Source of the DNA: Plazaster borealis | Lineage: Eukaryota; Echinodermata; Asteroidea; Forcipulatida; Labidiasteridae | Reading direction: 5' to 3' | Length of the DNA stretch: 64,000 bases | Assembly (NCBI GenBank): GCA_021014325.1 | Contig: CM037464.1 | Location: 7,843,127 to 7,907,126, forward strand | Part shown: piece after piece, positions 1 to 64,000 of the stretch | Layout: the number at the start of each line of letters is the position of its first letter | Numbering within the stretch: position 1 is the first letter of the stretch | Notes under the pieces: generated by a model | Databases searched by the model: none | Told to the model about the DNA's origin: nothing | Seen by the model: the letters and a program-made list of their open reading frames with translations, nothing else | Made by a program: the position numbers and the translations under genes

Positions 1-644
1 CATGCTGAAAATGAAAACCAGGAGGAAGAAGACGCTACTGGAGAAAAAGAAGAGAACGGTGAGCAGCAACTCGACAACACAGAACCGCCCGCAAAAGATG
101 AAACAACAAGCTCAAAAACAAACACAGGAGAGGAAAAGAAAGGTTCGGAACAAACAGACAACATCGAACAGTGCCCACCTGAAGAAGCCATCTCTAAACT
201 TAAAAAGTCCTTCAAAGAAGCAGTTACGGGAACAAGCATCAAGAACCCAACATTCCTCAAAAACCCAAAGGATTCTGGGACCTAGCTATGACGAGCCAAG
301 CGGTTAATAAGACATCAAGGAAAAGAAAATCAACTGAAACACAATCAGAAGCATCGAAAATAGCTCGAGATGAAACAATTCAAACAGATATGGACATTTT
401 GGCCGACAACAACCAATACCCAGTTGATGAGACACAAGAGCAAATGGATGGCCAGGAACATTCTGACGACGTGGATTCGGAATTTGAAACTACACCCTAC
501 ATGAGGGGAGGAGTACGAACTCCCGGCGACCAAAGGGACCAATCACATCCAGAGTCAACAATATCCGATGAAGACCCCGAAGGCGACTTCGTCCCCTACA
601 TGAGAGGCGGCATCCGAAGATTTCGAAAGAAACGGTTGTCGTAG
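1..644 (+). pseudogene. LINE ORF1 remnant
   Basis: Two overlapping open frames together look like the C-terminal part of one ORF1 protein. Frame 1 (1-285) is very Glu/Asp/Lys-rich and ends at TAG 283-285. The second runs from the ATG at 288 to TAG 642-644, begins with a Lys/Arg-rich stretch (TSRKRKST) and contains two copies of a PYMRGG motif about 40 residues apart. A frameshift near 265-280 would join them, because frame 3 upstream of the ATG reads WDLAMTSQAV. The +1 frame 2-307 is a shadow. No RNA-recognition or zinc-knuckle motif is visible, since the N-terminus lies outside the window. Confidence 0.6.
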
Positions 645-1210
645 ACAAGGAAACCAGTCGACGACCGAGAGCCCACCTCTTCATCAAGTCATTCTAGCAA
701 GCCGAGCCAGCAGAGTCAGAAGAGCCACCAAAACGAGCAGAGCCAGCAAAGACAGCAGAGCCAGCAGAGCTACCAAAACGAGCAAAGCCAGCAAAGTCAG
801 CAGAGCCAGCAGAGCCAGCAAAGTCAGCATAGCCAGCAGAGCCAGCAAAGTCAGCAGAGCCAGCAAAGACAGCAAAGTCAGCAGAGACAGCAGCGCCAGC
901 AGAGCTACCAAACGAGCAGAGCCAGCAAAGTCAGCAGAGCCAGCAGAGCCAGCAAAGTCAGCAGAGCCAGCAGAGCCAGCAAAGTCAGCAGAGCCACCAA
1001 AGTCAGCAGAGCCAGCAAAGACAGCAAAGTCAGCAGAGCCAGCAGAGCCAGCAGAGCTACCAAAACGAGCAGAGCCAGCAAAGTCAGCAGAGCCAGCAGA
1101 GCCAGCAAAGTCAGCAGAGCCACCAAAGTCAGCAGAGCCAGAAAAGTCAGCAAAGCCAGCAAAGTCAGCAGAGACAACAGAATGGGAGAGGTAGAGGGAG
1201 ATCCACATAG
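645..1210 (+). repeat. 9-bp minisatellite encoding SQQ repeats, in frame after ORF1
   Basis: Units are variants of AGCCAGCAG / AGTCAGCAA, repeated dozens of times between about 690 and 1180. In the ORF1 frame they read Ser-Gln-Gln repeats with occasional SYQNEQ and RQQ. The frame follows directly on the ORF1 stop at 642-644. A one-base loss near 905 (TACCAAACG instead of TACCAAAACG) shifts it, and it ends in a Gly-Arg-rich GRGRGRST before TAG 1208-1210. It was probably the low-complexity tail of ORF1p. The long antisense open frames here are artefacts of the repeat. Confidence 0.7.
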
Positions 1211-1297
1211 ACCTTGAACTGTTTGATCACCTTTGGTAAACAAACATATTGTACTTTACAAACCTGTTCCATGAAGTGGTTCTATCTAATATGTATT

Positions 1298-2162
1298 ATG
1301 TCTTTTTTATCCATTGCCTCTATAAATGTTAATGGTTTAAGGAACGATCTTAAAAGAAGTGTTTTTTTATTACTTACAACGTAAAAAATCCAGTCTTATT
1401 CTTATTCAAGAGACTCATAGTGATGTCAATGATGAATCTAAGTGGAGTAAGCAATGGCAGGGTGAAATGTATTTTAGTCATGGCAACCGCCAATCTAGGG
1501 GGGTAGCTATTCTTACCTCAAAAAAGGTTAGTCTTAATATTTCCAATATTACCACTGATGACGAAGGAAGATGGATAAAGGCCCAAATGGTCTGGAGCAA
1601 CAATACCTGCTTTATTTCCTCCGTCTATGCCCCTAATCAAATTCGTGATCGCACTAACTTCTTTGATAATTATTGTGATCATATTACCGGTCTTGAAAAT
1701 TGGATTATTGGAGGTGATTTTAATTGTAACCTTGACAACATAAATGCTAAGGAGCCCAGCAAAACTGTTTTGTCCAATGTTTTACAGGAAAAATACCTTA
1801 TTGACTCTTGGCGCACATTTCACCCTGACAAAGAAGGATTCACTCATTTTCATAAAGGTAGTAGCCATTCCAGCAGAATTGATTACATTTTTGTGTCTTC
1901 AAATCTTATAAACAATGTAAATGACGTTTCTGTTTCCTCATGGGGTTTTTCTGATCATCAAATTGTTGGTTTGAAACTAGATGATATAGACACTCCCCAC
2001 GGTCAAGGCCGATGGGTATGTAACAATTCTCTATTACAAGATCCTGAACGTACTTCTCGTATTATTAGTCTTTGGATATTTTGGAAAACCCCAAAACGTC
2101 AAAATGACTCCCTCTCCAAATGGTGGGAAACTGGCAAATTCCGTTTGAAAGAAATTATTTAG
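1298..2162 (+). pseudogene. LINE ORF2 endonuclease domain
   Basis: The likely start is ATG 1298 (MSFLSIASINVNGLRNDL), in a different frame from the rest. A shift in the T7 run near 1361 leads into the long frame. Diagnostic endonuclease/exonuclease/phosphatase-family features are the N-terminal NVNGLR, LILIQETH, SSVYAPN, IIGGDFN, and SRIDYIFVS followed by GFSDHQIV. These hold the family's catalytic Asn, Glu, Asp and His positions. An in-frame TAG at 2160-2162 interrupts before the linker to the reverse transcriptase. Confidence 0.85.
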
Positions 2163-3116
2163 GAATTTGGCAAAGAAAAAGCCCGTACTCTTAAACAAAA
2201 CCGCAACAAGCTACAGAAACGTTACGATCTTTTAATCAAAAACCATGATACTGCGTGTAATGACGAGATAAAAGAACTCGAACATAATCTTAAACAGTAT
2301 GAAATTAATGAATGGAAGAAGGCCCAGATTAGAACCCATAACATTCAAAAAGAAGAAGGCGGAAAAGCTTCAAAATATTTTCTCAATCTTGAAAGACAAC
2401 AGATTCACAGCTTAAACATTGATAAACTTCTTAACAGTGAGGGAGTAGATCAGCCAGATACAATGCTTGAAAGTGCCAATGACTTCAACAGTAATCTGTA
2501 TAGTTCTGAGAACCTTTCAAAAATCCATTTGGATGAAATAATTTCCAATATCAAAACTGAAACTATTCCTGACAATGTTCTTGAAGATATTGGTAGAGAG
2601 ATTCCCGAAGAAGAGATTAAAAATGCTCTTTTCCAAATGAATAAAAACAAAAGCCCCGGTATCGACGGCTTGACAGTCGAATTTTACCAAAATTATTGGC
2701 ACATTATTGGAAAGGATATTCTTGAAGTTTACAAAGACTGTCTTAAAAAATGGGCTTTTGTGCAATTCCATGAATTCGGCTCTCGTTAGACTCATTTATA
2801 AGAATTCGGGAAGTCGCTATGACCTGAAAAATTGGCGTCCAATAAGCCTTTTGACAGTGGACTATAAAATATTGTCTAAAGCCATCACGAATCGCCTTAA
2901 ATTAGCCATGCCTTTTATTATTGGCGAAGAACAGACATGTGGAGTGCCCAACCGGAAAATTCAAGATAACCTCATGATTTTAAGAGATACGATTGATTAT
3001 GTCAACTGGGAAAATCTAGGTGCCGCTGTTATCAGTTATGACCAAGAAAAAGCATTTGATAGAATTAATTGGGAGTACATGTTTTCTATTATGCGTAAAA
3101 TGAATCTTCCCCCTTA
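2163..3116 (+). pseudogene. LINE ORF2 reverse transcriptase, 5' part
   Basis: The endonuclease frame continues past the TAG at 2160 as a charged linker, then NKSPGIDGLTVEFYQ, the fingers motif shared by LINE reverse transcriptases. A frameshift near 2750 moves to the frame with NWRPISLLTVDYKILSK and SYDQEKAFDRINW, where the first catalytic aspartate is expected. The frame ends at a stop coinciding with the left edge of the inserted element at 3117. Confidence 0.85.
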
Positions 3117-3827
3117 GGCCTGCGCTAAACGTCGAACTTTTGCCGTGTCGAACTCAAATGATTTTCGCACGGCAAAAGTGCGGCAATTAAAACGAATTGG
3201 TGACAAACGTCGAATTTAGTAAAATAGTTTGCCGCACTTAAAGTAATTCAAAATGGCGACGCGGGAGAAAATTGCTAAAGAGTCATGTTTCATGATGTCA
3301 ATTCGAGCTGTGACACTCAAATATTAATGACAAATCATAATGACATTGTTTCCCAACTTAAATGTTGTCATTATTATTACCATCGTTGGTGAGTGGTGTA
3401 TCGTCTTTTTTAAGAGTGTCAGAACAAAATCAATAAGTTTAATTCTGAAATCTACAGATTATGTTTGTTCCAATCAGGAGTTGTTTCCTTTCCCATCCCG
3501 GAACTCTTTGTACTACGGTACTAACAAGGAGAATGTTCACATTATTAGAAAATACAAATAAAACATTTTTCAAAAGTTTTGCGCATGCGTATTCCCAAAG
3601 AGCATCGCCCGACTGAGAATTCAATTTGATTCGACACGGCAAGAGCGCGACGTTTGTCACCACGTCGTGCAACTACCGTGTAGCACGGCAGAGCTTGCCG
3701 TGCTACACGGCAGTGTCGAATTTAAATCAAAGGTTTGCGCTAAACGTCGCTCTTTTGTCGAATTTAATTCATCATTTTCTAATTATTTGAGTTCGACACG
3801 GCAAAAGTGCGACGTTTAGCGCAGGCC
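3117..3827 (+). mobile_element. 711-bp non-autonomous TIR element inserted in the LINE, TA duplication
   Basis: Terminal inverted repeats GGCCTGCGCTAAACGTCG and its complement lie at 3117 and 3810-3827. They are flanked by TA on both sides (3115-3116 and 3828-3829). The motif GACACGGCAAAAGTGCGACG recurs near both ends. The interior has a 15-bp perfect stem at 3676-3690 / 3696-3710 around a 5-nt loop. No coding capacity. The TA target duplication would suit a Tc1/mariner-type donor, but the superfamily is not established. Confidence 0.85.
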
Positions 3828-3829
3828 TA

Positions 3830-5777
3830 GTTACTCATAAAATGGATTGAAGTCTTCCACAGTAAACCCAACTGCAGAATTATCTTAAATAACTTCATTG
3901 GTTCACCTGTCAAGATTACTAGAGGGATTAGACAAGGTTGTCTGCTGTCTCCGCTACTTTACGCCATATGTGCCGAAGGTCTAGGTAGTCTTATTAGAAA
4001 CAACCGTTTTTTAAGAGGCATTCAGACTCCCAATGGTGATACGAGTGTTAAATTAATCCAACACGCTGATGATACCAACATTTTTATTGGCAATGAATGC
4101 GAGTTTAATATTGTGGAAGACCTTTTTGCTACACATTGCAATTGCAAGGGTAGCGGCTCCAAATTTAATGTTAATAAGACCAAAGGCCTGTGGCTTGGCA
4201 AATGGAAGCAGAGGCAAGACAAACCTTGTCGTTTTAGTTGGTGTAATGATAAGATTAACATTCTTGGCATTGTTTTTGGAAACGAGGTAACAGCGCAGGA
4301 CAACTGGGGACAAAGAACTAACAAAATCAATTGTGTACTTGACAAGTGGTCTAAACGTAACTTGACTTATACGGGAAAAACTGTAATTGTGAACACTTTC
4401 ATTGGTGCTGGTATAAACTACTTAGGCAGCGTTCTGGCCTGCCCAGTGGAATTTTTAAAGAAAATTAACAAAAGCATCTGGAATTTCTTTTGGAATGGCC
4501 CGAATGACAAGATAAAAAGAAATACTGTTATCGGTCCTAAAGCGCAAGGTGGAACAGGTCTTCTAGGCGTTCAGTGTAAGCTAACTAGCTTAAAATTAAA
4601 CTGGTTAGCTCGTTATCCCCTTGCGGAGGGCAAGTGGACAATTTTCTTTGAACATTGGATAGATAAAGCTAGTGGCAATGCCAATTTAGGTTGGTACATT
4701 TTCGCTAATACTAATAGGCCTACTAAAAACCAAACTACTCCTTTCTACGAGGAAGTTATTGCTGCCTTTGGGAAAGCTGGTGGCAGTCTTACGTGTAACT
4801 TTTCAAGTCTTTTAGAGACACGTGACGTTCCTATTTTCAACAATTGCAATGCCACAAGGGACAACACTCTTTTAAAAAGTCCTGTTCTTAAATCTGCTGG
4901 TATGACCAAAGTTAAAAATATGACCAGACAAGGTAGCCTGATTTCCTTTAAAATAGTTGCAAAAAAATGTTCAATTCAACGAATCAATGCAGGTAGAATC
5001 ATGGGCAGGTTGAAGGATCATTTAGATTTCACATTAGTAAGAGAACGGAGACATGGCCCTGCTAATAATATCTGTAACTGGCTTGTTTTTCCCGACCATG
5101 ATGCCAACAGTGATATCAAAATAAAGAACACTAACTCCAAATCCAACTACTCTAGATTAATTCCCAAGAAATTCATTCCGCCAAAATGTCAGAATGTTTG
5201 GCAAGAAGTCCTCTGCTACGCCCAACATTTAAACTGGTCCATGATATGGGAAAACGGTTTCAAAAACAACCTGCTTGATCCGGAAGATAAACAGTTTTGG
5301 TATAGATTAAAACATATGATTCTACCCACTAGAGATTGTTTGTACAAAATAGTTTTTGATGTTAAATGTCCATTATGTGAAACTGAACCAGAATCCCATC
5401 AGCATTTGTTCATTTATTGTATCAGAACTATAAACGCTTGGATTTTTGTCGAGTACCTTATTAGGAAATAATATACAGGCAACAAATACTTCTGTCTTAG
5501 CGATCCAAATAGAATTCTGGGTTATGATTTACAACCAGTTCAATGTGTTATTGTCGTTAAAATGCTCCGCCAAATCTTGAACATCCGTTGTAAAAGAGTA
5601 TTTAATAATTATAAGAACCCATCCGATATTGATATAACTTTTCAGTTCAAACTTAAGCTTAGACGGTTCTTGACCCTAGAGAAGGGCAGAATGAGTTTTG
5701 AAAAGTTCAAAACTGTTTACACTCGTAACAACACCCTGTGCTCCAATGACAAAAAACAATTAGAATTCAACTATTAA
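3830..5777 (+). pseudogene. LINE ORF2 reverse transcriptase 3' part and C-terminal domain
   Basis: Resumes right after the inserted element with LLIKWIEVFH, then TRGIRQGCLLSPLLYA and HADDTN (the F/Y-x-D-D catalytic box with His), GLWLGKW, and a long C-terminal region with a CPLC...HQH...C cluster typical of LINE ORF2 C-termini. The frame is open from about 3830 to TAA 5469-5471, then continues in the same frame to 5777. So one nonsense mutation separates the last ~100 codons. Confidence 0.85.
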
Positions 5778-6048
5778 TTTTTGTTTTGGTTTGTCCTTCT
5801 TTCCTTTTAGAATATCTGTTTTCGTGCCAAACTCTTTTGTTTAGTGTGCTGTATGTTTTTTATTTGTATGTTAATTTAATTTGTACAAACTGTAAATATC
5901 CATAATTGTCAATCATTTCCCTTATAGATTTATTCGTTGGTTGTTTCATGTAATTTTGCTATTTACTGTTTTATTGTAGATTGTCAGTATTGATTTATTG
6001 ATTGGAGTGTGAAATAAACGGAGTAATATAACTCCAATAAAGAGAAGA

Positions 6049-6101
6049 ATATATATATATATATATATAAATAAAATAAATAAATAAATAAATAAATAAA
6101 T
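6049..6101 (+). repeat. LINE 3' tail microsatellite (AT)n then (AAAT)n
   Basis: An alternating AT run and AAAT/AATA repeats follow AATAAA-like signals (near 6012 and 6037) and close the LINE. This is a typical microsatellite-type LINE tail. Confidence 0.8.
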
Positions 6102-7109
6102 CGTGAATCATTTGCGACAAGCCTATAGGAGTATTTGTGAGGCTTTTTTGCAAAAAGAGGATTTTAGGGTCATATTTTTCTTTAGGGATAGCTTGAAATA
6201 GTCATATGTTTTACCCTGGAGTGATTCACTTCCAACTTTGGATACTTCGCTCAACCTAACTGACCTCATTTTGGCATTGCTCACAGCCTCGGAACAATTT
6301 CCTGGGATAGACGCAAACCTGTTCAGGTTCGGGGCTTATTTAAAAAAGCTGTAAGACTTATAAATGCATTTATTTTCGTCTGGACAACTTCTCTTTTTAA
6401 AATAATGCGACTGCGAGTCTCACGAGAGAACGCACACTTATAACAAAGAGTAAAGTTATATTCTTACATTGGCAAATGACACTAGCATCCTCACCATGGT
6501 TACAATTATCATTGGTGTCGAAAATACATTCTTGAAGGCGAGTTTCATCTGTGGGAAAATCAAGACGGGATCAGTAAACTAAACGACCCAGAATCTGTGT
6601 CAAAATGACCTCTAAAACGGGTCAATGACGCAGAATGCGAGTTGAAATTACCTTTTTTATTTATTTCAGTGAAAATTACTCATAAACAAATTTCAAAAAC
6701 GTCTTTATTTTCACTATGATTATGACCATTAAGAAGCGACATAGTCATGACATCTTCAGTTATGTTGCTGACATTTTGGTGTAACGTGACTGTGCAGTTT
6801 TAATGCTGCGGAATCTCTTGTTTTCTCTCTTTCCACCATCTTGGGAACATCTCAACAATTTTGAAATATTTTAAAGACTCATATATCATATCTCATTTCC
6901 AAAGTTATTCAAGCTCTCGTCACATCTAGGATAGACCTTTGCTATATGCAGTTCTCGTTGGTCTATCGGATGTGTCCTTACTTCTTTTACAGAGGGATTG
7001 AACAACGTAGCAAGAGTTCCGGGCCGTGTCACAAAGTTTGAAAATATAACCCAACTCTCATGTCCCTCCACTGTCCGAAGAAGGTTTGATTTTATACAGT
7101 CAGTACTCC
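6102..7109. other. Non-coding, no gene seen
   Basis: AT-rich sequence with short, unconvincing open frames on both strands. No motif or repeat recognised. Confidence 0.5.
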
Positions 7110-7735
7110 GCCTTTTATGTATCTAAACAATTCAAAGTTCATTATACCTAGTCCAATAGCATGCCAATTGGTCTTGTTACCATGATCGTATTATTTATTT
7201 ATTTTTGTTCACCAAAAAATAAATAAAATCCATCATTGACCAGCTCTCCAGGAATTTCCGTAGGAGTTGTAAAGCAATATCCTTGGGCCTATGATAGCCA
7301 CTACTTGTTGAAACGAACCATATGGTTTTCATAATGCTTCTTCTCTAGACTTGTACAGGGCTCTGAGCACTGTCCTGGTTGTTTATTTGGAAAATTTAGT
7401 AGGATGGTGTTGCAAGAATAGTTAGATTCTATAGGAAGATGTAAGAGGCTATAGGACGTTCTTGCTGAGTTGTGTAAACAAAGGGGTTTTATTCCAACAA
7501 ATGTTTGCAGAGGCAGGGGAAGTAAAGTGGTATAAACTCTACAAAGAGATACATGTGGGCTCATCTCAAAAAATATTTTGCTTAAATATATTTTATTTAG
7601 TCGAAAGGGTCTATTCGAATGGTTTCGGCGATTTAAAAGTGATTGTGTTCTCCACAGAAATATATTAAGCGTGTGATTTATTTATTTAAGTTTTGTTGGT
7701 ACGGTGTTACGCAGGGTTAAGATCTTGACTTTGGT
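7110..7735 (+). repeat. Segmental duplicate a1 (matches 57.4-58.2 kb)
   Basis: Collinear similarity with about 57400-58185. Examples are AGCATGCCAATTG near 7158 and 57434, the paired GTTTATTTGGAAA near 7380 and 57648, and GTTACGCAGGGTTAAG near 7704 against GTCACGCAGGGTTAAG near 58165. Divergence is substantial, with many indels. The segment lies just downstream of the SRCR exon at 7825-8053. The partner copy has no SRCR exon next to it. Confidence 0.7.
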
Positions 7736-7824
7736 GTCAGATCACTTCATGACATAGGCCCCTTACTACATCGTGTTTACCAATCCTTAACTTTGTCTTC
7801 AACAAATAATTATTAAAATGGTAC

Positions 7825-8911
7825 CTACTTCCACTGCATGCAACATCATCAAGCCAGATTGGTCCTGTTCCTCTGCCAAAATACGCCTCTATTGGTGCCC
7901 AAATGACACCATTGTATCCAAGCTGTCTGCACACGACTTCAGCATCTTCGTTCCTCCAATCATCATCGCAAACCGTTCCCCATAGAGAGGATGAGTTTAA
8001 CAACACTTCTACTCTTCCTTCGTGTGGGTGGCCACCATTCACCAACCGGATGTCTGATTGTGTTAAAGCAGAAATGAATATAAGCATGGTCCATGTTCAT
8101 AAAAATTGCTTAGCGAAAAAAAATAAACTAAAATTGTACTATTATCGAAAACACCATGCCGGACTGCCCTAACTACCCTTTCTTAAAGGAAACTGGGTCC
8201 ACGGCCCAACATTCGAAAAGCTGGTTAATAATCAGAAAACGTTGCTGAATTTGTTTTTACTAGCAAAATATAGAAGGAAACCAATCACTAATGGTACTTG
8301 TTACATGGTATTTTGACTGGTAACTTAGTTCTGGTTCAATACCACATATTTATATTTATAGCAAATATTTAGCTTCATTGGTCCCTGGCTCTTACAATTT
8401 AGCTCCCGGACCGATCTGACCCCTCCCCCCACACACACACCTCCCCCACCTCCCTGCATCAAAATCCACACTATGACATCTAAAATCCAAAATGGTCTCC
8501 TGCAGTTAAATTGATTTTAATCCTCCATCAATAGCACACAAATAGCAAAAACACAGTCACTTGTGTGAACGGCAAAATGCAACACGAAGCTGGCTTTATA
8601 CATACAAGTTTACAATGCACGATTCAACTAGCTCTAAAAATTACAATATTTCTCTTAACAAAATAAATATTGATAACAACACAAAGCAAATAGGGATCTC
8701 TAGGAAAGTATCCCTCCCAAGTAAACAGTATTCGGAGCAGGGCTAGAGCCATGCTCCCAACCAAATAGAGACAAAATACCTATAGAAAATGTAACGTGCT
8801 CTCTCTCTTGCTTAACAATAACATAACAAACTAACCTTGAATCCATTGCGAAGAAGCAAACCCTATCATACAAGTTGAAACAAACCATGCCAGACCCACA
8901 ATTCTAACCAT
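7825..8911 (-). CDS. Secreted SRCR-domain protein, two exons (partial gene)
   Basis: Exon 1 (8911-8836) encodes 25 residues starting [10 protein letters not shown], a hydrophobic signal peptide ending FASSQWIQ. It ends in phase 1 at donor CAAG|GTTAG. Exon 2 (8053-7825) has acceptor ACAATCAG, opens with the matching two bases, and encodes the N-terminal three quarters of a scavenger receptor cysteine-rich domain: [43 protein letters not shown]. It ends in phase 2 at AG|GTACC. A split domain is typical of group A SRCR genes. The exon for the last cysteines is not found between 7100 and 7824, so the gene is either truncated or continues outside. Echinoderms have large SRCR families used as secreted or surface immune receptors. 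The role here is inferred from family only. Confidence 0.75.
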
Positions 8912-9165
8912 GATATTCAAGTGTACCACATTCACTCTGAAATAAAATATTAAAACTAGAATACTTTCTCTTTCGGCACACCTAATTCTATGAAAGCAAA
9001 CTGATGTTTTGGAACAGGAAACTACCCTATCCCGGAACATCCTGAACCAGAATGATGTACATGCCACACTGTACAATTCATTAGATAAACAACCACATGT
9101 GCAGGGTTTTTGAAACTTCTACATGTCGTTCAATGTACCAGGTTACACGACAGCTCGTTTTGACC
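8570..9165 (+). repeat. Segmental duplicate b1 (matches 48.2-49.8 kb, partly inverted there)
   Basis: 8570-8925 (SRCR signal-peptide exon and flanks) matches 48230-48595 on the opposite strand. 8930-9060 matches 48690-48840, and 9060-9165 matches 49710-49805, both on the same strand. Shared stretches include ATACTTTCTCTTTCGGCACA and GGTTACACGACAGCTCG. The segment includes the presumed promoter/5' UTR side of the SRCR gene. A possible 5' UTR acceptor (TTTATTTCAG on the minus strand) lies near 8940. Confidence 0.8.
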
Positions 9166-10109
9166 CATTGCACCAACTGTATACACGCAGCTACTGCTGC
9201 CACGCTCGCAAGTTGGGGTCGACTCGTAAACGAGTGAACGCTACGTCACCCAATGCGCACTACCAAGTATGGAGGAAACTGTTCCTGGTTTGATGTATCA
9301 AAAATGTATTAAGTAATAAACCACAAGGGAAGTTGATTGAGTACATTTTTAGAAAATGTGGGGTTGAACAAAGATAAAATTCGAGCGGGATTTGAGCCCT
9401 AATGTTGGCGGTCTCAGTCAATTTTGTCAATATTTGTTCGGGGTGCCAGTCAGAAGCCCAACAATACTGTAATAATAATAGTAATACGCAGTTTTTATAT
9501 AGCGCTTTATACTCCCGATGGATGTCTCAAAGCGCTCAGTATTTTTCCTACAAGGTAAATGGAGTTACGTGTTGGAGTATGAGACCTATTCCATAGCACC
9601 ATGTAATGGTTTACAAGGTAACTGCCGTGTAGCCAGGGATCACACCCAAGTTTACGATACAACCTAGCTAGTAAGCGGCAGTTGAGGGGGTTCGACTTAG
9701 TATTTCAAATAGCCAAATAATAAACCGCAAGGTAAAGTGACTGGGTAAACTTTAAATAGTTTAGGGTTGAACATTGACAAATTCAATATATTTACACTGG
9801 GTATGACAGTGCTTTGCATGCATAAAGTCGAGTCTAAAATACATGCTTTATTTGTGTAGTGTTGGTGTTTTTGAATTACAGACACTATGTACTGCGGTTT
9901 TATGAAGAAATTAAAGTGTCAAACGTCCGCCCCACCCTCTCGTGTGTACCCCCTCCTGCAGCCCCCAATAAGAATAATAACTAGTTCTTATATAGCGCAT
10001 TTACAATAACGTATCAATGCGCTTTACATTCCAAAAAAGAAGAACAATATAGCCCCACCCCCTCCTCCCCATTAATGTCATTGCCCCCCCCCTCCCCGCT
10101 TGCCCGCCC
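9166..10109. other. Non-coding with two short dispersed repeats
   Basis: Near 9480-9545 and 9965-10030 are two fragments with the shared pattern TTATATAGCGC...AAAGCGC/GCGCTTTA flanked by AATAATAA. They look like pieces of one dispersed short element. C-rich runs occur near 10085. No coding evidence. Confidence 0.4.
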
Positions 10110-10412
10110 GCATTTCTTATTCCGTAGTTCGCACCATTCGTTGACATTATTGGTGCGAAATAAAAGTTGAGTTATTCAAAAGGCCGTTTGGGTGGAGATG
10201 CCCTCAGAAAAAACCTCATACGATTTGGGTTTTTCTTTACAGTATCAATGACTACGAACAGGACTGTGTGCATGCACACAAGGCCGTGGAGGCAAACAAA
10301 AGTACCTCGTCTGCAGCTATATTTAGAAGCAAAGGTATGTGTCAGTTTTCTAATAATGGTATATTACTGAAGACAAAAAGTTATCCGGCAAAACAAGTGC
10401 TCGATTTACGGT
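10110..10412 (+). pseudogene. Dead partial copy of the four-cysteine peptide gene
   Basis: 10110-10190 matches intron 1 of the intact gene (51035-51120). It is fused directly to a match of 52462-52700, which covers the end of intron 2, the last coding exon and the start of intron 3. The intervening exon with the signal peptide is missing. In the exon remnant (10243-10334) the acceptor TTTCTTTACAG and the donor are kept. However, the first cysteine codon is lost, a GT insertion in GACTGTGTGCATGC shifts the frame, and the stop codon has changed. Clearly not functional as this peptide. Confidence 0.85.
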
Positions 10413-10927
10413 GCCCACTTTTTATAGGCTACAATCCCGGCCAAAATGCTTGGGCCACCCTTTCCTGACGTTATATACAACAATTCCCTGTGCACTTCCC
10501 ATTCACATTCAAAACATTGTCCCCGCCCCCCGCCCCCCGCTCAATGTTGACTGTAACTCAGAACACAGTCGGCAATTGGAACCAACATTGAAAAAGGGCA
10601 GGAGGGCCCAACGAGATATGGCCGAGATTGTAGGCCTACATTGGTCTTTAGACCTAGTTGAAAGCGTTCCCGATTGTTTAAAAGTCCAACCATGCATTGG
10701 CATCACCTTCTGTGGTGTTTTCCAATAAATAAGTACAAGAGCAACGTGCCGTAACTCAACACATTGTCCAATCGATCAACAGAGCTACTGAACGTTCATA
10801 CAAACATGAGATCGCAGAGCAGGTAAAGAACTTGCGTATTGCGTATGTGAGATACAAATTTGTTTTAGTGAAAGATTAGAAGGGTCTAAAATTAGAAGGT
10901 TGCAAATTTGAAGGTTGCAAATGCGCT
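10413..10927. other. Non-coding, no gene seen
   Basis: Contains a CCCCGCCCCC-rich tract near 10520. The short open frames lack recognisable protein features. Confidence 0.4.
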
Positions 10928-11049
10928 ATGCAACGCATGCCGCTGCCGCTGCCGCTGTTGCTGCCGCTGTTGCTGTTGCTGTTGCTGTTTGTGTTGGTGT
11001 TTGTGTTGGTGTTTGTGTTGGTGTTGGTGTTTTTGTCGTCGTCGTTGTT

Positions 11050-11082
<33 letters not shown>

Positions 11083-11130
11083 CGCCGTCGCCGTCGTCGT
11101 CGTCGTTGCCGTCGTCGTTACTCGTCGTTA
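10928..11130 (+). repeat. Triplet microsatellite cluster
   Basis: Successive blocks of GCCGCT/GTTGCT, GTTGGTGTTTGT and GTCGTC. They give long low-complexity open frames in several phases on both strands, none supported as a gene. Confidence 0.9.
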
Positions 11131-12013
11131 ACACTATCGATACTCGTGTCAATTACACGAGTTGGATATACCATACTGATGTTAATTAACTAAATTAAGC
11201 CATGTATGTTACCCAAACGTAAATAACTGACTCGATTACAATAATTTGAAGGCAACATTTTACTTCAAGTAAAAATTAGGTTTATTGATGATTTCCAGAC
11301 CTATTTAAACGGTGAGTAGCCATGTTAGTCAGGTAATTGCAAGAAAGAAAATAAGTTGTAGCACTTTAATGACTAACTAAAAACAATCTGCATAAACTTT
11401 CCCAGCAACAACTACCTCATCAGATGCATCATTTAACCCATTTTTATAAGACCTAAATTTAAAGTTGGTATGCGTTATTTCGGTTATCAATCGACACATC
11501 TTGAAATAAATAAATCCCGTCCGTTTAAAATTGTCCTTGCTTCGAGGAAAATCCAAACTTTTCTGGCGAACAATCAATACAAAATTCGTGTACCCGTTAG
11601 TTTCAAAATTTGTCATTCCGGAGATTTATAAGGGGAGGGCAAATAAATATAATTGAATAATAATTCCCTTTAACATTCCCTTTAAGTGTCCAAGTGCTAC
11701 TTTCAGTTTGGTTATTGGGTTGATTCGAAGTTTATACAACCTTCAAATGATCTTTCAACCCCGCGTGTCAAATAATAAAATCAAATCATAAGAAAGTTGG
11801 GTTTGCTCATTTTCAACCATAGTGCGACCGTGGTTGGTGCTCTTGGGTCGAAGGTCGAGAGGGTGGTGGGAACATCTAAACGAGGGACTACTTGGGTGTT
11901 TGTGTGAAGATTTTTTGCCCTCGATAGTAGCTGATGGTTTCGAATGTAATGCTAGTTTGGATCGAGGTTGACTGATTAAAGTAGCCATGAGCTCTCTTGA
12001 CCTTATGAATGAG
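11131..12013. other. Non-coding, no gene seen
   Basis: Minus-strand open frames at 11377-11616 and 11755-11988 have no recognisable domain or splice logic, and I do not call them. Confidence 0.4.
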
Positions 12014-12833
12014 GACCTATCCAGCGGCGTAGCCAGGACTTTTTCGGTGTGTGTGTGTGGGGGGGGGGGGGGCAGGGAGAATGGGTTTGTCTGTGGTGGG
12101 GTTCATATTTTGGAAGGGGGACGCAGCAGAGGGCCACAATCCTCCTAGTGTTCTTGGCCCCTGTTGTGTTTATAACAGCCCATTTACTGTAAGTAACTAT
12201 AGACAGTAACGTTGACAGAAAATAAAGTAAAATACAGTACAAACTTACCCAATTACACCAGAATAATTCACGCGCGCTTCCTGTGATGGCGAAAATCCCC
12301 ATCGCACCTGGGCCCAATTTCATGGCTCTGGTTACCGCCGAATTCTGCGCTTACGATCTCAATTCTCCGCTTACTGTGCAATCGCTGAATTTCTGCACTA
12401 GCTGTGTAAGCGAGGAATGCCAGTAACGTAGAGTACGCACGCGCAGAAGCAAAAATTCCTTGCTGAACCCGTGAAATACGCTTGACGTAAGCGCAGAGTT
12501 CCCTGCTTCCGTAAGCGCCGATTCTTTGCTTGCGGTAATAGTCCAAGCTCCAGAATGCAAAAATCGTTTTAATTAAGATTTACCCTACACCATCTGCTCC
12601 CCTTATTTTTTTACTTTTTTATGATGGGTATATTTATTGTGAATAAGAATCGGGATGGTGTATACAATTTTTCCTCGGCGAAAGCGTTCATTTTTGACAA
12701 AATTCGACAGAAAATCCAACGTAAATGATGCCAAAAAGAAGTTGTCTGGTACCCAGCGTCAATAGTGTACGAAATGTTAAGTGCAGTAATTGGAGACCTG
12801 TCTACGCAAGGCACACACAGCGCGATCCGATAC

Positions 12834-12970
12834 ACATTAGCCTTTAGTCAAGGAGCACTTCAGATGTCACGCACGGAAAAAGACCAGTGCTTCGCCGCTC
12901 GCGCTGGTCTTTTTCGTGCGTGACATCTGGGGGTGCCGCCGCCGCGTGCGCCTTGACTAAAGGCTAATGT
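12834..12970. repeat. 137-bp fold-back hairpin
   Basis: Arms begin ACATTAGCCTTTAGTCAAGG and end with the complement. A second inner pair, CAGATGTCACGCACG, leads into AAAAAGACCAG and its complement around a ~15-nt GC-rich centre. The arms are about 60 bp with one asymmetric GC-rich bulge near 12930-12950. It is either a small fold-back transposon or a source of a hairpin RNA. No coding frame. Confidence 0.8.
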
Positions 12971-12999
12971 ACACGTCAATGCCATCACACATAAATGCA

Positions 13000-13700
13000 T
13001 GGCTAGACTTGATTTCAAGTCTGAGCTTGCGGTTATTTCTCTGCATCAGCCACGCAGAATTCCCCCGCAGATTTGCTATCACGCGCTCTAACTCGCAATC
13101 TCAGACTTGACCCTCTTGTGTATATGGGATATTCATTTATTCACTACTGACATTTACATAACAACACTATGCCAGAGAGATGACCAATCAGGAGACCACA
13201 AAACTCCCGTTGGCTGCGTCTATTCCAAATAGGATGAAATCGCTTCAGCATTTTCTGTAAAATCGAGCCATTGCTTTTATTTTATAGTGCTTTGTACGTA
13301 CAGTACGCTTTATAATTTATACATAAAATAACACAAGATTTAATCTGAAAATGTTGAAAAATAAACATGACAAACAACCTGATCCTTACTAGACGAAAAA
13401 TTATGATACCTTTGATTTAAATGGTATCGTCCAAAGATTTTCCCAACGTTTTTTACGTATTTTGAATGAAATAACTAGAATCACTTTGTTTTTTTGTGTT
13501 TCCAAACTGTAAGTTGAAACACCGATCAGAGACAGATTAGTTACACGTGCATCAATGTTGTATTTCCTACTATTATCCCGTGGTATAAACGGTTAAGTTT
13601 GAATGTGCATTTTATTAAGGGCGTCGGAGATTCTGACCAATCAGAGTGTTCCGTCCACTTTTGGACTAATTCGCCACAGGGTGTGTACAAACCGGCGAAC
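13000..13700 (+). repeat. Segmental duplicates d1 and e1 (match 55.1-56.5 kb)
   Basis: 13000-13270 matches 55120-55370 (shared CTTGATTTCAAGT, ATCTCAGACTTGA, AATCGCTTCAGCA). 13555-13700 matches 56325-56475 (shared CCCGTGGTATA, GACCAATCAGA, GTGTACAAACCG). Order and orientation are the same at both places. No gene is evident in either copy. Confidence 0.75.
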
Positions 13701-14609
13701 AATGTTCCCAAGTCTGTGATTGTAGGTTCAAGACGGAGGTTTATCCACAAGAGGGCGCTGTTTCAACCAATAATGTATCGGCTATCAGGACGACTAAAAA
13801 CCACGATCACAGACTTGGAACCAAGTCTAATGCATGGCGGGCTGTCGAGCGTGTCGCATAGCATGCAGCGCAGACGATCAGAAAAAGGTTTGTATTTTTG
13901 AGTAGCTAACGTTGTATGTCATTTGTTTTATCTAAATGTGTGAGGTCATAGTTACTCTTCAAGAAAATATATTTGTTTTAATGCAAATGTCATGAGGGAA
14001 AGTTCAACGATGCGAACATTGTTTCATGTAATTGTAGCCTGTTGCCTGTGGTAGTGGACTGGAAGTGTAGGCTAGGGGCATGGTTACGGTAGCTGTTGGC
14101 TAACACGAACGTTAACATAGCATGGGCCTTACACGTGTACATCCGGTGGTATTTTTATTCCTCGTTCGCCGTCGGCGTATAACTGTGCATCGGTGGGCCG
14201 TACATGCATATCGTCCGTTTGATGCCAGATGAAATTACAACTTCCCTCAAAAGTTCAATGGCAGAAGACTACAGAATGACAGACACTGTACGCTACAAAA
14301 TTGTTGAAGAACTTCTTAAGATTTTGCTAGGCCTATAATTTATAAGTAAGTCGTTACCAGGGTCCAATTTCATAAAGCTGTCAAGCAGAAAATACTGCTT
14401 GACAAATTTCTTAAGCAAATATTGAGTGGGGTACCAGACACCAGAATTAACCAGCTTAACGTTACACGAGGTATGTACAAAACATGTTGATGTTTGTTGA
14501 AGGTAGTGTAGGCCTAGCCCTAGTATTAACAACTCGCCAATTCACTTTTATTGTCAATGTTATCCAATAATTATAGTGTGGGCTACCCTATGCAAAACAG
14601 ATCTGTAGG

Positions 14610-15440
14610 CCTACCAATGGGGAACAGGGGGAACCCCTGACTATTTTTATATTATTTATTTGTACCAAAGCGCAACGGGTCAACAACCCACCAGGGAACC
14701 CCTGGCCATTTTTCTGGTTTGGGTTCACCACCCACAGGGGAACCCCTGGCCATTTATTTTAATTAATTGTTTTTGTTTGTTTTTGTTTGTTTTTCCCGAT
14801 TCTGTAGCCACCCACCCACGGGAACCCCTGGCAATTTTTTTCTTTATTCTTCTTACCCCCCCCCCCAAATTCTTTCGAATTGGTTAACCACCCGCAGGAG
14901 AACCCTTGTGACTTTTTTTTCTAATTTGGGTTAACCAACCACAAGGGACAAGGGAACCCCTAACCAATTTTGTATTTCTAATTATTTCTTATCTTTCCAA
15001 ATTCTGTACTGTCTGCTGAGAGCCCCTGCAATGTATTCCAATTTGTTTATCATTGTGCAAATGAGTATTTTAAATAAAATGGCTGTAAACATAGGTGTAA
15101 ACATAGAGCAAGGTCCTTGGTGTAAAGGACTGAATGAGAAAGAAAGTTGGAATTACTTGAGATTAAGGTATGTTTTAGAAAACATTGTTGGTTTTAGCGT
15201 ATGAACAACAGACATTTCACAACAATATTGTCAATGTTATACTATTCTGTACCAATGGGTTAACCTCTGGCCATTTTTTTATTTGAAATGCTGTATTATT
15301 TTGTGTTCAACTCTTTACAAATGGGTTATCCACCGACAGGGGAATCCCTGGCCATTTAAAAAGAAAACTATTATTTTCTTCCATATTCCATACTATTGGG
15401 TTAATTTGCCTCTGGGGGAACCCCCAGCAAATTGCTGTTA
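14610..15440 (+). repeat. Degenerate minisatellite around AACCCCTGGCCATTT
   Basis: The phrase GGGTTAACCACCCACAGG followed by GGAACCCCTGGCCATTT recurs about nine times (near 14615, 14680, 14725, 14810, 14890, 14940, 15260, 15330, 15405). Spacing is irregular at 45-90 bp, with T-rich spacers. A stretch at 15000-15240 without the motif interrupts it. Confidence 0.75.
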
Positions 15441-15533
15441 TTAATTAAAAACCTATGAGTTAAACACCTACTGTTTATAATTTTGCCAAGTTTTTCAAAC
15501 GGCTGTAAACTAACTATTTGTTGTCGTTCAGTC

Positions 15534-16420
15534 ATGGTGTACGAGACAGATGAGATAGTACAATGGCTGAAACATTCAAGCTTTTCTTGTGAGAAAAAAA
15601 TTCAAGGCACAAACAGACTTTAAGAAATGCATTATCTGCCAATCAGTAACCAATGAAAGACTCAACAATGTGACTGACGCCAGTTTAGAAACATTAGCGT
15701 ATCTTCTGTTAGAAATGCACGATGTGACTTTACTTCTCATCGTCTCAGAAGTCAAATTCAATCAAACGAATAATTTTTTTTTTAAATCCGAAATTGCATC
15801 GCCCATGTCGTGCAAAATGGACCATCCTTCATTTGGATGCCAGCAGTTCCACACCATCTAAATGTATGACAACTAGGCAATCAGTGCCACATTTTGACAT
15901 AAAACAAATGTTTGTGATATGAGAAAGGATGACTGTTAAAATGAAACACGAAAAGCTGAGAACAATAGCAAGCACTTCAGTACAGGATATGTTATATACA
16001 CAAACTGTTGCTTCAAATGACCAACGCCTACGTGGTGATGTAAAACACAATTGATATGATCGCAGCAAAAGCAAGATATCACAAGGACTGCTATAACATT
16101 CTAAGACTGCACCGAGTCTACAGGGAACATCAGGATCCATACGATAAATCATTCAGTGTCTTACTGTGTGATGTTACCGAACCACTTCAAACTGGCAAGG
16201 TTTTCTTTTCTTCCACTTTGAGCAGATGTATCAAACCCATCTCTCAAGTTTTGCCTCAATGCAGAGTTAGTATAGCTCAATATCGTACATTAAGTCTTAA
16301 ACAAAGACTACAGAAATACTTTGGCTCAAGTGTGCTCTTTGTACCGCGAGGAGGACAGCTATCTGACTTGGTTTGCTCTGCTCAACTGTCTGTGGCAGAA
16401 CTTGTGAAAGCTCATTATAT
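15534..16420 (+). pseudogene. Relic of a CIICQ / RYHKxC zinc-cluster protein
   Basis: From ATG 15534 the reading starts VYETDEIVQWLKHSSF. After a frame change near 15590 it gives KKCIICQSVTNERLNN...LETLAYLL, then a stop at 15861. A later frame gives KARYHKDCYNILRL (near 16065) and LKQRLQKYFGSSVLFVPRGGQLSDLVCS (near 16295). CIICQ, RYHKxC and the RL..YFG...F....SDLVCS block occur in that order in uncharacterised multicopy proteins of marine invertebrates. That recognition is from memory. The copy is broken at least twice and runs into repeat DNA at about 16420. Function unknown. Confidence 0.55.
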
Positions 16421-16429
16421 AGCCAAATT

Positions 16430-17370
16430 TATACTAAAATGGGAAATTAGGATGAAATACATGACCAAAGATGTAATTTTTATCACTTTGGGGTGAAAAT
16501 GACAGCCATCTTGGATGCAAAATTTCGCGCACACTTTTTTCGTGCTAGACTCATTCCGGGAAATTGTTTGATTCAATCGGCCAATTATTTCGGAAGATAG
16601 GCCTATGGTAAAATACATTGTTTTCATGATTTTGGCAGGAAAAATGGCAGCCATTTCTTTCTGTGGCCAGTGACTGAATCAATTATTATTATTTTGTTGG
16701 GGGTGAAGTATTTTGTCTATAGAATGCAGGTATAAAACTAATTTTTAGCTTAATTTCTACTATATTGGGAAACGAAGATGAAAGACATGACCAAAGATGT
16801 GATTTTTATCACTTTTTGGTGAAAAATAGCGGCCATCTTGGATTTTGCCCATAATGCAAACTATCCTGGATGCAAAGATTTTGCACACACGTTTGCCTCT
16901 TGCCAAACTTAATCTTGGCGAAGTTTTGATTAAATCGGTCAATTATTTTGAAAGATATGGTAAAATACATTGTTTTAATGATTTTGGCGGGAAAAATTGC
17001 GGCCATTTTGGATTCTAGTCAGTGTCGTAAAAATGTGAGTAATTTATTATTTTTATTGGTGAGCGGCTCTTTGTATATAGATGGCAGGTATAAAACTCAG
17101 CGTTAGCCTAATTTCTACTAGATCGGGAAATTATTATTAATGACATGTCGAAAATTATGATTTATATCACTTTTTTGAAAGAAAAATGGCAGCTATCTTG
17201 AATTTGACCAAGAATGTGAAATTTCAGGAACCCCAAATTTTGCATACACCTTTTTCTGACAACAAACACATTTTGGGCCAAATTTGGATTTAGTCGGCAA
17301 TTTATTTCAGAAGTTATGGCAAAATACATGATTTTCATAATTTTGGCGGAAAAACTGGCGGCCATTTTGT
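16430..17370 (+). repeat. ~340-bp tandem repeat, three diverged units
   Basis: Units begin GGGAAATTAGGATGAA (16441), GGGAAACGAAGATGAA (16768) and GGGAAATTATTATTAA (17125). Each continues through GACCAAAGATGT, TTTTATCACTTT and GGCCATCTTGGAT to a second TTTTGGCGGGAAAAA/GGCCATTTTG phrase. Spacing is 327 and 357 bp. Non-coding. Confidence 0.85.
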
Positions 17371-17900
17371 ATTTTGTCCAAATTATCCACTTTCGCCGGG
17401 GAAATTTTATATACACCGTCCTGATTCTTGAACAGGAGTAGTTTCCGAATGCAAAAATTCCAAATAATTGAGGGGAGCACACCGTGTAGGGTAAACTCAT
17501 TTTTTGGGACCTGGAGCTTGGACTATAAGGAGAGCCATGAAATTGGGCCCTGTTCATTCTGCTGCATTGCATTGATCAACACGTGGGCACGCGCGCTTCC
17601 TGTGATGGCGAAAATCCCCACCGCACAAGTTAAACAATAATGGCTTGGTATACGATTAAAGTTGTTTTTGTTTTGTTATTACTTTATTGTAAATGTAGGC
17701 CCACAACGAGCAGATGTATTTTGGATATAACTTTGTCATGTTTTGTTTTAATTCTTTGAACTTACCTTTTTGTGGGCACCGTCGGGATTTGTTTTCGTGG
17801 GGGGGGGGGGGGCACCTGGGGGCACTGGACATTTTTGATGGGGGGGGGCCGTCCCCCCCCCCATACCCCCCCCCCCCCTGGCTACGCCGCTGGACCTGTC

Positions 17901-20616
17901 ATAGCATTCTCTGATGTCAATAATGATGAGGTTAAAGCTAGGTCGTGGCTTCCGGTTACTATTTGGAGTCTACATTTCCAAATGGACGGAGCGACATTTT
18001 TCCTTGGATTTTAATGTTGTTAAATTTATTTAATTAAAATAATTGTTTTGGTTATTTAGTTCGAAGTTGGAAGTAAGGAAAACAGTGATCCCTTTATACA
18101 TACAGTCAGATTAAGTACTATCGTTGTCACCTTGCATGGCACAAAAGGTTTATAAAACTTACTATAAACAATGATAATTAATACAACTATTAATGTGAAT
18201 TATATGTAAAATTAAATCTTTCGGATTGCACTCTTCAGTAAAGAAATATTCAACATGCGTTATGAATAAAATAACGGATACATTATTAAGACATATGTTT
18301 GGCAATCGACTTACGGCTGCGAAGACCTTTAACCAGAAAGGCCTTGAACGTTAAGTCAACAAAACCCACTCCATCCTTAAAGGCATCGTACACGTTTGGT
18401 AATTGGAGACTACTGTTTGTTTCAAACCTATAAGCTTAGATTCAAATCGCACTTCCCGTGAAAAGTGCTCTCAAGCGTAAAGCAGCAGTTTTATGTGACG
18501 AAGTATATAATAATGTTTCAAGTCAATGTCACACTTCAGTCTCCACGAAGAACGTAACGACATTAACATTAAAATGGTAAGATTAAATTTAAACCAGCTC
18601 AACCCCTGGAAGGAGAACAGCAAAAAGAAACAAAACAAATAGTTCCTTACACCCGGTATCAGTAAAACCAACAACATCACGTAACAAACGTCAACAAACA
18701 TCAACGCACACACTAGGTACACACACCCGCAAATATGCAACTATTTGGAGATAGGCTTTGTTCTTTCCTTTGTCCCTGCACTTACATCTCCCCAAAGACT
18801 TTGTACACACAATTCCCTGTGGAGCACCCTGGTCTTTTAGAATTTCCAGCTGGGGACCTTTTTATTTTGTTTTTGTTTTCCCTTTTTAGTTCTGTCCACG
18901 GTCTCCGAGAGATACTGATTAAGAGCACACCACCCGCACGAAAAATGGGCCCAAAGCCCCATATGGCCACCCAACCGGCCAGATCAATACGCGGGAACCA
19001 AAAGCCACTGTGCTGCAAATCCCTGCTCTACCCCTTGCAATTCCTTGCAAAACTTCTGTGTGCACCTTGACCCATTTTACCTAAATCACAACCCATTACA
19101 ATGTTGCCCATACCTTCTTATCAAAATACATGTCAGAACATAACCACTAATTCCCCGAATTTCATGTTTTATAGCAACGTAACGTTCGACTCATATATGT
19201 AGGCCATCACTCTGTGCAAGGAGGAAGTAGCAACGCAAACAAATAAAATAAATTGTTTCTAAAGGAGGAATAAAATTCGACGAGCCAATAACAGTTTTAA
19301 CACCTCGGTGCAACACTTCTTGCGGATTATTCAACTGAACATAAATTAATATAACGGGTAGGTTATATCAAATCACTTTTGCGACAAAAGGCTAAGCAGC
19401 AAACCAATATCCATTAAACACAACTTGACCCGGTTCATTGACAAAATGCTGATTCACAAGCTGTGTATGGACAATGGATGCCTAAATTGAAACTCAAATC
19501 ACACTTTCAAATTTGCATGAAAAAGGTAACAAATGAAACAATACGAAAAGCGTCCGAAGACGGGGCAGAGTTGCCACTACATGTCACAGCTCATGAAAAT
19601 TGTGACATGAAACCAAAGAAATACTCATTTCGTTTAATATAATGTAATCAAATTGCACGTCACATGTAGGATGAATATTAAAACGCAATAGACGGTACAA
19701 AATTGCATCAAACGGTTTGATATGATGGAGTTGTGGGGGTTTCAACTTAACTCACCAAAACAGTCAAATACTATTCGTGCAAGTAATTAGAGGGTAAACA
19801 TGCAACGAAGAGTTCGCATAGTACAAACTTAATTTCACTCAGCTAAACTCCAGTCACACCTTCCAAAAAATACGTTTTCAGTGAAACACAAATTTGATTC
19901 GTGGTGTCAAAAACCAGAACATTATTTCAACATAGCTCAATTTTTTGCAGAACGTTTGTTGGACTCCAACGGACGTCGAGTTCGTCACCGTCCCGGTTCG
20001 GTTTTGGAGAGGAGTCGACATCCCTTTAACTTTGCCTACCCAACCCGTTCACGGGCGGCTCTGATGATGGCAGAGCACCCTGCCTTCTCTCTCCTTCACA
20101 GAGCCCCAACGGCCGGGCGGCAACGTCGCTGGGCATACCGTCGACCAGATAATTAGCAATGCCCCAATTGGTAAAAGACTACGACATGCTGTAGGGCTAT
20201 GATGTCCAACAAAAACGCCCAAATAATTAAAATGTCTAACGCTGTGATAACAATATAATGTCTAAACACCTTGGTTGACTGTGACAAAGTGAGGATTTCC
20301 CGCAAAAAGCGTACGACCCACGCTAATCCGCAAAAGCTGATTGGTTAAAAGTAATACACATAAATACCGTCCGATCGATCATGCAACATAAACCAAAACA
20401 GTATGATCAACTAAGCCAATGCTGTATACATACATACACACGCACAGACCTTGACCCAGATACAGTAAACTTATGACAACGCGCATGCGCACCGTCTATG
20501 TTAACATACGTGTAGATAGCAAACGTCGGACGGTGTTGAAATGTTATTGTTCACTGAGTATAAGGCATTTTATCATTTATTGATGATAAACTGAAATATA
20601 AATACATAAAACTAAC
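17901..20616. other. Mostly non-coding; one CpG-rich patch
   Basis: 18375-18402 carries an isolated end of the AAAGGCATCGTACACGTTTG element family also seen at 48.9 and 51.5 kb. 19960-20160 is markedly GC/CpG-rich against AT-rich surroundings, holds a 91-codon open frame (19881-20156), and could be a promoter or first exon. I see no domain and do not call a gene. Confidence 0.4.
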
Positions 20617-20714
20617 CTGTGAAAATTTCAAAAGGTGGTAGCGTTTTTGAGATATTGCCGAAAATCTGGAGCGGTTGTCCACGCAGGAACTTAATCTGCA
20701 TTGGAATACACACT
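20617..20714 (-). pseudogene. Diverged copy of the receptor-kinase C-lobe exon
   Basis: A 98-bp block with acceptor ATGAATCAG and donor CACAG|GTTAG aligns with the kinase exon at 42591-42690 (100 bp). Clearest match: CTCCAGATTTTCGGCAATATC against GAGCCAGTTTCAAGGCAATTTC. The encoded text SSCVDNRSRFSAIS parallels MSCWHKDPQKRASFKAIS but has lost the conserved Trp and the DP, so it is probably not a working kinase. The flanking intron also matches. Confidence 0.55.
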
Positions 20715-21295
20715 CTGATTCATGTTTTGGGGGAAACAGGTTCATAATTAACTGTGTTTTTTTCATTTTCAAATTTACAGCTTAAAATTGTCATTATAGT
20801 CCGATAATTGCAATCAAAACAGGATTTTAAAGCATCAAATGTATCTTTTACCTTATTTTCCTCTAAATTGTGAAAAACATGCTCCGGAGTTACAAATCAA
20901 TCTAATTTTTCAAAATGGATAAACTCAACTTATTTGTTGGCAATATAACGCACATTTGAGCAGCAAAGGATAAACAAATCGATCCCTTCCACTTTTTGGC
21001 TATATAGGTTTGAGGAACAAGGGATAGAAAATTCTATCCCCTCCTCTTTTCTGCTGGATTTGAGGAACAAAATATCCCTTCACTTAAATTATAACCACCC
21101 GAACCACAAATAAACTTGTATTTTTGTCAGTTTTCTCATTAATGAAGTGTCATTGTAAATAAAATAAAATGTTGACAATATTTTTCAAAGTGCACCAGTT
21201 TCTTACTTTGTTCCTCCAGAGATTATGTCATGGAGAAAAACAGCATGATTTTAAAATGTTAAGAACAACTTCAAGAAAAAATGCTATATATTACT
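20715..21295 (+). repeat. Segmental duplicate f1, target of the LTR element
   Basis: Matches 42790-44045: CAAATTTACAGCTTAAA, CAATATAACGCACATTT, and two to three units of the TTTGAGGAACAAGGGATA minisatellite that is amplified in the other copy. The match resumes at 38754 beyond the nested insertions (AAAAACTGTAT...AAAAATGA.CCTGTT, compare 44055-44090). So 44.05 kb is a diverged empty site. Confidence 0.8.
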
Positions 21296-21479
21296 TGTTA
21301 TGAGACCCTAATACATGTACATATAATTACGTGTATACAACGCACGCTGTCAATCATTTTCTGTGTGTAAGTCCGTTGACCCTAGTGGGCGGCGCTAATC
21401 CGTTATGAAGGATCTAGAATGATCTAGGCTCTGGAAGTTTGAAGTTAGTTTTAGAACTTTCCAGAAAACAACGCAAATC
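21296..21479 (+). repeat. 5' LTR, first part, ending in target duplication CAAATC
   Basis: Aligns base for base with 37893-38076 of the 3' LTR apart from a few substitutions. The last six bases, CAAATC (21474-21479), are repeated at 32244-32249 on the other side of the nested transposon. Confidence 0.95.
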
Positions 21480-22098
21480 TACGAAGCTGTTTAAGGGACA
21501 TGGTGAATTTTATTTTCAATTTTTCAAACCCGTACGTACGCCTTACTAACGCGTACGTACGCCTTAAGTAACCCGTACGTACGCCTTACTAACGCGTAAG
21601 TACGCCTTAGTAACCCGTACGTACGCCTTACTAACGCGTACGTACGCCTTCTCTAACCCGTACGTACGCCTTACTAACGCGTACGTACGCCTTATGTAAC
21701 CCGTACGTACGCCTTACTAACGCGTACGTACGCCTTATGTAACCCGTACGTACGCCTTATGTAACCCGTACGTACGCCTTACTAACGCGTACGTACGCCT
21801 TATGTAACCCGTACGTACGCCTTACTAACGCGTACGTACGCCTTATGTAACCCGTACGTACGCCTTATGTAACCCGTACGTACGCCTTACTAACGCGTAC
21901 GTACGCCTTATGTAACCCGTACGTACGCCTTACTAACGCGTACGTACGCCTTATGTGACCCGTACTTACGCTTTACTAACGCGTACGTACGACTTATGCA
22001 ACCCATACGTACGCCTTACTAACGCGTACGTACGCCTTATTTAACTCGTACGTACGCCTTACTAACTTTGTTAGTAAGGCGTTTGTACGCCTTACTAA
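21480..22098 (+). repeat. Left inverted end plus subterminal CGTACGTACG array
   Basis: A ~50-bp unique end is followed by about 26 units of 21-22 bp. The core CGTACGTACG is its own reverse complement, followed by CCTTACTAACG or CCTTATGTAACC, the two forms often alternating. Near 22062-22095 one unit is inverted (TTAGTAAGGCG). The array ends just before the HECT gene's 5' region. Confidence 0.95.
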
Positions 22099-22334
22099 CC
22101 TTCACGTGCGATTTGACCCCTGACCTGGCGGCGTGTGTGCAGAGGAGGATCGGAGCACACACTGCAGCACTGCTTTGTTTCTACCCCTTGGTTTCTACGC
22201 GTTACGGGACGTGAGTGCTCAAGTCAAGCCGCCATTCAGAGTGTATTTTGTTGGTTGTAGGACGTGCTCTTAAGTTAAAAAGATCTTCGTTACAACTGCC
22301 ATTTTCTATTACCAACCACCCATCAGCTAGCGTA

Positions 22335-23387
22335 ATGGAAGCGTCACTGTGCAAGTTTGTACGAGAACGTGGGATTGAGGAAAGTGTCATCGATTATATG
22401 ATCAATGAAAAGGTGAGAAATCATTCATATGGTATTAAAATGCCGGCAACTTTTTTGAAATTCCCCAGCAAATTTCAACCGGTACGATAGCAAGCATACA
22501 CTCATCATCCAGCGATGCCTGCCGGGTTACACAGGCTTGCAATGCCTTTTTGGTTCACCTTCGCCGCAACATTTTGTGGGCTACATGTATGTTCAAGTAC
22601 AACACAAAATGGACACTGTAGTTTTATTTATTAGCGTCAGTCTGTAGTCTGAGTATGTCTCCTGCAGAAAGCAACGGCTACGTTATGTACCCCCCAAAAG
22701 CGGTGTACAGATTAGCCTAGAAGTAGAAGCTTGACTGCAAGAGGGAACAATCCTTTTTGGGGGTGGGGGACTCTTGGCGGAGAAGTTCATGTAATTTGAC
22801 TGCTAACTAAAGTAAAGCGTAACAGGTCCTTCAACTTCATGGAGGCATCAACAAATATTACAATAATATTAATAATAGGCTTACGCGGGAATAGTGGAAA
22901 ATGCAAATGGCTACAGCATAACTTAAGTGGGCTGACACCAAACTGCATTTTATCGTTGTTTTAGACCAACAAATCATGATAACTTACCAAACATTAGATC
23001 CAGTGGCATCGGTCAGCCGGATTTATAAAAAGATTTAAAAAGTTTATCAGTGGATTACAAATCATGCATATTTTTTTCAGTCACGTTTTATATTTCTGGT
23101 ATAGTTTACAACTCTTCACAGGGTGATCTAAAGGTCAAGTAGCAAGACAGTTTACCTTAGAAAAATTCGAGAATATAGGAAACATGAAACATATATTTTG
23201 GTCTGAAATGATTACACATTTTGTTATACACATTTTTTTATACATAATTTTGTTGTCTTATTATCCTTAAAAAATATTTATGGACCTACAGGACCAAACG
23301 CATGAATGAAACTCTATTGTTTTACACCATTACTTCTTCTGGGTTTAGGAGTCCTGTTTATTTATTTGTTTATATTTCTATATGTAT

Positions 23388-23462
<75 letters not shown>

Positions 23463-26400
23463 TTCTTGTAAAATTAATTTAAAACTTCAAACTTTCAACT
23501 GTTTTGTCCATACAAATGTTTACACCAATGATATTGCATCTCCTTTAAGTATAAAATGTACAATGAAACACAGTTATTATCCTTTAACTAGAATAAACTG
23601 GTTAGCAACCACTAAATGCATAATCATCTGAATCAATTAAATGTAAACTCTGGTGTGAGCCTTGATTTCCAAAAACCACTCTAAATATGAAATAAACACA
23701 TATTCATAACAATAACAATAATTATAAACCTCAATTATTTAAACAAGTGGCTACACTGAATTACTTATAAAATATAATTAAATCTACTGTTTTTGAGGGG
23801 AAAACACGCAAAACAAAAACAAACGAACATCTCAAACCCATAGAGATGGAGAAAACAACAAAGAAAAAATAACCGGGCGGTTGTAAGTGGGGTGGCGGTG
23901 GGTGATGAAAAAACAACAAGCTGCCTGCTGTATGGCTTGTTTTGTGTTTGTTGTAATGGCGTAGCTAAAGATCAGCGTTAAGCGCACAGACAATGCTGTT
24001 ACTATGTAGGGAAACTTTCCACCAATCGGAGGCGACGACGTGTGGCGCGTTCGCTAGACCCGACCCAATGATCACGAGCCACAACGTGACCCAGTTTACT
24101 CAGGGATCACGTTGTAAAACCAAGCTGCACATTGTATTACTGTTTGTAAACAACACTGTAAGGGATGAACGCAGGATTCCCGTGTGCCATAAACCTGATT
24201 AAGTATGCACTTAATCTTTCCTTTAAAGGCTACTCACAGAGCCTCTACTTATTCAACGAGTTGATAAAAAGGGGCATTTGGGTTATTTTCTTTGCCATGC
24301 CACATTTCGAATCAATTTTATGTTTTTTAAAGGCCAAAATTAATAAAACAGATTGTTCTTACGCTTGGGTTGCAAGCTTTTATAACAAAAGCCAATGTTA
24401 ATTAGTACTGTTTATCAATGTGTTGTACCTACATGTATCAGTATCAAGAAGCATCCTTTGTTCCATGGCTTGACCGGCCAGATGAAACCGGTTTTAATCT
24501 GATACACGGCTTTACGAATCAAAAAATCATTATACTTATAGTCTTTTGCTTATTTAATTTTGTAAATCTTTTAAGACTGTGGCATATTTTGGAGCACCAT
24601 TCATTAAGTGATGGTCCATGTTATTCCATGGTCCTAAAGCGATAGGAGACTAGTCAAAAGTTATTGTCACAATTATAAACATCGATCCCAATAATTCTCC
24701 AATTATGACATAGAGTACTGTTGTTCACTCCATTCCCGTGTTAGGTTTATGCTCAACTTAAAAAAAAAAGTAAAAATATCTATCAGCTGTACCAGCAAAA
24801 ACACCCCGAAATTGTGTTTTGTTACATTCTATTTACATTGTACTTTTTTCTATGTTATTTTTTATCTTCAATGATTAAATTCTCTAGTCTTAATTCGTAT
24901 CAGAGTTAATTTTTAAAATTAAATTTAAATTGTTTATGTTTGCAGATTGACAGTAAAACAATCATTGACATGGACAAAGAGCTGTCACAACTGGCAGAGG
25001 TCATGAAGATTGGTGACAGAATTGCTCTTAAGAGATTCTGCAGTGATGCTCATGCTAAATCAACAGTTTGCAAACCACAGAGTCAGGTTGGCGCAGCCAT
25101 GAGAACAAGAAGACAAAGCCTACTTGATCGACTTAGAAAAGATGTTGTTCAGGTGGAAGATGGGGAGAGCATTTCAGCAAGTACGTCCCAACAGAATGGT
25201 TTAGGCAACACCAATGCTTCAAAGAACAATCGCCGTATCCAGGTTGGATGGATTCATAATGACCGACAGGTCCGGGATCCCAAAGGTGGGGGAGTGAGGA
25301 AACTAGCGGTGGACAAGGACGCAACTATGGACATATTGCTCGAAGTAAGCAAAGCTTTGTTCTTCCGAGATGGGGCTTCAAAAAAGGGCTTCAAAATTGA
25401 TGACTGTGTGAAACTTATCTGCGGGATTTCAGCAATAGCCCCTTGGGAGGAGATGTTACTGTAGGAATGCAATACAAGCAAGAGAAACCTAACGGCATTT
25501 TGAGGTTTTACCTGAACACCAAATCTGAACGTGATGTGTGTGGGAATATGCCTGAGGACGAGGAGGAACTGAAAAAAAAAAGACAAAGAAAACTAAACTT
25601 ACCTTATCTTGCACAGAGGAAGATGATGAAGAAAATGATTTCCTGGCAGCTTTCCCTTTGACTGACAAATTCCAACCTCAAGAGATTGAAGTACAAGAGG
25701 CAGCTCAAGAAGATACTGCTCTAGTCAATGTGATTTGCTACATTGAAGACATTGATAGGGAATCCATTGGAGCGGTTGAACATAATTTAATTGATAGTGC
25801 AACCACAGAGACCCAGCTGGCCTCCGAGTATAAGTTACCAAGTCGGTCACCCACTCCCACCTTATCTACGTCACAAACTCCGCCACCTCATTTACCAACT
25901 CCTCCACCTTATCGCCACCTCGTTCACCAACTCCGCCACCTCGTTCACCAACTCCCCCACCTCGTTCACCAACTCCGCCACCTCATTCGCCACCTCGTTC
26001 ACCAACTCCGCCACCTCGATCACCATCACCAACTCAACCAGCATTTAAGAGTGTATTAAGGGTACATCGGGCAAAAATCCTCTCTGAAATGGTGAATGCA
26101 TTTATAAACCCAGAGATCATGCACACACCCCTGTTATTTGAGTTTGTAGATGAAGCCGGAGCTGACGTACAAGGAGTCTCACGAGAAGCTTACACTGCGT
26201 TTTGGAGTGAATTCTATCTCACCAGTACGTCTGGTGAGACTGAGAGGGTACCATCCATCTTTCCCGAGTTTGGGTTTGAGCAGTGGGCCGCTGTTGGTCG
26301 CATCTTATCAAAAGGGTTTCAAGACCACCGGTTATTTCCAACCCGTCTGTCACCAGCATTCATTTCAGCTCTCGTCCATGGGGAGCATGCAGTTCCTCCC

Positions 26401-27039
26401 CACATGCTTATGGAGGCCTACAAGGCCTATGTATCCCCACTTGATGGGGAAATTATTTCTAAAGCGCTCAGTGGAGAGATGGACAACGATGATCAAGACG
26501 ACTTGCTGGATATACTTTCCAGAGCGGACTGTCATTCTATTCCATCAGGCGATAAGATGCGAGAAACCATGCTACAAGCCGCTCACAAGGAGCTGGTGCA
26601 GGCTCCAAAATATGCTCTTGATGCAATGGCAGTTACAGCCCAAGACTCTCTACAGCTGTTGCTTCCAAATATTGAATCAATCCGTGTGTTGTATGAAGAG
26701 GCAAAGCCATCGGCCAGGAAAGTGATAAAACTGATCAATGCTACACCTACCAGCAGGGGGGAGGAACAATCCCTTGCGTTCCTTAAACAATACATTCGTG
26801 GGCTTGACCTTCCCACATTGAAGAAGTTTCTTAGGCATTGCACAGGGTCTGAAACAATATGCTTCAATTCATTGGACGTGGTGTTCAACCAAAAGAAAAA
26901 GGGGGCAGATAGATATCCTATTGCCCACACATGTGGCCCCACTCTTGAATTACCTGACACATATGCATCATACAATGAACTTCGCTGTGAACTGTCTAAC
27001 ATCTTGAATTCTGGCTATCTCAGAATGGACATTGCATAG
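22335..27039 (+). CDS. SAM-like / Pro-rich / HECT-type E3 ubiquitin ligase carried by the transposon
   Basis: Exon 1 (22335-22412, 26 codons, starts MEASLCKFVRERGIEES) joins in phase 0 to exon 2 (24946-27039; acceptor TTTGCAG). The joined N-terminus looks like a SAM-type domain ending GDRIALKRFC. Then come a charged middle, a block GWIHNDRQVRD...ALFFRDGASKKG...GILRFYLNTK, an acidic segment, TPPPRSP repeats, and a ~300-residue HECT domain from about 26089. The catalytic site is AHTCGPTLELP, Cys codon 26932-26934. Frame breaks near 25440 (CCCC), 25570 (A10) and 25910 (repeat) each equal one missing base, so this is a recent pseudogene or has read errors. HECT proteins pass ubiquitin to substrates through a cysteine thioester. 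The polyadenylation signal is at 27110. Confidence 0.85.
22413..24945 (+). other. HECT intron 1, with (TTTA)n microsatellite at 23356-23465
   Basis: Bounded by AAAAG|GTGAG and TTTGCAG|ATTG. No second gene is evident. The microsatellite creates a long low-complexity frame (23302-23631) that should be ignored. Confidence 0.8.
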
Positions 27040-27207
27040 GCAAAATGATTTGCTCTGTGTCAGTTGTGTATTGTCAGTTGAACAAAGACTCAAGTGCAGG
27101 CCCATCATAAATAAATTACTGTATATGTTTGTAAATGTACATGGCTAGCAGTATGTTCTTATCTTACTGAACGACTTTAACCCAGTGTTTCAGCAGTCTT
27201 TGCATAT

Positions 27208-27378
27208 AATAGACCTTTATCGTGGCGCGGCCATCTTGATTTTCTCCCATTCAAATCAATGTAACCGAATCGAGGCTGGGAGGAGAAATAGTCTGGTTAC
27301 TTTTTGTATTGGCATTCATTACTGTTATTGAATACAGGGAACATGACGAAGATGGTGGCAGCACGATAAAGGTCTATT
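27208..27378. mobile_element. 171-bp MITE inside the transposon
   Basis: Inverted ends AATAGACCTTTATCGTG...; the right end reads CACGATAAAGGTCTATT. Inner parts also pair loosely (GGCCATCTTGATTTTCTCCC against GAAGATGGTGGC). It lies in the intergenic space behind the HECT gene. Confidence 0.85.
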
Positions 27379-29303
27379 AAGGGTGGTTAGAGCAGTAATT
27401 GAGAAAAAAATTACTTCTATCATATCGGTTTGCCTAAATCCTCTGCAAACCTCATGTTATGTGTTTCCAATCAAGTATTTTAATTTAGTTAGCCTGGGTC
27501 TATATTACTCAAATCATTGACTTACAATCTAGGAGGTCTGCTATGTCCAGCTGACTACAAACTTAAGGGTAGTTTTAAAATGTATGGTATTCTAAAAACA
27601 CTCTGTAAGTGACATTAACAAAACCGATTTGCCTAGAACATGAGTGAACCCAGAGATGACCTACGAAGCAAATTATCAACTAAATCGTAATTTTAAGTAG
27701 GCCTATTGAAACTTGTTTGCAAACCTTATTAGTATTCAATATGATTCTTCCAAGTAACTTTTTGGTTCACATCAGCTATTTTACAAAATGTTACTTTTGT
27801 TGCTTGGCAGGTTTAGTGTTTTGGGAGTTTTTTGTTCACCACCCTGCTTGAGTACAATTTAATGCATTTATTTATAGTGATCATAATGAAACAAATGATA
27901 AATAGTTTTGCTGAAATTTATTGATTTTAAATGTGACTTTGTGTTACACAAGTTTTGTTTAGATAATGTTATGGGAGTGTTAGGTAATATTTTGGGCAGT
28001 TGCCTAATACCTCATTGTTATCAACCATTTATAAAATAGCATAATTAAAATTTAAAAAAAAAATTAGCTGATTTTTGTTTTGACCAATTATTACTTTATT
28101 TAACGCATTAGTTGTGTTGCCCCAAAGGAACCTTTTGTTTATGTAGATCTTTTTATTGATTATACATTTTTATAATCCTTCAATTAGTCGGATGATGTTA
28201 TGGATAAGATTAGTTTTTTAACTATGTTCTGTATCCTTGTTTTATTTTTTAATGTGATTCTTCCAAGTTAATTGTATTGATTCACATAGGCTATTTTACA
28301 AAACGTTACTTGACTTATTGCTTGGCAGTTTTAGTGTTATGAGAGTTTTTTGTTCACCACCCTGCTCAAGAGAGTTATGTGCAATTATCTGCAATTAGCA
28401 TAATGAAACAACTGATAAATAGAGTTTATGTCAGCATGTTGTTAACCAAATTTGTAATCAACATAAATAACAACAAGTTATATCAATAAAAACAAATTAT
28501 AGAGAATTTATAATTATGAGAGTTATACATTAAGTTTATGTCAGCATGTTGTTAACCACATTTGTAATCAACATAAATTACAACAATCAATAAAAACAAA
28601 TTATAAAGAATTTTGAACTGTTTTTGAGTAAATGTTACTTTATTTCACACATTGGGTTTTTTCCACCACATATTTTTTCACTGATCTTACTTAGGCGTAT
28701 GGTCAACTATTGATTCAGTAAGATTGTATTTTTATTTATCATTAATCAACTTGATCAAACTAAGGCTATCTTAATCATATTCACCTTTTATCCAATTGAC
28801 ATGATAACCTTATTTTCATCATATAAGACTAGACCGGACTATTTTGCCTGCCTTCCAACCTCGGTTTCGTTGCATTTGTTTTAATGGAAGAAGCAGGATG
28901 ACTGCACAAGGACAACAGATTTTTTTAAATTACCTTTTCACTCTTCTTGGTTTACTTTTATTCTGACAGGGGTAGTCTCCTTGATTATTTTAATTCGTAT
29001 TCACTCTAACATGAAAGCTTATGTTTTCACCAACTTACAACACGAAGAAAATTCAACAGTATGGTACATCCTGAGAAACTGTTTTGAATTAAATCGTCAT
29101 GGATAAGAACTTTGTTTATTTTTGTAATTTTCATAAAAATTAAGTTACGGGAAAAACAAAACCTAATGAAGTTTGACCATTGTCCTTACAACAAAGCAAT
29201 TTAAATGCACAGAACTTACAATTTGATAAAAACAATGTTCCCCATAAGGTTATGTTCCCCTTCCAGTGTACGCACTGTGAGCCCATCTGCGAATTACACT
29301 CTT
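27379..29303. other. AT-rich spacer between the two convergent genes, with direct repeats
   Basis: About 27735-27860 and 28250-28370 are diverged direct copies (TGATTCTTCCAAGT, TTTTTTGTTCACCACCCTGCT). 28425-28520 and 28530-28620 are a second pair (TTATGTCAGCATGTTGTTAA). No coding signal on either strand. Confidence 0.7.
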
Positions 29304-31241
29304 TTAGAGAAGCTGCAAAATGAGATATTTCAATGTATGATATAAATCCACGGCATTATGAGGAGTGGATGGCGGATCAAGGTCATGCTCTTCCATAAGT
29401 CCACAGCAGAGATGACAGAAGTCTTCGTAACAAGGAATGTCACTCTTGAATGTGCATTCATCAATGCAGACTTCGATGTCATCCTTTTCCACTGCCACAA
29501 ATTGATCATGTGCGTTGTAAAGCTCTGGCAATGCATATAGAACAACTGGTCTCCCAGTAGGTTCAGTTGCGTTGCGGGTAGACTGGATTTTGTGGTAGTT
29601 CCAAACACTTACAATATCATCCAGTTCTTCCTACAATTATGAATAATCATGATACACTTTATCCGGGCCTGTGGTAAGGGCAGGATTTGGCAAAAGGGCA
29701 AACAATTGAAAAATATTAATTTTCATCCCTGGTTCATCAATCATTCATCCCATTTCATCCCTCCCCACTCATTCATTAGGCCCCCTAAAAGGGCAAAAAA
29801 TTGAAAAATATTAATTTTCATCCCTGGTTCATCAATCATTCATCCCATTTCATCCCTCCCCACTCATTCATTAGGCCCCCTATAATTCTAATTTTCGTAA
29901 AATATCACATGGAAAGTTAAAAAAGGGCCAACAAGAAACATAGATGTGATAAATATGAAGAACAGTATAATGAAACATAATCAAAATATCACATTTAATT
30001 GTTTTTTATTATTTGATTGCAGAATAAGTAAAAAAACATTCTCTGAGTGAAAATGAGCGACATCAAAGTGAAATGAATAATTGACTGTTGCCAAAGAAAA
30101 CAATTCTTCGAATATTCGATGTTTTAAACATCGTGGAAACAAAATATCGTTTGAAGTGCCATTACCAATTGGTTTGAGAGGAAATGTCAATCACGTTTAA
30201 TAAAAATCCGAGCCAGTTTCATACAAGGCTCCGTTATTGTATACCTGAATTATTCCCATGAAGCAGAACTGTACGAGTTGTTTGTCCATAAAACACCCGG
30301 AGAAATCTCCTTCATCCTTCAGCTCACCAAAGAGGTTCATCCAAAAAGTAGAACATTCTTTCCGTAATACAGACCACCAGGCTTCGATGCGCTGATTAGC
30401 AATGCTCTGTCCGACCATGAAGCTTTTCTCGTCTGCAAAGGAATCGTTGCTGTTCCGCCTGATTGAACAAAAACAAAACCTATATTTAATGGCATAATTT
30501 AATATCTAGTCCACAGTCCCACTGGGAGGGAAATAGCTGGGGTAAGGATGGGGGCTCTGGATGGGGGGGGGGGGTCATAAAGGACTCTTTAGTTAGTTAT
30601 TCCTAAAGTGATATGGCTACTTACCTTAAAAAGGTGTGCATGGCTTTTAACACAACATTTTCCGTGCCTCTATCGGCGCGCATTCGCCGTGGACAGCCAC
30701 CGAGTTCCACTATGGCGTTTATCATGTATCCTGCGATGACTTTGGGGTCACTGCTGGTAGTTCCAGCTTCTAACCAAATTATCTTCCTCGAAAAACCATC
30801 TATGCAGCCATTGATGCATATGCCATATGGTTTCAATTTATCGTATGAGTCCACATGCCAGATATAGCTGGGCCCAACTCCTCTGTATTTCCGACGCCTC
30901 AGACGCCTGCGTTTACGTTGTGCAACACCTGTAGGATCGAGTAGTTGAAGTAAAAGTCGCACTGCGTCCTGGGAAACAGTAAGACCATTTTGTATGCACT
31001 TAAAATGCATCCATCTGTACCCGTGCATCTGTCCCGACTTGTCTAATTGATCACGAATGAATCGAATTACGTCCTCAGTGCTGCTGGTGTGTTTCCTGCG
31101 GTAGAGATGACTCTTTTTCAATATTCTTTTGAGATGCCGCAAGCTCAGTGTCATGTCGTGCTTTGCGGCTAAAACACACAGTATTTCTCTGTAGCTAAGT
31201 CCGCATTTGAAATACATTTCCACCAAACGGTCTCGATGCAT
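29304..31241 (-). CDS. DDE integrase-like transposase, three exons, 385 aa, intact
   Basis: Exons on the minus strand are 31241-30625 (ATG at 31241; upstream acceptor at 31251), 30458-30245 and 29630-29304. Donors and acceptors are GT-AG and the phases join exactly with no stop. Residues ~1-60 form a helical, probably DNA-binding region (YREILCVLAAKH, LRHLKRILKK). The basic QRKRRRLRRRKYR precedes the catalytic core: WHVDSYDKLKPYG (D131), RADRGTEN (D190), QRIEAWWSVLRKE (E231). After TGRPVVLYALPELY, the C-terminus has a Cys-rich tail, CIDECTF...CYEDFCHLCCGL. The family matches multicopy 'integrase core' proteins of fish and invertebrates. In cis with TIRs and target duplications, it is the obvious mobilising enzyme. 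The first exon(s) may be only 5' UTR. Confidence 0.9.
29690..29880 (+). repeat. Two-copy ~93-bp tandem duplication
   Basis: AAAAGGGCAAACAATTGAAA and following sequence through CATTAGGCCCCCTA is repeated almost identically, within transposase intron 2. Confidence 0.9.
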
Positions 31242-31250
31242 TATGTATCC

Positions 31251-31720
31251 CTGCAAAATTAATGTATAAAACATCTGAAAAGTTATACATTACCGCTATG
31301 ACTTACTGTTGCCTTTCCCGTTTACGATAAAAATGACATGGCTTTCATTTTAATAGTTTTAGTTAATTGTATGTATTCCGTACGGTACAGTATTAAACTA
31401 CTATTGTAAAGACAGAAAATTAAGGACATAATTGAATACTATTATTTGCACAATGTAGGTGTACACAAATTAAGGTGGATGGGAATGATGGGGATGTCTA
31501 TGGTGACTGAAAAACATGTGACGGAGATGGGGGTTAAATAATGATGATAATGATGATCATTGAGACTATTATGAAGGTGATGGTGAATACTATGACAAAG
31601 GCGGGTTACAATACCTGGTAAATGCTAGGAGTGAGGAAGACAACAGTTCCTGGCCTGGCAGATGTTTTGCGGAAGGACATACTAACCGATCATCTGTTCC
31701 TCGTTGCCAAAGTTGTATCT
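31251..31720 (-). other. Upstream region of the transposase gene
   Basis: 470 bp between the first coding exon and the right array. A splice acceptor (TAATTTTGCAG at 31251-31261, minus strand) implies a 5' exon here or at the array edge. A GATGATG-rich patch lies near 31530. No TATA box stands out. Confidence 0.5.
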
Positions 31721-32243
31721 TGGGTTACATGAAGCGTACGTACGCGTTAGTAAGGCGTACGTACGGGTTACATAAGGCGTACGTACGCGTTAGTAAGGCG
31801 TACGTACGGGTTACATAAGGCGTACGTACGCGTCAATAAGGCGTACGTACGCGTTAGTAAGGCGTACGTACGGGTTACTTAAGGCGTACGTACGCGTTAG
31901 TAAGGCGTACGTACGGGTTACTAAGGCGTACGTACGCGTTAGTAAGGCGTACGTACGGATTACTTAAGGCGTACGTACGCGTTAATAAGGCGTACATACG
32001 CGTTAGTAAGGCGTACGTACGGGTTACTTAAGGCGTACGTACGCGTTAATAAGGCGTACGTACGGGTTAGTAAGGCGTACGTACGGGTTACATAAGGCGT
32101 ACGTACGCGTTTACAAGGCGTACGTACGGGTTAGTAAGGCGTACGTACGGGTTAGAGAAGGCGTACGTACGCGTTAGTAAGGCGTACGTACGGGTTTGAA
32201 AAATTGAAAATAAAATTTACCATGTCCCTTAAACAGCTTCGTA
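31721..32243 (-). repeat. Right subterminal CGTACGTACG array plus inverted end
   Basis: About 21 units of the same 21-22 bp repeat, inverted relative to the left array (GGCGTACGTACG alternating with GTTAGTAA and GTTACATAA spacers). They are followed by the 51-bp unique end 32193-32243, one mismatch from the left end. Confidence 0.95.
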
Positions 32244-32924
32244 CAAATCCTTTATATACAGGCTGGGGATCAATCTTCGAGGGGACACAAATACTCAAGA
32301 CTGGTGGAAGCTACGACTTCTGTGATTGTGATTCAACTCGTTGGAGGAGCTTTTGGTAGAGTTCGCTTTTGACCGAGTGCAGTTAAAGAGCTTAATTTAA
32401 ATCCGGAAAGGACAGTTTCGAACTTAATCTACAGTTCGGTATGTTGGGGTCTTCTTCCCCATATTTTGTGGCGGGTGTCAGATTGTGTACCCGTTGTTGC
32501 TTCGTCTTCTTCTGGACATTTTTCGGAGTGAGTTCGCCCCGTGATAGCTCATAGTCACATCGGCAAAGAACTGTTTTATCGCCCCTGGAGTTGATCGTTT
32601 TAGAGCCAGTGTATGTGATCCTCGCTGTATCTTCTGTTGCCGTGATCCTCGCCTGTATTTCATCCCGGTTGACGTATTAGCCTGTGAGATTACTTATTTT
32701 GTATACGATCTATTTTAATGTACACTTGTTTTACTCAATCATTGTACGTTTGTTAAACCCAATAGGTATTTGAAGTGGCCGATAGTTTCATTATTAAATC
32801 ACTTTGATTCTGTGTTTTTTACATCCGTTTCACCTTGTTTGATTTCTTTGTTGCATCTGAGAAAATTCAGGCTTTTTGAGTGAATTATATTCACGGATAG
32901 TTTGGAGATTTTTGGATCGTAACA
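32244..32924 (+). repeat. 5' LTR, second part
   Basis: Begins with the second CAAATC and continues CTTTATATACAGGC as in the 3' LTR (38071-38753). Ends GGATCGTAACA. Differences from the 3' LTR are few (for example TATGTTGG against TATTTTGG). Confidence 0.95.
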
Positions 32925-32927
32925 AAT

Positions 32928-32945
32928 TGGGGGCCCGTCCGGGAA
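32928..32945 (+). promoter_or_regulatory. Primer-binding site, tRNA-Pro type
   Basis: TGGGGGCCCGTCCGGGAA lies three bases after the LTR. It is very close to the tRNA-Pro primer site used by murine leukaemia-type retroviruses, so tRNA-Pro priming is likely. Confidence 0.7.
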
Positions 32946-33028
32946 ATCGAACAAAAATAAGCCGTATATTTTTGTGTACAATTGTCAAACAAGGTTGCAC
33001 GTTTTATAGTCTGTAGTGTTGTATAAAA

Positions 33029-34300
33029 ATGGCTAGTGAGTTTGATGCACAAGCTTTCGTGGATTCTGAAGATTTTGTCAATCGAGAAGTTGCAACAGTT
33101 ATCAAAAGACGAGTTGCACGGAGTTGCCAAACACGTTCATGGAGAAATTTCTAGAAGTGCCAAAAAGGCAAAACTAGTGAACGTTCTAGCGGGAGTACTG
33201 AACTTAGAGTTGTCTCAGTCTCAGCAGACTTTTGATCGAGAAATTGAGCTTGCAAAAATTGAGCTTGAAAAGGAAAGGCTCAGGCTTGAGTTTGAAGAAA
33301 AAGAAAGAGAAAAGAAAGAGAAAGTCAAGAAAGAGAAAAAGATAAAGAAAGAGAACCTGAACTACGAATTAAGGCTTGAACTCAAAGAAAAGGAAAAGGA
33401 ACGAGAATTTGAACTGCGTAAGCTTGAATTAGAAGTGGGTTCAAAGAAAGGCAAGGAGAGAACTCCAATTGATTTTGATCTAGCGAAAAACGTGAGGTTG
33501 GTGCCAAAATTCAACGAACACGATGTTGATACGTATTTTCTGTCGTTTGAGAAGATTGCCAAAAATCTTAGTTGGCCTGAGAAATATTGGCCTTTGCTCC
33601 TGCAGAGCACTTTTGTGGGTAAGGCTCAGAAAGTCTATGCCACACTTTCAGAGGACCAATGTAGTAAATATTCTACGGTTAAGGCATCCATTTTAAATGC
33701 GTATGATTTGGTTCCTGAGGCATAGACAGAAATTTAGAAAACTGACTAGATTGAATGGCCAGACCTTTGTTGAATTCGCTAGACAGAAGGAAATTGTTTT
33801 TGATCGATGGTATCAGTCTCTCAAATGTGAGAAAAATTTTGAGGAGTTAAAAGAAGTGGTCCTCATGGAAGAATTCAAAACCAGTGTCCCTCTGAGTATC
33901 AAAACCCATTTGGAAGAACACAAGATCACCAAATTAAAGAAAGCTGCAGTGGTAGCTGATGATTATGAATTAACTCATAAAATGAGTATGGGCAAAACTA
34001 ATTTCCAGTCAAAGGGTTTTTACAAAAACACTGAGAAGGGCAAGTCAGGTTCCGAGGCACAGTCTGGCACTGAAAGTCCAAAGAAGCCTTCATCACCGAG
34101 TGGAGCCAAGGACGACCAGAAGAAGTCTTTTCCTCCGTGTGATTACTGTCATAAGAAGGGTCACACGAAGGCGAGATGTTTCAAGTTCATCGCTGACGAG
34201 CGAGGGCGGTCTGAAAAGCCTGCGCTTTTGTCCGTAAGGACACTCTACTTCGTAGGAAGTCCGGTGAGGCCGATGGCAACCGTGTTTCTTCTTCGAAGAT
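33029..34300 (+). pseudogene. Gmr1-like gag (capsid and zinc knuckle), frameshifted
   Basis: ATG 33029 (MASEFDAQAFV) is followed by a frame change near 33075. Then come EKLQQLSKDELHGVAKH, a long Glu/Lys-rich coiled-coil-like stretch, and the capsid-like DVDTYFLSFEKIAKNL...W. A second shift occurs at about 33720, and then NGQTFVEFARQKEIVFDRW. A zinc knuckle CDYCHKKGHTKARC (C-x2-C-x4-H-x4-C) lies near 34135. Two frame breaks disable it. Confidence 0.85.
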
Positions 34301-34358
34301 ATCTGATGAAATCAACAAAGTTGATTAAATCTACACAGATTTTGTTCATTGTGGTGAT

Positions 34359-34740
34359 GTGTCGTGTGTGTCTGATGTTGCCGACAGTCCAGTTGTTATC
34401 CTAAGGGATACAGGCGCGTCACAGTCACTGATGCTGGAGGATGTGTTGTCATTGTCTCCAGACAGTTCGCTAAATGCGACAATGTTGATTCAAGGTATTG
34501 GGGGTAATTTTATGCCTGTCCCGTTGCATAGGGTAAATTTGAAATGTGATTTGTTCACTGGCCCTGTGGATGTTGGAGTTGTTCCTAGTCTACCGATGAA
34601 AGGTGTCGGATTATTGCTAGGTAATGACGTTGCGGGAGGTAAAGTGTCGGCATCCCCTATTGTCTCTGGTGAACCTGTGGATGAGCCAGAAATTCATGCT
34701 TTGGAGGAGGAGTTTCCAGAAATCTTCCCCGAATGTGCAG
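34359..34740 (+). pseudogene. Retroelement aspartic protease
   Basis: VVILRDTGASQSLM carries the D-T-G-A active site. GVGLLLGNDVAGG matches the second conserved part of retropepsins. The frame differs from the end of gag, and then runs on toward integrase to the TGA at 35181-35183. Confidence 0.8.
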
Positions 34741-34889
34741 TGACGAGATCTCAGATGAAGCAAACGGAAAAGGAGGTTGCAGAGTCAGTGCCTATAGAGG
34801 AGGACTCTGGTGTTTGGCTGGCTGAAACCTTTTTTAGTGATTTAGAAGAAAAGGAGGGAGTGTCTCAAGATGCTAAGTTTAGCCGATCC

Positions 34890-36140
34890 TCGCTGATAGA
34901 GCAGCAGAAAGCGGACCCAGATCTGAGGAAGCTCACCCAGACAGCGTGTTCTGAGGAAGAGGCTCAAGGGGTTCCGGAATGCTACTACGTCAAGTCTGGC
35001 GTGTTAATGAGGAAATGGAGACCTACCCAGAAACCAGCTGATGAAGAATGGAGTATTGTTCATCAAATTGTTGTTCCTCCATGTTACCGTGATGAGATCT
35101 TGAGAATCGCTCACGAAATTCCGGTTGTGGGTCATCTTGGTATCAGAAAGACTCAAGCTAGAGTCATGGCTCATTTTTATTGACCTAAGCTACATCAAGA
35201 TGTGGTGGAATTCTGCAAGACGTGCCATACGTGTCAGATGGTGGGAAAGCCACAGCCATCGATCAAGCCTGCACCGATGATACCGATTCCTGCGTTTGAT
35301 GAGCCGTTTACGAGAGTCCTGGTGGATTGTGTGGGTCCTCTACCGCGGACGAAGTCCGGGCATCAGTATTTGTTGACCATAATGGATTTGTCAACCAGAT
35401 TTCCAGAGGCCATTCCACTGAGGAAGATAACAGCCAAAGTTGTTGTTGAGGCTCTTATGCAGTTTTTCACAAGATATGGTTTACCAAAAGAAGTGCAGTC
35501 CGATCAGGGGTCAAACTTCATGTCGGGTGTGTTTCAGGAAGTTCTGCGTGAGCTGGGAATCAAGCAGTTAAAATCATCTGCATATCATCCGCAGTCTCAA
35601 GGAGCTCTAGAGAGGTACCACCAAACCCTCAAGAATATGATAAGGGCTTACTGCGAGGATTTCCAAGAAGATTGGGACAAAGGAATTCCCTTCCTGTTGT
35701 TTGCAACCAGGGACTCGCCGAACGAGTCAACTGGTTTTACTCCGTTTGAGTTGGTCTACGGTCATGAGGTGAGGGGGCCTTTGAAACTCATTAAGGAGAT
35801 GTTTTTGTCAGAGGATGAGAAGACCAATCTGCTCGACTATGTGTCGAACTTTAAGGAGAGGTTGTCTAGGGCATGTTCTGTGGCACAAGAACATCTGAAA
35901 GTGTCTCAACGGGTCATGAAGACGAGAGCAGACAGGAAATCTGAAGTCCGCATCTTTAAACCCGGCGAAAAAGTGCTAGTGCTGTTGCCTCTGCCTGGCG
36001 ACCCCCTTAAAGCAAAGTTTAGTGGGCCCTACTGTGTCAAAAAGAAACTCAATGATGTCAATTACGTAATCAGTACCCCAGACCGAAGAAAGAACCAAAG
36101 AGTTTGTCATGTTAACATGCTCAAGAAGTATTATGAGCGT
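34890..36140 (+). pseudogene. Integrase placed upstream of reverse transcriptase
   Basis: The HHCC zinc-binding region (VVGHLGIRKT ... FCKTCHTCQ) is interrupted by TGA 35181-35183 where Trp is expected. The core has VDCVGPL, QSDQGSNF and SQGALERYHQ as the D, D, E triad. A GPY/F-like module follows (FSGPYCVKKKLNDVNYVIS). Its position before the reverse transcriptase defines the Gmr1 arrangement. Confidence 0.9.
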
Positions 36141-36239
36141 GATAATTCTGGCCAGCCTGTGGGGGTAGCTGTCATTGAGGCAAAACCTGACGATGACAAC
36201 TCATGCAATGAAGACTTGGAGACAAAAACGTCTGAACTT

Positions 36240-37680
36240 GAATTTTTAGCTGTTCAGCTTTCTAACTCTGAAATTCTTGCTATTTTGGACGAAATCCTTG
36301 GTTATTTGCACAATGACCAACGGAAAGATTTATCAAACCTACTCCAGAGGTACAAGCAAGTTTGTTCTGACAAACCAGGTCGTACGTCGGTAGCAGTTCA
36401 TGATGTTGATGTAGGAAAGTCAAGACCTATAAAACAAGCTCCCTACCGACTTAACCCGGACAAGTTAGCCAAGGTTCGGGAGGAGGTTAAATTCATGATA
36501 AAACATGACATTATTGAACCTAGTCAGAGTTCTTGGAGTTCTCCCATTGTCATGGTACCAAAGCCAGACGGTACTCTTAGATTTTTTTATAGATTATAGA
36601 AAAGTCAATGCAGAAACTAAGACAGATTCTTATCCGATCCCGAGGTTGGAAGATTGTATTGATCGAGTGGGAAATTCGGCGTTTGTCAGTAAAATAGATC
36701 TGTTGAAAGGTTATTGGCAGGTGCCCTTGACTGACCGAGCCAAAGAAATTTCCGCATTTGTGACACCCGATGGTCTCTACCAATGTAAAACAATGCCCTT
36801 TGGGATGAAAAACGCCCCGGCTACGTTTCAGAGAATGATGAGCCAAGTCATTGCTGGGCTGGACAATTGTGTTGTCTATATTGATGACATTTTGGTATAC
36901 AGCGATAACTGGAAAGACCATCTGAAACACTTGGGTGCCCTGTTTGATAAGCTTTCTAAAGCAAACTTGGTGGCGAATCTCAAAAAGAGTGAGTTTGCCA
37001 AAGCAACGGTGACCTACTTAGGTCATGTGGTCGGTCAGGGTCACGTGCTACCCCGAGTAGCAAAGATCAAAAGTATTCAAGAATTTCCCATGCCCACAGG
37101 AAAGAGAGAATTGATAAGATTCCTGGGTATGAGTGGATTTTACAGAAAGTTTGTTCCAAACTTTAGCACCATTGCGACTCCATTGACTCAACTTTTACAG
37201 AAGAATGTAAAGTTTGTTTGGTCTGACTCTTGTCAAAAGGCGTTTGATAATTTAAAGGCCATTCTGACAAACGAACCAGTTCTGGCTGTACCAAATTTTG
37301 ACAAGGCGTTCAGAATAGCCATTGACGCCAGTGATGTTGGTGTCGGAGCAGTTTTGCTCCAAGATGATGAGTCTGGAATCGAGCGACCTATCAGTTACTT
37401 TTCAAAGAAACTGAACAAATACCAGGCAAAATACTCCACCATCGAAAAAGAGGCGTTAGGTTTAGTTCTTGCCCTACAACACTTTGAGGTGTATGTAACG
37501 AATGGTGCTGGGGAGACGATCATTTATACTGATCATAACCCACTTGTGGTTTTGGAGAAATTCAAAACCAAGAACCAGAGGTTATTCCGCTGGAGTTTGA
37601 TTTTGCAACCATATCCACTCAAGATTGTTCATATCGCTAGGAAGAGCAATGTAATTGCGGATGCTCTGTCCAGAGTTTAG
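36240..37680 (+). pseudogene. Reverse transcriptase and RNase H
   Basis: The frame from the integrase continues through a linker to PIKQAPYRLNP and WSSPIVMVPKPDGTLR. One extra T in the run near 36585 shifts it into the frame with IDYRKVNAETKTDSYPIPR, SKIDLLKGYWQV, MPFGMKNAPATFQRMM and the catalytic YIDDILVYS. RNase H follows with AIDASDVGVGAVL, EKEALGLVLAL and YTDHNPL, ending VIADALSRV at TAG 37678-37680. Apart from the single shift it is well preserved. Confidence 0.9.
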
Positions 37681-37879
37681 AATAATGTACTTAAACACAA
37701 TTGGTATTATTTCTGATGTGCTAAACCAGTAACAGTGTTTGTGAGATTATTGCTGTTAGCAGATTATGGTAAAATGTCTAAGTCGGACGTAACTAAATTG
37801 CTTAAATTTTAAATAATTTTGAAATTTATGTTAACATTCCTTTTTGAAACGAAAATTTCCTTATGTAAATTTTCTTATT

Positions 37880-38753
37880 TTATGGGGGGAGATGTTATGA
37901 GACCCTAATACATGTACATGTAATTACGTGTATACAACGCACGCTGTCAATCATTTTCTGTGTGTAAGTCCGTTGACCCTAGTGGGCGGCGCTTATCCGT
38001 TATGAAGGATCTAGAATGATCTAGGCTCTGGAAGTTTGAAGTTAGTTTTAGAACTTTCCAGAAAACAACACAAATCCTTTATATACAGGCTGGGGATCAA
38101 TCTTCGAGGGGACACAAATACTCAAGACTGGTGGAAGCTACGACTTCTGTGATTGTGATTCAACTCGTTGGAGGAGCTTTTGGTAGAGTTCGCTTTTGAC
38201 CGAGTGCAGTTAAAGAGCTTAATTTAAATCCGGAAAGGACAGTTTCGAACTTAATCTACAGTTCGGTATTTTGGGGTCTTCTTCCCCATATTTTGTGGCG
38301 GGTGTCAGATTGTGTACCCGTTGTTGCTTCGTCTTCTTCTGGACATTTTTCGGAGTGAGTTCGCCCCGTGATAGCTCATAGTCACATCGGCAAAGAACTG
38401 TTTTACCGCCCCTGGAGTTGATCGTTTTATAGAGCCAGTGTATGTGATCCTCGCTGTATCTTCTGTTGCCGTGATCCTCGCCTGTATTTCATCCCGGTTG
38501 ACGTATTAGCCTGTGAGATTACTTATTTTGTATACGATCTATTTTAATGTACACTTGTTTTACTCAATCATTGTACGTTTGTTAAACCCAATAGGTATTT
38601 GAAGTGGCCGATAGTTTCATTATTAAATCACTTTGATTCTGTGTTTTTTACATCCGTGTCACCTTGTTTGATTTCTTTGTTGCATCTGAGAAAATTCAGG
38701 CTTTTTGAGTGATTTATATTCACGGATAGTTTGGAGATTTGTGGATCGTAACA
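37880..38753 (+). repeat. Polypurine tract and 3' LTR
   Basis: ATGGGGGGAGA precedes the LTR at 37893 (TGTTATGAG...) which ends GTAACA at 38753. This LTR is uninterrupted and so records the pre-insertion target AACAACACAAATCCTTTATA for the nested transposon. Confidence 0.95.
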
Positions 38754-39701
38754 TACTCCACAAAAGTGAAACATAAAAAACTGTATAGTTAAAAAATGAA
38801 CCTGTTCGGATAAAAAGTGATATATTTTTTTCCATAACCGCAGTACTTCGAAGTGAAAAGTTTCTCAAAATGCATTATATTATCCAAAGCTGCTGTAGTA
38901 GCAAGTAAGATTTTATTGCCGTTAATTATCAGAGTCATTACCAAACGTGTACGAAACCTTTAAATAAAGTATTTAACTTTAATTAAAATGTTGCATATTA
39001 TAAAACATCTATAAAATTGGTACCATTATGCATCATTGTGATTCAAAGAGAGTAACATTTGTATAATATACCAATATCAATAGTTTCACCTACTTTACCA
39101 AGCCCTACCTTACCTTAATTCAAAGAGAGTTATTTACAAGCATCAATAGTTTCACCTTCATTACCAAAGCTCTACCTTATTTTAATTCAAAGAGAGTAAT
39201 AAACAAGTATCAATAGTTTCGCCTACATTACCAAAGCTTATTCCTTATATTGATTCATAGGTAAACAAGCATCAATAGTTTCACCTCCATTACCAAAGAT
39301 CTATCTTATATTAATTCAAAGAGAGTATAAACAAGTATCAATAGTTTCGCATACATTACCAAAGCTCTACCCTATATTAATTCAGAAAGAGTAATAAACA
39401 AGTACCAATCGTTTCGGCTACATACATTAACAAAGATCTACCTTTTAAACTACATTTACCAAAGTTACCTTTTTATTGATTCAAAGAGAGTATATACAAG
39501 CCTCAATATAGTTTCATCTACATTTACCTGATCTTTATTCAAAGAGACTAATAAACAGGTACCAATCGTTTCGCCAACATTACCAAAGTTCTACCTTATA
39601 TTGATTCAAAGAGATTAAAATACAGGTACCAACAAATTCGCCAACATTACCAAAGTTCTACCTTATATTATTTCAAGAGCAATAATAGTTTTAACTATAT
39701 A

Positions 39702-40929
39702 GACTGTGCAAGTCTCGTGCGTATTCGAACATTGGAACCCGTTAAAGCGCGTGAGTTTGTTTAACAGTATTGGAAACATTTCCGCATAATTGGAAATGGG
39801 TGGATTTAATATTTCTCTCCTTAAATATTTAAACAAGTTATACAATCTAATTTGTTCATGTAAACAAACTAATTAAGTTCTTCGTATTAAGTTCCTATCT
39901 CAAGACGCACTTTTTTGTCAGAAAACTGGTGACTTTATTGGTTTTTGAGATGATGATCAACTTGTTTGAGAAAAACACAAAATAAACATATTTCGACAAT
40001 TATTCTTATTTGTGAGCAGTAAATGTATGTATTTGAGAAAATGAAGCAATGTCTTTACATGACTCAATTTTTTATTGAACACTTGCAGGTAATTACAAGC
40101 TTACCCACCACAGGTTGAACTATACATCACAAAGCAAACGCCAACATGTTAGGGGACACAAGTTGGCGTCCCTTACTCAACCGACCTCTAACGTCACAAA
40201 GCAAACATGTTAGGGGACACAAATTGGCGTCCCTTACTCAACCGACCTCTATGTTACACTATGTGTCACATTTTTCAATGTATTGATGCCAAGGTGTTTA
40301 AAACGGGACTTTTACAAGAAAATTTTTGATTTTGTGAAAAATGTTTTTGTGAACCACAATAACAAGATTTTCTAAAGGTTTGTAGTCATTTTTCTGTTGT
40401 TGCGGTATTGTTGTGTTTTACTTGTGGAAAAGGCTTTTATGAAACATTGTATTTGCCAACTGGACATTTTTACAGCATATAGTTGTAAGTTTGAAACAAG
40501 TGTAAATTGTACTTAACAAACGTTTTAATTCATTTAAAAAATAAAACATTTGTGTTAACACTTGAAGCCAAAAAGTTGTGTGATCTGTATTTTGGACCCA
40601 CTGTTTCTAGTATTTGTATGGTCAATTTTATTATACACTGTTATTTATGAGAAACAAATGTGCCCTTTAAAGGAAATTAACATTTTCTGTTTAACTTTTT
40701 GACTGTGAGATATTTGAGTAAAAAGCATGGTTTTTAACATGAAACAAACAGAAAATATGAGCATGATTTAACTGTTTTAAAGAAATTCAGACGTACAAAC
40801 TGGAAACTTGCAATTCCAATTAAATAGAAATGTTTCCAACACTGTTGTTTCCTACACGCGTCAAAGCAATGTGCGTGGGACCATAGTGGTCCCAAAAAAA
40901 TGTAGAATACGCGCGAGACTTGCACGGTC
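39702..40929. mobile_element. 1.23-kb TIR element (GACTGTGCAAGTCTCG ends), TA duplication
   Basis: Left end GACTGTGCAAGTCTCG, right end its imperfect complement CGAGACTTGCACGGTC, flanked by TA. Its subterminal GTGGGACCATAGTGGTCCCA is shared with a shorter relative at 52964-53453. It inserted into the minisatellite. No transposase frame seen. Confidence 0.85.
40130..40260 (+). repeat. Two-copy ~60-bp direct repeat
   Basis: CATGTTAGGGGACACAA.TTGGCGTCCCTTACTCAACCGACC occurs twice in tandem, inside the TIR element. Confidence 0.9.
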
Positions 40930-41060
40930 TATTACCAAAGTTGTACCTTTTATTGATTCAAAGAGCGTAATTTACAAGCAATAATAGTTTTACTTACATT
41001 ACCAAAGTTGTACCTTATATTGATTCAAAGAGCGTAATATACCCGGGTATCAATACATTT

Positions 41061-42590
41061 TTCTTCAAGACGTTTCTATCTTTAACGTATCGTTTACTTT
41101 AACAAGCCAAAACAAACTACTCGCAGACAGAATGCATAGTATTTTAACTGGACTTTCGATAGACTAATGCAATAGCACTTGGATAGCGCCCCTTTTGTCG
41201 ATGGATCGAGATGAATTATGAGCCAAGTCTGAGCCAAGTCTACCTCTTACAACTTTTCTTTCGGTACTTCCACGTCGTCGTATACAACTTCATCCAAATT
41301 ACCAATACGAATGTAATCCCGGTATTAACAACAAACAAGTAAACACATTTGTACAAAGCTAAATGAAGAAAAAGAAAACCCAAGACGAGTGAATTTTAGC
41401 GTCAGATTTAATTTATTTATTGTTTTATTTGGTTCAAATACCAGGGTATGCCCAAACAGTTTACACTGGTTTCCATTGGGGCCCCGATACTAATATAACC
41501 ATTTTTATATTTCATGCATAGTTTACTTGCATGTTAATTACAAAAACAACACGACACCAACATTAACCCTGCGCCCGAGGCTCCACACAAAACAAGGCTC
41601 ATCCCACCATCCTCTTTGGAAGACACTTTTAATCAAAGGCTAATTAAGTCTGTTTGGGGGTGGTCCCAAGGTATTTCCCATGCTAGAAAGACTTTGTAGT
41701 AGCCTGATGATATATATATTACATTGTGTTGGCTGCAGACCTTATCTAGAAATACAATTCAAGGTTCGTGTACAAATTTGCATAGGCGAAAATCATACGT
41801 GTCTCAATGGATGTGTACAACGTATGTTTTTTTTTTTTTTTTTTGACATGTCATTGGTGACTGCCGCCGGCAAACTTCCTAGGGTGATGGTGACCTGTTA
41901 GTGAACTAAACCCCATGGATGACTATCACAAAGTGGGGTTTCTAATAGAGGATTACACGTCGACCGGATTTGACCGAACGAATCTTGTTTTATTGAAAAA
42001 AACAAAAAAAATGTGCCTTCCGCTACAAGCCACCGGCTGGAGGCAGTGATGTGATACTTTTGAGGACGCTTGGCGGCAGCAGACTTACCTGGTGAATACA
42101 TTTTGGTCATGCTCTATGCCGGGTCCAAACTGGCGGCTTTGGCAGTGGCTATGGCCTGATCGCTGCAAAGGCCCTTTCTTCAACGTAGTCACTGCTGCTA
42201 ACAGCCATAGCCCTAGCCGAAGTCGCTTGTTTCGCCTTAGAACGACTACAGAAATTTAAATGTATATCTGCCGCCACCTAGCTTCCTAAAGCTTCACAGT
42301 ACGTAAAAACAATAATATACTTTATGCATTTATGACGTCGCTTTAGTAGGGTGCCCGCGGGTAGAGGTATAAATAAGGTTGTTCATCGTCTCAAGATGGC
42401 AGCGTGTTGAAGCAAATGCAATAGATTCATTGTTCAATAGAGAAATGGGGGGGGGGGTGTTACTGAAAACCAGAATACTCTGACTTTGTCATAAATTATT
42501 GCATTATACTACATATTGTTGATATTTATTTATTTGCATCTTTGTATTACTTCTTATATTGATTGTCATTTGTTTTACAAAGTAACTCAC
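41061..42590. other. Non-coding, no gene seen
   Basis: Contains a T16 run near 41827 and a possible inverted pair GGCTATGGCC (42137) / GGCCATAGCC-like AGCCATAGCC (42202), perhaps a small TIR relic. The last exon of the minus-strand kinase would be expected here but is not recognised. Confidence 0.4.
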
Positions 42591-42789
42591 CTCTTTATCG
42601 CTGTACAGTTTTCCTAGCTCCTTCGAAATTGCCTTGAAACTGGCTCGCTTCTGTGGATCTTTATGCCAACAACTCATCATAATAAAGTATCTGAATTATT
42701 AACATCAAATTATGAGTTGTTTTACTAATACTCTTTGCAAGAAACCAACATCACGTAAGTAAAATAAGACAATCTGCTTGTAACAGGTT

Positions 42790-44050
42790 CATATTTAACT
42801 TTAGTTTTGGTTATTGTTCAAATTTACAGCTTAAAGTTATCATTTTAGTCCAAAAATTGCTATCGAAACAGGATTTTAAGCAACAAATTGCTCGTTTACC
42901 AGCCCCCCCCCCACAAAAAAAATAAATAAAAAAAATGTGAAAAACAAGCTCCAGATTTTACATAACAATCTAATTCTGAGCTAACCAGTTGCAAATGAAT
43001 AAGTTTGTAAGCAATATAACGCACATTTTCAAAACATTTCACTAGTAAGTAGAAGATTCATTTTAGGAACAAAGAATGACGATATATATCCCCTCCTCTT
43101 CGCCGGCTGGGTTTGAGCAACAAGGGATAAAAATAATCTATGGATAGACAAGGGATAACAAATCTATCCCCTCCTCTTTTCGGCTGGGTTTGAGGAACAA
43201 GGGATAACAAATCTATGCCCTCCTCTTCGCCGGCTGGGTTTGAGCAACAAAGGTAACAAAATTTATCCCCTCCTTTTTCAGCTGGGTTTGAGGAACAAAG
43301 GATAGACAAATCTATGCCCTCCTCTTTTCGGCTGGGTTTGAGGAACAACGGATAAACAAATATATCCCCTCCTCTTCACCGGCTGGGTTTGAGCCACATG
43401 GGATAAACAATATATATCCCCTCCTCTTCGCCAGCTGGGTTTGAGGAACAAGGGATAAACAAATCTTCCCCTCCTCTTTTCAGCTGGGTTAGAGGAACAA
43501 AGGATAGACAAATCTATCCCCTCCTCTTCACCGGCTGGGTTTGAGGAACAAGGGATAACAAATTTTATCCCCTCCTCTTCGCCGGCAGGGTTTAAGGATC
43601 AACGGATACAACAATTTATTAACTCCTCTTTTCGGCTGGGTTTGAGGATCAAGGGATAAAACAATCTATCCCCTCCTCTTCGGCGGCTGGGTTTGAGCCA
43701 CAACGGATAAACAAAAATTATCCCCTTACTTAAATTATTACCACTCGATCCACAAATTAGACTCTCTTTTTGCCAGCTTTTCCCAATAATGAAGCATACA
43801 TTTTCAATAAACGGTGTGTGTATTTTTTTCTCCTCAATATGATGATGCAAAAACAGTTTGGAGTACAAAATGTGGGAAATAATGTTTTGCTAACACAAAG
43901 GTATACATAAAAAGACTGTTAAAAAAATGTTTTAAAAAGTAAACAAAATTCTTACTTTGTTCCCCCAGGAATAGGCCTATTTTATGGGAAAACAGCATGA
44001 TTTTAACATTTTGAAAACAACTTCAAGAAAAGTTGCTTTATATTACCAAA
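42790..44050 (+). repeat. Segmental duplicate f2 with amplified ~50-bp minisatellite (43075-43740)
   Basis: Same sequence as 20715-21295, but the unit CCCCTCCTCTTCGCCGGCTG plus GGTTTGAGGAACAAGGGATA is expanded to about 13 copies instead of two or three. It lies in the kinase intron between the second and third exons. The repeat's long minus-strand frames are artefacts. Confidence 0.9.
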
Positions 44051-44120
44051 ACAAAATTAAAAACTGTATTTAAAAATGAGCCTGTTTTGTTTATCTGCCA
44101 GTATTTGAAAAATTTTCACT

Positions 44121-44311
44121 AAAGGCCTTGTCACACAAGGCATTTTTTACAAGCACCTTGGAGACAACTATCTGCATGCAAAATGAACACTTCGGCAGCA
44201 CAAGCTGTAACTCACTATCCCCAGGAAAAAAAAACGAGTTAAACTGAAATCTGAATGAATTTCTTTTTTGGAACTGGTTGCCTGTAAATTGCCTCGTGTG
44301 ACAAAGGGCAA
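44121..44311. mobile_element. ~190-bp MITE
   Basis: Imperfect inverted ends GGCCTTGTCACACAAGGCA and TTGCCTCGTGTGACAAAGGG. Inserted in the kinase intron; absent from the f1 copy. Confidence 0.75.
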
Positions 44312-44622
44312 TTCAACCACGATATTACTAATAATACAACACAGTCATACATTTGTTCATTCACTAGTGTAATGACTTGACGAGTTGTGCCCATCTGACT
44401 CTTTCACAACATAACACATAATAAATAGTACAAATAATACACAAACATTAATCTTGGGCGGCTTTACACTCTTCGACGGGACTCATGTATTGATACATTT
44501 TAATGTTAATTAAAAACGAACTCACAGTTGCTGCTCGCAGCTCGCTGGTTTAGGCATACGGTACCCCGATCTTAGCTTACTCAACATCGTCTGTGTGCCC
44601 AGAAGAGGATATGGCCGGGCAC

Positions 44623-46020
<1,398 letters not shown>

Positions 46021-46189
46021 TCAGCGAATGGGCAGTGGTCCCTGTAAAAAAAAAAAAAAAAAAAAATGACCCTAGAGATTAAGTTATTGTGACATCACAA
46101 AAACAAGGTGTTCGAGGGTAATGTCATCACATTATGAGTGAATGATTTGGTGTCGACAAACAAGCTACCTTATCAACCCAACATCTAGT

Positions 46190-48220
46190 TCAGGAATTTG
46201 ATTTGTTCATTATAAAAATTCAACTTCCGGAATGAACTGGAAGTCAATGTCATATGGGTTCACACTTTGTGCAGCGTTTGTTGACTTTTTTAAGACCTTA
46301 ACAATGATGTATACATTTTAAAAAAACAATGTCTGGTTAAGGAGTTATGATTAGTTAAAATATTGAACTTAAACTTCCGATTTGAACCGAAAGTCAAAGT
46401 CAAAAGAGTCACATTTTGTGTAGCGCTTGTTGAAATTTCAAAGACCTTTCTAATTATGTAAAGATTGTAAAAATTAATTGTGTGGTACAGGAGTTATGAT
46501 TTGTTTTCAAATATTAAATTTCATCTTCCGGTTTGAACGGGAAGTCTAGGTCAAATGAGGTCACATTCCGTGTATTGTTTCTTAAGTTACATACTTTCCC
46601 AATAATGTATAGATTGTAAAAATCCAATTATTTTGTTGTTTAAAAGTTACGATTTGATGAAAAATTACCTCTAGGAGGTCGCGGTGTGTAGCGTTTCTTA
46701 AATCTTTGGAGCCCTTTCTGATGATGTAAAGATGATAAAAATCCAATGTGTGGTTCGGGAGTTCTGATTGTTTCAAATGTAAAATTTCATCGTCCAGTTT
46801 GAACAGGAAGTAAAGGTCAATTGGGGTCACAATCTGTATATCGTTTCTAAAGTTGTTACATACTTTCCCAATGATGAATAGGTTGTAAAAATCGAATGAG
46901 TTGTTCAGAAGTTAAGATTGTTTTTTAATATTAAACTTCAACTTCCGGTATTCAACCGGAATTCAAGGTCAAACAGGGTCATACTTTGTGTAGCGCGTGT
47001 TAAGTTTATTAAGACCTTTCAGTTGATGTGTGGATTGTAAATATACAATGTGTGGTTCAGAAGTTATTACATTTTCAAATATTGTATTTTTCGCTCGTTG
47101 TTTCTCGTATATTGCACAGTCACGCCAAATATATTCATACATGTAGCTGTAAAGTACATACATTAGTCTTCAACTGGAGCGTCTTGGAACCAAGACTATA
47201 CACAATGAAAACTCACTACACGTCCTACGTGCATGGTTCAGCGTGTGCGTAGGGCCTACATGTGTAAATACACTGTCGTGCCGTCGTAACGTGAGTCACG
47301 TCAAGAGACACGTGCGCTTTAACCAACGTTGGCTTTAACATCCGGTTTTGACCAGAGATGTAAAAGTCAAAATGTTGCCATTTGTTTGCAAAAGTTTGAG
47401 CAGGCTCAATTATCTATCACCTGATGCAAGCAAATTGATAAAGAAATACGTGGTTTTTGAGTTTGTGAAATTTTCAACCTTCAGTTTGAACCGGAAGTCA
47501 AATGGGGTCATGCTTTGTGTAGCGTTTGTTGAACTCTTAACGACCCTAACGACGTCATTTTTCAACCTTAACACCCTTGTAATTCAACACCTGATGACGT
47601 CATCATGACGTCATCAAGTTTTTGCCGTCTTCTTATTAAGGTTCAATTGTCTGATGAGTTTCAATGTTCAATTCAATTTCAATCTTGAATTATGCTCTAG
47701 AGAAGAGTTCTGTGGAAGAAGAAGAAGAAGATGAAGAAGAAACTAGCGATTCAGTTTTTGTGACATTACAAAAACAAGGTGTTCGAGAGTAATGTCATCA
47801 ATTTATGAGTGAACGAATTAGTGTCGACAAGTTTCCTTATCAATCCAATGTCTGGTTTTGGCGTTAGATTCTTTCATTATATACAATCAATTTCCGATCT
47901 GAACTGGAAGTCAAGGTCAAATAGGTTCACATTTTGTGCAGCTTTGTTGACTTTTTAAAGACTTTAACAATGATTTCTGGCTAAGGAGTTATGACTTATT
48001 GAAATATGAAACTTCAAATTCCGATTTGAACCGGAAGTCAAGTTCAAAAGGATCACATTTTGTGTAGCGCTTGTTCAGATTTTAAAGACCTTTCTAATGA
48101 TGTAAATATTGTAAACATTCATTGTGTGGTACAGGAAGTATGATTTTTTATAGTTTTTAATTTTATCTTCTGTTTTGAACAAGAAGTCAAGGTCAAATGG
48201 GTTCACATTCAGTGTATATT
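46190..48220 (+). repeat. ~145-bp minisatellite around CTTCCGG...ACCGGAAGTCAAGGTCA
   Basis: About ten diverged units (near 46227, 46372, 46523, 46795, 46940, 47482, 47890, 48020, 48170). Each has AACTTCCGGTTTGAACCGG or similar, AAGTCAAGGTCAAA, TCACATTTTGTGTAGCG and AAGACCTTTCTAATGATGTA. A non-repeat stretch, 47085-47460, interrupts it. Each unit carries an inverted pair (CTTCCGG/CCGGAAG). Confidence 0.85.
47585..47612 (+). promoter_or_regulatory. Two adjacent TGACGTCA sites
   Basis: GATGACGTCATCATGACGTC then ATC: two perfect CRE-type palindromes 10 bp apart, with a third ACGACGTCA just upstream near 47551. No gene start is near enough to assign a role. Confidence 0.4.
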
Positions 48221-48251
48221 TTCTTAAATAACTTTGGGATGTTCAGTGAAT

Positions 48252-48333
48252 ATGATGGGCGGTGGATTGGTGGTCGTGGCATGGTTTGTTTCAACTTTTA
48301 AGATAGGGATTGCTTCTTCGCAATGGATTCAAG
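48252..48333 (+). pseudogene. Orphan SRCR signal-peptide exon (paralogue of 8911-8836)
   Basis: From ATG 48252 (or 48255) the text VAWFVSTFKIGIASSQWIQ parallels the SRCR exon 1, again ending in phase 1 before CAAG|GTTTG. The donor has weakened from GTTAGT to GTTTGT. No SRCR exon follows on the plus strand in this window. It is inverted relative to its promoter-side sequence, so it has probably been inactivated by the rearrangement. Confidence 0.65.
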
Positions 48334-48913
48334 GTTTGTTTTTTTATATTATTATTGAGCACGAGAGAGCAAATTACATTTTTTCTATAGGTAATTTCTC
48401 TCTATTTTGTTGGGAGTATGTCTCTGGCCATGCTCCGAATTTTGTATACTTGGGAGGGATAATTTCCTAGAGTTCTCTTTTAGTACAGCTTTGTGTTGAT
48501 ACTATTTTCTTTTTAGAGAAATATTGTAATTTTTAGAGCTAGTTGAATTGTGTATGGTAAACTTGTATGTATGTAGCCGGCCTCGTGTTGACCCTTTGAA
48601 ATTCAATGTTTCAAAAACCATAACTTCTAAGCCACACACTTGGTTTTACAATCTATATCTCATTGGGAAAGTTTGTCACAACTTATACCGAATTAACTCT
48701 GAAATAAAGTATAAAGGCTAGAATACTTTCTCTTTCGGCACATTTAATTCTATGAAAGCAAACTAATGTTTTGGAACTGGAAACGACCCCATCCCAGAAC
48801 ATCCTGAACCAGGACATTGTACATGCCACTCTTCACAATCCATTTTGTTAAATAATAATAATAATAATAAAACAGTATTTAGCAAAATGAAAAGCATTAC
48901 AAGAAAACAAAAA

Positions 48914-49713
48914 TTTAAAGGCATCGTACACGTTTGGCAATCACTCAAAATATATATTAGCATAAAAACTTACTTGGCAACGAGCAACAGAGAGCTGTTG
49001 ATAGTATAAAACATTGGGAGAAACGACTCCCTCTGAAGTAACGTAGTTTTTGAGAAAGAGGTAATTTCTCACTAAAATAATAAAAACTTCTTGCAAGAAG
49101 TTTTTATTCCTATCTGAAAGCACACAAACGTGGCTCTGAGAAGAGCCGGTTTCTGCTTTACGTTTAGATCACTATACTGTGACTCTTCAGAGAACGGTCA
49201 CAGTAAAGAACCCCATCTAAGAGCCACCACACTCAAAAAAGGATTTCTTAAAATGTATCACCGCAAAACTTACCTACTTACAAAGTTCATGTGGTAATCA
49301 TCATCATACATATTTCTGTCCTCTCCTCAGAAAAAAACATTTTTTTAACAACCAATTAAAATTTTTTTTTTTTTTTTTTTAATATCGTCACGTACACGTT
49401 TGTCATAAAAACTGACTGGTAAACAAGCACAGAGAGCTGTTGATAGTACAAAAATTTCTGAAGTAACGTAGTTTTTGAGAAAGAGGTAATTTCTCACTAA
49501 AATAATAAAAACTTCTTGCAAGAAGTTTTTATTCCTATCTGAAAGCACACAAACTTGTACAACAAGAGTGTTTTTTCTTGGATCATTTTCTTGCAACTTC
49601 GACGACCAATTGAGCCCAAATTTTCACAGGCTTGTTATTGTATGCATATGTTGGGATACACCAAATGAGAACACTGGTCTTTGACAATTACCAAACGTGT
49701 ACGATGCCTTTAA
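48914..49713. mobile_element. Tandem or nested copies of an AAAGGCATCGTACACGTTTG element
   Basis: 48914-49130 is the left part of a family with ends TTTAAAGGCATCGTACACG / CGTGTACGATGCCTTTAAA. After a 250-bp insert, a second, almost complete copy runs from 49385 to 49713. Inner hairpin AACTTCTTGCAAGAAGTTTT is common to all copies (49085, 49510, 51675). Confidence 0.85.
49132..49147 (-). ncRNA. Histone-type 3' stem-loop sequence
   Basis: Minus strand reads GGCTCTTCTCAGAGCC (6-bp stem, UCUC loop) followed by AC, which fits the replication-histone mRNA stem-loop consensus. No histone coding sequence lies upstream on that strand. About 60 bp upstream there is a hairpin ACTGTGAC...GTCACAGT (49177-49205). 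The 49131-49240 piece ends with CTAAGAGCCACCACA. Possibly a histone-derived fragment or a chance stem-loop. Confidence 0.35.
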
Positions 49714-49805
49714 ATAAACAACCACAGGTTCAGGACTTTGGAAACATGTCGTTCCTTGTAACAGGTTACACGACAGCTCGCATTCCGCTGGTCGCGTTGT
49801 TTTGA

Positions 49806-50882
49806 CCCTTTGTATTTTTAGTGTTTATGTCTTATTATGTTATTCTTTATCATGTCTTTTTCCCCTTGTTTCCTTCTTTTTCAAAGCCATTGTACAGAGC
49901 CCTGTTAAAGCAACATATAGAATTTATTTTTTCTCGCTTTCTCGGAAAAATAATTTTCAAAACGTTTCCTCGTTTCCTGGCAAAAATGATGTTTGCTAAA
50001 CTTGTTTTCTCGCCAAGATAATTTTCCAGAATTGTTTTTTCCCCCTTGCGAAGGTGTTTTTCAAGATTGTTTCACTTGCCAATTTTTGTCTTCTTCAAAA
50101 GTCCCCCTCCCCCTGAATTTCACAGCACTGTCCTGGGGAACAAATAGGCCTATCAGTAGGTAGAGGATTCGGCAAACGTGTCCTACCAGTAAGCGCTGAA
50201 TCGGTTATTTGTTTTTATTCTAGAAATAAAACTTTGCCGTTAAAACTATCGTGCTGTTGTAAGTTAGGGAGTTAGCGCTAGAAAAGGGTAGCTAGAAAAT
50301 TACAGCCTCACTTCCGAACCTAGAGTAAATAAGGAAATTGTTTGAGATATTCGTTCCACTGGTGCAGAATATAACTTTAATCAAACCCACTGGTTATACA
50401 CGACCTGGTATTTCCATTAGAATTACTGACCTGAACGGCGTACGTCATAGCATTGGTTTTATCTGAGTAAATTTTAACCAAGTTTTTTATGTTTAAATTG
50501 TATGCCATCATCAAACTTTGTTATAATATCTGTTTCATTATTAGTGTTGGTTTAAATAAACAAGCCAACCGAAGAGAAAACCCCTGGTCCGAAAAGCTGC
50601 CTTAATTACACAAAAATAAATACCACGCTGTCTGTTGTGACGATCTACCAGAATGCAGCTCTTACCCGTCTTGACAACTCAAACTGACTTATAACCACAC
50701 GCGCAGCGGGGCAAGTGTTGTGATTGATTGCCCCAACAGACGATGGAAAAGTAATATCAAGTTTGCCCAAGCGCGCAGCTTCCGCCGCAATTGCCAAACC
50801 ATGTTCTGGAACGGTAGTCCACTGATGTTGTTTGATTAACTGAACCTAGTAGGAGATGGGGCGGGAAGGCCTGGCCATTTCC
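49806..50882. other. Upstream region of the peptide gene; no other gene seen
   Basis: AT-rich with T-rich stretches near 49850-50100. The short open frames lack domains. The core promoter is at its right edge. Confidence 0.5.
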
Positions 50883-50890
50883 TATAAAAG
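50883..50890 (+). promoter_or_regulatory. TATA box of the four-cysteine peptide gene
   Basis: TATAAAAG lies ~30 bp upstream of the presumed start of exon 1 (about 50913). A GC-rich patch, GGGGCGGGAAGG, is just upstream. Confidence 0.7.
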
Positions 50891-50912
50891 GAGTCGCAGA
50901 ACACTCACCAAG

Positions 50913-50978
50913 GCATTCAATCCTTGGGACATCATCTGCAAAGACAAGATCGTTCTCTTCAGTACAGAAACACAACCG
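50913..50978 (+). other. Exon 1 (5' UTR) of the peptide gene
   Basis: Non-coding exon ending CACAACCG|GTAAGT. The start is inferred from the TATA spacing. Intron 1 runs to 52036 and contains an inserted TIR element at 51505-51879. Confidence 0.6.
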
Positions 50979-51504
50979 GTAAGTTGATTGTTTTTGTCTT
51001 AGGCCTTAAACTGTAAGGAAACAGACCGGACGTCAGTCGCATTTCTTGTTCCGAAGTTCACACCATTCGCTAACAATATTGGGACGAAATGAAAGTCGGT
51101 TTTTTTCAAAAGGAACTGTCTGTGTTAGACTATGTTGTGTTCTTTGAAAGGTGGAACAAGCTATATTCGCAGTTGATTTTGTATTAGGCGTACACAGCAT
51201 GGGATAATGTTTCCGTAACATTTGTATAACATGTCAAGCAAGATTTGTTAGTGCTTACAAACTTTGCATTCCTGGACAAGTATATCTCGTGCTAGGAATT
51301 TTTCTTCAAAACAGTAGCCTACCGAAAAATACAATGCTAGACGTGAATCAGCAATAAATAACGTATGGGTTTTTTTTCTTCAACTTCTTCATTCACTATT
51401 AAGCACATTCCCTAACTTATTTTTTTCGCGGGTTGTTGTTGTTGTTGTTTTTGTTTTGGTGTTTTTTTCTCTCAGAATTATCAGTCTGCTTTATTTCTCT
51501 ATGG

Positions 51505-51879
51505 TTAAAGGCACTGTACACGTTTGGTAATTACTCAAAATATATATTAGCATAAAAACTGACTTGGTAACGAGCAACAGAGAGCTGTTGATAGTATAAC
51601 ACATTGTGAGAAACGACTCCCTCTGAAGTAACGTTGTTTTTGAGAAAGAGGTAATTTCTCACTAAAATAATAAAAGACTTCTTGCAAGAAGCCTTTTATT
51701 CCTATCTAAAAGCACACAAATTTGTACAACAAGGGTGTTTTTTCTTACATCATTTTCTTGCAACTTCGATGACCAATTGAGCCCAAATTTTCACAGGCTA
51801 TACTTTATGCATATGTTGGGATACATCAAATGAGAACACTGGTCTTTGACAATTACCAACCGTGTTCAGTTCCTTTAAT
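51505..51879. mobile_element. 375-bp TIR element in intron 1 (AAAGGCATCGTACACG family)
   Basis: Ends TTAAAGGCACTGTACACG... and ...CCGTGTTCAGTTCCTTTAA. Interior is near identical to the 49385-49713 copy. Confidence 0.85.
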
Positions 51880-52046
51880 TTCAGTCTGTTTTATTTCACA
51901 ATTCTATTATTATTATTTTTTTTTTTAATGGCGGTTATACTTGAGTTGATGTAGAAGTTTTCGTCCACAATGCAAAAAACTCTCTTGAAATGTTTAAGAT
52001 TTGATAGCTATCATGTGACATCGTATCATCTTGCAGAACCACAACC

Positions 52047-52592
52047 ATGAAGGTACTTATTCTGTTGGTGGCCATTGCCGTAGTCGTTGCTTCATTTGAG
52101 TTGGAAGACTTTGCAGAAAACGAGGGTGAGATGATCGCTAAGCGAGCATTCGAAGAACTGATGGAGGTCTCCAAGAGAGCAAGGTCGAACAAGAACAAAC
52201 CATACTGTAAGTTTCTTTGAGTTTGCAATATCTATTGTAGGAAATTCCATGGACAATGCTATTGGGGGAAAAGGTAACACGTAACATATCAGTGTTTATT
52301 TTCCCTGTGATGAAGTTGGTTGCCTCTAACGTAACCAAAACCATTGCCTTGTTCGCAAGAACGATCGCTTCATTAAAGTGAGGAGTGACATTTATACAAC
52401 AAATTCAACAATTTCACTAAAGTTAATATATTCTTAGAGTTGGGCCGAATCCTGAGCCGTTGGGTGGAGATGGCCTCAGAGAAACTGATACGATTTGGAT
52501 TTTTCTTTACAGCTTGTGTCAATGACTACGGACAGGACTGTGCATGCACACAGGGCCGTGGAGGCAAACAAAAGTACCTCGTCTGCAGTTAG
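52047..52592 (+). CDS. Secreted four-cysteine antimicrobial-type peptide precursor (starfish CrAMP-like), 79 aa
   Basis: Coding exons are 52047-52206 and 52513-52592, joined in phase 1 (ACT|GTAAGT and CTTTACAG|CTTG). The ATG is preceded by exon sequence AACCACAACC after acceptor TTGCAG (52036). Residues 1-16 (MKVLILLVAIAVVVAS) are a signal peptide. An acidic propeptide follows with KR at 32-33 and 43-44. Cleavage after the second leaves a basic 35-residue mature peptide, starting ARSNKNKPYS, with cysteines at 55, 63, 65 and 78 (C-x7-C-x-C-x12-C) and a GRGGKQK stretch. Starfish CrAMPs are secreted peptides of this size with four cysteines and two disulphides. Assignment rests on architecture, not alignment. 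All splice sites are intact. Confidence 0.8.
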
Positions 52593-52963
52593 ATTTAGAA
52601 GCAAAGGTAAGTGTCGGTTTTATAATAATTGTGTATAATACTGAAGACAAAAAGTTTTCCGGCAAAATAAGTGCTCGATTTACAGTGTCCACAAACGTTG
52701 TTGTGTAGGCATATTGAACGTCAAATCAATCGCTGTCTTTTAAGTGCGGCAGCAGTTTGGTCATTATGCATGCTGAACAATTGTCCTGAAAGTATCCAAG
52801 TAGAGAGCAACTTTACTGGGTCGTACTTTAAGTTCTCAGAACATTAAACAACATGGTTATTCAAAGCAATCACTTACATACCCTGGTGGTGATATTAATA
52901 ATCACTAAATCGAAATTGTGCATTTACGACCAATTTACGTAAATTGCTAAGGTTTTCGAAATA

Positions 52964-53453
52964 GACTGTGCAAGTCTCGCGCATAGACTATATAGTACAA
53001 AGACTATATTTTTCTATTAAATCAAACTTTCGTTTGAAATTACATTTCTACAAACATTCTTGAAAAGGAAATACCCATAGCAAGTTGGTATTTTTTTTTT
53101 TTTTTTTTTTACAAATAATTTGTTCAAATTAACATTGGAACAAAATCAACACTTGAGAAAAGGATGCTTATTTTTAGAAACCCCATTTGCCAATCATGCC
53201 CGAATGTGCGCGTCTATCACATTATTTAATGACAAAATGACAACAGGTTTTCTTCATTGTTTTGTTGAATTGATTTTACTTTCCTAATGTTAATCACTAA
53301 GTATTTCATTCCCAACATCATATTATTTTCATGGCCAAAAACTACGTTATACTTAAATAATTGACGAAACAAAGTCCCACCCACGTAAAACTCCATATGG
53401 GTGGGACCACAATGGTCACGGAACTTTAAATATGCGCGAGACTGGCATAGTCT
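52964..53453. mobile_element. 490-bp TIR element in intron 3 (GACTGTGCAAGTCTCG family)
   Basis: Left end GACTGTGCAAGTCTCGCGCA; right end TATGCGCGAGACTGGCATAG then TC. Same family as 39702-40929, including the GTGGGACCA...TGGTC subterminal motif. A T20 run lies inside. Confidence 0.8.
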
Positions 53454-53621
53454 GATAGAATTGTATTCTACTTGGGCGTGAAAGTTTGGCCGTGGCTGTG
53501 GCAGTGGTTGCTGGCTTCAGCAGCAGTATTGACAGCCCGTAACCCGAGCCGATGCCCTAGGTGGCCAATTGATGTAAACGAGTATTAAATCCTCCCTTTC
53601 CTTTGTTCTTTCATTTTACAG

Positions 53622-54130
53622 ATTTACAACAGGACCCGATGACCGGATAGGATATTTTGTAAAATAGAAAGACTACTTGTTACTTCACATTGACTTCAGG
53701 GTTGGGGTGGGTGGGTAGGGTTGGGGGCTAGGCAGGGGAAAACTTCATAGGTTGCTTACGGTAAACTAAGAGCATTTAAATCCTACTCAGTAGTGATAAT
53801 ATCAACCAGGAGAAAACAAAATTACTCATTATGACTCTTATAATTTACAACCCAAATATTTTGAAATGTTTGAAAAAAAACAAAAAGGTTTTGGATTGGC
53901 TTGAACAGGACTGTAATTGGTTTAATTTAAAGTATGTTATGGACATGGAACAGCCGTTGTTACCAAACACGTAGTAGTGATGATTGGAACTTAACCATAC
54001 TCTATCCAGCCTCCCCAATTTTAACTTTAAAACACAAACAAAATAATATGCAATGTTGTGTTCAAGTGGTTAAAAATTGACCGGTGTCATACCAGAAAGG
54101 AATAAATTACTAAATGAATATGCAATTCAA
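53622..54130 (+). terminator. Last exon (3' UTR) and polyadenylation signal of the peptide gene
   Basis: Exon 3 continues from the stop at 52592 to donor GCAAAG|GTAAGT (52606). The next acceptor CATTTTACAG ends at 53621. AATAAA is at 54101-54106, making the 3' exon roughly 500 bp. Confidence 0.7.
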
Positions 54131-55109
54131 TTTGTGAAATGTTGTGCTTTATGTAATTGTGTGTGTATATCGGTCTAGATGAGCATTTGGAGCTGTTAGA
54201 TGTGATCCGATTAATGTTACGTAAAAGCCTTAACACACTTCTACATCATCAGACTCCAAAATTAAGCAAAGGGACGTCAAGTCATCCCAGATGAGCACAA
54301 GGACATGATGCATATTTGAAAGGCATACAACGCATACATGCATATACAAAGAACACTGCGGATTCATTCATTTCAAAACTTCTAATTCCCAAGAAGAAAG
54401 TGCGAATCTCTTCATCTTGCATACTTGCATCAGCCTGATGAAATCGTTAATTAGAGATGATACACCGTTCTTAAACTGATGGTCATTCAAATTCATCACT
54501 TGCATGGTGTTCTATGATTGACACCGACGCGGCGATTTGTTTTTACCCGAGCGACTCATGTGTATAATGTCTTGGTGATAATTTATCTTTTTGGGTTGCG
54601 ACTTTTTTTGAAATGGTCTGATTCCTATCTTTTTAATACAAAGTCACAACAAAAGTATTGTAGCTTAAAAATGGCATAACGACAACATATAAACTGCCTT
54701 GTAAGCCTTAAAAAAGTTTAAAAAAAATTAAAATCAAAATCGCAACTTCAGAACAAAAAGTCGCCGCAGAAAGAAAGTCGTCGCGTGTCCATTAAAGAAC
54801 ACAATTCACTTGAGTCACCACTTCCATTTTTTCTAAAGAACTCTATTACGTTTGAAGGCATTTAACCACACTCAGTCCAATCCAATCGTTACAAATATTT
54901 GTCCAAACTAAACATTATACTGTCTCATTGGTTCAACCCCCGCTGGTTACATCGTGTTGGGGACTTCTCATTGTCACCATGGTGACGGAAGAATGTTGCA
55001 AAGAAGAGAGGAGAAGAAGAGTGGCGAAGGTGTGGTTTTCAACAACTTGGGCAACTTGACTAATATCTGGTTAGGAACTCCTCAATAATCCTGGACTTTG
55101 CTGGCGTCG
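54131..55109. other. Non-coding, no gene seen
   Basis: No long open frame or recognised repeat on either strand. Confidence 0.5.
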
Positions 55110-56480
55110 TTGATCGTCTTAATAAACTTGATTTCAAGTTGAGAACACGGTTATTTGTCTGTATCGGCCATACAAAAGTCAATGTGCCTAACTGGCTGTA
55201 ACACGCACTAACTCCGATCTCAGACTTGAACATCATGTGTGTAGACTGACATTTTCATATTAATTAACAACACTGAAGGACAATCACAAAAAGGCCACAA
55301 AAACCATGTAGGCTTCGTTTATTACCAATTAATTACAATCGCTTCAGCAATCTCTGTTATTGGTTTTGTTATTTTGTTGCTGGTTTTAATTTTCCTGGTG
55401 CGTTAAGCTATTTAAAATGTATAGCTAAAATAAAGGTATTCCCGGCCATTTTCGGCAAATAAGAGGCCTACCGTATTTAAACGTTGCGTTGTTCAATTTC
55501 GCACGAAATTGAAAGCTCCTTAAAAATTCATTCAATTTAGTGTTTGAGCCAGCAACAGTTCTTTTGCGTCTAGCAATTGAAACCATTAAATTGTAATCAT
55601 TCAAAGCATTCAAATTCGCAGAAACATAGTGCAGGGTGCACTTGGTCATTAACATTCGTTTTCTACAGGGATGGGAGGGAATTGTGCAGCTAAATGGACG
55701 TTGTGTTTAGTTGATCTGAAATAGGTTTCCCCTGTAACTTTTATGCAAATAAGCCGCCATTTTAAACCTCGCGTTACTCTATTATTTTTTGCCAGAAAAT
55801 GAAAGTTCCTCAAGTCAGGTGTAAGTTATTGGTCTTTTACGTCTCGAGATTAAAATAGAAAATCAAGCAATTGAACAATCCACTAAAACTAGATCCACAT
55901 TCGCAGCAGCTTTTCTCAGAAATCTCTACTTTGCTGAACTGAATGCCTAATTCGCATGGCTAAAAAGAACGTCTGATAAGTTGAATTGACTGCGTTGTTT
56001 TGTATAAGCTTCAACGTGAAATTGAATGACGGTTTCAACTTCAGGGGCAAAATTGCTTTAATACGAATGCATGGAAGTGAAGTAGGCTGTCAAAAAAGAC
56101 CGGAAAAGCTTTTATGAGATCTAAGACTTGAACAAAACATTAACAACAACAACAAAACGGTAAACAAAAGTGTTACCTGTGGTTTGAATGGAATTGTCGA
56201 GTATTTTTCCTCTATTATATTTTGTTTTTATTTCAAATTTAAAAACCAGCATCGTGTTTTGTTTTCTTCCTTTATTTCTGCTTTTGAAAGATGCAATTAT
56301 TTGAGGAGCGGCAGATTGGAATTGCATGTGCACCGACGTTGTGTTCCCGTGGTATAGACAGTAACAATTTGAATATTCATTTTATCGACGGCTTTTGCTA
56401 TTCCGACCAATCAGATTGTTCCGTTCACTTTGTGACTAAAATAGCCGTATGATGTGTACAAACCGATGAGCAGGATTCCC
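55110..56480 (+). repeat. Segmental duplicates d2 and e2 (match 13.0-13.7 kb)
   Basis: 55120-55370 and 56325-56475 match 13000-13270 and 13555-13700 in the same order. The ~950 bp between them has no counterpart at 13.3-13.5 kb. The hAT-like ends that bracket the first copy are absent here. Confidence 0.75.
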
Positions 56481-57399
56481 AAGGAAGGTTAACCTTGTCG
56501 GGAAATGCCCCTTTTTTTTCTTCTTTTTTTTTCTTTAGGGACCGTATTTTCCAAAGTTCTCTCACGATTCTTATTTTACACTTAATGTTTAATTCACCAA
56601 GTTCTACTAATTTGCCATCAAAGACCATTTTTGTAGGTTTTTGTTTTGCTCATATTTGGTCAAAGATCTTATTTTTCCAACTAATTTCCGTTGTATTTGT
56701 TGACGGTAATGCTTTCAAACTTGACATTTTGACTTAATAAAAAAATAATAATAATTGGGGTTACCGTCGGGGCGCTATTATCGTTGCTTTAACCCATCAT
56801 GTATTATATATTTATTTGTTTAGTGTGTCCACTTAAAAAGGTGGTGAAGGTACGTTGTGCATGCAATTATTTAGAGTGGTCATGAATGGATGGTGGATGC
56901 TAAGATTCTGTCTTTCCGCCAGTATGTAAGTGGCGCAAAGATGGAGGAGGAGGATGCCACAACACAAGCAAGTCACAGCCGAATACTATATTTGCAATTT
57001 AATGCTCAAAAGAGGTTTTATTGACGAACGATGAATACCTAACAACAGAGAAGATTGAAACGTAAACAGAGACAAGCCGCCACACAAGAGGGCGCTTTTA
57101 CAACTACTGGCGTGTTCAGTTATTAAAATCATAAAATATGACGACCGTTTGGGGCTCAACGGATCGTGTGTTTTGGGGGGTTCTCATAACAGTTTAACGA
57201 AACTTGTGAATTCCACTTAACTGTTTACCTGTTTCTACCGTTCAAATCAAAACTTTAATCCAGCGGATGTCAACACCCTTTCCAGGTTTAATAAAACACT
57301 ATACCCACTCAGCGGAGTGCCATCAGGTGATTTTTAAGTGTCTGTTTTCAATTAAATAATCAGTACTCCTTTTTTTTTCTTTCTTTTTTTAATTTAAAA
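56481..57399. other. Non-coding, no gene seen
   Basis: Short T-rich tracts and small unsupported frames (for example 56495-56737). Confidence 0.45.
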
Positions 57400-58185
57400 A
57401 AATCAAAGTTCCCTCACTACACCTAGCCAAATAGCATGCCAATTGTCTTGTTACCATCGGGGTTGGTTTTCACTAAATAAATCAATCAATGACCTGGTTT
57501 TCCCATAGGAATTGGTTTACCCATAGGAATTGTACAGCAATTACATGTACCTAGCATTTGACCTAACAGTCACTACTAGGTGAAGTGAACCATTTGGTTT
57601 CCAGATGGCTTCTAGTTTAGAATTGTACAGGGCCTGCACTGCCCTGGTTGTTTATTTGGAAATTGGGTAGAATGGTGTTGCAAGGATTAGTTAGACCCCA
57701 AGGGAAGTTGAAAGAGATGATGTTCTTGCTGAGTTATGTGTGACATGGATTACCAGTAAGATGGTGCCTCCTTTGCTGTTTTATAAGTGTATACGTGAAG
57801 TGGAAGGGTAGAGGGGATATCAAGGTGCCAAATGAGTGAGACTGTGCCTACTGGACTAGTGGGAGAGACCATTCAAAATAGATTAGGGGATTATGGCTGT
57901 CTTTGGTAAACAAACATGCTAATTTCATGAGTTTCAGAGCCAAAGAGAGAGTAAAGTGGTATAAACTATAAATAGAGACACATGTGGGCTAATTTCAAAG
58001 GAAAAGTGGCAAGAATTTATTTATATTAGTGACAAGGGTCTAGATTTAACAGTTTGGGCGATTTAAACGTGATTGCGTTCTCCAAAAACATGTACTACAC
58101 GCAATATCAAAACGTACACATAAAAATTACCCGAGTGTGTTAGTGTGTGAGTTTTTTTTTATGGTGTCACGCAGGGTTAAGGATC
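57400..58185 (+). repeat. Segmental duplicate a2 (matches 7.1-7.7 kb)
   Basis: Same orientation as the copy at 7110-7735. It contains an extra ~170 bp (57730-57900) and no SRCR exon beyond its right end. Confidence 0.7.
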
Positions 58186-59092
58186 ACAGAACCAGGTCAT
58201 AAAACCACAAAGATAGCGCGTGCGGCTTGTGATTTGATTGAAGCAAGAGTATTACAAACTGAAACAATGTGTAACTAACTGTAGAGGATTAAGATAAGAC
58301 GTAATTGGATCTCAATAGGAGTGTCAATCGTTCTCCCAGGGCTGGAGAGTGTCTGGGGCTGACATTAATTAAAGAAAAAGATGTCAGTCTTTTTTTGTCA
58401 CTTTCGGCTTCGTTTGTGGTAGGAAAGTTGTTTTTTAATCATTGACAAAACTTCAGCTTGGGGAAAAAAAGTTGAAAAAAAAAAATATCCAGGGTCGGCC
58501 ATATTTTTAGGGTCGGTCGGGTTACGCCAACATTACATGTTTTATTTAGGCCTAACCGTAAGTCCAAAGTCCATCGAAGCAATGAACGGCTGTCTACAGA
58601 CATACAGTACATATTGGGCAAGCTACAACAGAAAAGGAAAAAACATAGAGCCTTCATAGGGATGGACTGCCCTCTGGCCCTGGGGATTATTCCGCTCACA
58701 AGAAAACCGACAAAAATCCAACTGGAGAACGTAGTCATTAATTAGTAACATAATCATCAAGGTACTTGGGAGGTCGGTGCATGCGCGAAGAGCGTCGCGC
58801 TCCATGGAAGGTTGCGTCCTGTGAAACAGCACATGGACGACGTGGGGGCGTTGCAGGATGGGCCACAGGGGCACCAGGTACCCAACCGGAAGTTTGAGAC
58901 GCAGTACCAGGCAGAGGTTTGAAAAGGCACAGACATGGGCGCCTCAGGTGCGGGGGTAGCCGGTGTTGAGAGCGTGATGGGTATGTCCGGAGCATCAGGA
59001 GGGGTGGGTGCCGGACAGGGTAATTGTTTTCACTGTTATCCTCAGTGGTTGGGCTGCAGAACGGCGGAGGAACAACGTGGGAAGAAGGGGTA

Positions 59093-60017
59093 CTAGCACA
59101 CTGAGCATTTCACGTGACAAGACATACTTCTGAGTTGATTGCCCACGAACTTACGGGCATTGCACCAAACGCCCTCAACGGAGACGACGAGGTAGCGATC
59201 GCGGCTGCGTGTCTTGTTGCGGTCAGCATGGAGGTACACTAGGTCGCCGATCTCGAAGACGGTGTCGAAAGGGGCCATATTGCAATGGGCCTTAGCATGT
59301 TCACTCCGTGGGTGATTGGTTGTGCGTAGTCGCTGCTGCTGCAAAATAAGATGTTGGCCGTCGGTGAAGGGGATTTGGTTGTTTGTAAATTGGTCACGCT
59401 GGTACCACATTTCACGGGCTGAGAGTCAACGGGAACGAATGCTTGAGTTGAGGCAAGAAGTAGCGACAGAAAGAGTCACAGGAGAGATGGCACCACCCAT
59501 GGTGTCTTGGCGGAGCAACTCATCGATTAGTTAGCAGATGGCATTTTTTGCCACAGAATTTTTTTTGGGAAACCCAAGTCCATCTGGGGGTCGGAAGAGG
59601 AGCTGGATTGTAGATGGGACAGTGCGAAGCGCGGCGCACTGTTGGCAACCGGCTGAGACTTTGCCAACAGACTTGTCCATGTCGAGAGCGAAGAAGCAGC
59701 GATGAACGATTGACTTCAGCTGATTGACTTGGTGGATGAGCGAGATGAATGTGTTGTGCAGTTAGTAGGCCATCCAAAATCTGACGGGGCACGACGATGC
59801 ACTCGCGAGCGGGGGCAATTGGCACATCACGGCGGACAACGACCGCCGTGAGTCTGGACCGAACGTAAGTCTGGACATTCAGACTGGATTGCAGACCAGG
59901 CAGCTCGGCTCGTGAACGGCAATTTAATCTTGCCTGTGAGAATGTACTGTGCCGATACACGCTGGACAACATAATCCTCAGTACGCTGGACGAATGAGCA
60001 GATCTGACAAAGGGCAA
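59093..60017 (-). pseudogene. Integrase fragment
   Basis: VVPRQILDGLL followed by an H...H...GCQQCAAL zinc-binding cluster spread over two frames (~59640-59820). A shortened core without a clear D,D,E triad follows. The C-terminal module then reads FEIGDLVYLHADRNKTRSRD, YLVVSVEGVWCNARKFVGNQLR (59110-59290). Confidence 0.6.
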
Positions 60018-60407
60018 AGGGGGTTCAGGCAGGCTGGGGCGTTGCGGCTGGCGAAGTCAGAGGGAATATTGGCGGAGCCAGCGAGGTGACGTACGGTCGC
60101 TTGGAAGCGGTTGACAGTAGAGAGGAATGTGGAGACGTGCGGACTCGATGAAAACTTGCCACGGCACAACTTTTCGTAAGCCTGCAAGGTTTGCTGTCGG
60201 TGAGGATGGATGCATTGCGAGTAGATTGGATGAGATAAGGGCTGAAGTGCTTGGTTGATGCAGCGATTGAAAGGGCCTCGACTTCACAGGGCAACCTAGT
60301 GGGTTGGCGGCTTTGGAGTTTGGTGCTGAAGAAACCAGCCAAGCATAGTTTGTTTTGGCGGGTAACGTAAAGAGTGGCACTGATGCAATGGTTCTTGACG
60401 GCGCCAT
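59990..60407 (-). pseudogene. RNase H fragment
   Basis: AGFFSTKLQSRQPTRLPCEV followed by EALSIAASTKHFSPYL and ILTDSKPC, then (other frame) RHLAGSANIPSDFASRNAP. This is the order of a Ty3/gypsy RNase H and its tether. Confidence 0.65.
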
Positions 60408-60427
60408 CAGTAACGATCCTTAACTGG

Positions 60428-61472
60428 TCAGTAGGTTGGTGAGGAAGCGTGACTCTGCGAGTCGCTGACAGAGCTGACTGTGCATTCTTGAAAGCACAAC
60501 GGGATTCGTCGAACCACCCAATAGAATCTGTAGATTGACGTCCTGCTACGGATGGTGTCTAATGGGGAAAGGACTGAGGCACAGTTTGGGAGCACCCGCG
60601 CGAGTAATTTGTAGGCACCGATGAAGGAACCCTGCAGTCCGGATACTCTCTCTGGGATTGCGCATGTTGATAGGGTAGCGATACGTTGGGGGCTTGCATG
60701 AAGGGTGCCCGATGACCAGATCCATCCTAGGATAGTGGTGGTGTTCGGACAGATCACAGTCTTTTAGCAGACAATCGTAGGCCGTTGGAATAGAGGGCAT
60801 GAAGCATGCGCCCCCAGTTGGTGAGAAGACTGTCGAGTGTGTTTCCGCCACAGTAGCCCGAACATCTGACGTCACACTTCGAAGCTCGTGAATAACGCAA
60901 GATAGCGGCCTTTAGCCAATGGAGGGATCCTGGTAGATGTACCTTTGACCTCGCATCCATTCACACAGAGATTCGTAGTCACGCATTACCTTGTGTATAA
61001 GCATACATACAAACACGCGCGTGCATTGTATCAAATTAAATCATTGGGTCTGTAAAACAAGTACCTGTCTTTATCCTTGCGGATAAAGACAGGGGACCAG
61101 TCTACCACAGTAGAGGTCATCAGCAATTTTGGTGACGGTGCCCACCTTCAGGAAGTCACCGAGTATGCGACATATGAGCTCTTCAAGAGCGGTCTCGGAG
61201 CCTGGCATGCCCATGGCTGATCTGGTGTAGACGCGGATGCCGCGGAAGAGAGTTGCAACCCAGCAATATTTCATTGGGTCATTGGACAGGGGGATCTGAC
61301 AGAAGGCATTGGTGAGGTCCGTAGCAATTATATGTTTCCACTGTGCAATCAGGCGTAAAGTGGAATTGACGTCAGGCATGAGTGACGGCTGTGGCTTACT
61401 ATAGCGTTGGCAAAGGCGGTGACCAATCAAAAACCATTTGCTGACGAGAAATGAAGGGTTGAGGTATTCCAC
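60428..61472 (-). pseudogene. Reverse transcriptase fragment
   Basis: [54 protein letters not shown] and the catalytic IADDLYCG in one frame (61071-61472). Downstream, [22 protein letters not shown] and [15 protein letters not shown] in others. Frameshifts lie near 61075, 60755 and 60600. Confidence 0.75.
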
Positions 61473-62369
61473 TGTGATGCCGATGTCCTCGGGGCTAGCA
61501 AAAACACATTTTTCTCGGGCTCATCAAACTTCTATTGAAGTTCCAACAATTTATCACGAGCATACTGGGGCAGGCAGCCTTTGCGCTGTGGAGGTTGCAC
61601 GGGGCTCATGTTGGCGACAGCTTCGAATGGGCCAGGGGCACCATTGTACCCTTTGAAATCGGAATCAAAAACTTCGTCAAATTCGGCCGTAAGAGACGAG
61701 AACAGTGCTCTGGTGTCCTCGGGCAGAGTGTGGTCGGGGTCCAAGCTGACGGACTGCGAATGAAGTTGAGTGTTATTTGGGCGGGCATTCGGGGTGACAT
61801 GAGAGGGCACATTTTGTTGCGCTAGATCAGGTAACTGAGAAGGGGCGAGGACGGGGCGAATCTGACAGAACTGTTCGTTACGCTTGAGAACACGAGGCTC
61901 AGCTGACGAATTGGGGATCCTGTCAGCTACACTAGTAACAATGTCGGGGAGGCCAAAGCTGCGATGACTGGGTGGGTCCGGCGCTGGTTGTGTCAGTGCG
62001 GGGCTCAAGAGCAAAAATGTCATCCAGATTAGACATATCATTGGGTAATGTCAGTTTAAAAGTCTTCTGGCCAAACAGTCGTGGAGGCAGAGGGCGCACG
62101 TAGTACATGGGCACGTCGTATGGCATTGCGTGATGAGGGCTCCTTGGGCGAGCCACACGTAATGGTGGATCCATCGCCGAGGGAGATAAGGCGCTTGGCA
62201 GTGCGGATCGCAATGTCATTTTCTGCCAGCAAAAATGTCAACGTCAAGATTATCAACGACCAAGCCCTCAAACAGGAAAGTATGGTCGTCGCGAGTGGGT
62301 GTGAGTCGTGTCTCACCGGCAATGGTGAGGGGTGATGATCCATCAGCCTGGTGGACAGATTGGGAGCTC

Positions 62370-62618
62370 TCAGTGATGTGAGCACCGAGGCGCTTGCATG
62401 GCTGTGGATGCACGTATCATATTGCCAGTGGCGCCGCTGTCAATGGTGATGTCAAGGGTGGTATGGTGGCCGTAGAATAATATGTCCATATAGGGAGATT
62501 GGCGTATTTTGACCCGGAATGCAGCAGGGGGCTCGACACGGGGAGTCGGGATGGAGGTGCATGTTTCCCCTTCATGATCCGACTCAATATCCGTAGACTG
62601 GTCATCAAATGTCAGCAA
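62370..62618 (-). pseudogene. Aspartic protease fragment
   Basis: [17 protein letters not shown] contains the D-S-G-A active site. It is preceded by a proline/acid-rich stretch and lies just 5' of the reverse transcriptase on the minus strand. Confidence 0.65.
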
Positions 62619-62844
62619 CCTGTCGGGCTATTACAATGTGGGTACTTACTGTCATGTTCTGGTAAGTTGGTACGTTCACTGAGGAAGTGTCGGGTGTCAC
62701 TGCGGCCGACTCTTCTGGAAACGAGCAGGACGAGGCTTTGAGTTGGGAGGGAACCGGCTGCTGTGAGCAGAGGGTAAAGAAGCAGCACGGGGTGTGTTTG
62801 GTGGACGTGTCGTGAAGGCTCGCATCGCCTTAGAATCATCATTG

Positions 62845-63194
62845 TTATGCACTCCATCTATAGCAGTGAGTCCAAGGCCACGGAAGTTTCCGGTTTGATT
62901 GAAGATAAAGTGCGTGTGAGCGTAATTCAGTACCGCACCGCTGTTTCACAAATTTCGGCAGACTGGTGTGTATAAGGCGGAGCCAGGTAAGGACGACAAA
63001 ATTGTCAAGGGAAGGTGAAAGCTCTTCATCTTCAGTGACCTCTTCCCCATGGTGGGAGATTCCACCTTTGCACTGCAGCAAACCATGGGGCGCTGGTATA
63101 AATCCTCTGGGCGTTCATTCGGTTTGAGGCGGATTTCAGCGAAGTCAATTAAGTGGGCACCGATAGACTGGAAGCCATAATGGAGGCGGATCAC
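62845..63194 (-). pseudogene. Gag-like fragment
   Basis: [20 protein letters not shown] followed by [14 protein letters not shown], a capsid-like helix pattern (x-P-x-E-x-x-x-D-L-Y). The position 5' of the protease supports gag. Confidence 0.5.
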
Positions 63195-63439
63195 TTGCCA
63201 AATGTTTGAGACTTATGTTGAAGGTTTGATAATGGTGTTTCGTGAGATAACAGGGCAATAATTGTCAATCTGTCCAAGCATGAGCTCAAGCATGTTGACT
63301 TTTTGTTGAGCTGTTTTACGTTGGGGCGGGGGATGTCACCAGTATCATTAGTGAATCCACTGTGAGCCATCAAGCAGAAATGGAGCAAAATGCTATATAG
63401 TAGATGCTATACGATGTATAGTATACAGGTGCAGTGAAG

Positions 63440-64000
63440 TCAGGTAACGCCAACATGCAACGCCAACACGTAGGGGCCTTCTGGTAAGTTTGTATTGTTG
63501 ACATATCAGTAAGTATTATTCGTGAAACTATTATATAATTAACCATGTAGCAAACAATACTTTACATGAGCTGACGTTTCAGTGTACTGGACAAAGAAAC
63601 GTTGTTACAACATCAACCTGCAACGTTATGGCAACGAAAACATTAACATTGTGACAACGGTTACAAAACATGTATCAGTAAGTTGCTGGTATGTTGTCTG
63701 CAATGTTTGTTACTAACGTTGTGGCAACTTTTCTGGGAGTCTACACTTTTCCGTTGTCACAACGTCCACCTGCAACGTTGTGGCAACGAAAACATTAACA
63801 TTCTGTTAACGTTTTTACAAAATGTATTAGTAACGTTGCCGGTATGTTATCTGCAACGTTTTTTTACTAACGTTGTGGCAACCCTTCTGGTAGTCTACAC
63901 TTTTCTGTTGCTGCAACGACACCCTACAACGTTTTTGCAACGAAAACATAACGTTGTAACAACGTTGCATCAACTGAATATTGTTAGCTGGGAATTTCAT
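63440..64000 (+). repeat. ~155-bp tandem repeat rich in AACGTTG
   Basis: Units share CACTTTTCCGTTGTCACAAC, CTGCAACGTTGTGGCAACGA, AAACATTAACATT and TTACTAACGTTGTGGCAAC. At least three units run off the right edge of the window. Every unit has several AACGTT palindromes. Confidence 0.85.

What the first reader, a model, noticed from the sequence alone, without database searches (positions are those of the whole stretch)
21480..32243. Complete 10.76-kb two-gene DNA transposon: DDE transposase plus SAM-HECT ubiquitin ligase
Seen: perfect 6-bp duplication CAAATC, near-perfect inverted ends, inverted subterminal arrays, an intact three-exon transposase and a SAM-like/HECT gene, all between the ends. 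A ubiquitin-ligase gene as regular cargo would be unusual. It could tune transposase stability or host defence, which is inference. The long-puzzling multicopy SAM-HECT genes of fish and marine invertebrates could then be transposon genes.
Basis: partly seen in the sequence, partly recalled or inferred. Interest (0 to 1): 0.95.

Follow-up and report, generated by a model that had tools for sequence, protein, structure and literature searches.

The report
Transposon carrying a ubiquitin ligase gene
A recently inserted animal "jumping gene" carries, next to the enzyme that moves it, a second gene that looks like a ubiquitin-attaching enzyme; whether its sister copies carry the same gene could not be checked here.

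Summary
Window 21480-32243 (10,764 bp) is a complete DNA transposon: 6-bp duplication CAAATC, ends matching at 69 of 70 bases, inverted subterminal arrays of CGTACGTACG, and an intact 385-aa three-exon DDE transposase (D131, D190, E231). It lies in the 5' LTR of a Gypsy-type retrotransposon; the 3' LTR is an empty site with a single CAAATC, which fixes both boundaries. The LTRs differ at 8 of 859 sites, so the insertion is young. TA..TA termini and a 6-bp duplication fit the IS3EU/GingerRoot superfamily. The second gene encodes a full HECT domain (PDB fold match; catalytic-type Cys kept), but its frame changes at least twice here. The 'SAM' label found no support. Hints that this HECT family is mobile: clusters of 30 and 64 member sequences, and 2 of 36 pairs of fish relatives 93-97% identical across orders; against, 16 of 27 listed relatives are single-member clusters. 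The decisive test, other full-length copies in the same genome, could not be run (16 of 16 requests unanswered), so 'regular cargo' is likely but unproven. Seven HECT searches of an open-access library found no paper linking HECT to DNA transposons; Repbase was not available.

The parts
21474..21479 (.). left copy of the 6-bp target-site duplication CAAATC
21480..21549 (+). left terminal inverted repeat (starts TACGAAGCTG; 69 of 70 bases match the right end)
21527..22094 (+). left subterminal array, palindromic CGTACGTACG mostly every 21-22 bp (22 exact units)
22335..22412 (+). HECT gene exon 1 (weakly supported; SAM-like by eye only), GT donor at 22413
24946..25910 (+). HECT gene exon 2, N-terminal part; frame changes near 25404-25425 and again before the HECT frame, probably near 25569-25660 and 25834-25910 (described, not mended; a short intron in the linker is not excluded)
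25834..27039 (+). HECT gene exon 2, open frame with proline-rich repeat and complete HECT domain (26041-27036), conserved Cys in AHTCGP
27207..27379 (.). 173-bp palindromic MITE-like insertion nested between the two genes (18-bp inverted ends)
29304..29630 (-). transposase exon 3
30245..30458 (-). transposase exon 2 (catalytic E231)
30625..31241 (-). transposase exon 1 (start Met, catalytic D131 and D190; PF24764)
31730..32196 (-). right subterminal array (21 exact CGTACGTACG units)
32174..32243 (-). right terminal inverted repeat, ends ..GTA
32244..32249 (.). right copy of the target-site duplication CAAATC
37893..38753 (+). 3' LTR of the host retrotransposon: uninterrupted (empty) version of the target, single CAAATC at 38071-38076

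Best explanation
This is a young, probably autonomous cut-and-paste DNA transposon of the IS3EU/GingerRoot kind whose resident genes are a DDE transposase and a HECT-type ubiquitin ligase. Shown: boundaries, duplication, empty site, intact transposase frame with DDE triad, HECT domain with its cysteine, both genes inside the ends and reading inward from opposite arrays. Inferred: the transposase binds the CGTACGTACG arrays and tips, cuts the element out and inserts it with 6-bp staggered joining. The HECT protein moves as a permanent accessory gene and helps the element spread by ubiquitinating either a host silencing or repair factor or the transposase itself. I think a host target more likely, by analogy with the TET/JBP and alpha-kinase genes that fungal IS3EU elements carry. 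In this copy the HECT frame is broken or mis-assembled, so an intact ligase would have to come from other copies.
For: Ends, arrays and duplication. Empty site in the 3' LTR (79 of 80 bases match around the junction) and LTR divergence of 8 in 859. Intact three-exon transposase, DDE invariant in the 23 aligned rows, weak NCBIfam kinship to IS481 (E 2.5e-6) and IS3 (E 1e-5) transposases. IS3EU defined by TA..TA termini and usually 6-bp TSDs (PMC10045372, passages). HECT: Pfam E 1.7e-10, AlphaFold pLDDT 87.8, Foldseek to HUWE1, NEDD4 and UBR5 HECT at E 2e-10 to 1e-8, Cys aligned with the HTC of solved HECTs. No inverted repeat found framing the HECT gene alone. Mobile-like behaviour of the HECT family: two clusters of 30 and 64 member sequences; 96.6% identity between a gymnotiform and a characiform fish and 93.4% between a frogfish and a wrasse. 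Precedent for accessory genes in IS3EU (PMC12730594, passages).
Against: No second copy carrying both genes was seen; the genome search did not complete. The HECT frame changes at least twice here while the transposase is intact. The HECT search listed 27 relatives against 1232 for the transposase, and 16 of the 27 are single-member clusters. Only 2 of 36 fish pairs exceed 90% identity, and there was no host-gene control. By eye, no contig length listed for a HECT hit recurs among the listed transposase hits (a weak test, because only the best 120 of 1232 and of 826 rows are shown).
Confidence: 0.6

Rival explanations
1. One-off capture: an ordinary IS3EU transposon picked up a neighbouring copy of a multicopy host HECT gene. 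The HECT gene is a passenger without function for the element and is decaying.
For: Frame changes in the HECT gene beside an intact transposase; far fewer HECT than transposase relatives listed; 16 of 27 HECT rows are single-member clusters.
Against: The gene keeps a full HECT domain and probably its own first exon and intron, starts about 0.25 kb inside the left array and reads inward, mirroring the transposase. Some relatives form large clusters, and 2 of 36 fish pairs are 93-97% identical across orders.
Confidence: 0.25
2. Not a rival to the main reading but to 'decay': the HECT gene is a living part of the element, and its frame breaks are assembly indels rather than mutations.
For: The insertion is young: it post-dates a retrotransposon whose LTRs differ at only 0.9%, leaving little time for several indels. 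A run of ten A (25572-25581) lies where the second frame ends and a proline-codon repeat lies where the last begins. The equally young host retrotransposon also reads in shifting frames. An uninterrupted 688-aa relative exists, with a 30-member cluster.
Against: No reads or second assembly to compare. The parent copy may already have been broken before this jump. The transposase shows no such indel. Retrotransposon frame shifts can be programmed. A short intron in the linker is not excluded.
Confidence: 0.5
3. The HECT gene is itself a separate mobile unit nested inside the transposon.
For: The HECT family looks mobile in some fish.
Against: A scan for ungapped inverted repeats (at least 12 matches, at most 2 mismatches; left arm 22100-22336, right arm 27040-29300) found none. 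Units without inverted ends are not excluded.
Confidence: 0.04
4. Chance or assembly artefact: the ends and the two genes do not form one unit.
For: None found.
Against: The 3' LTR matches the joined flanks at 79 of 80 bases around the junction, with one CAAATC; 24-bp tips and exact array units occur nowhere else in the window.
Confidence: 0.01

Closest known systems
[quoted passage not shown] PMC10045372)
   Same: TA..TA termini, 6-bp target duplication, DDE transposase distantly like prokaryotic IS3/IS481 transposases, no integrase HHCC zinc motif before the core.
   Different: 10.8 kb with long palindromic subterminal arrays and a HECT gene; that text has 0 hits for 'HECT' and for 'subterminal'. 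Placement on a tree with reference IS3EU proteins could not be done.
Fungal IS3EU elements that carry TET/JBP dioxygenase and alpha-kinase genes (PMC12730594)
   Same: IS3EU transposon with accessory enzyme genes beside the transposase; there transposase and alpha-kinase face in opposite orientations, as transposase and HECT do here.
   Different: Accessory genes are a dioxygenase and a kinase, hosts are fungi; 0 hits for HECT or ubiquitin in that text.
HECT-domain proteins of fish named (e.g. Phoxinus R3I94_010191, Astyanax LOC111189939)
   Same: 42-45% identical over the HECT part (9 named fish rows); in the full-length rows the same layout: N-terminus, conserved middle domain, linker, C-terminal HECT.
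   Different: Mostly listed as uncharacterised or hypothetical; whether they lie inside transposons is unknown.
Animal HECT E3 families (HUWE1, UBR5, NEDD4; Marin 2010, PMC2837046)
   Same: HECT fold and catalytic-type cysteine.
   Different: Only 12-18% identity to the 50 solved HECT chains shown. It was not compared subfamily by subfamily with that survey; the passages I saw name no SAM-HECT and no word beginning 'transpos'.

Membership tests
IS3EU/GingerRoot | TA..TA termini | tested here: met
   Ends TAC..GTA; definition from PMC10045372 passages
IS3EU/GingerRoot | target-site duplication usually 6 bp | tested here: met
   CAAATC on both sides, single copy in the empty site
IS3EU/GingerRoot | DDE transposase of the IS3/IS481/retroviral-integrase group | tested here: met
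   PF24764 E 2.9e-15; D131/D190/E231 invariant in 23 rows; NCBIfam IS481 2.5e-6 and IS3 1e-5, both far below their curated cut-offs
IS3EU/GingerRoot | no HHCC integrase motif before the catalytic core | tested here: met
   No C-x2-C in residues 1-128; no zinc-domain match in Pfam for exon 1, only a Clr5-like match below its cut-off
IS3EU/GingerRoot | transposase groups with reference IS3EU proteins on a tree | not testable with these tools
   Repbase proteins are not held; look-ups in supplementary files are capped at 0
Ginger1 / Ginger2 | 4-bp (Ginger1) or 4-5-bp (Ginger2) target duplication | tested here: not met
   6 bp; lengths from PMC10045372
HECT E3 ubiquitin ligase | HECT fold | tested here: met
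   (best Foldseek TM-score 0.67-0.70 by query length; many rows lower with high rmsd, as lobes differ in orientation or fit)
HECT E3 ubiquitin ligase | catalytic cysteine in the C-lobe | tested here: met
   AHTCGP aligned with the HTC motif of solved HECTs; Cys in at least 90% of 26 rows, two rows being truncated before it
HECT E3 ubiquitin ligase | ubiquitin transfer activity | not testable with these tools
   needs an assay
SAM domain at the N-terminus | match to a SAM profile or fold | tested here: inconclusive
   No Pfam SAM match up to E 10 for three sequences; best PDB profile hits were death-domain chains at E 0.88-1.1; AlphaFold model of a fish relative shows helices there at low confidence
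regular cargo of this transposon family | several full-length copies carry both genes | not tested
   The genome search unanswered in 16 of 16 identical requests

The most novel reading that the evidence does not exclude
The multicopy HECT-type ubiquitin ligase genes of fish and marine invertebrates are not host gene expansions but the second gene of IS3EU-type transposons, a transposon-borne ubiquitin ligase family that spreads between species with its carrier.
Probability: 0.4. Interest if true: 0.82.

Novelty: new variant of a known kind. Interest (0 to 1): 0.6.

Why it matters
Eukaryotic DNA transposons with accessory enzymes are known, and fungal IS3EU elements carry DNA-demethylase and kinase genes. 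A HECT ubiquitin ligase would point to protein turnover as another process that a transposon can bring with it. It would also offer a simple explanation for near-identical ligase genes found in distantly related aquatic animals, one that can be tested in any good genome assembly by looking for the TAC..GTA ends and 6-bp duplications around them.

Tried and rejected
Nested-unit idea: scanned for inverted repeats framing the HECT gene alone; none within the limits of that scan. A chance origin is excluded by the empty site. Copies elsewhere: scans of viral contigs with the HECT protein, HECT alignment, transposase alignment and a 22-base tip gave no relative. The HECT alignment gave none in genome contigs. 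The transposase alignment gave two prokaryote-MAG contigs of 3.8 kb with distant relatives and no HECT match at E 1e-3. SAM assignment: no support. Ginger1, Ginger2 and Polinton were considered: duplication length excludes the Gingers, and none of the 8 frames of the element scanned matched a Polinton-type gene (other frames were not scanned). PDB by sequence gave nothing convincing for the transposase. The pdb_via list for the full-length fish relative was filled by its HECT part, so its middle and N-terminal parts are untested there; NCBIfam gave nothing for the HECT domain. In Pfam scans of 10 HECT relatives, 2 (P0005, P0025) fall below the HECT cut-off. Literature: 10 searches. Seven held HECT: six returned nothing and one paper, unrelated by title, not read. 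One search (ubiquitin ligase with DNA transposons and TSDs) returned one review on retrotransposon restriction, not read. (IS3EU, GingerRoot) listed 35 and 4 papers, of which I looked into two (passages only). Marin 2010 has no word beginning 'transpos' (passages only; located by a recalled DOI).
Full report
WHAT IS THERE. The interval 21480-32243 (10,764 bp) starts TACGAAGCTGTTTAAGGGACATGG and ends with its inverse; the first 70 bases of the two ends differ at one position. It is flanked by CAAATC at 21474-21479 and 32244-32249. Inside each end lies an array of the self-complementary 10-mer CGTACGTACG, mostly 21-22 bp apart, about two turns of the helix: 22 exact units on the left and 21 on the right, none elsewhere in the window (92 near-matches of a 15-mer against 0.07 expected). 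The 24-bp tip occurs only at the two ends.

THE EMPTY SITE. A repeat search paired 32243-32542 with 38070-38369 and 32598-32897 with 38427-38726. These are parts of the LTRs of a Gypsy-type retrotransposon (21296-38753, TGTTATG..GTAACA ends, 4-bp duplication TACT) into whose 5' LTR the transposon jumped. The 3' LTR (37893-38753) runs through the target without interruption and has CAAATC once, at 38071. Joined flanks of 200 bases each match it with 17 mismatches of 400; 13 of these lie in the 16 bases outside the LTR, 3 in the left 184 bases and 1 in the right 200. This settles both boundaries and the 6-bp duplication. Excluding the insert, the LTRs differ at 8 of 859 aligned sites plus 2 gap bases. 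The transposon is absent from the 3' LTR, so it arrived after the retrotransposon did, and it is therefore young.

THE TRANSPOSASE. On the minus strand, exons 31241-30625, 30458-30245 and 29630-29304, with GT-AG introns of 166 and 614 bp, give 385 aa without a stop. Pfam PF24764 (integrase core) matches exon 1 at E 2.9e-15. D131, D190 and E231 are invariant in the 23 aligned rows. NCBIfam shows faint kinship with IS481 and IS3 transposases. The protein search found 1232 relatives at E 1e-3 or better; the 120 shown include named fish, frog, beetle, mollusc and echinoderm proteins. On a tree of 34 chosen rows the window lies in an 11-row group of unnamed sequences and one Apostichopus (sea cucumber) protein, so the host may be an echinoderm or another marine invertebrate; this is inference.

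THE HECT GENE. On the plus strand, exon 1 is 22335-22412 (weak: matches at E 0.45 and 0.96) and exon 2 begins at 24946. Homologues match 24946-25404 in one frame, 25425-25568 in a second, and 25903-27036 in the first again. Between about 25660 and 25830 only the third frame is free of stops, with one weak match near its end (25847-25924, E 0.78). So there are at least two frame changes and probably three, unless a short intron lies in the linker. The final stretch codes for a full HECT domain: Pfam E 1.7e-10, AlphaFold mean pLDDT 87.8, Foldseek best HUWE1, E 2.4e-10, TM-score 0.67 by query length. The cysteine in AHTCGP aligns with the HTC of solved HECT ligases. The N-terminal 'SAM' label is unproven: no Pfam SAM hit for three sequences, no convincing PDB profile hit, helices of low confidence in the model of a fish relative (mean pLDDT 65.5). 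A conserved middle domain of mixed strands and helices is modelled at 127-223 of that relative with better confidence.

IS THE HECT GENE PART OF THE ELEMENT'S LIFE? For: it lies between proven ends, starts about 0.25 kb inside the left array and reads inward, as the transposase does from the right. No inverted repeat was found framing it alone. Of 27 HECT relatives, two stand for clusters of 30 and 64 member sequences (P0005, P0007), though members may include one gene sequenced many times. Of 36 pairs among nine named fish relatives, two are nearly identical across orders: Brachyhypopomus (Gymnotiformes) and Astyanax (Characiformes) 575 of 595 residues, with 257 of 270 in the N-terminal half; Antennarius (Lophiiformes) and Xyrichtys (Labriformes) 566 of 606. 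That is what genes moving between species would show, although I had no host-gene control. Against: frames are broken here; no second two-gene copy was seen; 16 of the 27 HECT rows are single-member clusters; 27 HECT relatives against 1232 transposase relatives, though length limits and introns make the two counts hard to compare. The youth of the insertion, a run of ten A and a codon repeat at the likely break points, and the shifting frames of the equally young host retrotransposon make assembly indels a fair alternative to decay.

COMPARISON WITH WHAT IS KNOWN. PMC10045372 (passages read) states that complete IS3EU families always have TA..TA termini and usually 6-bp TSDs, and treats GingerRoot with it. 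The element meets both. PMC12730594 (passages read) reports that all TET-bearing fungal IS3EU families have a TET/JBP gene between transposase and alpha-kinase, the last two in opposite orientations. So accessory genes in IS3EU are known; HECT and ubiquitin are not mentioned in that text. Seven literature searches with HECT gave no paper joining it with IS3EU or DNA transposons. Repbase itself is not held and may already list such an element.

MECHANISM. Transposition by the DDE transposase acting on tips and arrays is inferred from the anatomy and the empty site. The HECT role is inference: protein turnover of a host silencing or repair factor (my preference), or of the transposase.

VERDICT.

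Noticed in passing
21296-38753: Gypsy-type LTR retrotransposon that hosts the insertion; integrase frame (35184-36599) lies upstream of reverse transcriptase/RNase H (36502-37680), an unusual order that I recall from Gmr1-type elements; its long frames shift several times although the LTRs differ at only 8 of 859 sites.
   Followed up: partly
27207-27379: 173-bp palindromic MITE-like insertion with 18-bp inverted ends (TAATAGACCTTTATCGTG) nested between the two genes of the transposon; no flanking duplication was found by the script.
   Followed up: partly
29692-29882: 95-bp tandem duplication, 98-99% identical, inside transposase intron 2.
   Followed up: no
1341-5471: Non-LTR retrotransposon remains: endonuclease, reverse transcriptase and (below cut-off) zf-RVT matches.
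   Followed up: no
60028-60558: Minus-strand RNase H-like fragment of another LTR-type element.
   Followed up: no
20735-21294 and 42782-44046: Flank left of the retrotransposon shares pieces, mostly 72-83% alike, with a region rich in 50-bp tandem repeats.
   Followed up: no
P0007 residues 127-223 (HECT relative): Conserved middle domain (..GGGTR..LRFYL..) of the HECT family with a strand/helix pattern that could be ubiquitin-like; no Pfam match above its cut-off there in the 10 proteins scanned.
   Followed up: partly
L002: Contig in a sponge-symbiont MAG holds a transposase of this kind broken into pieces, probably sponge DNA binned with the bacterium.
   Followed up: no
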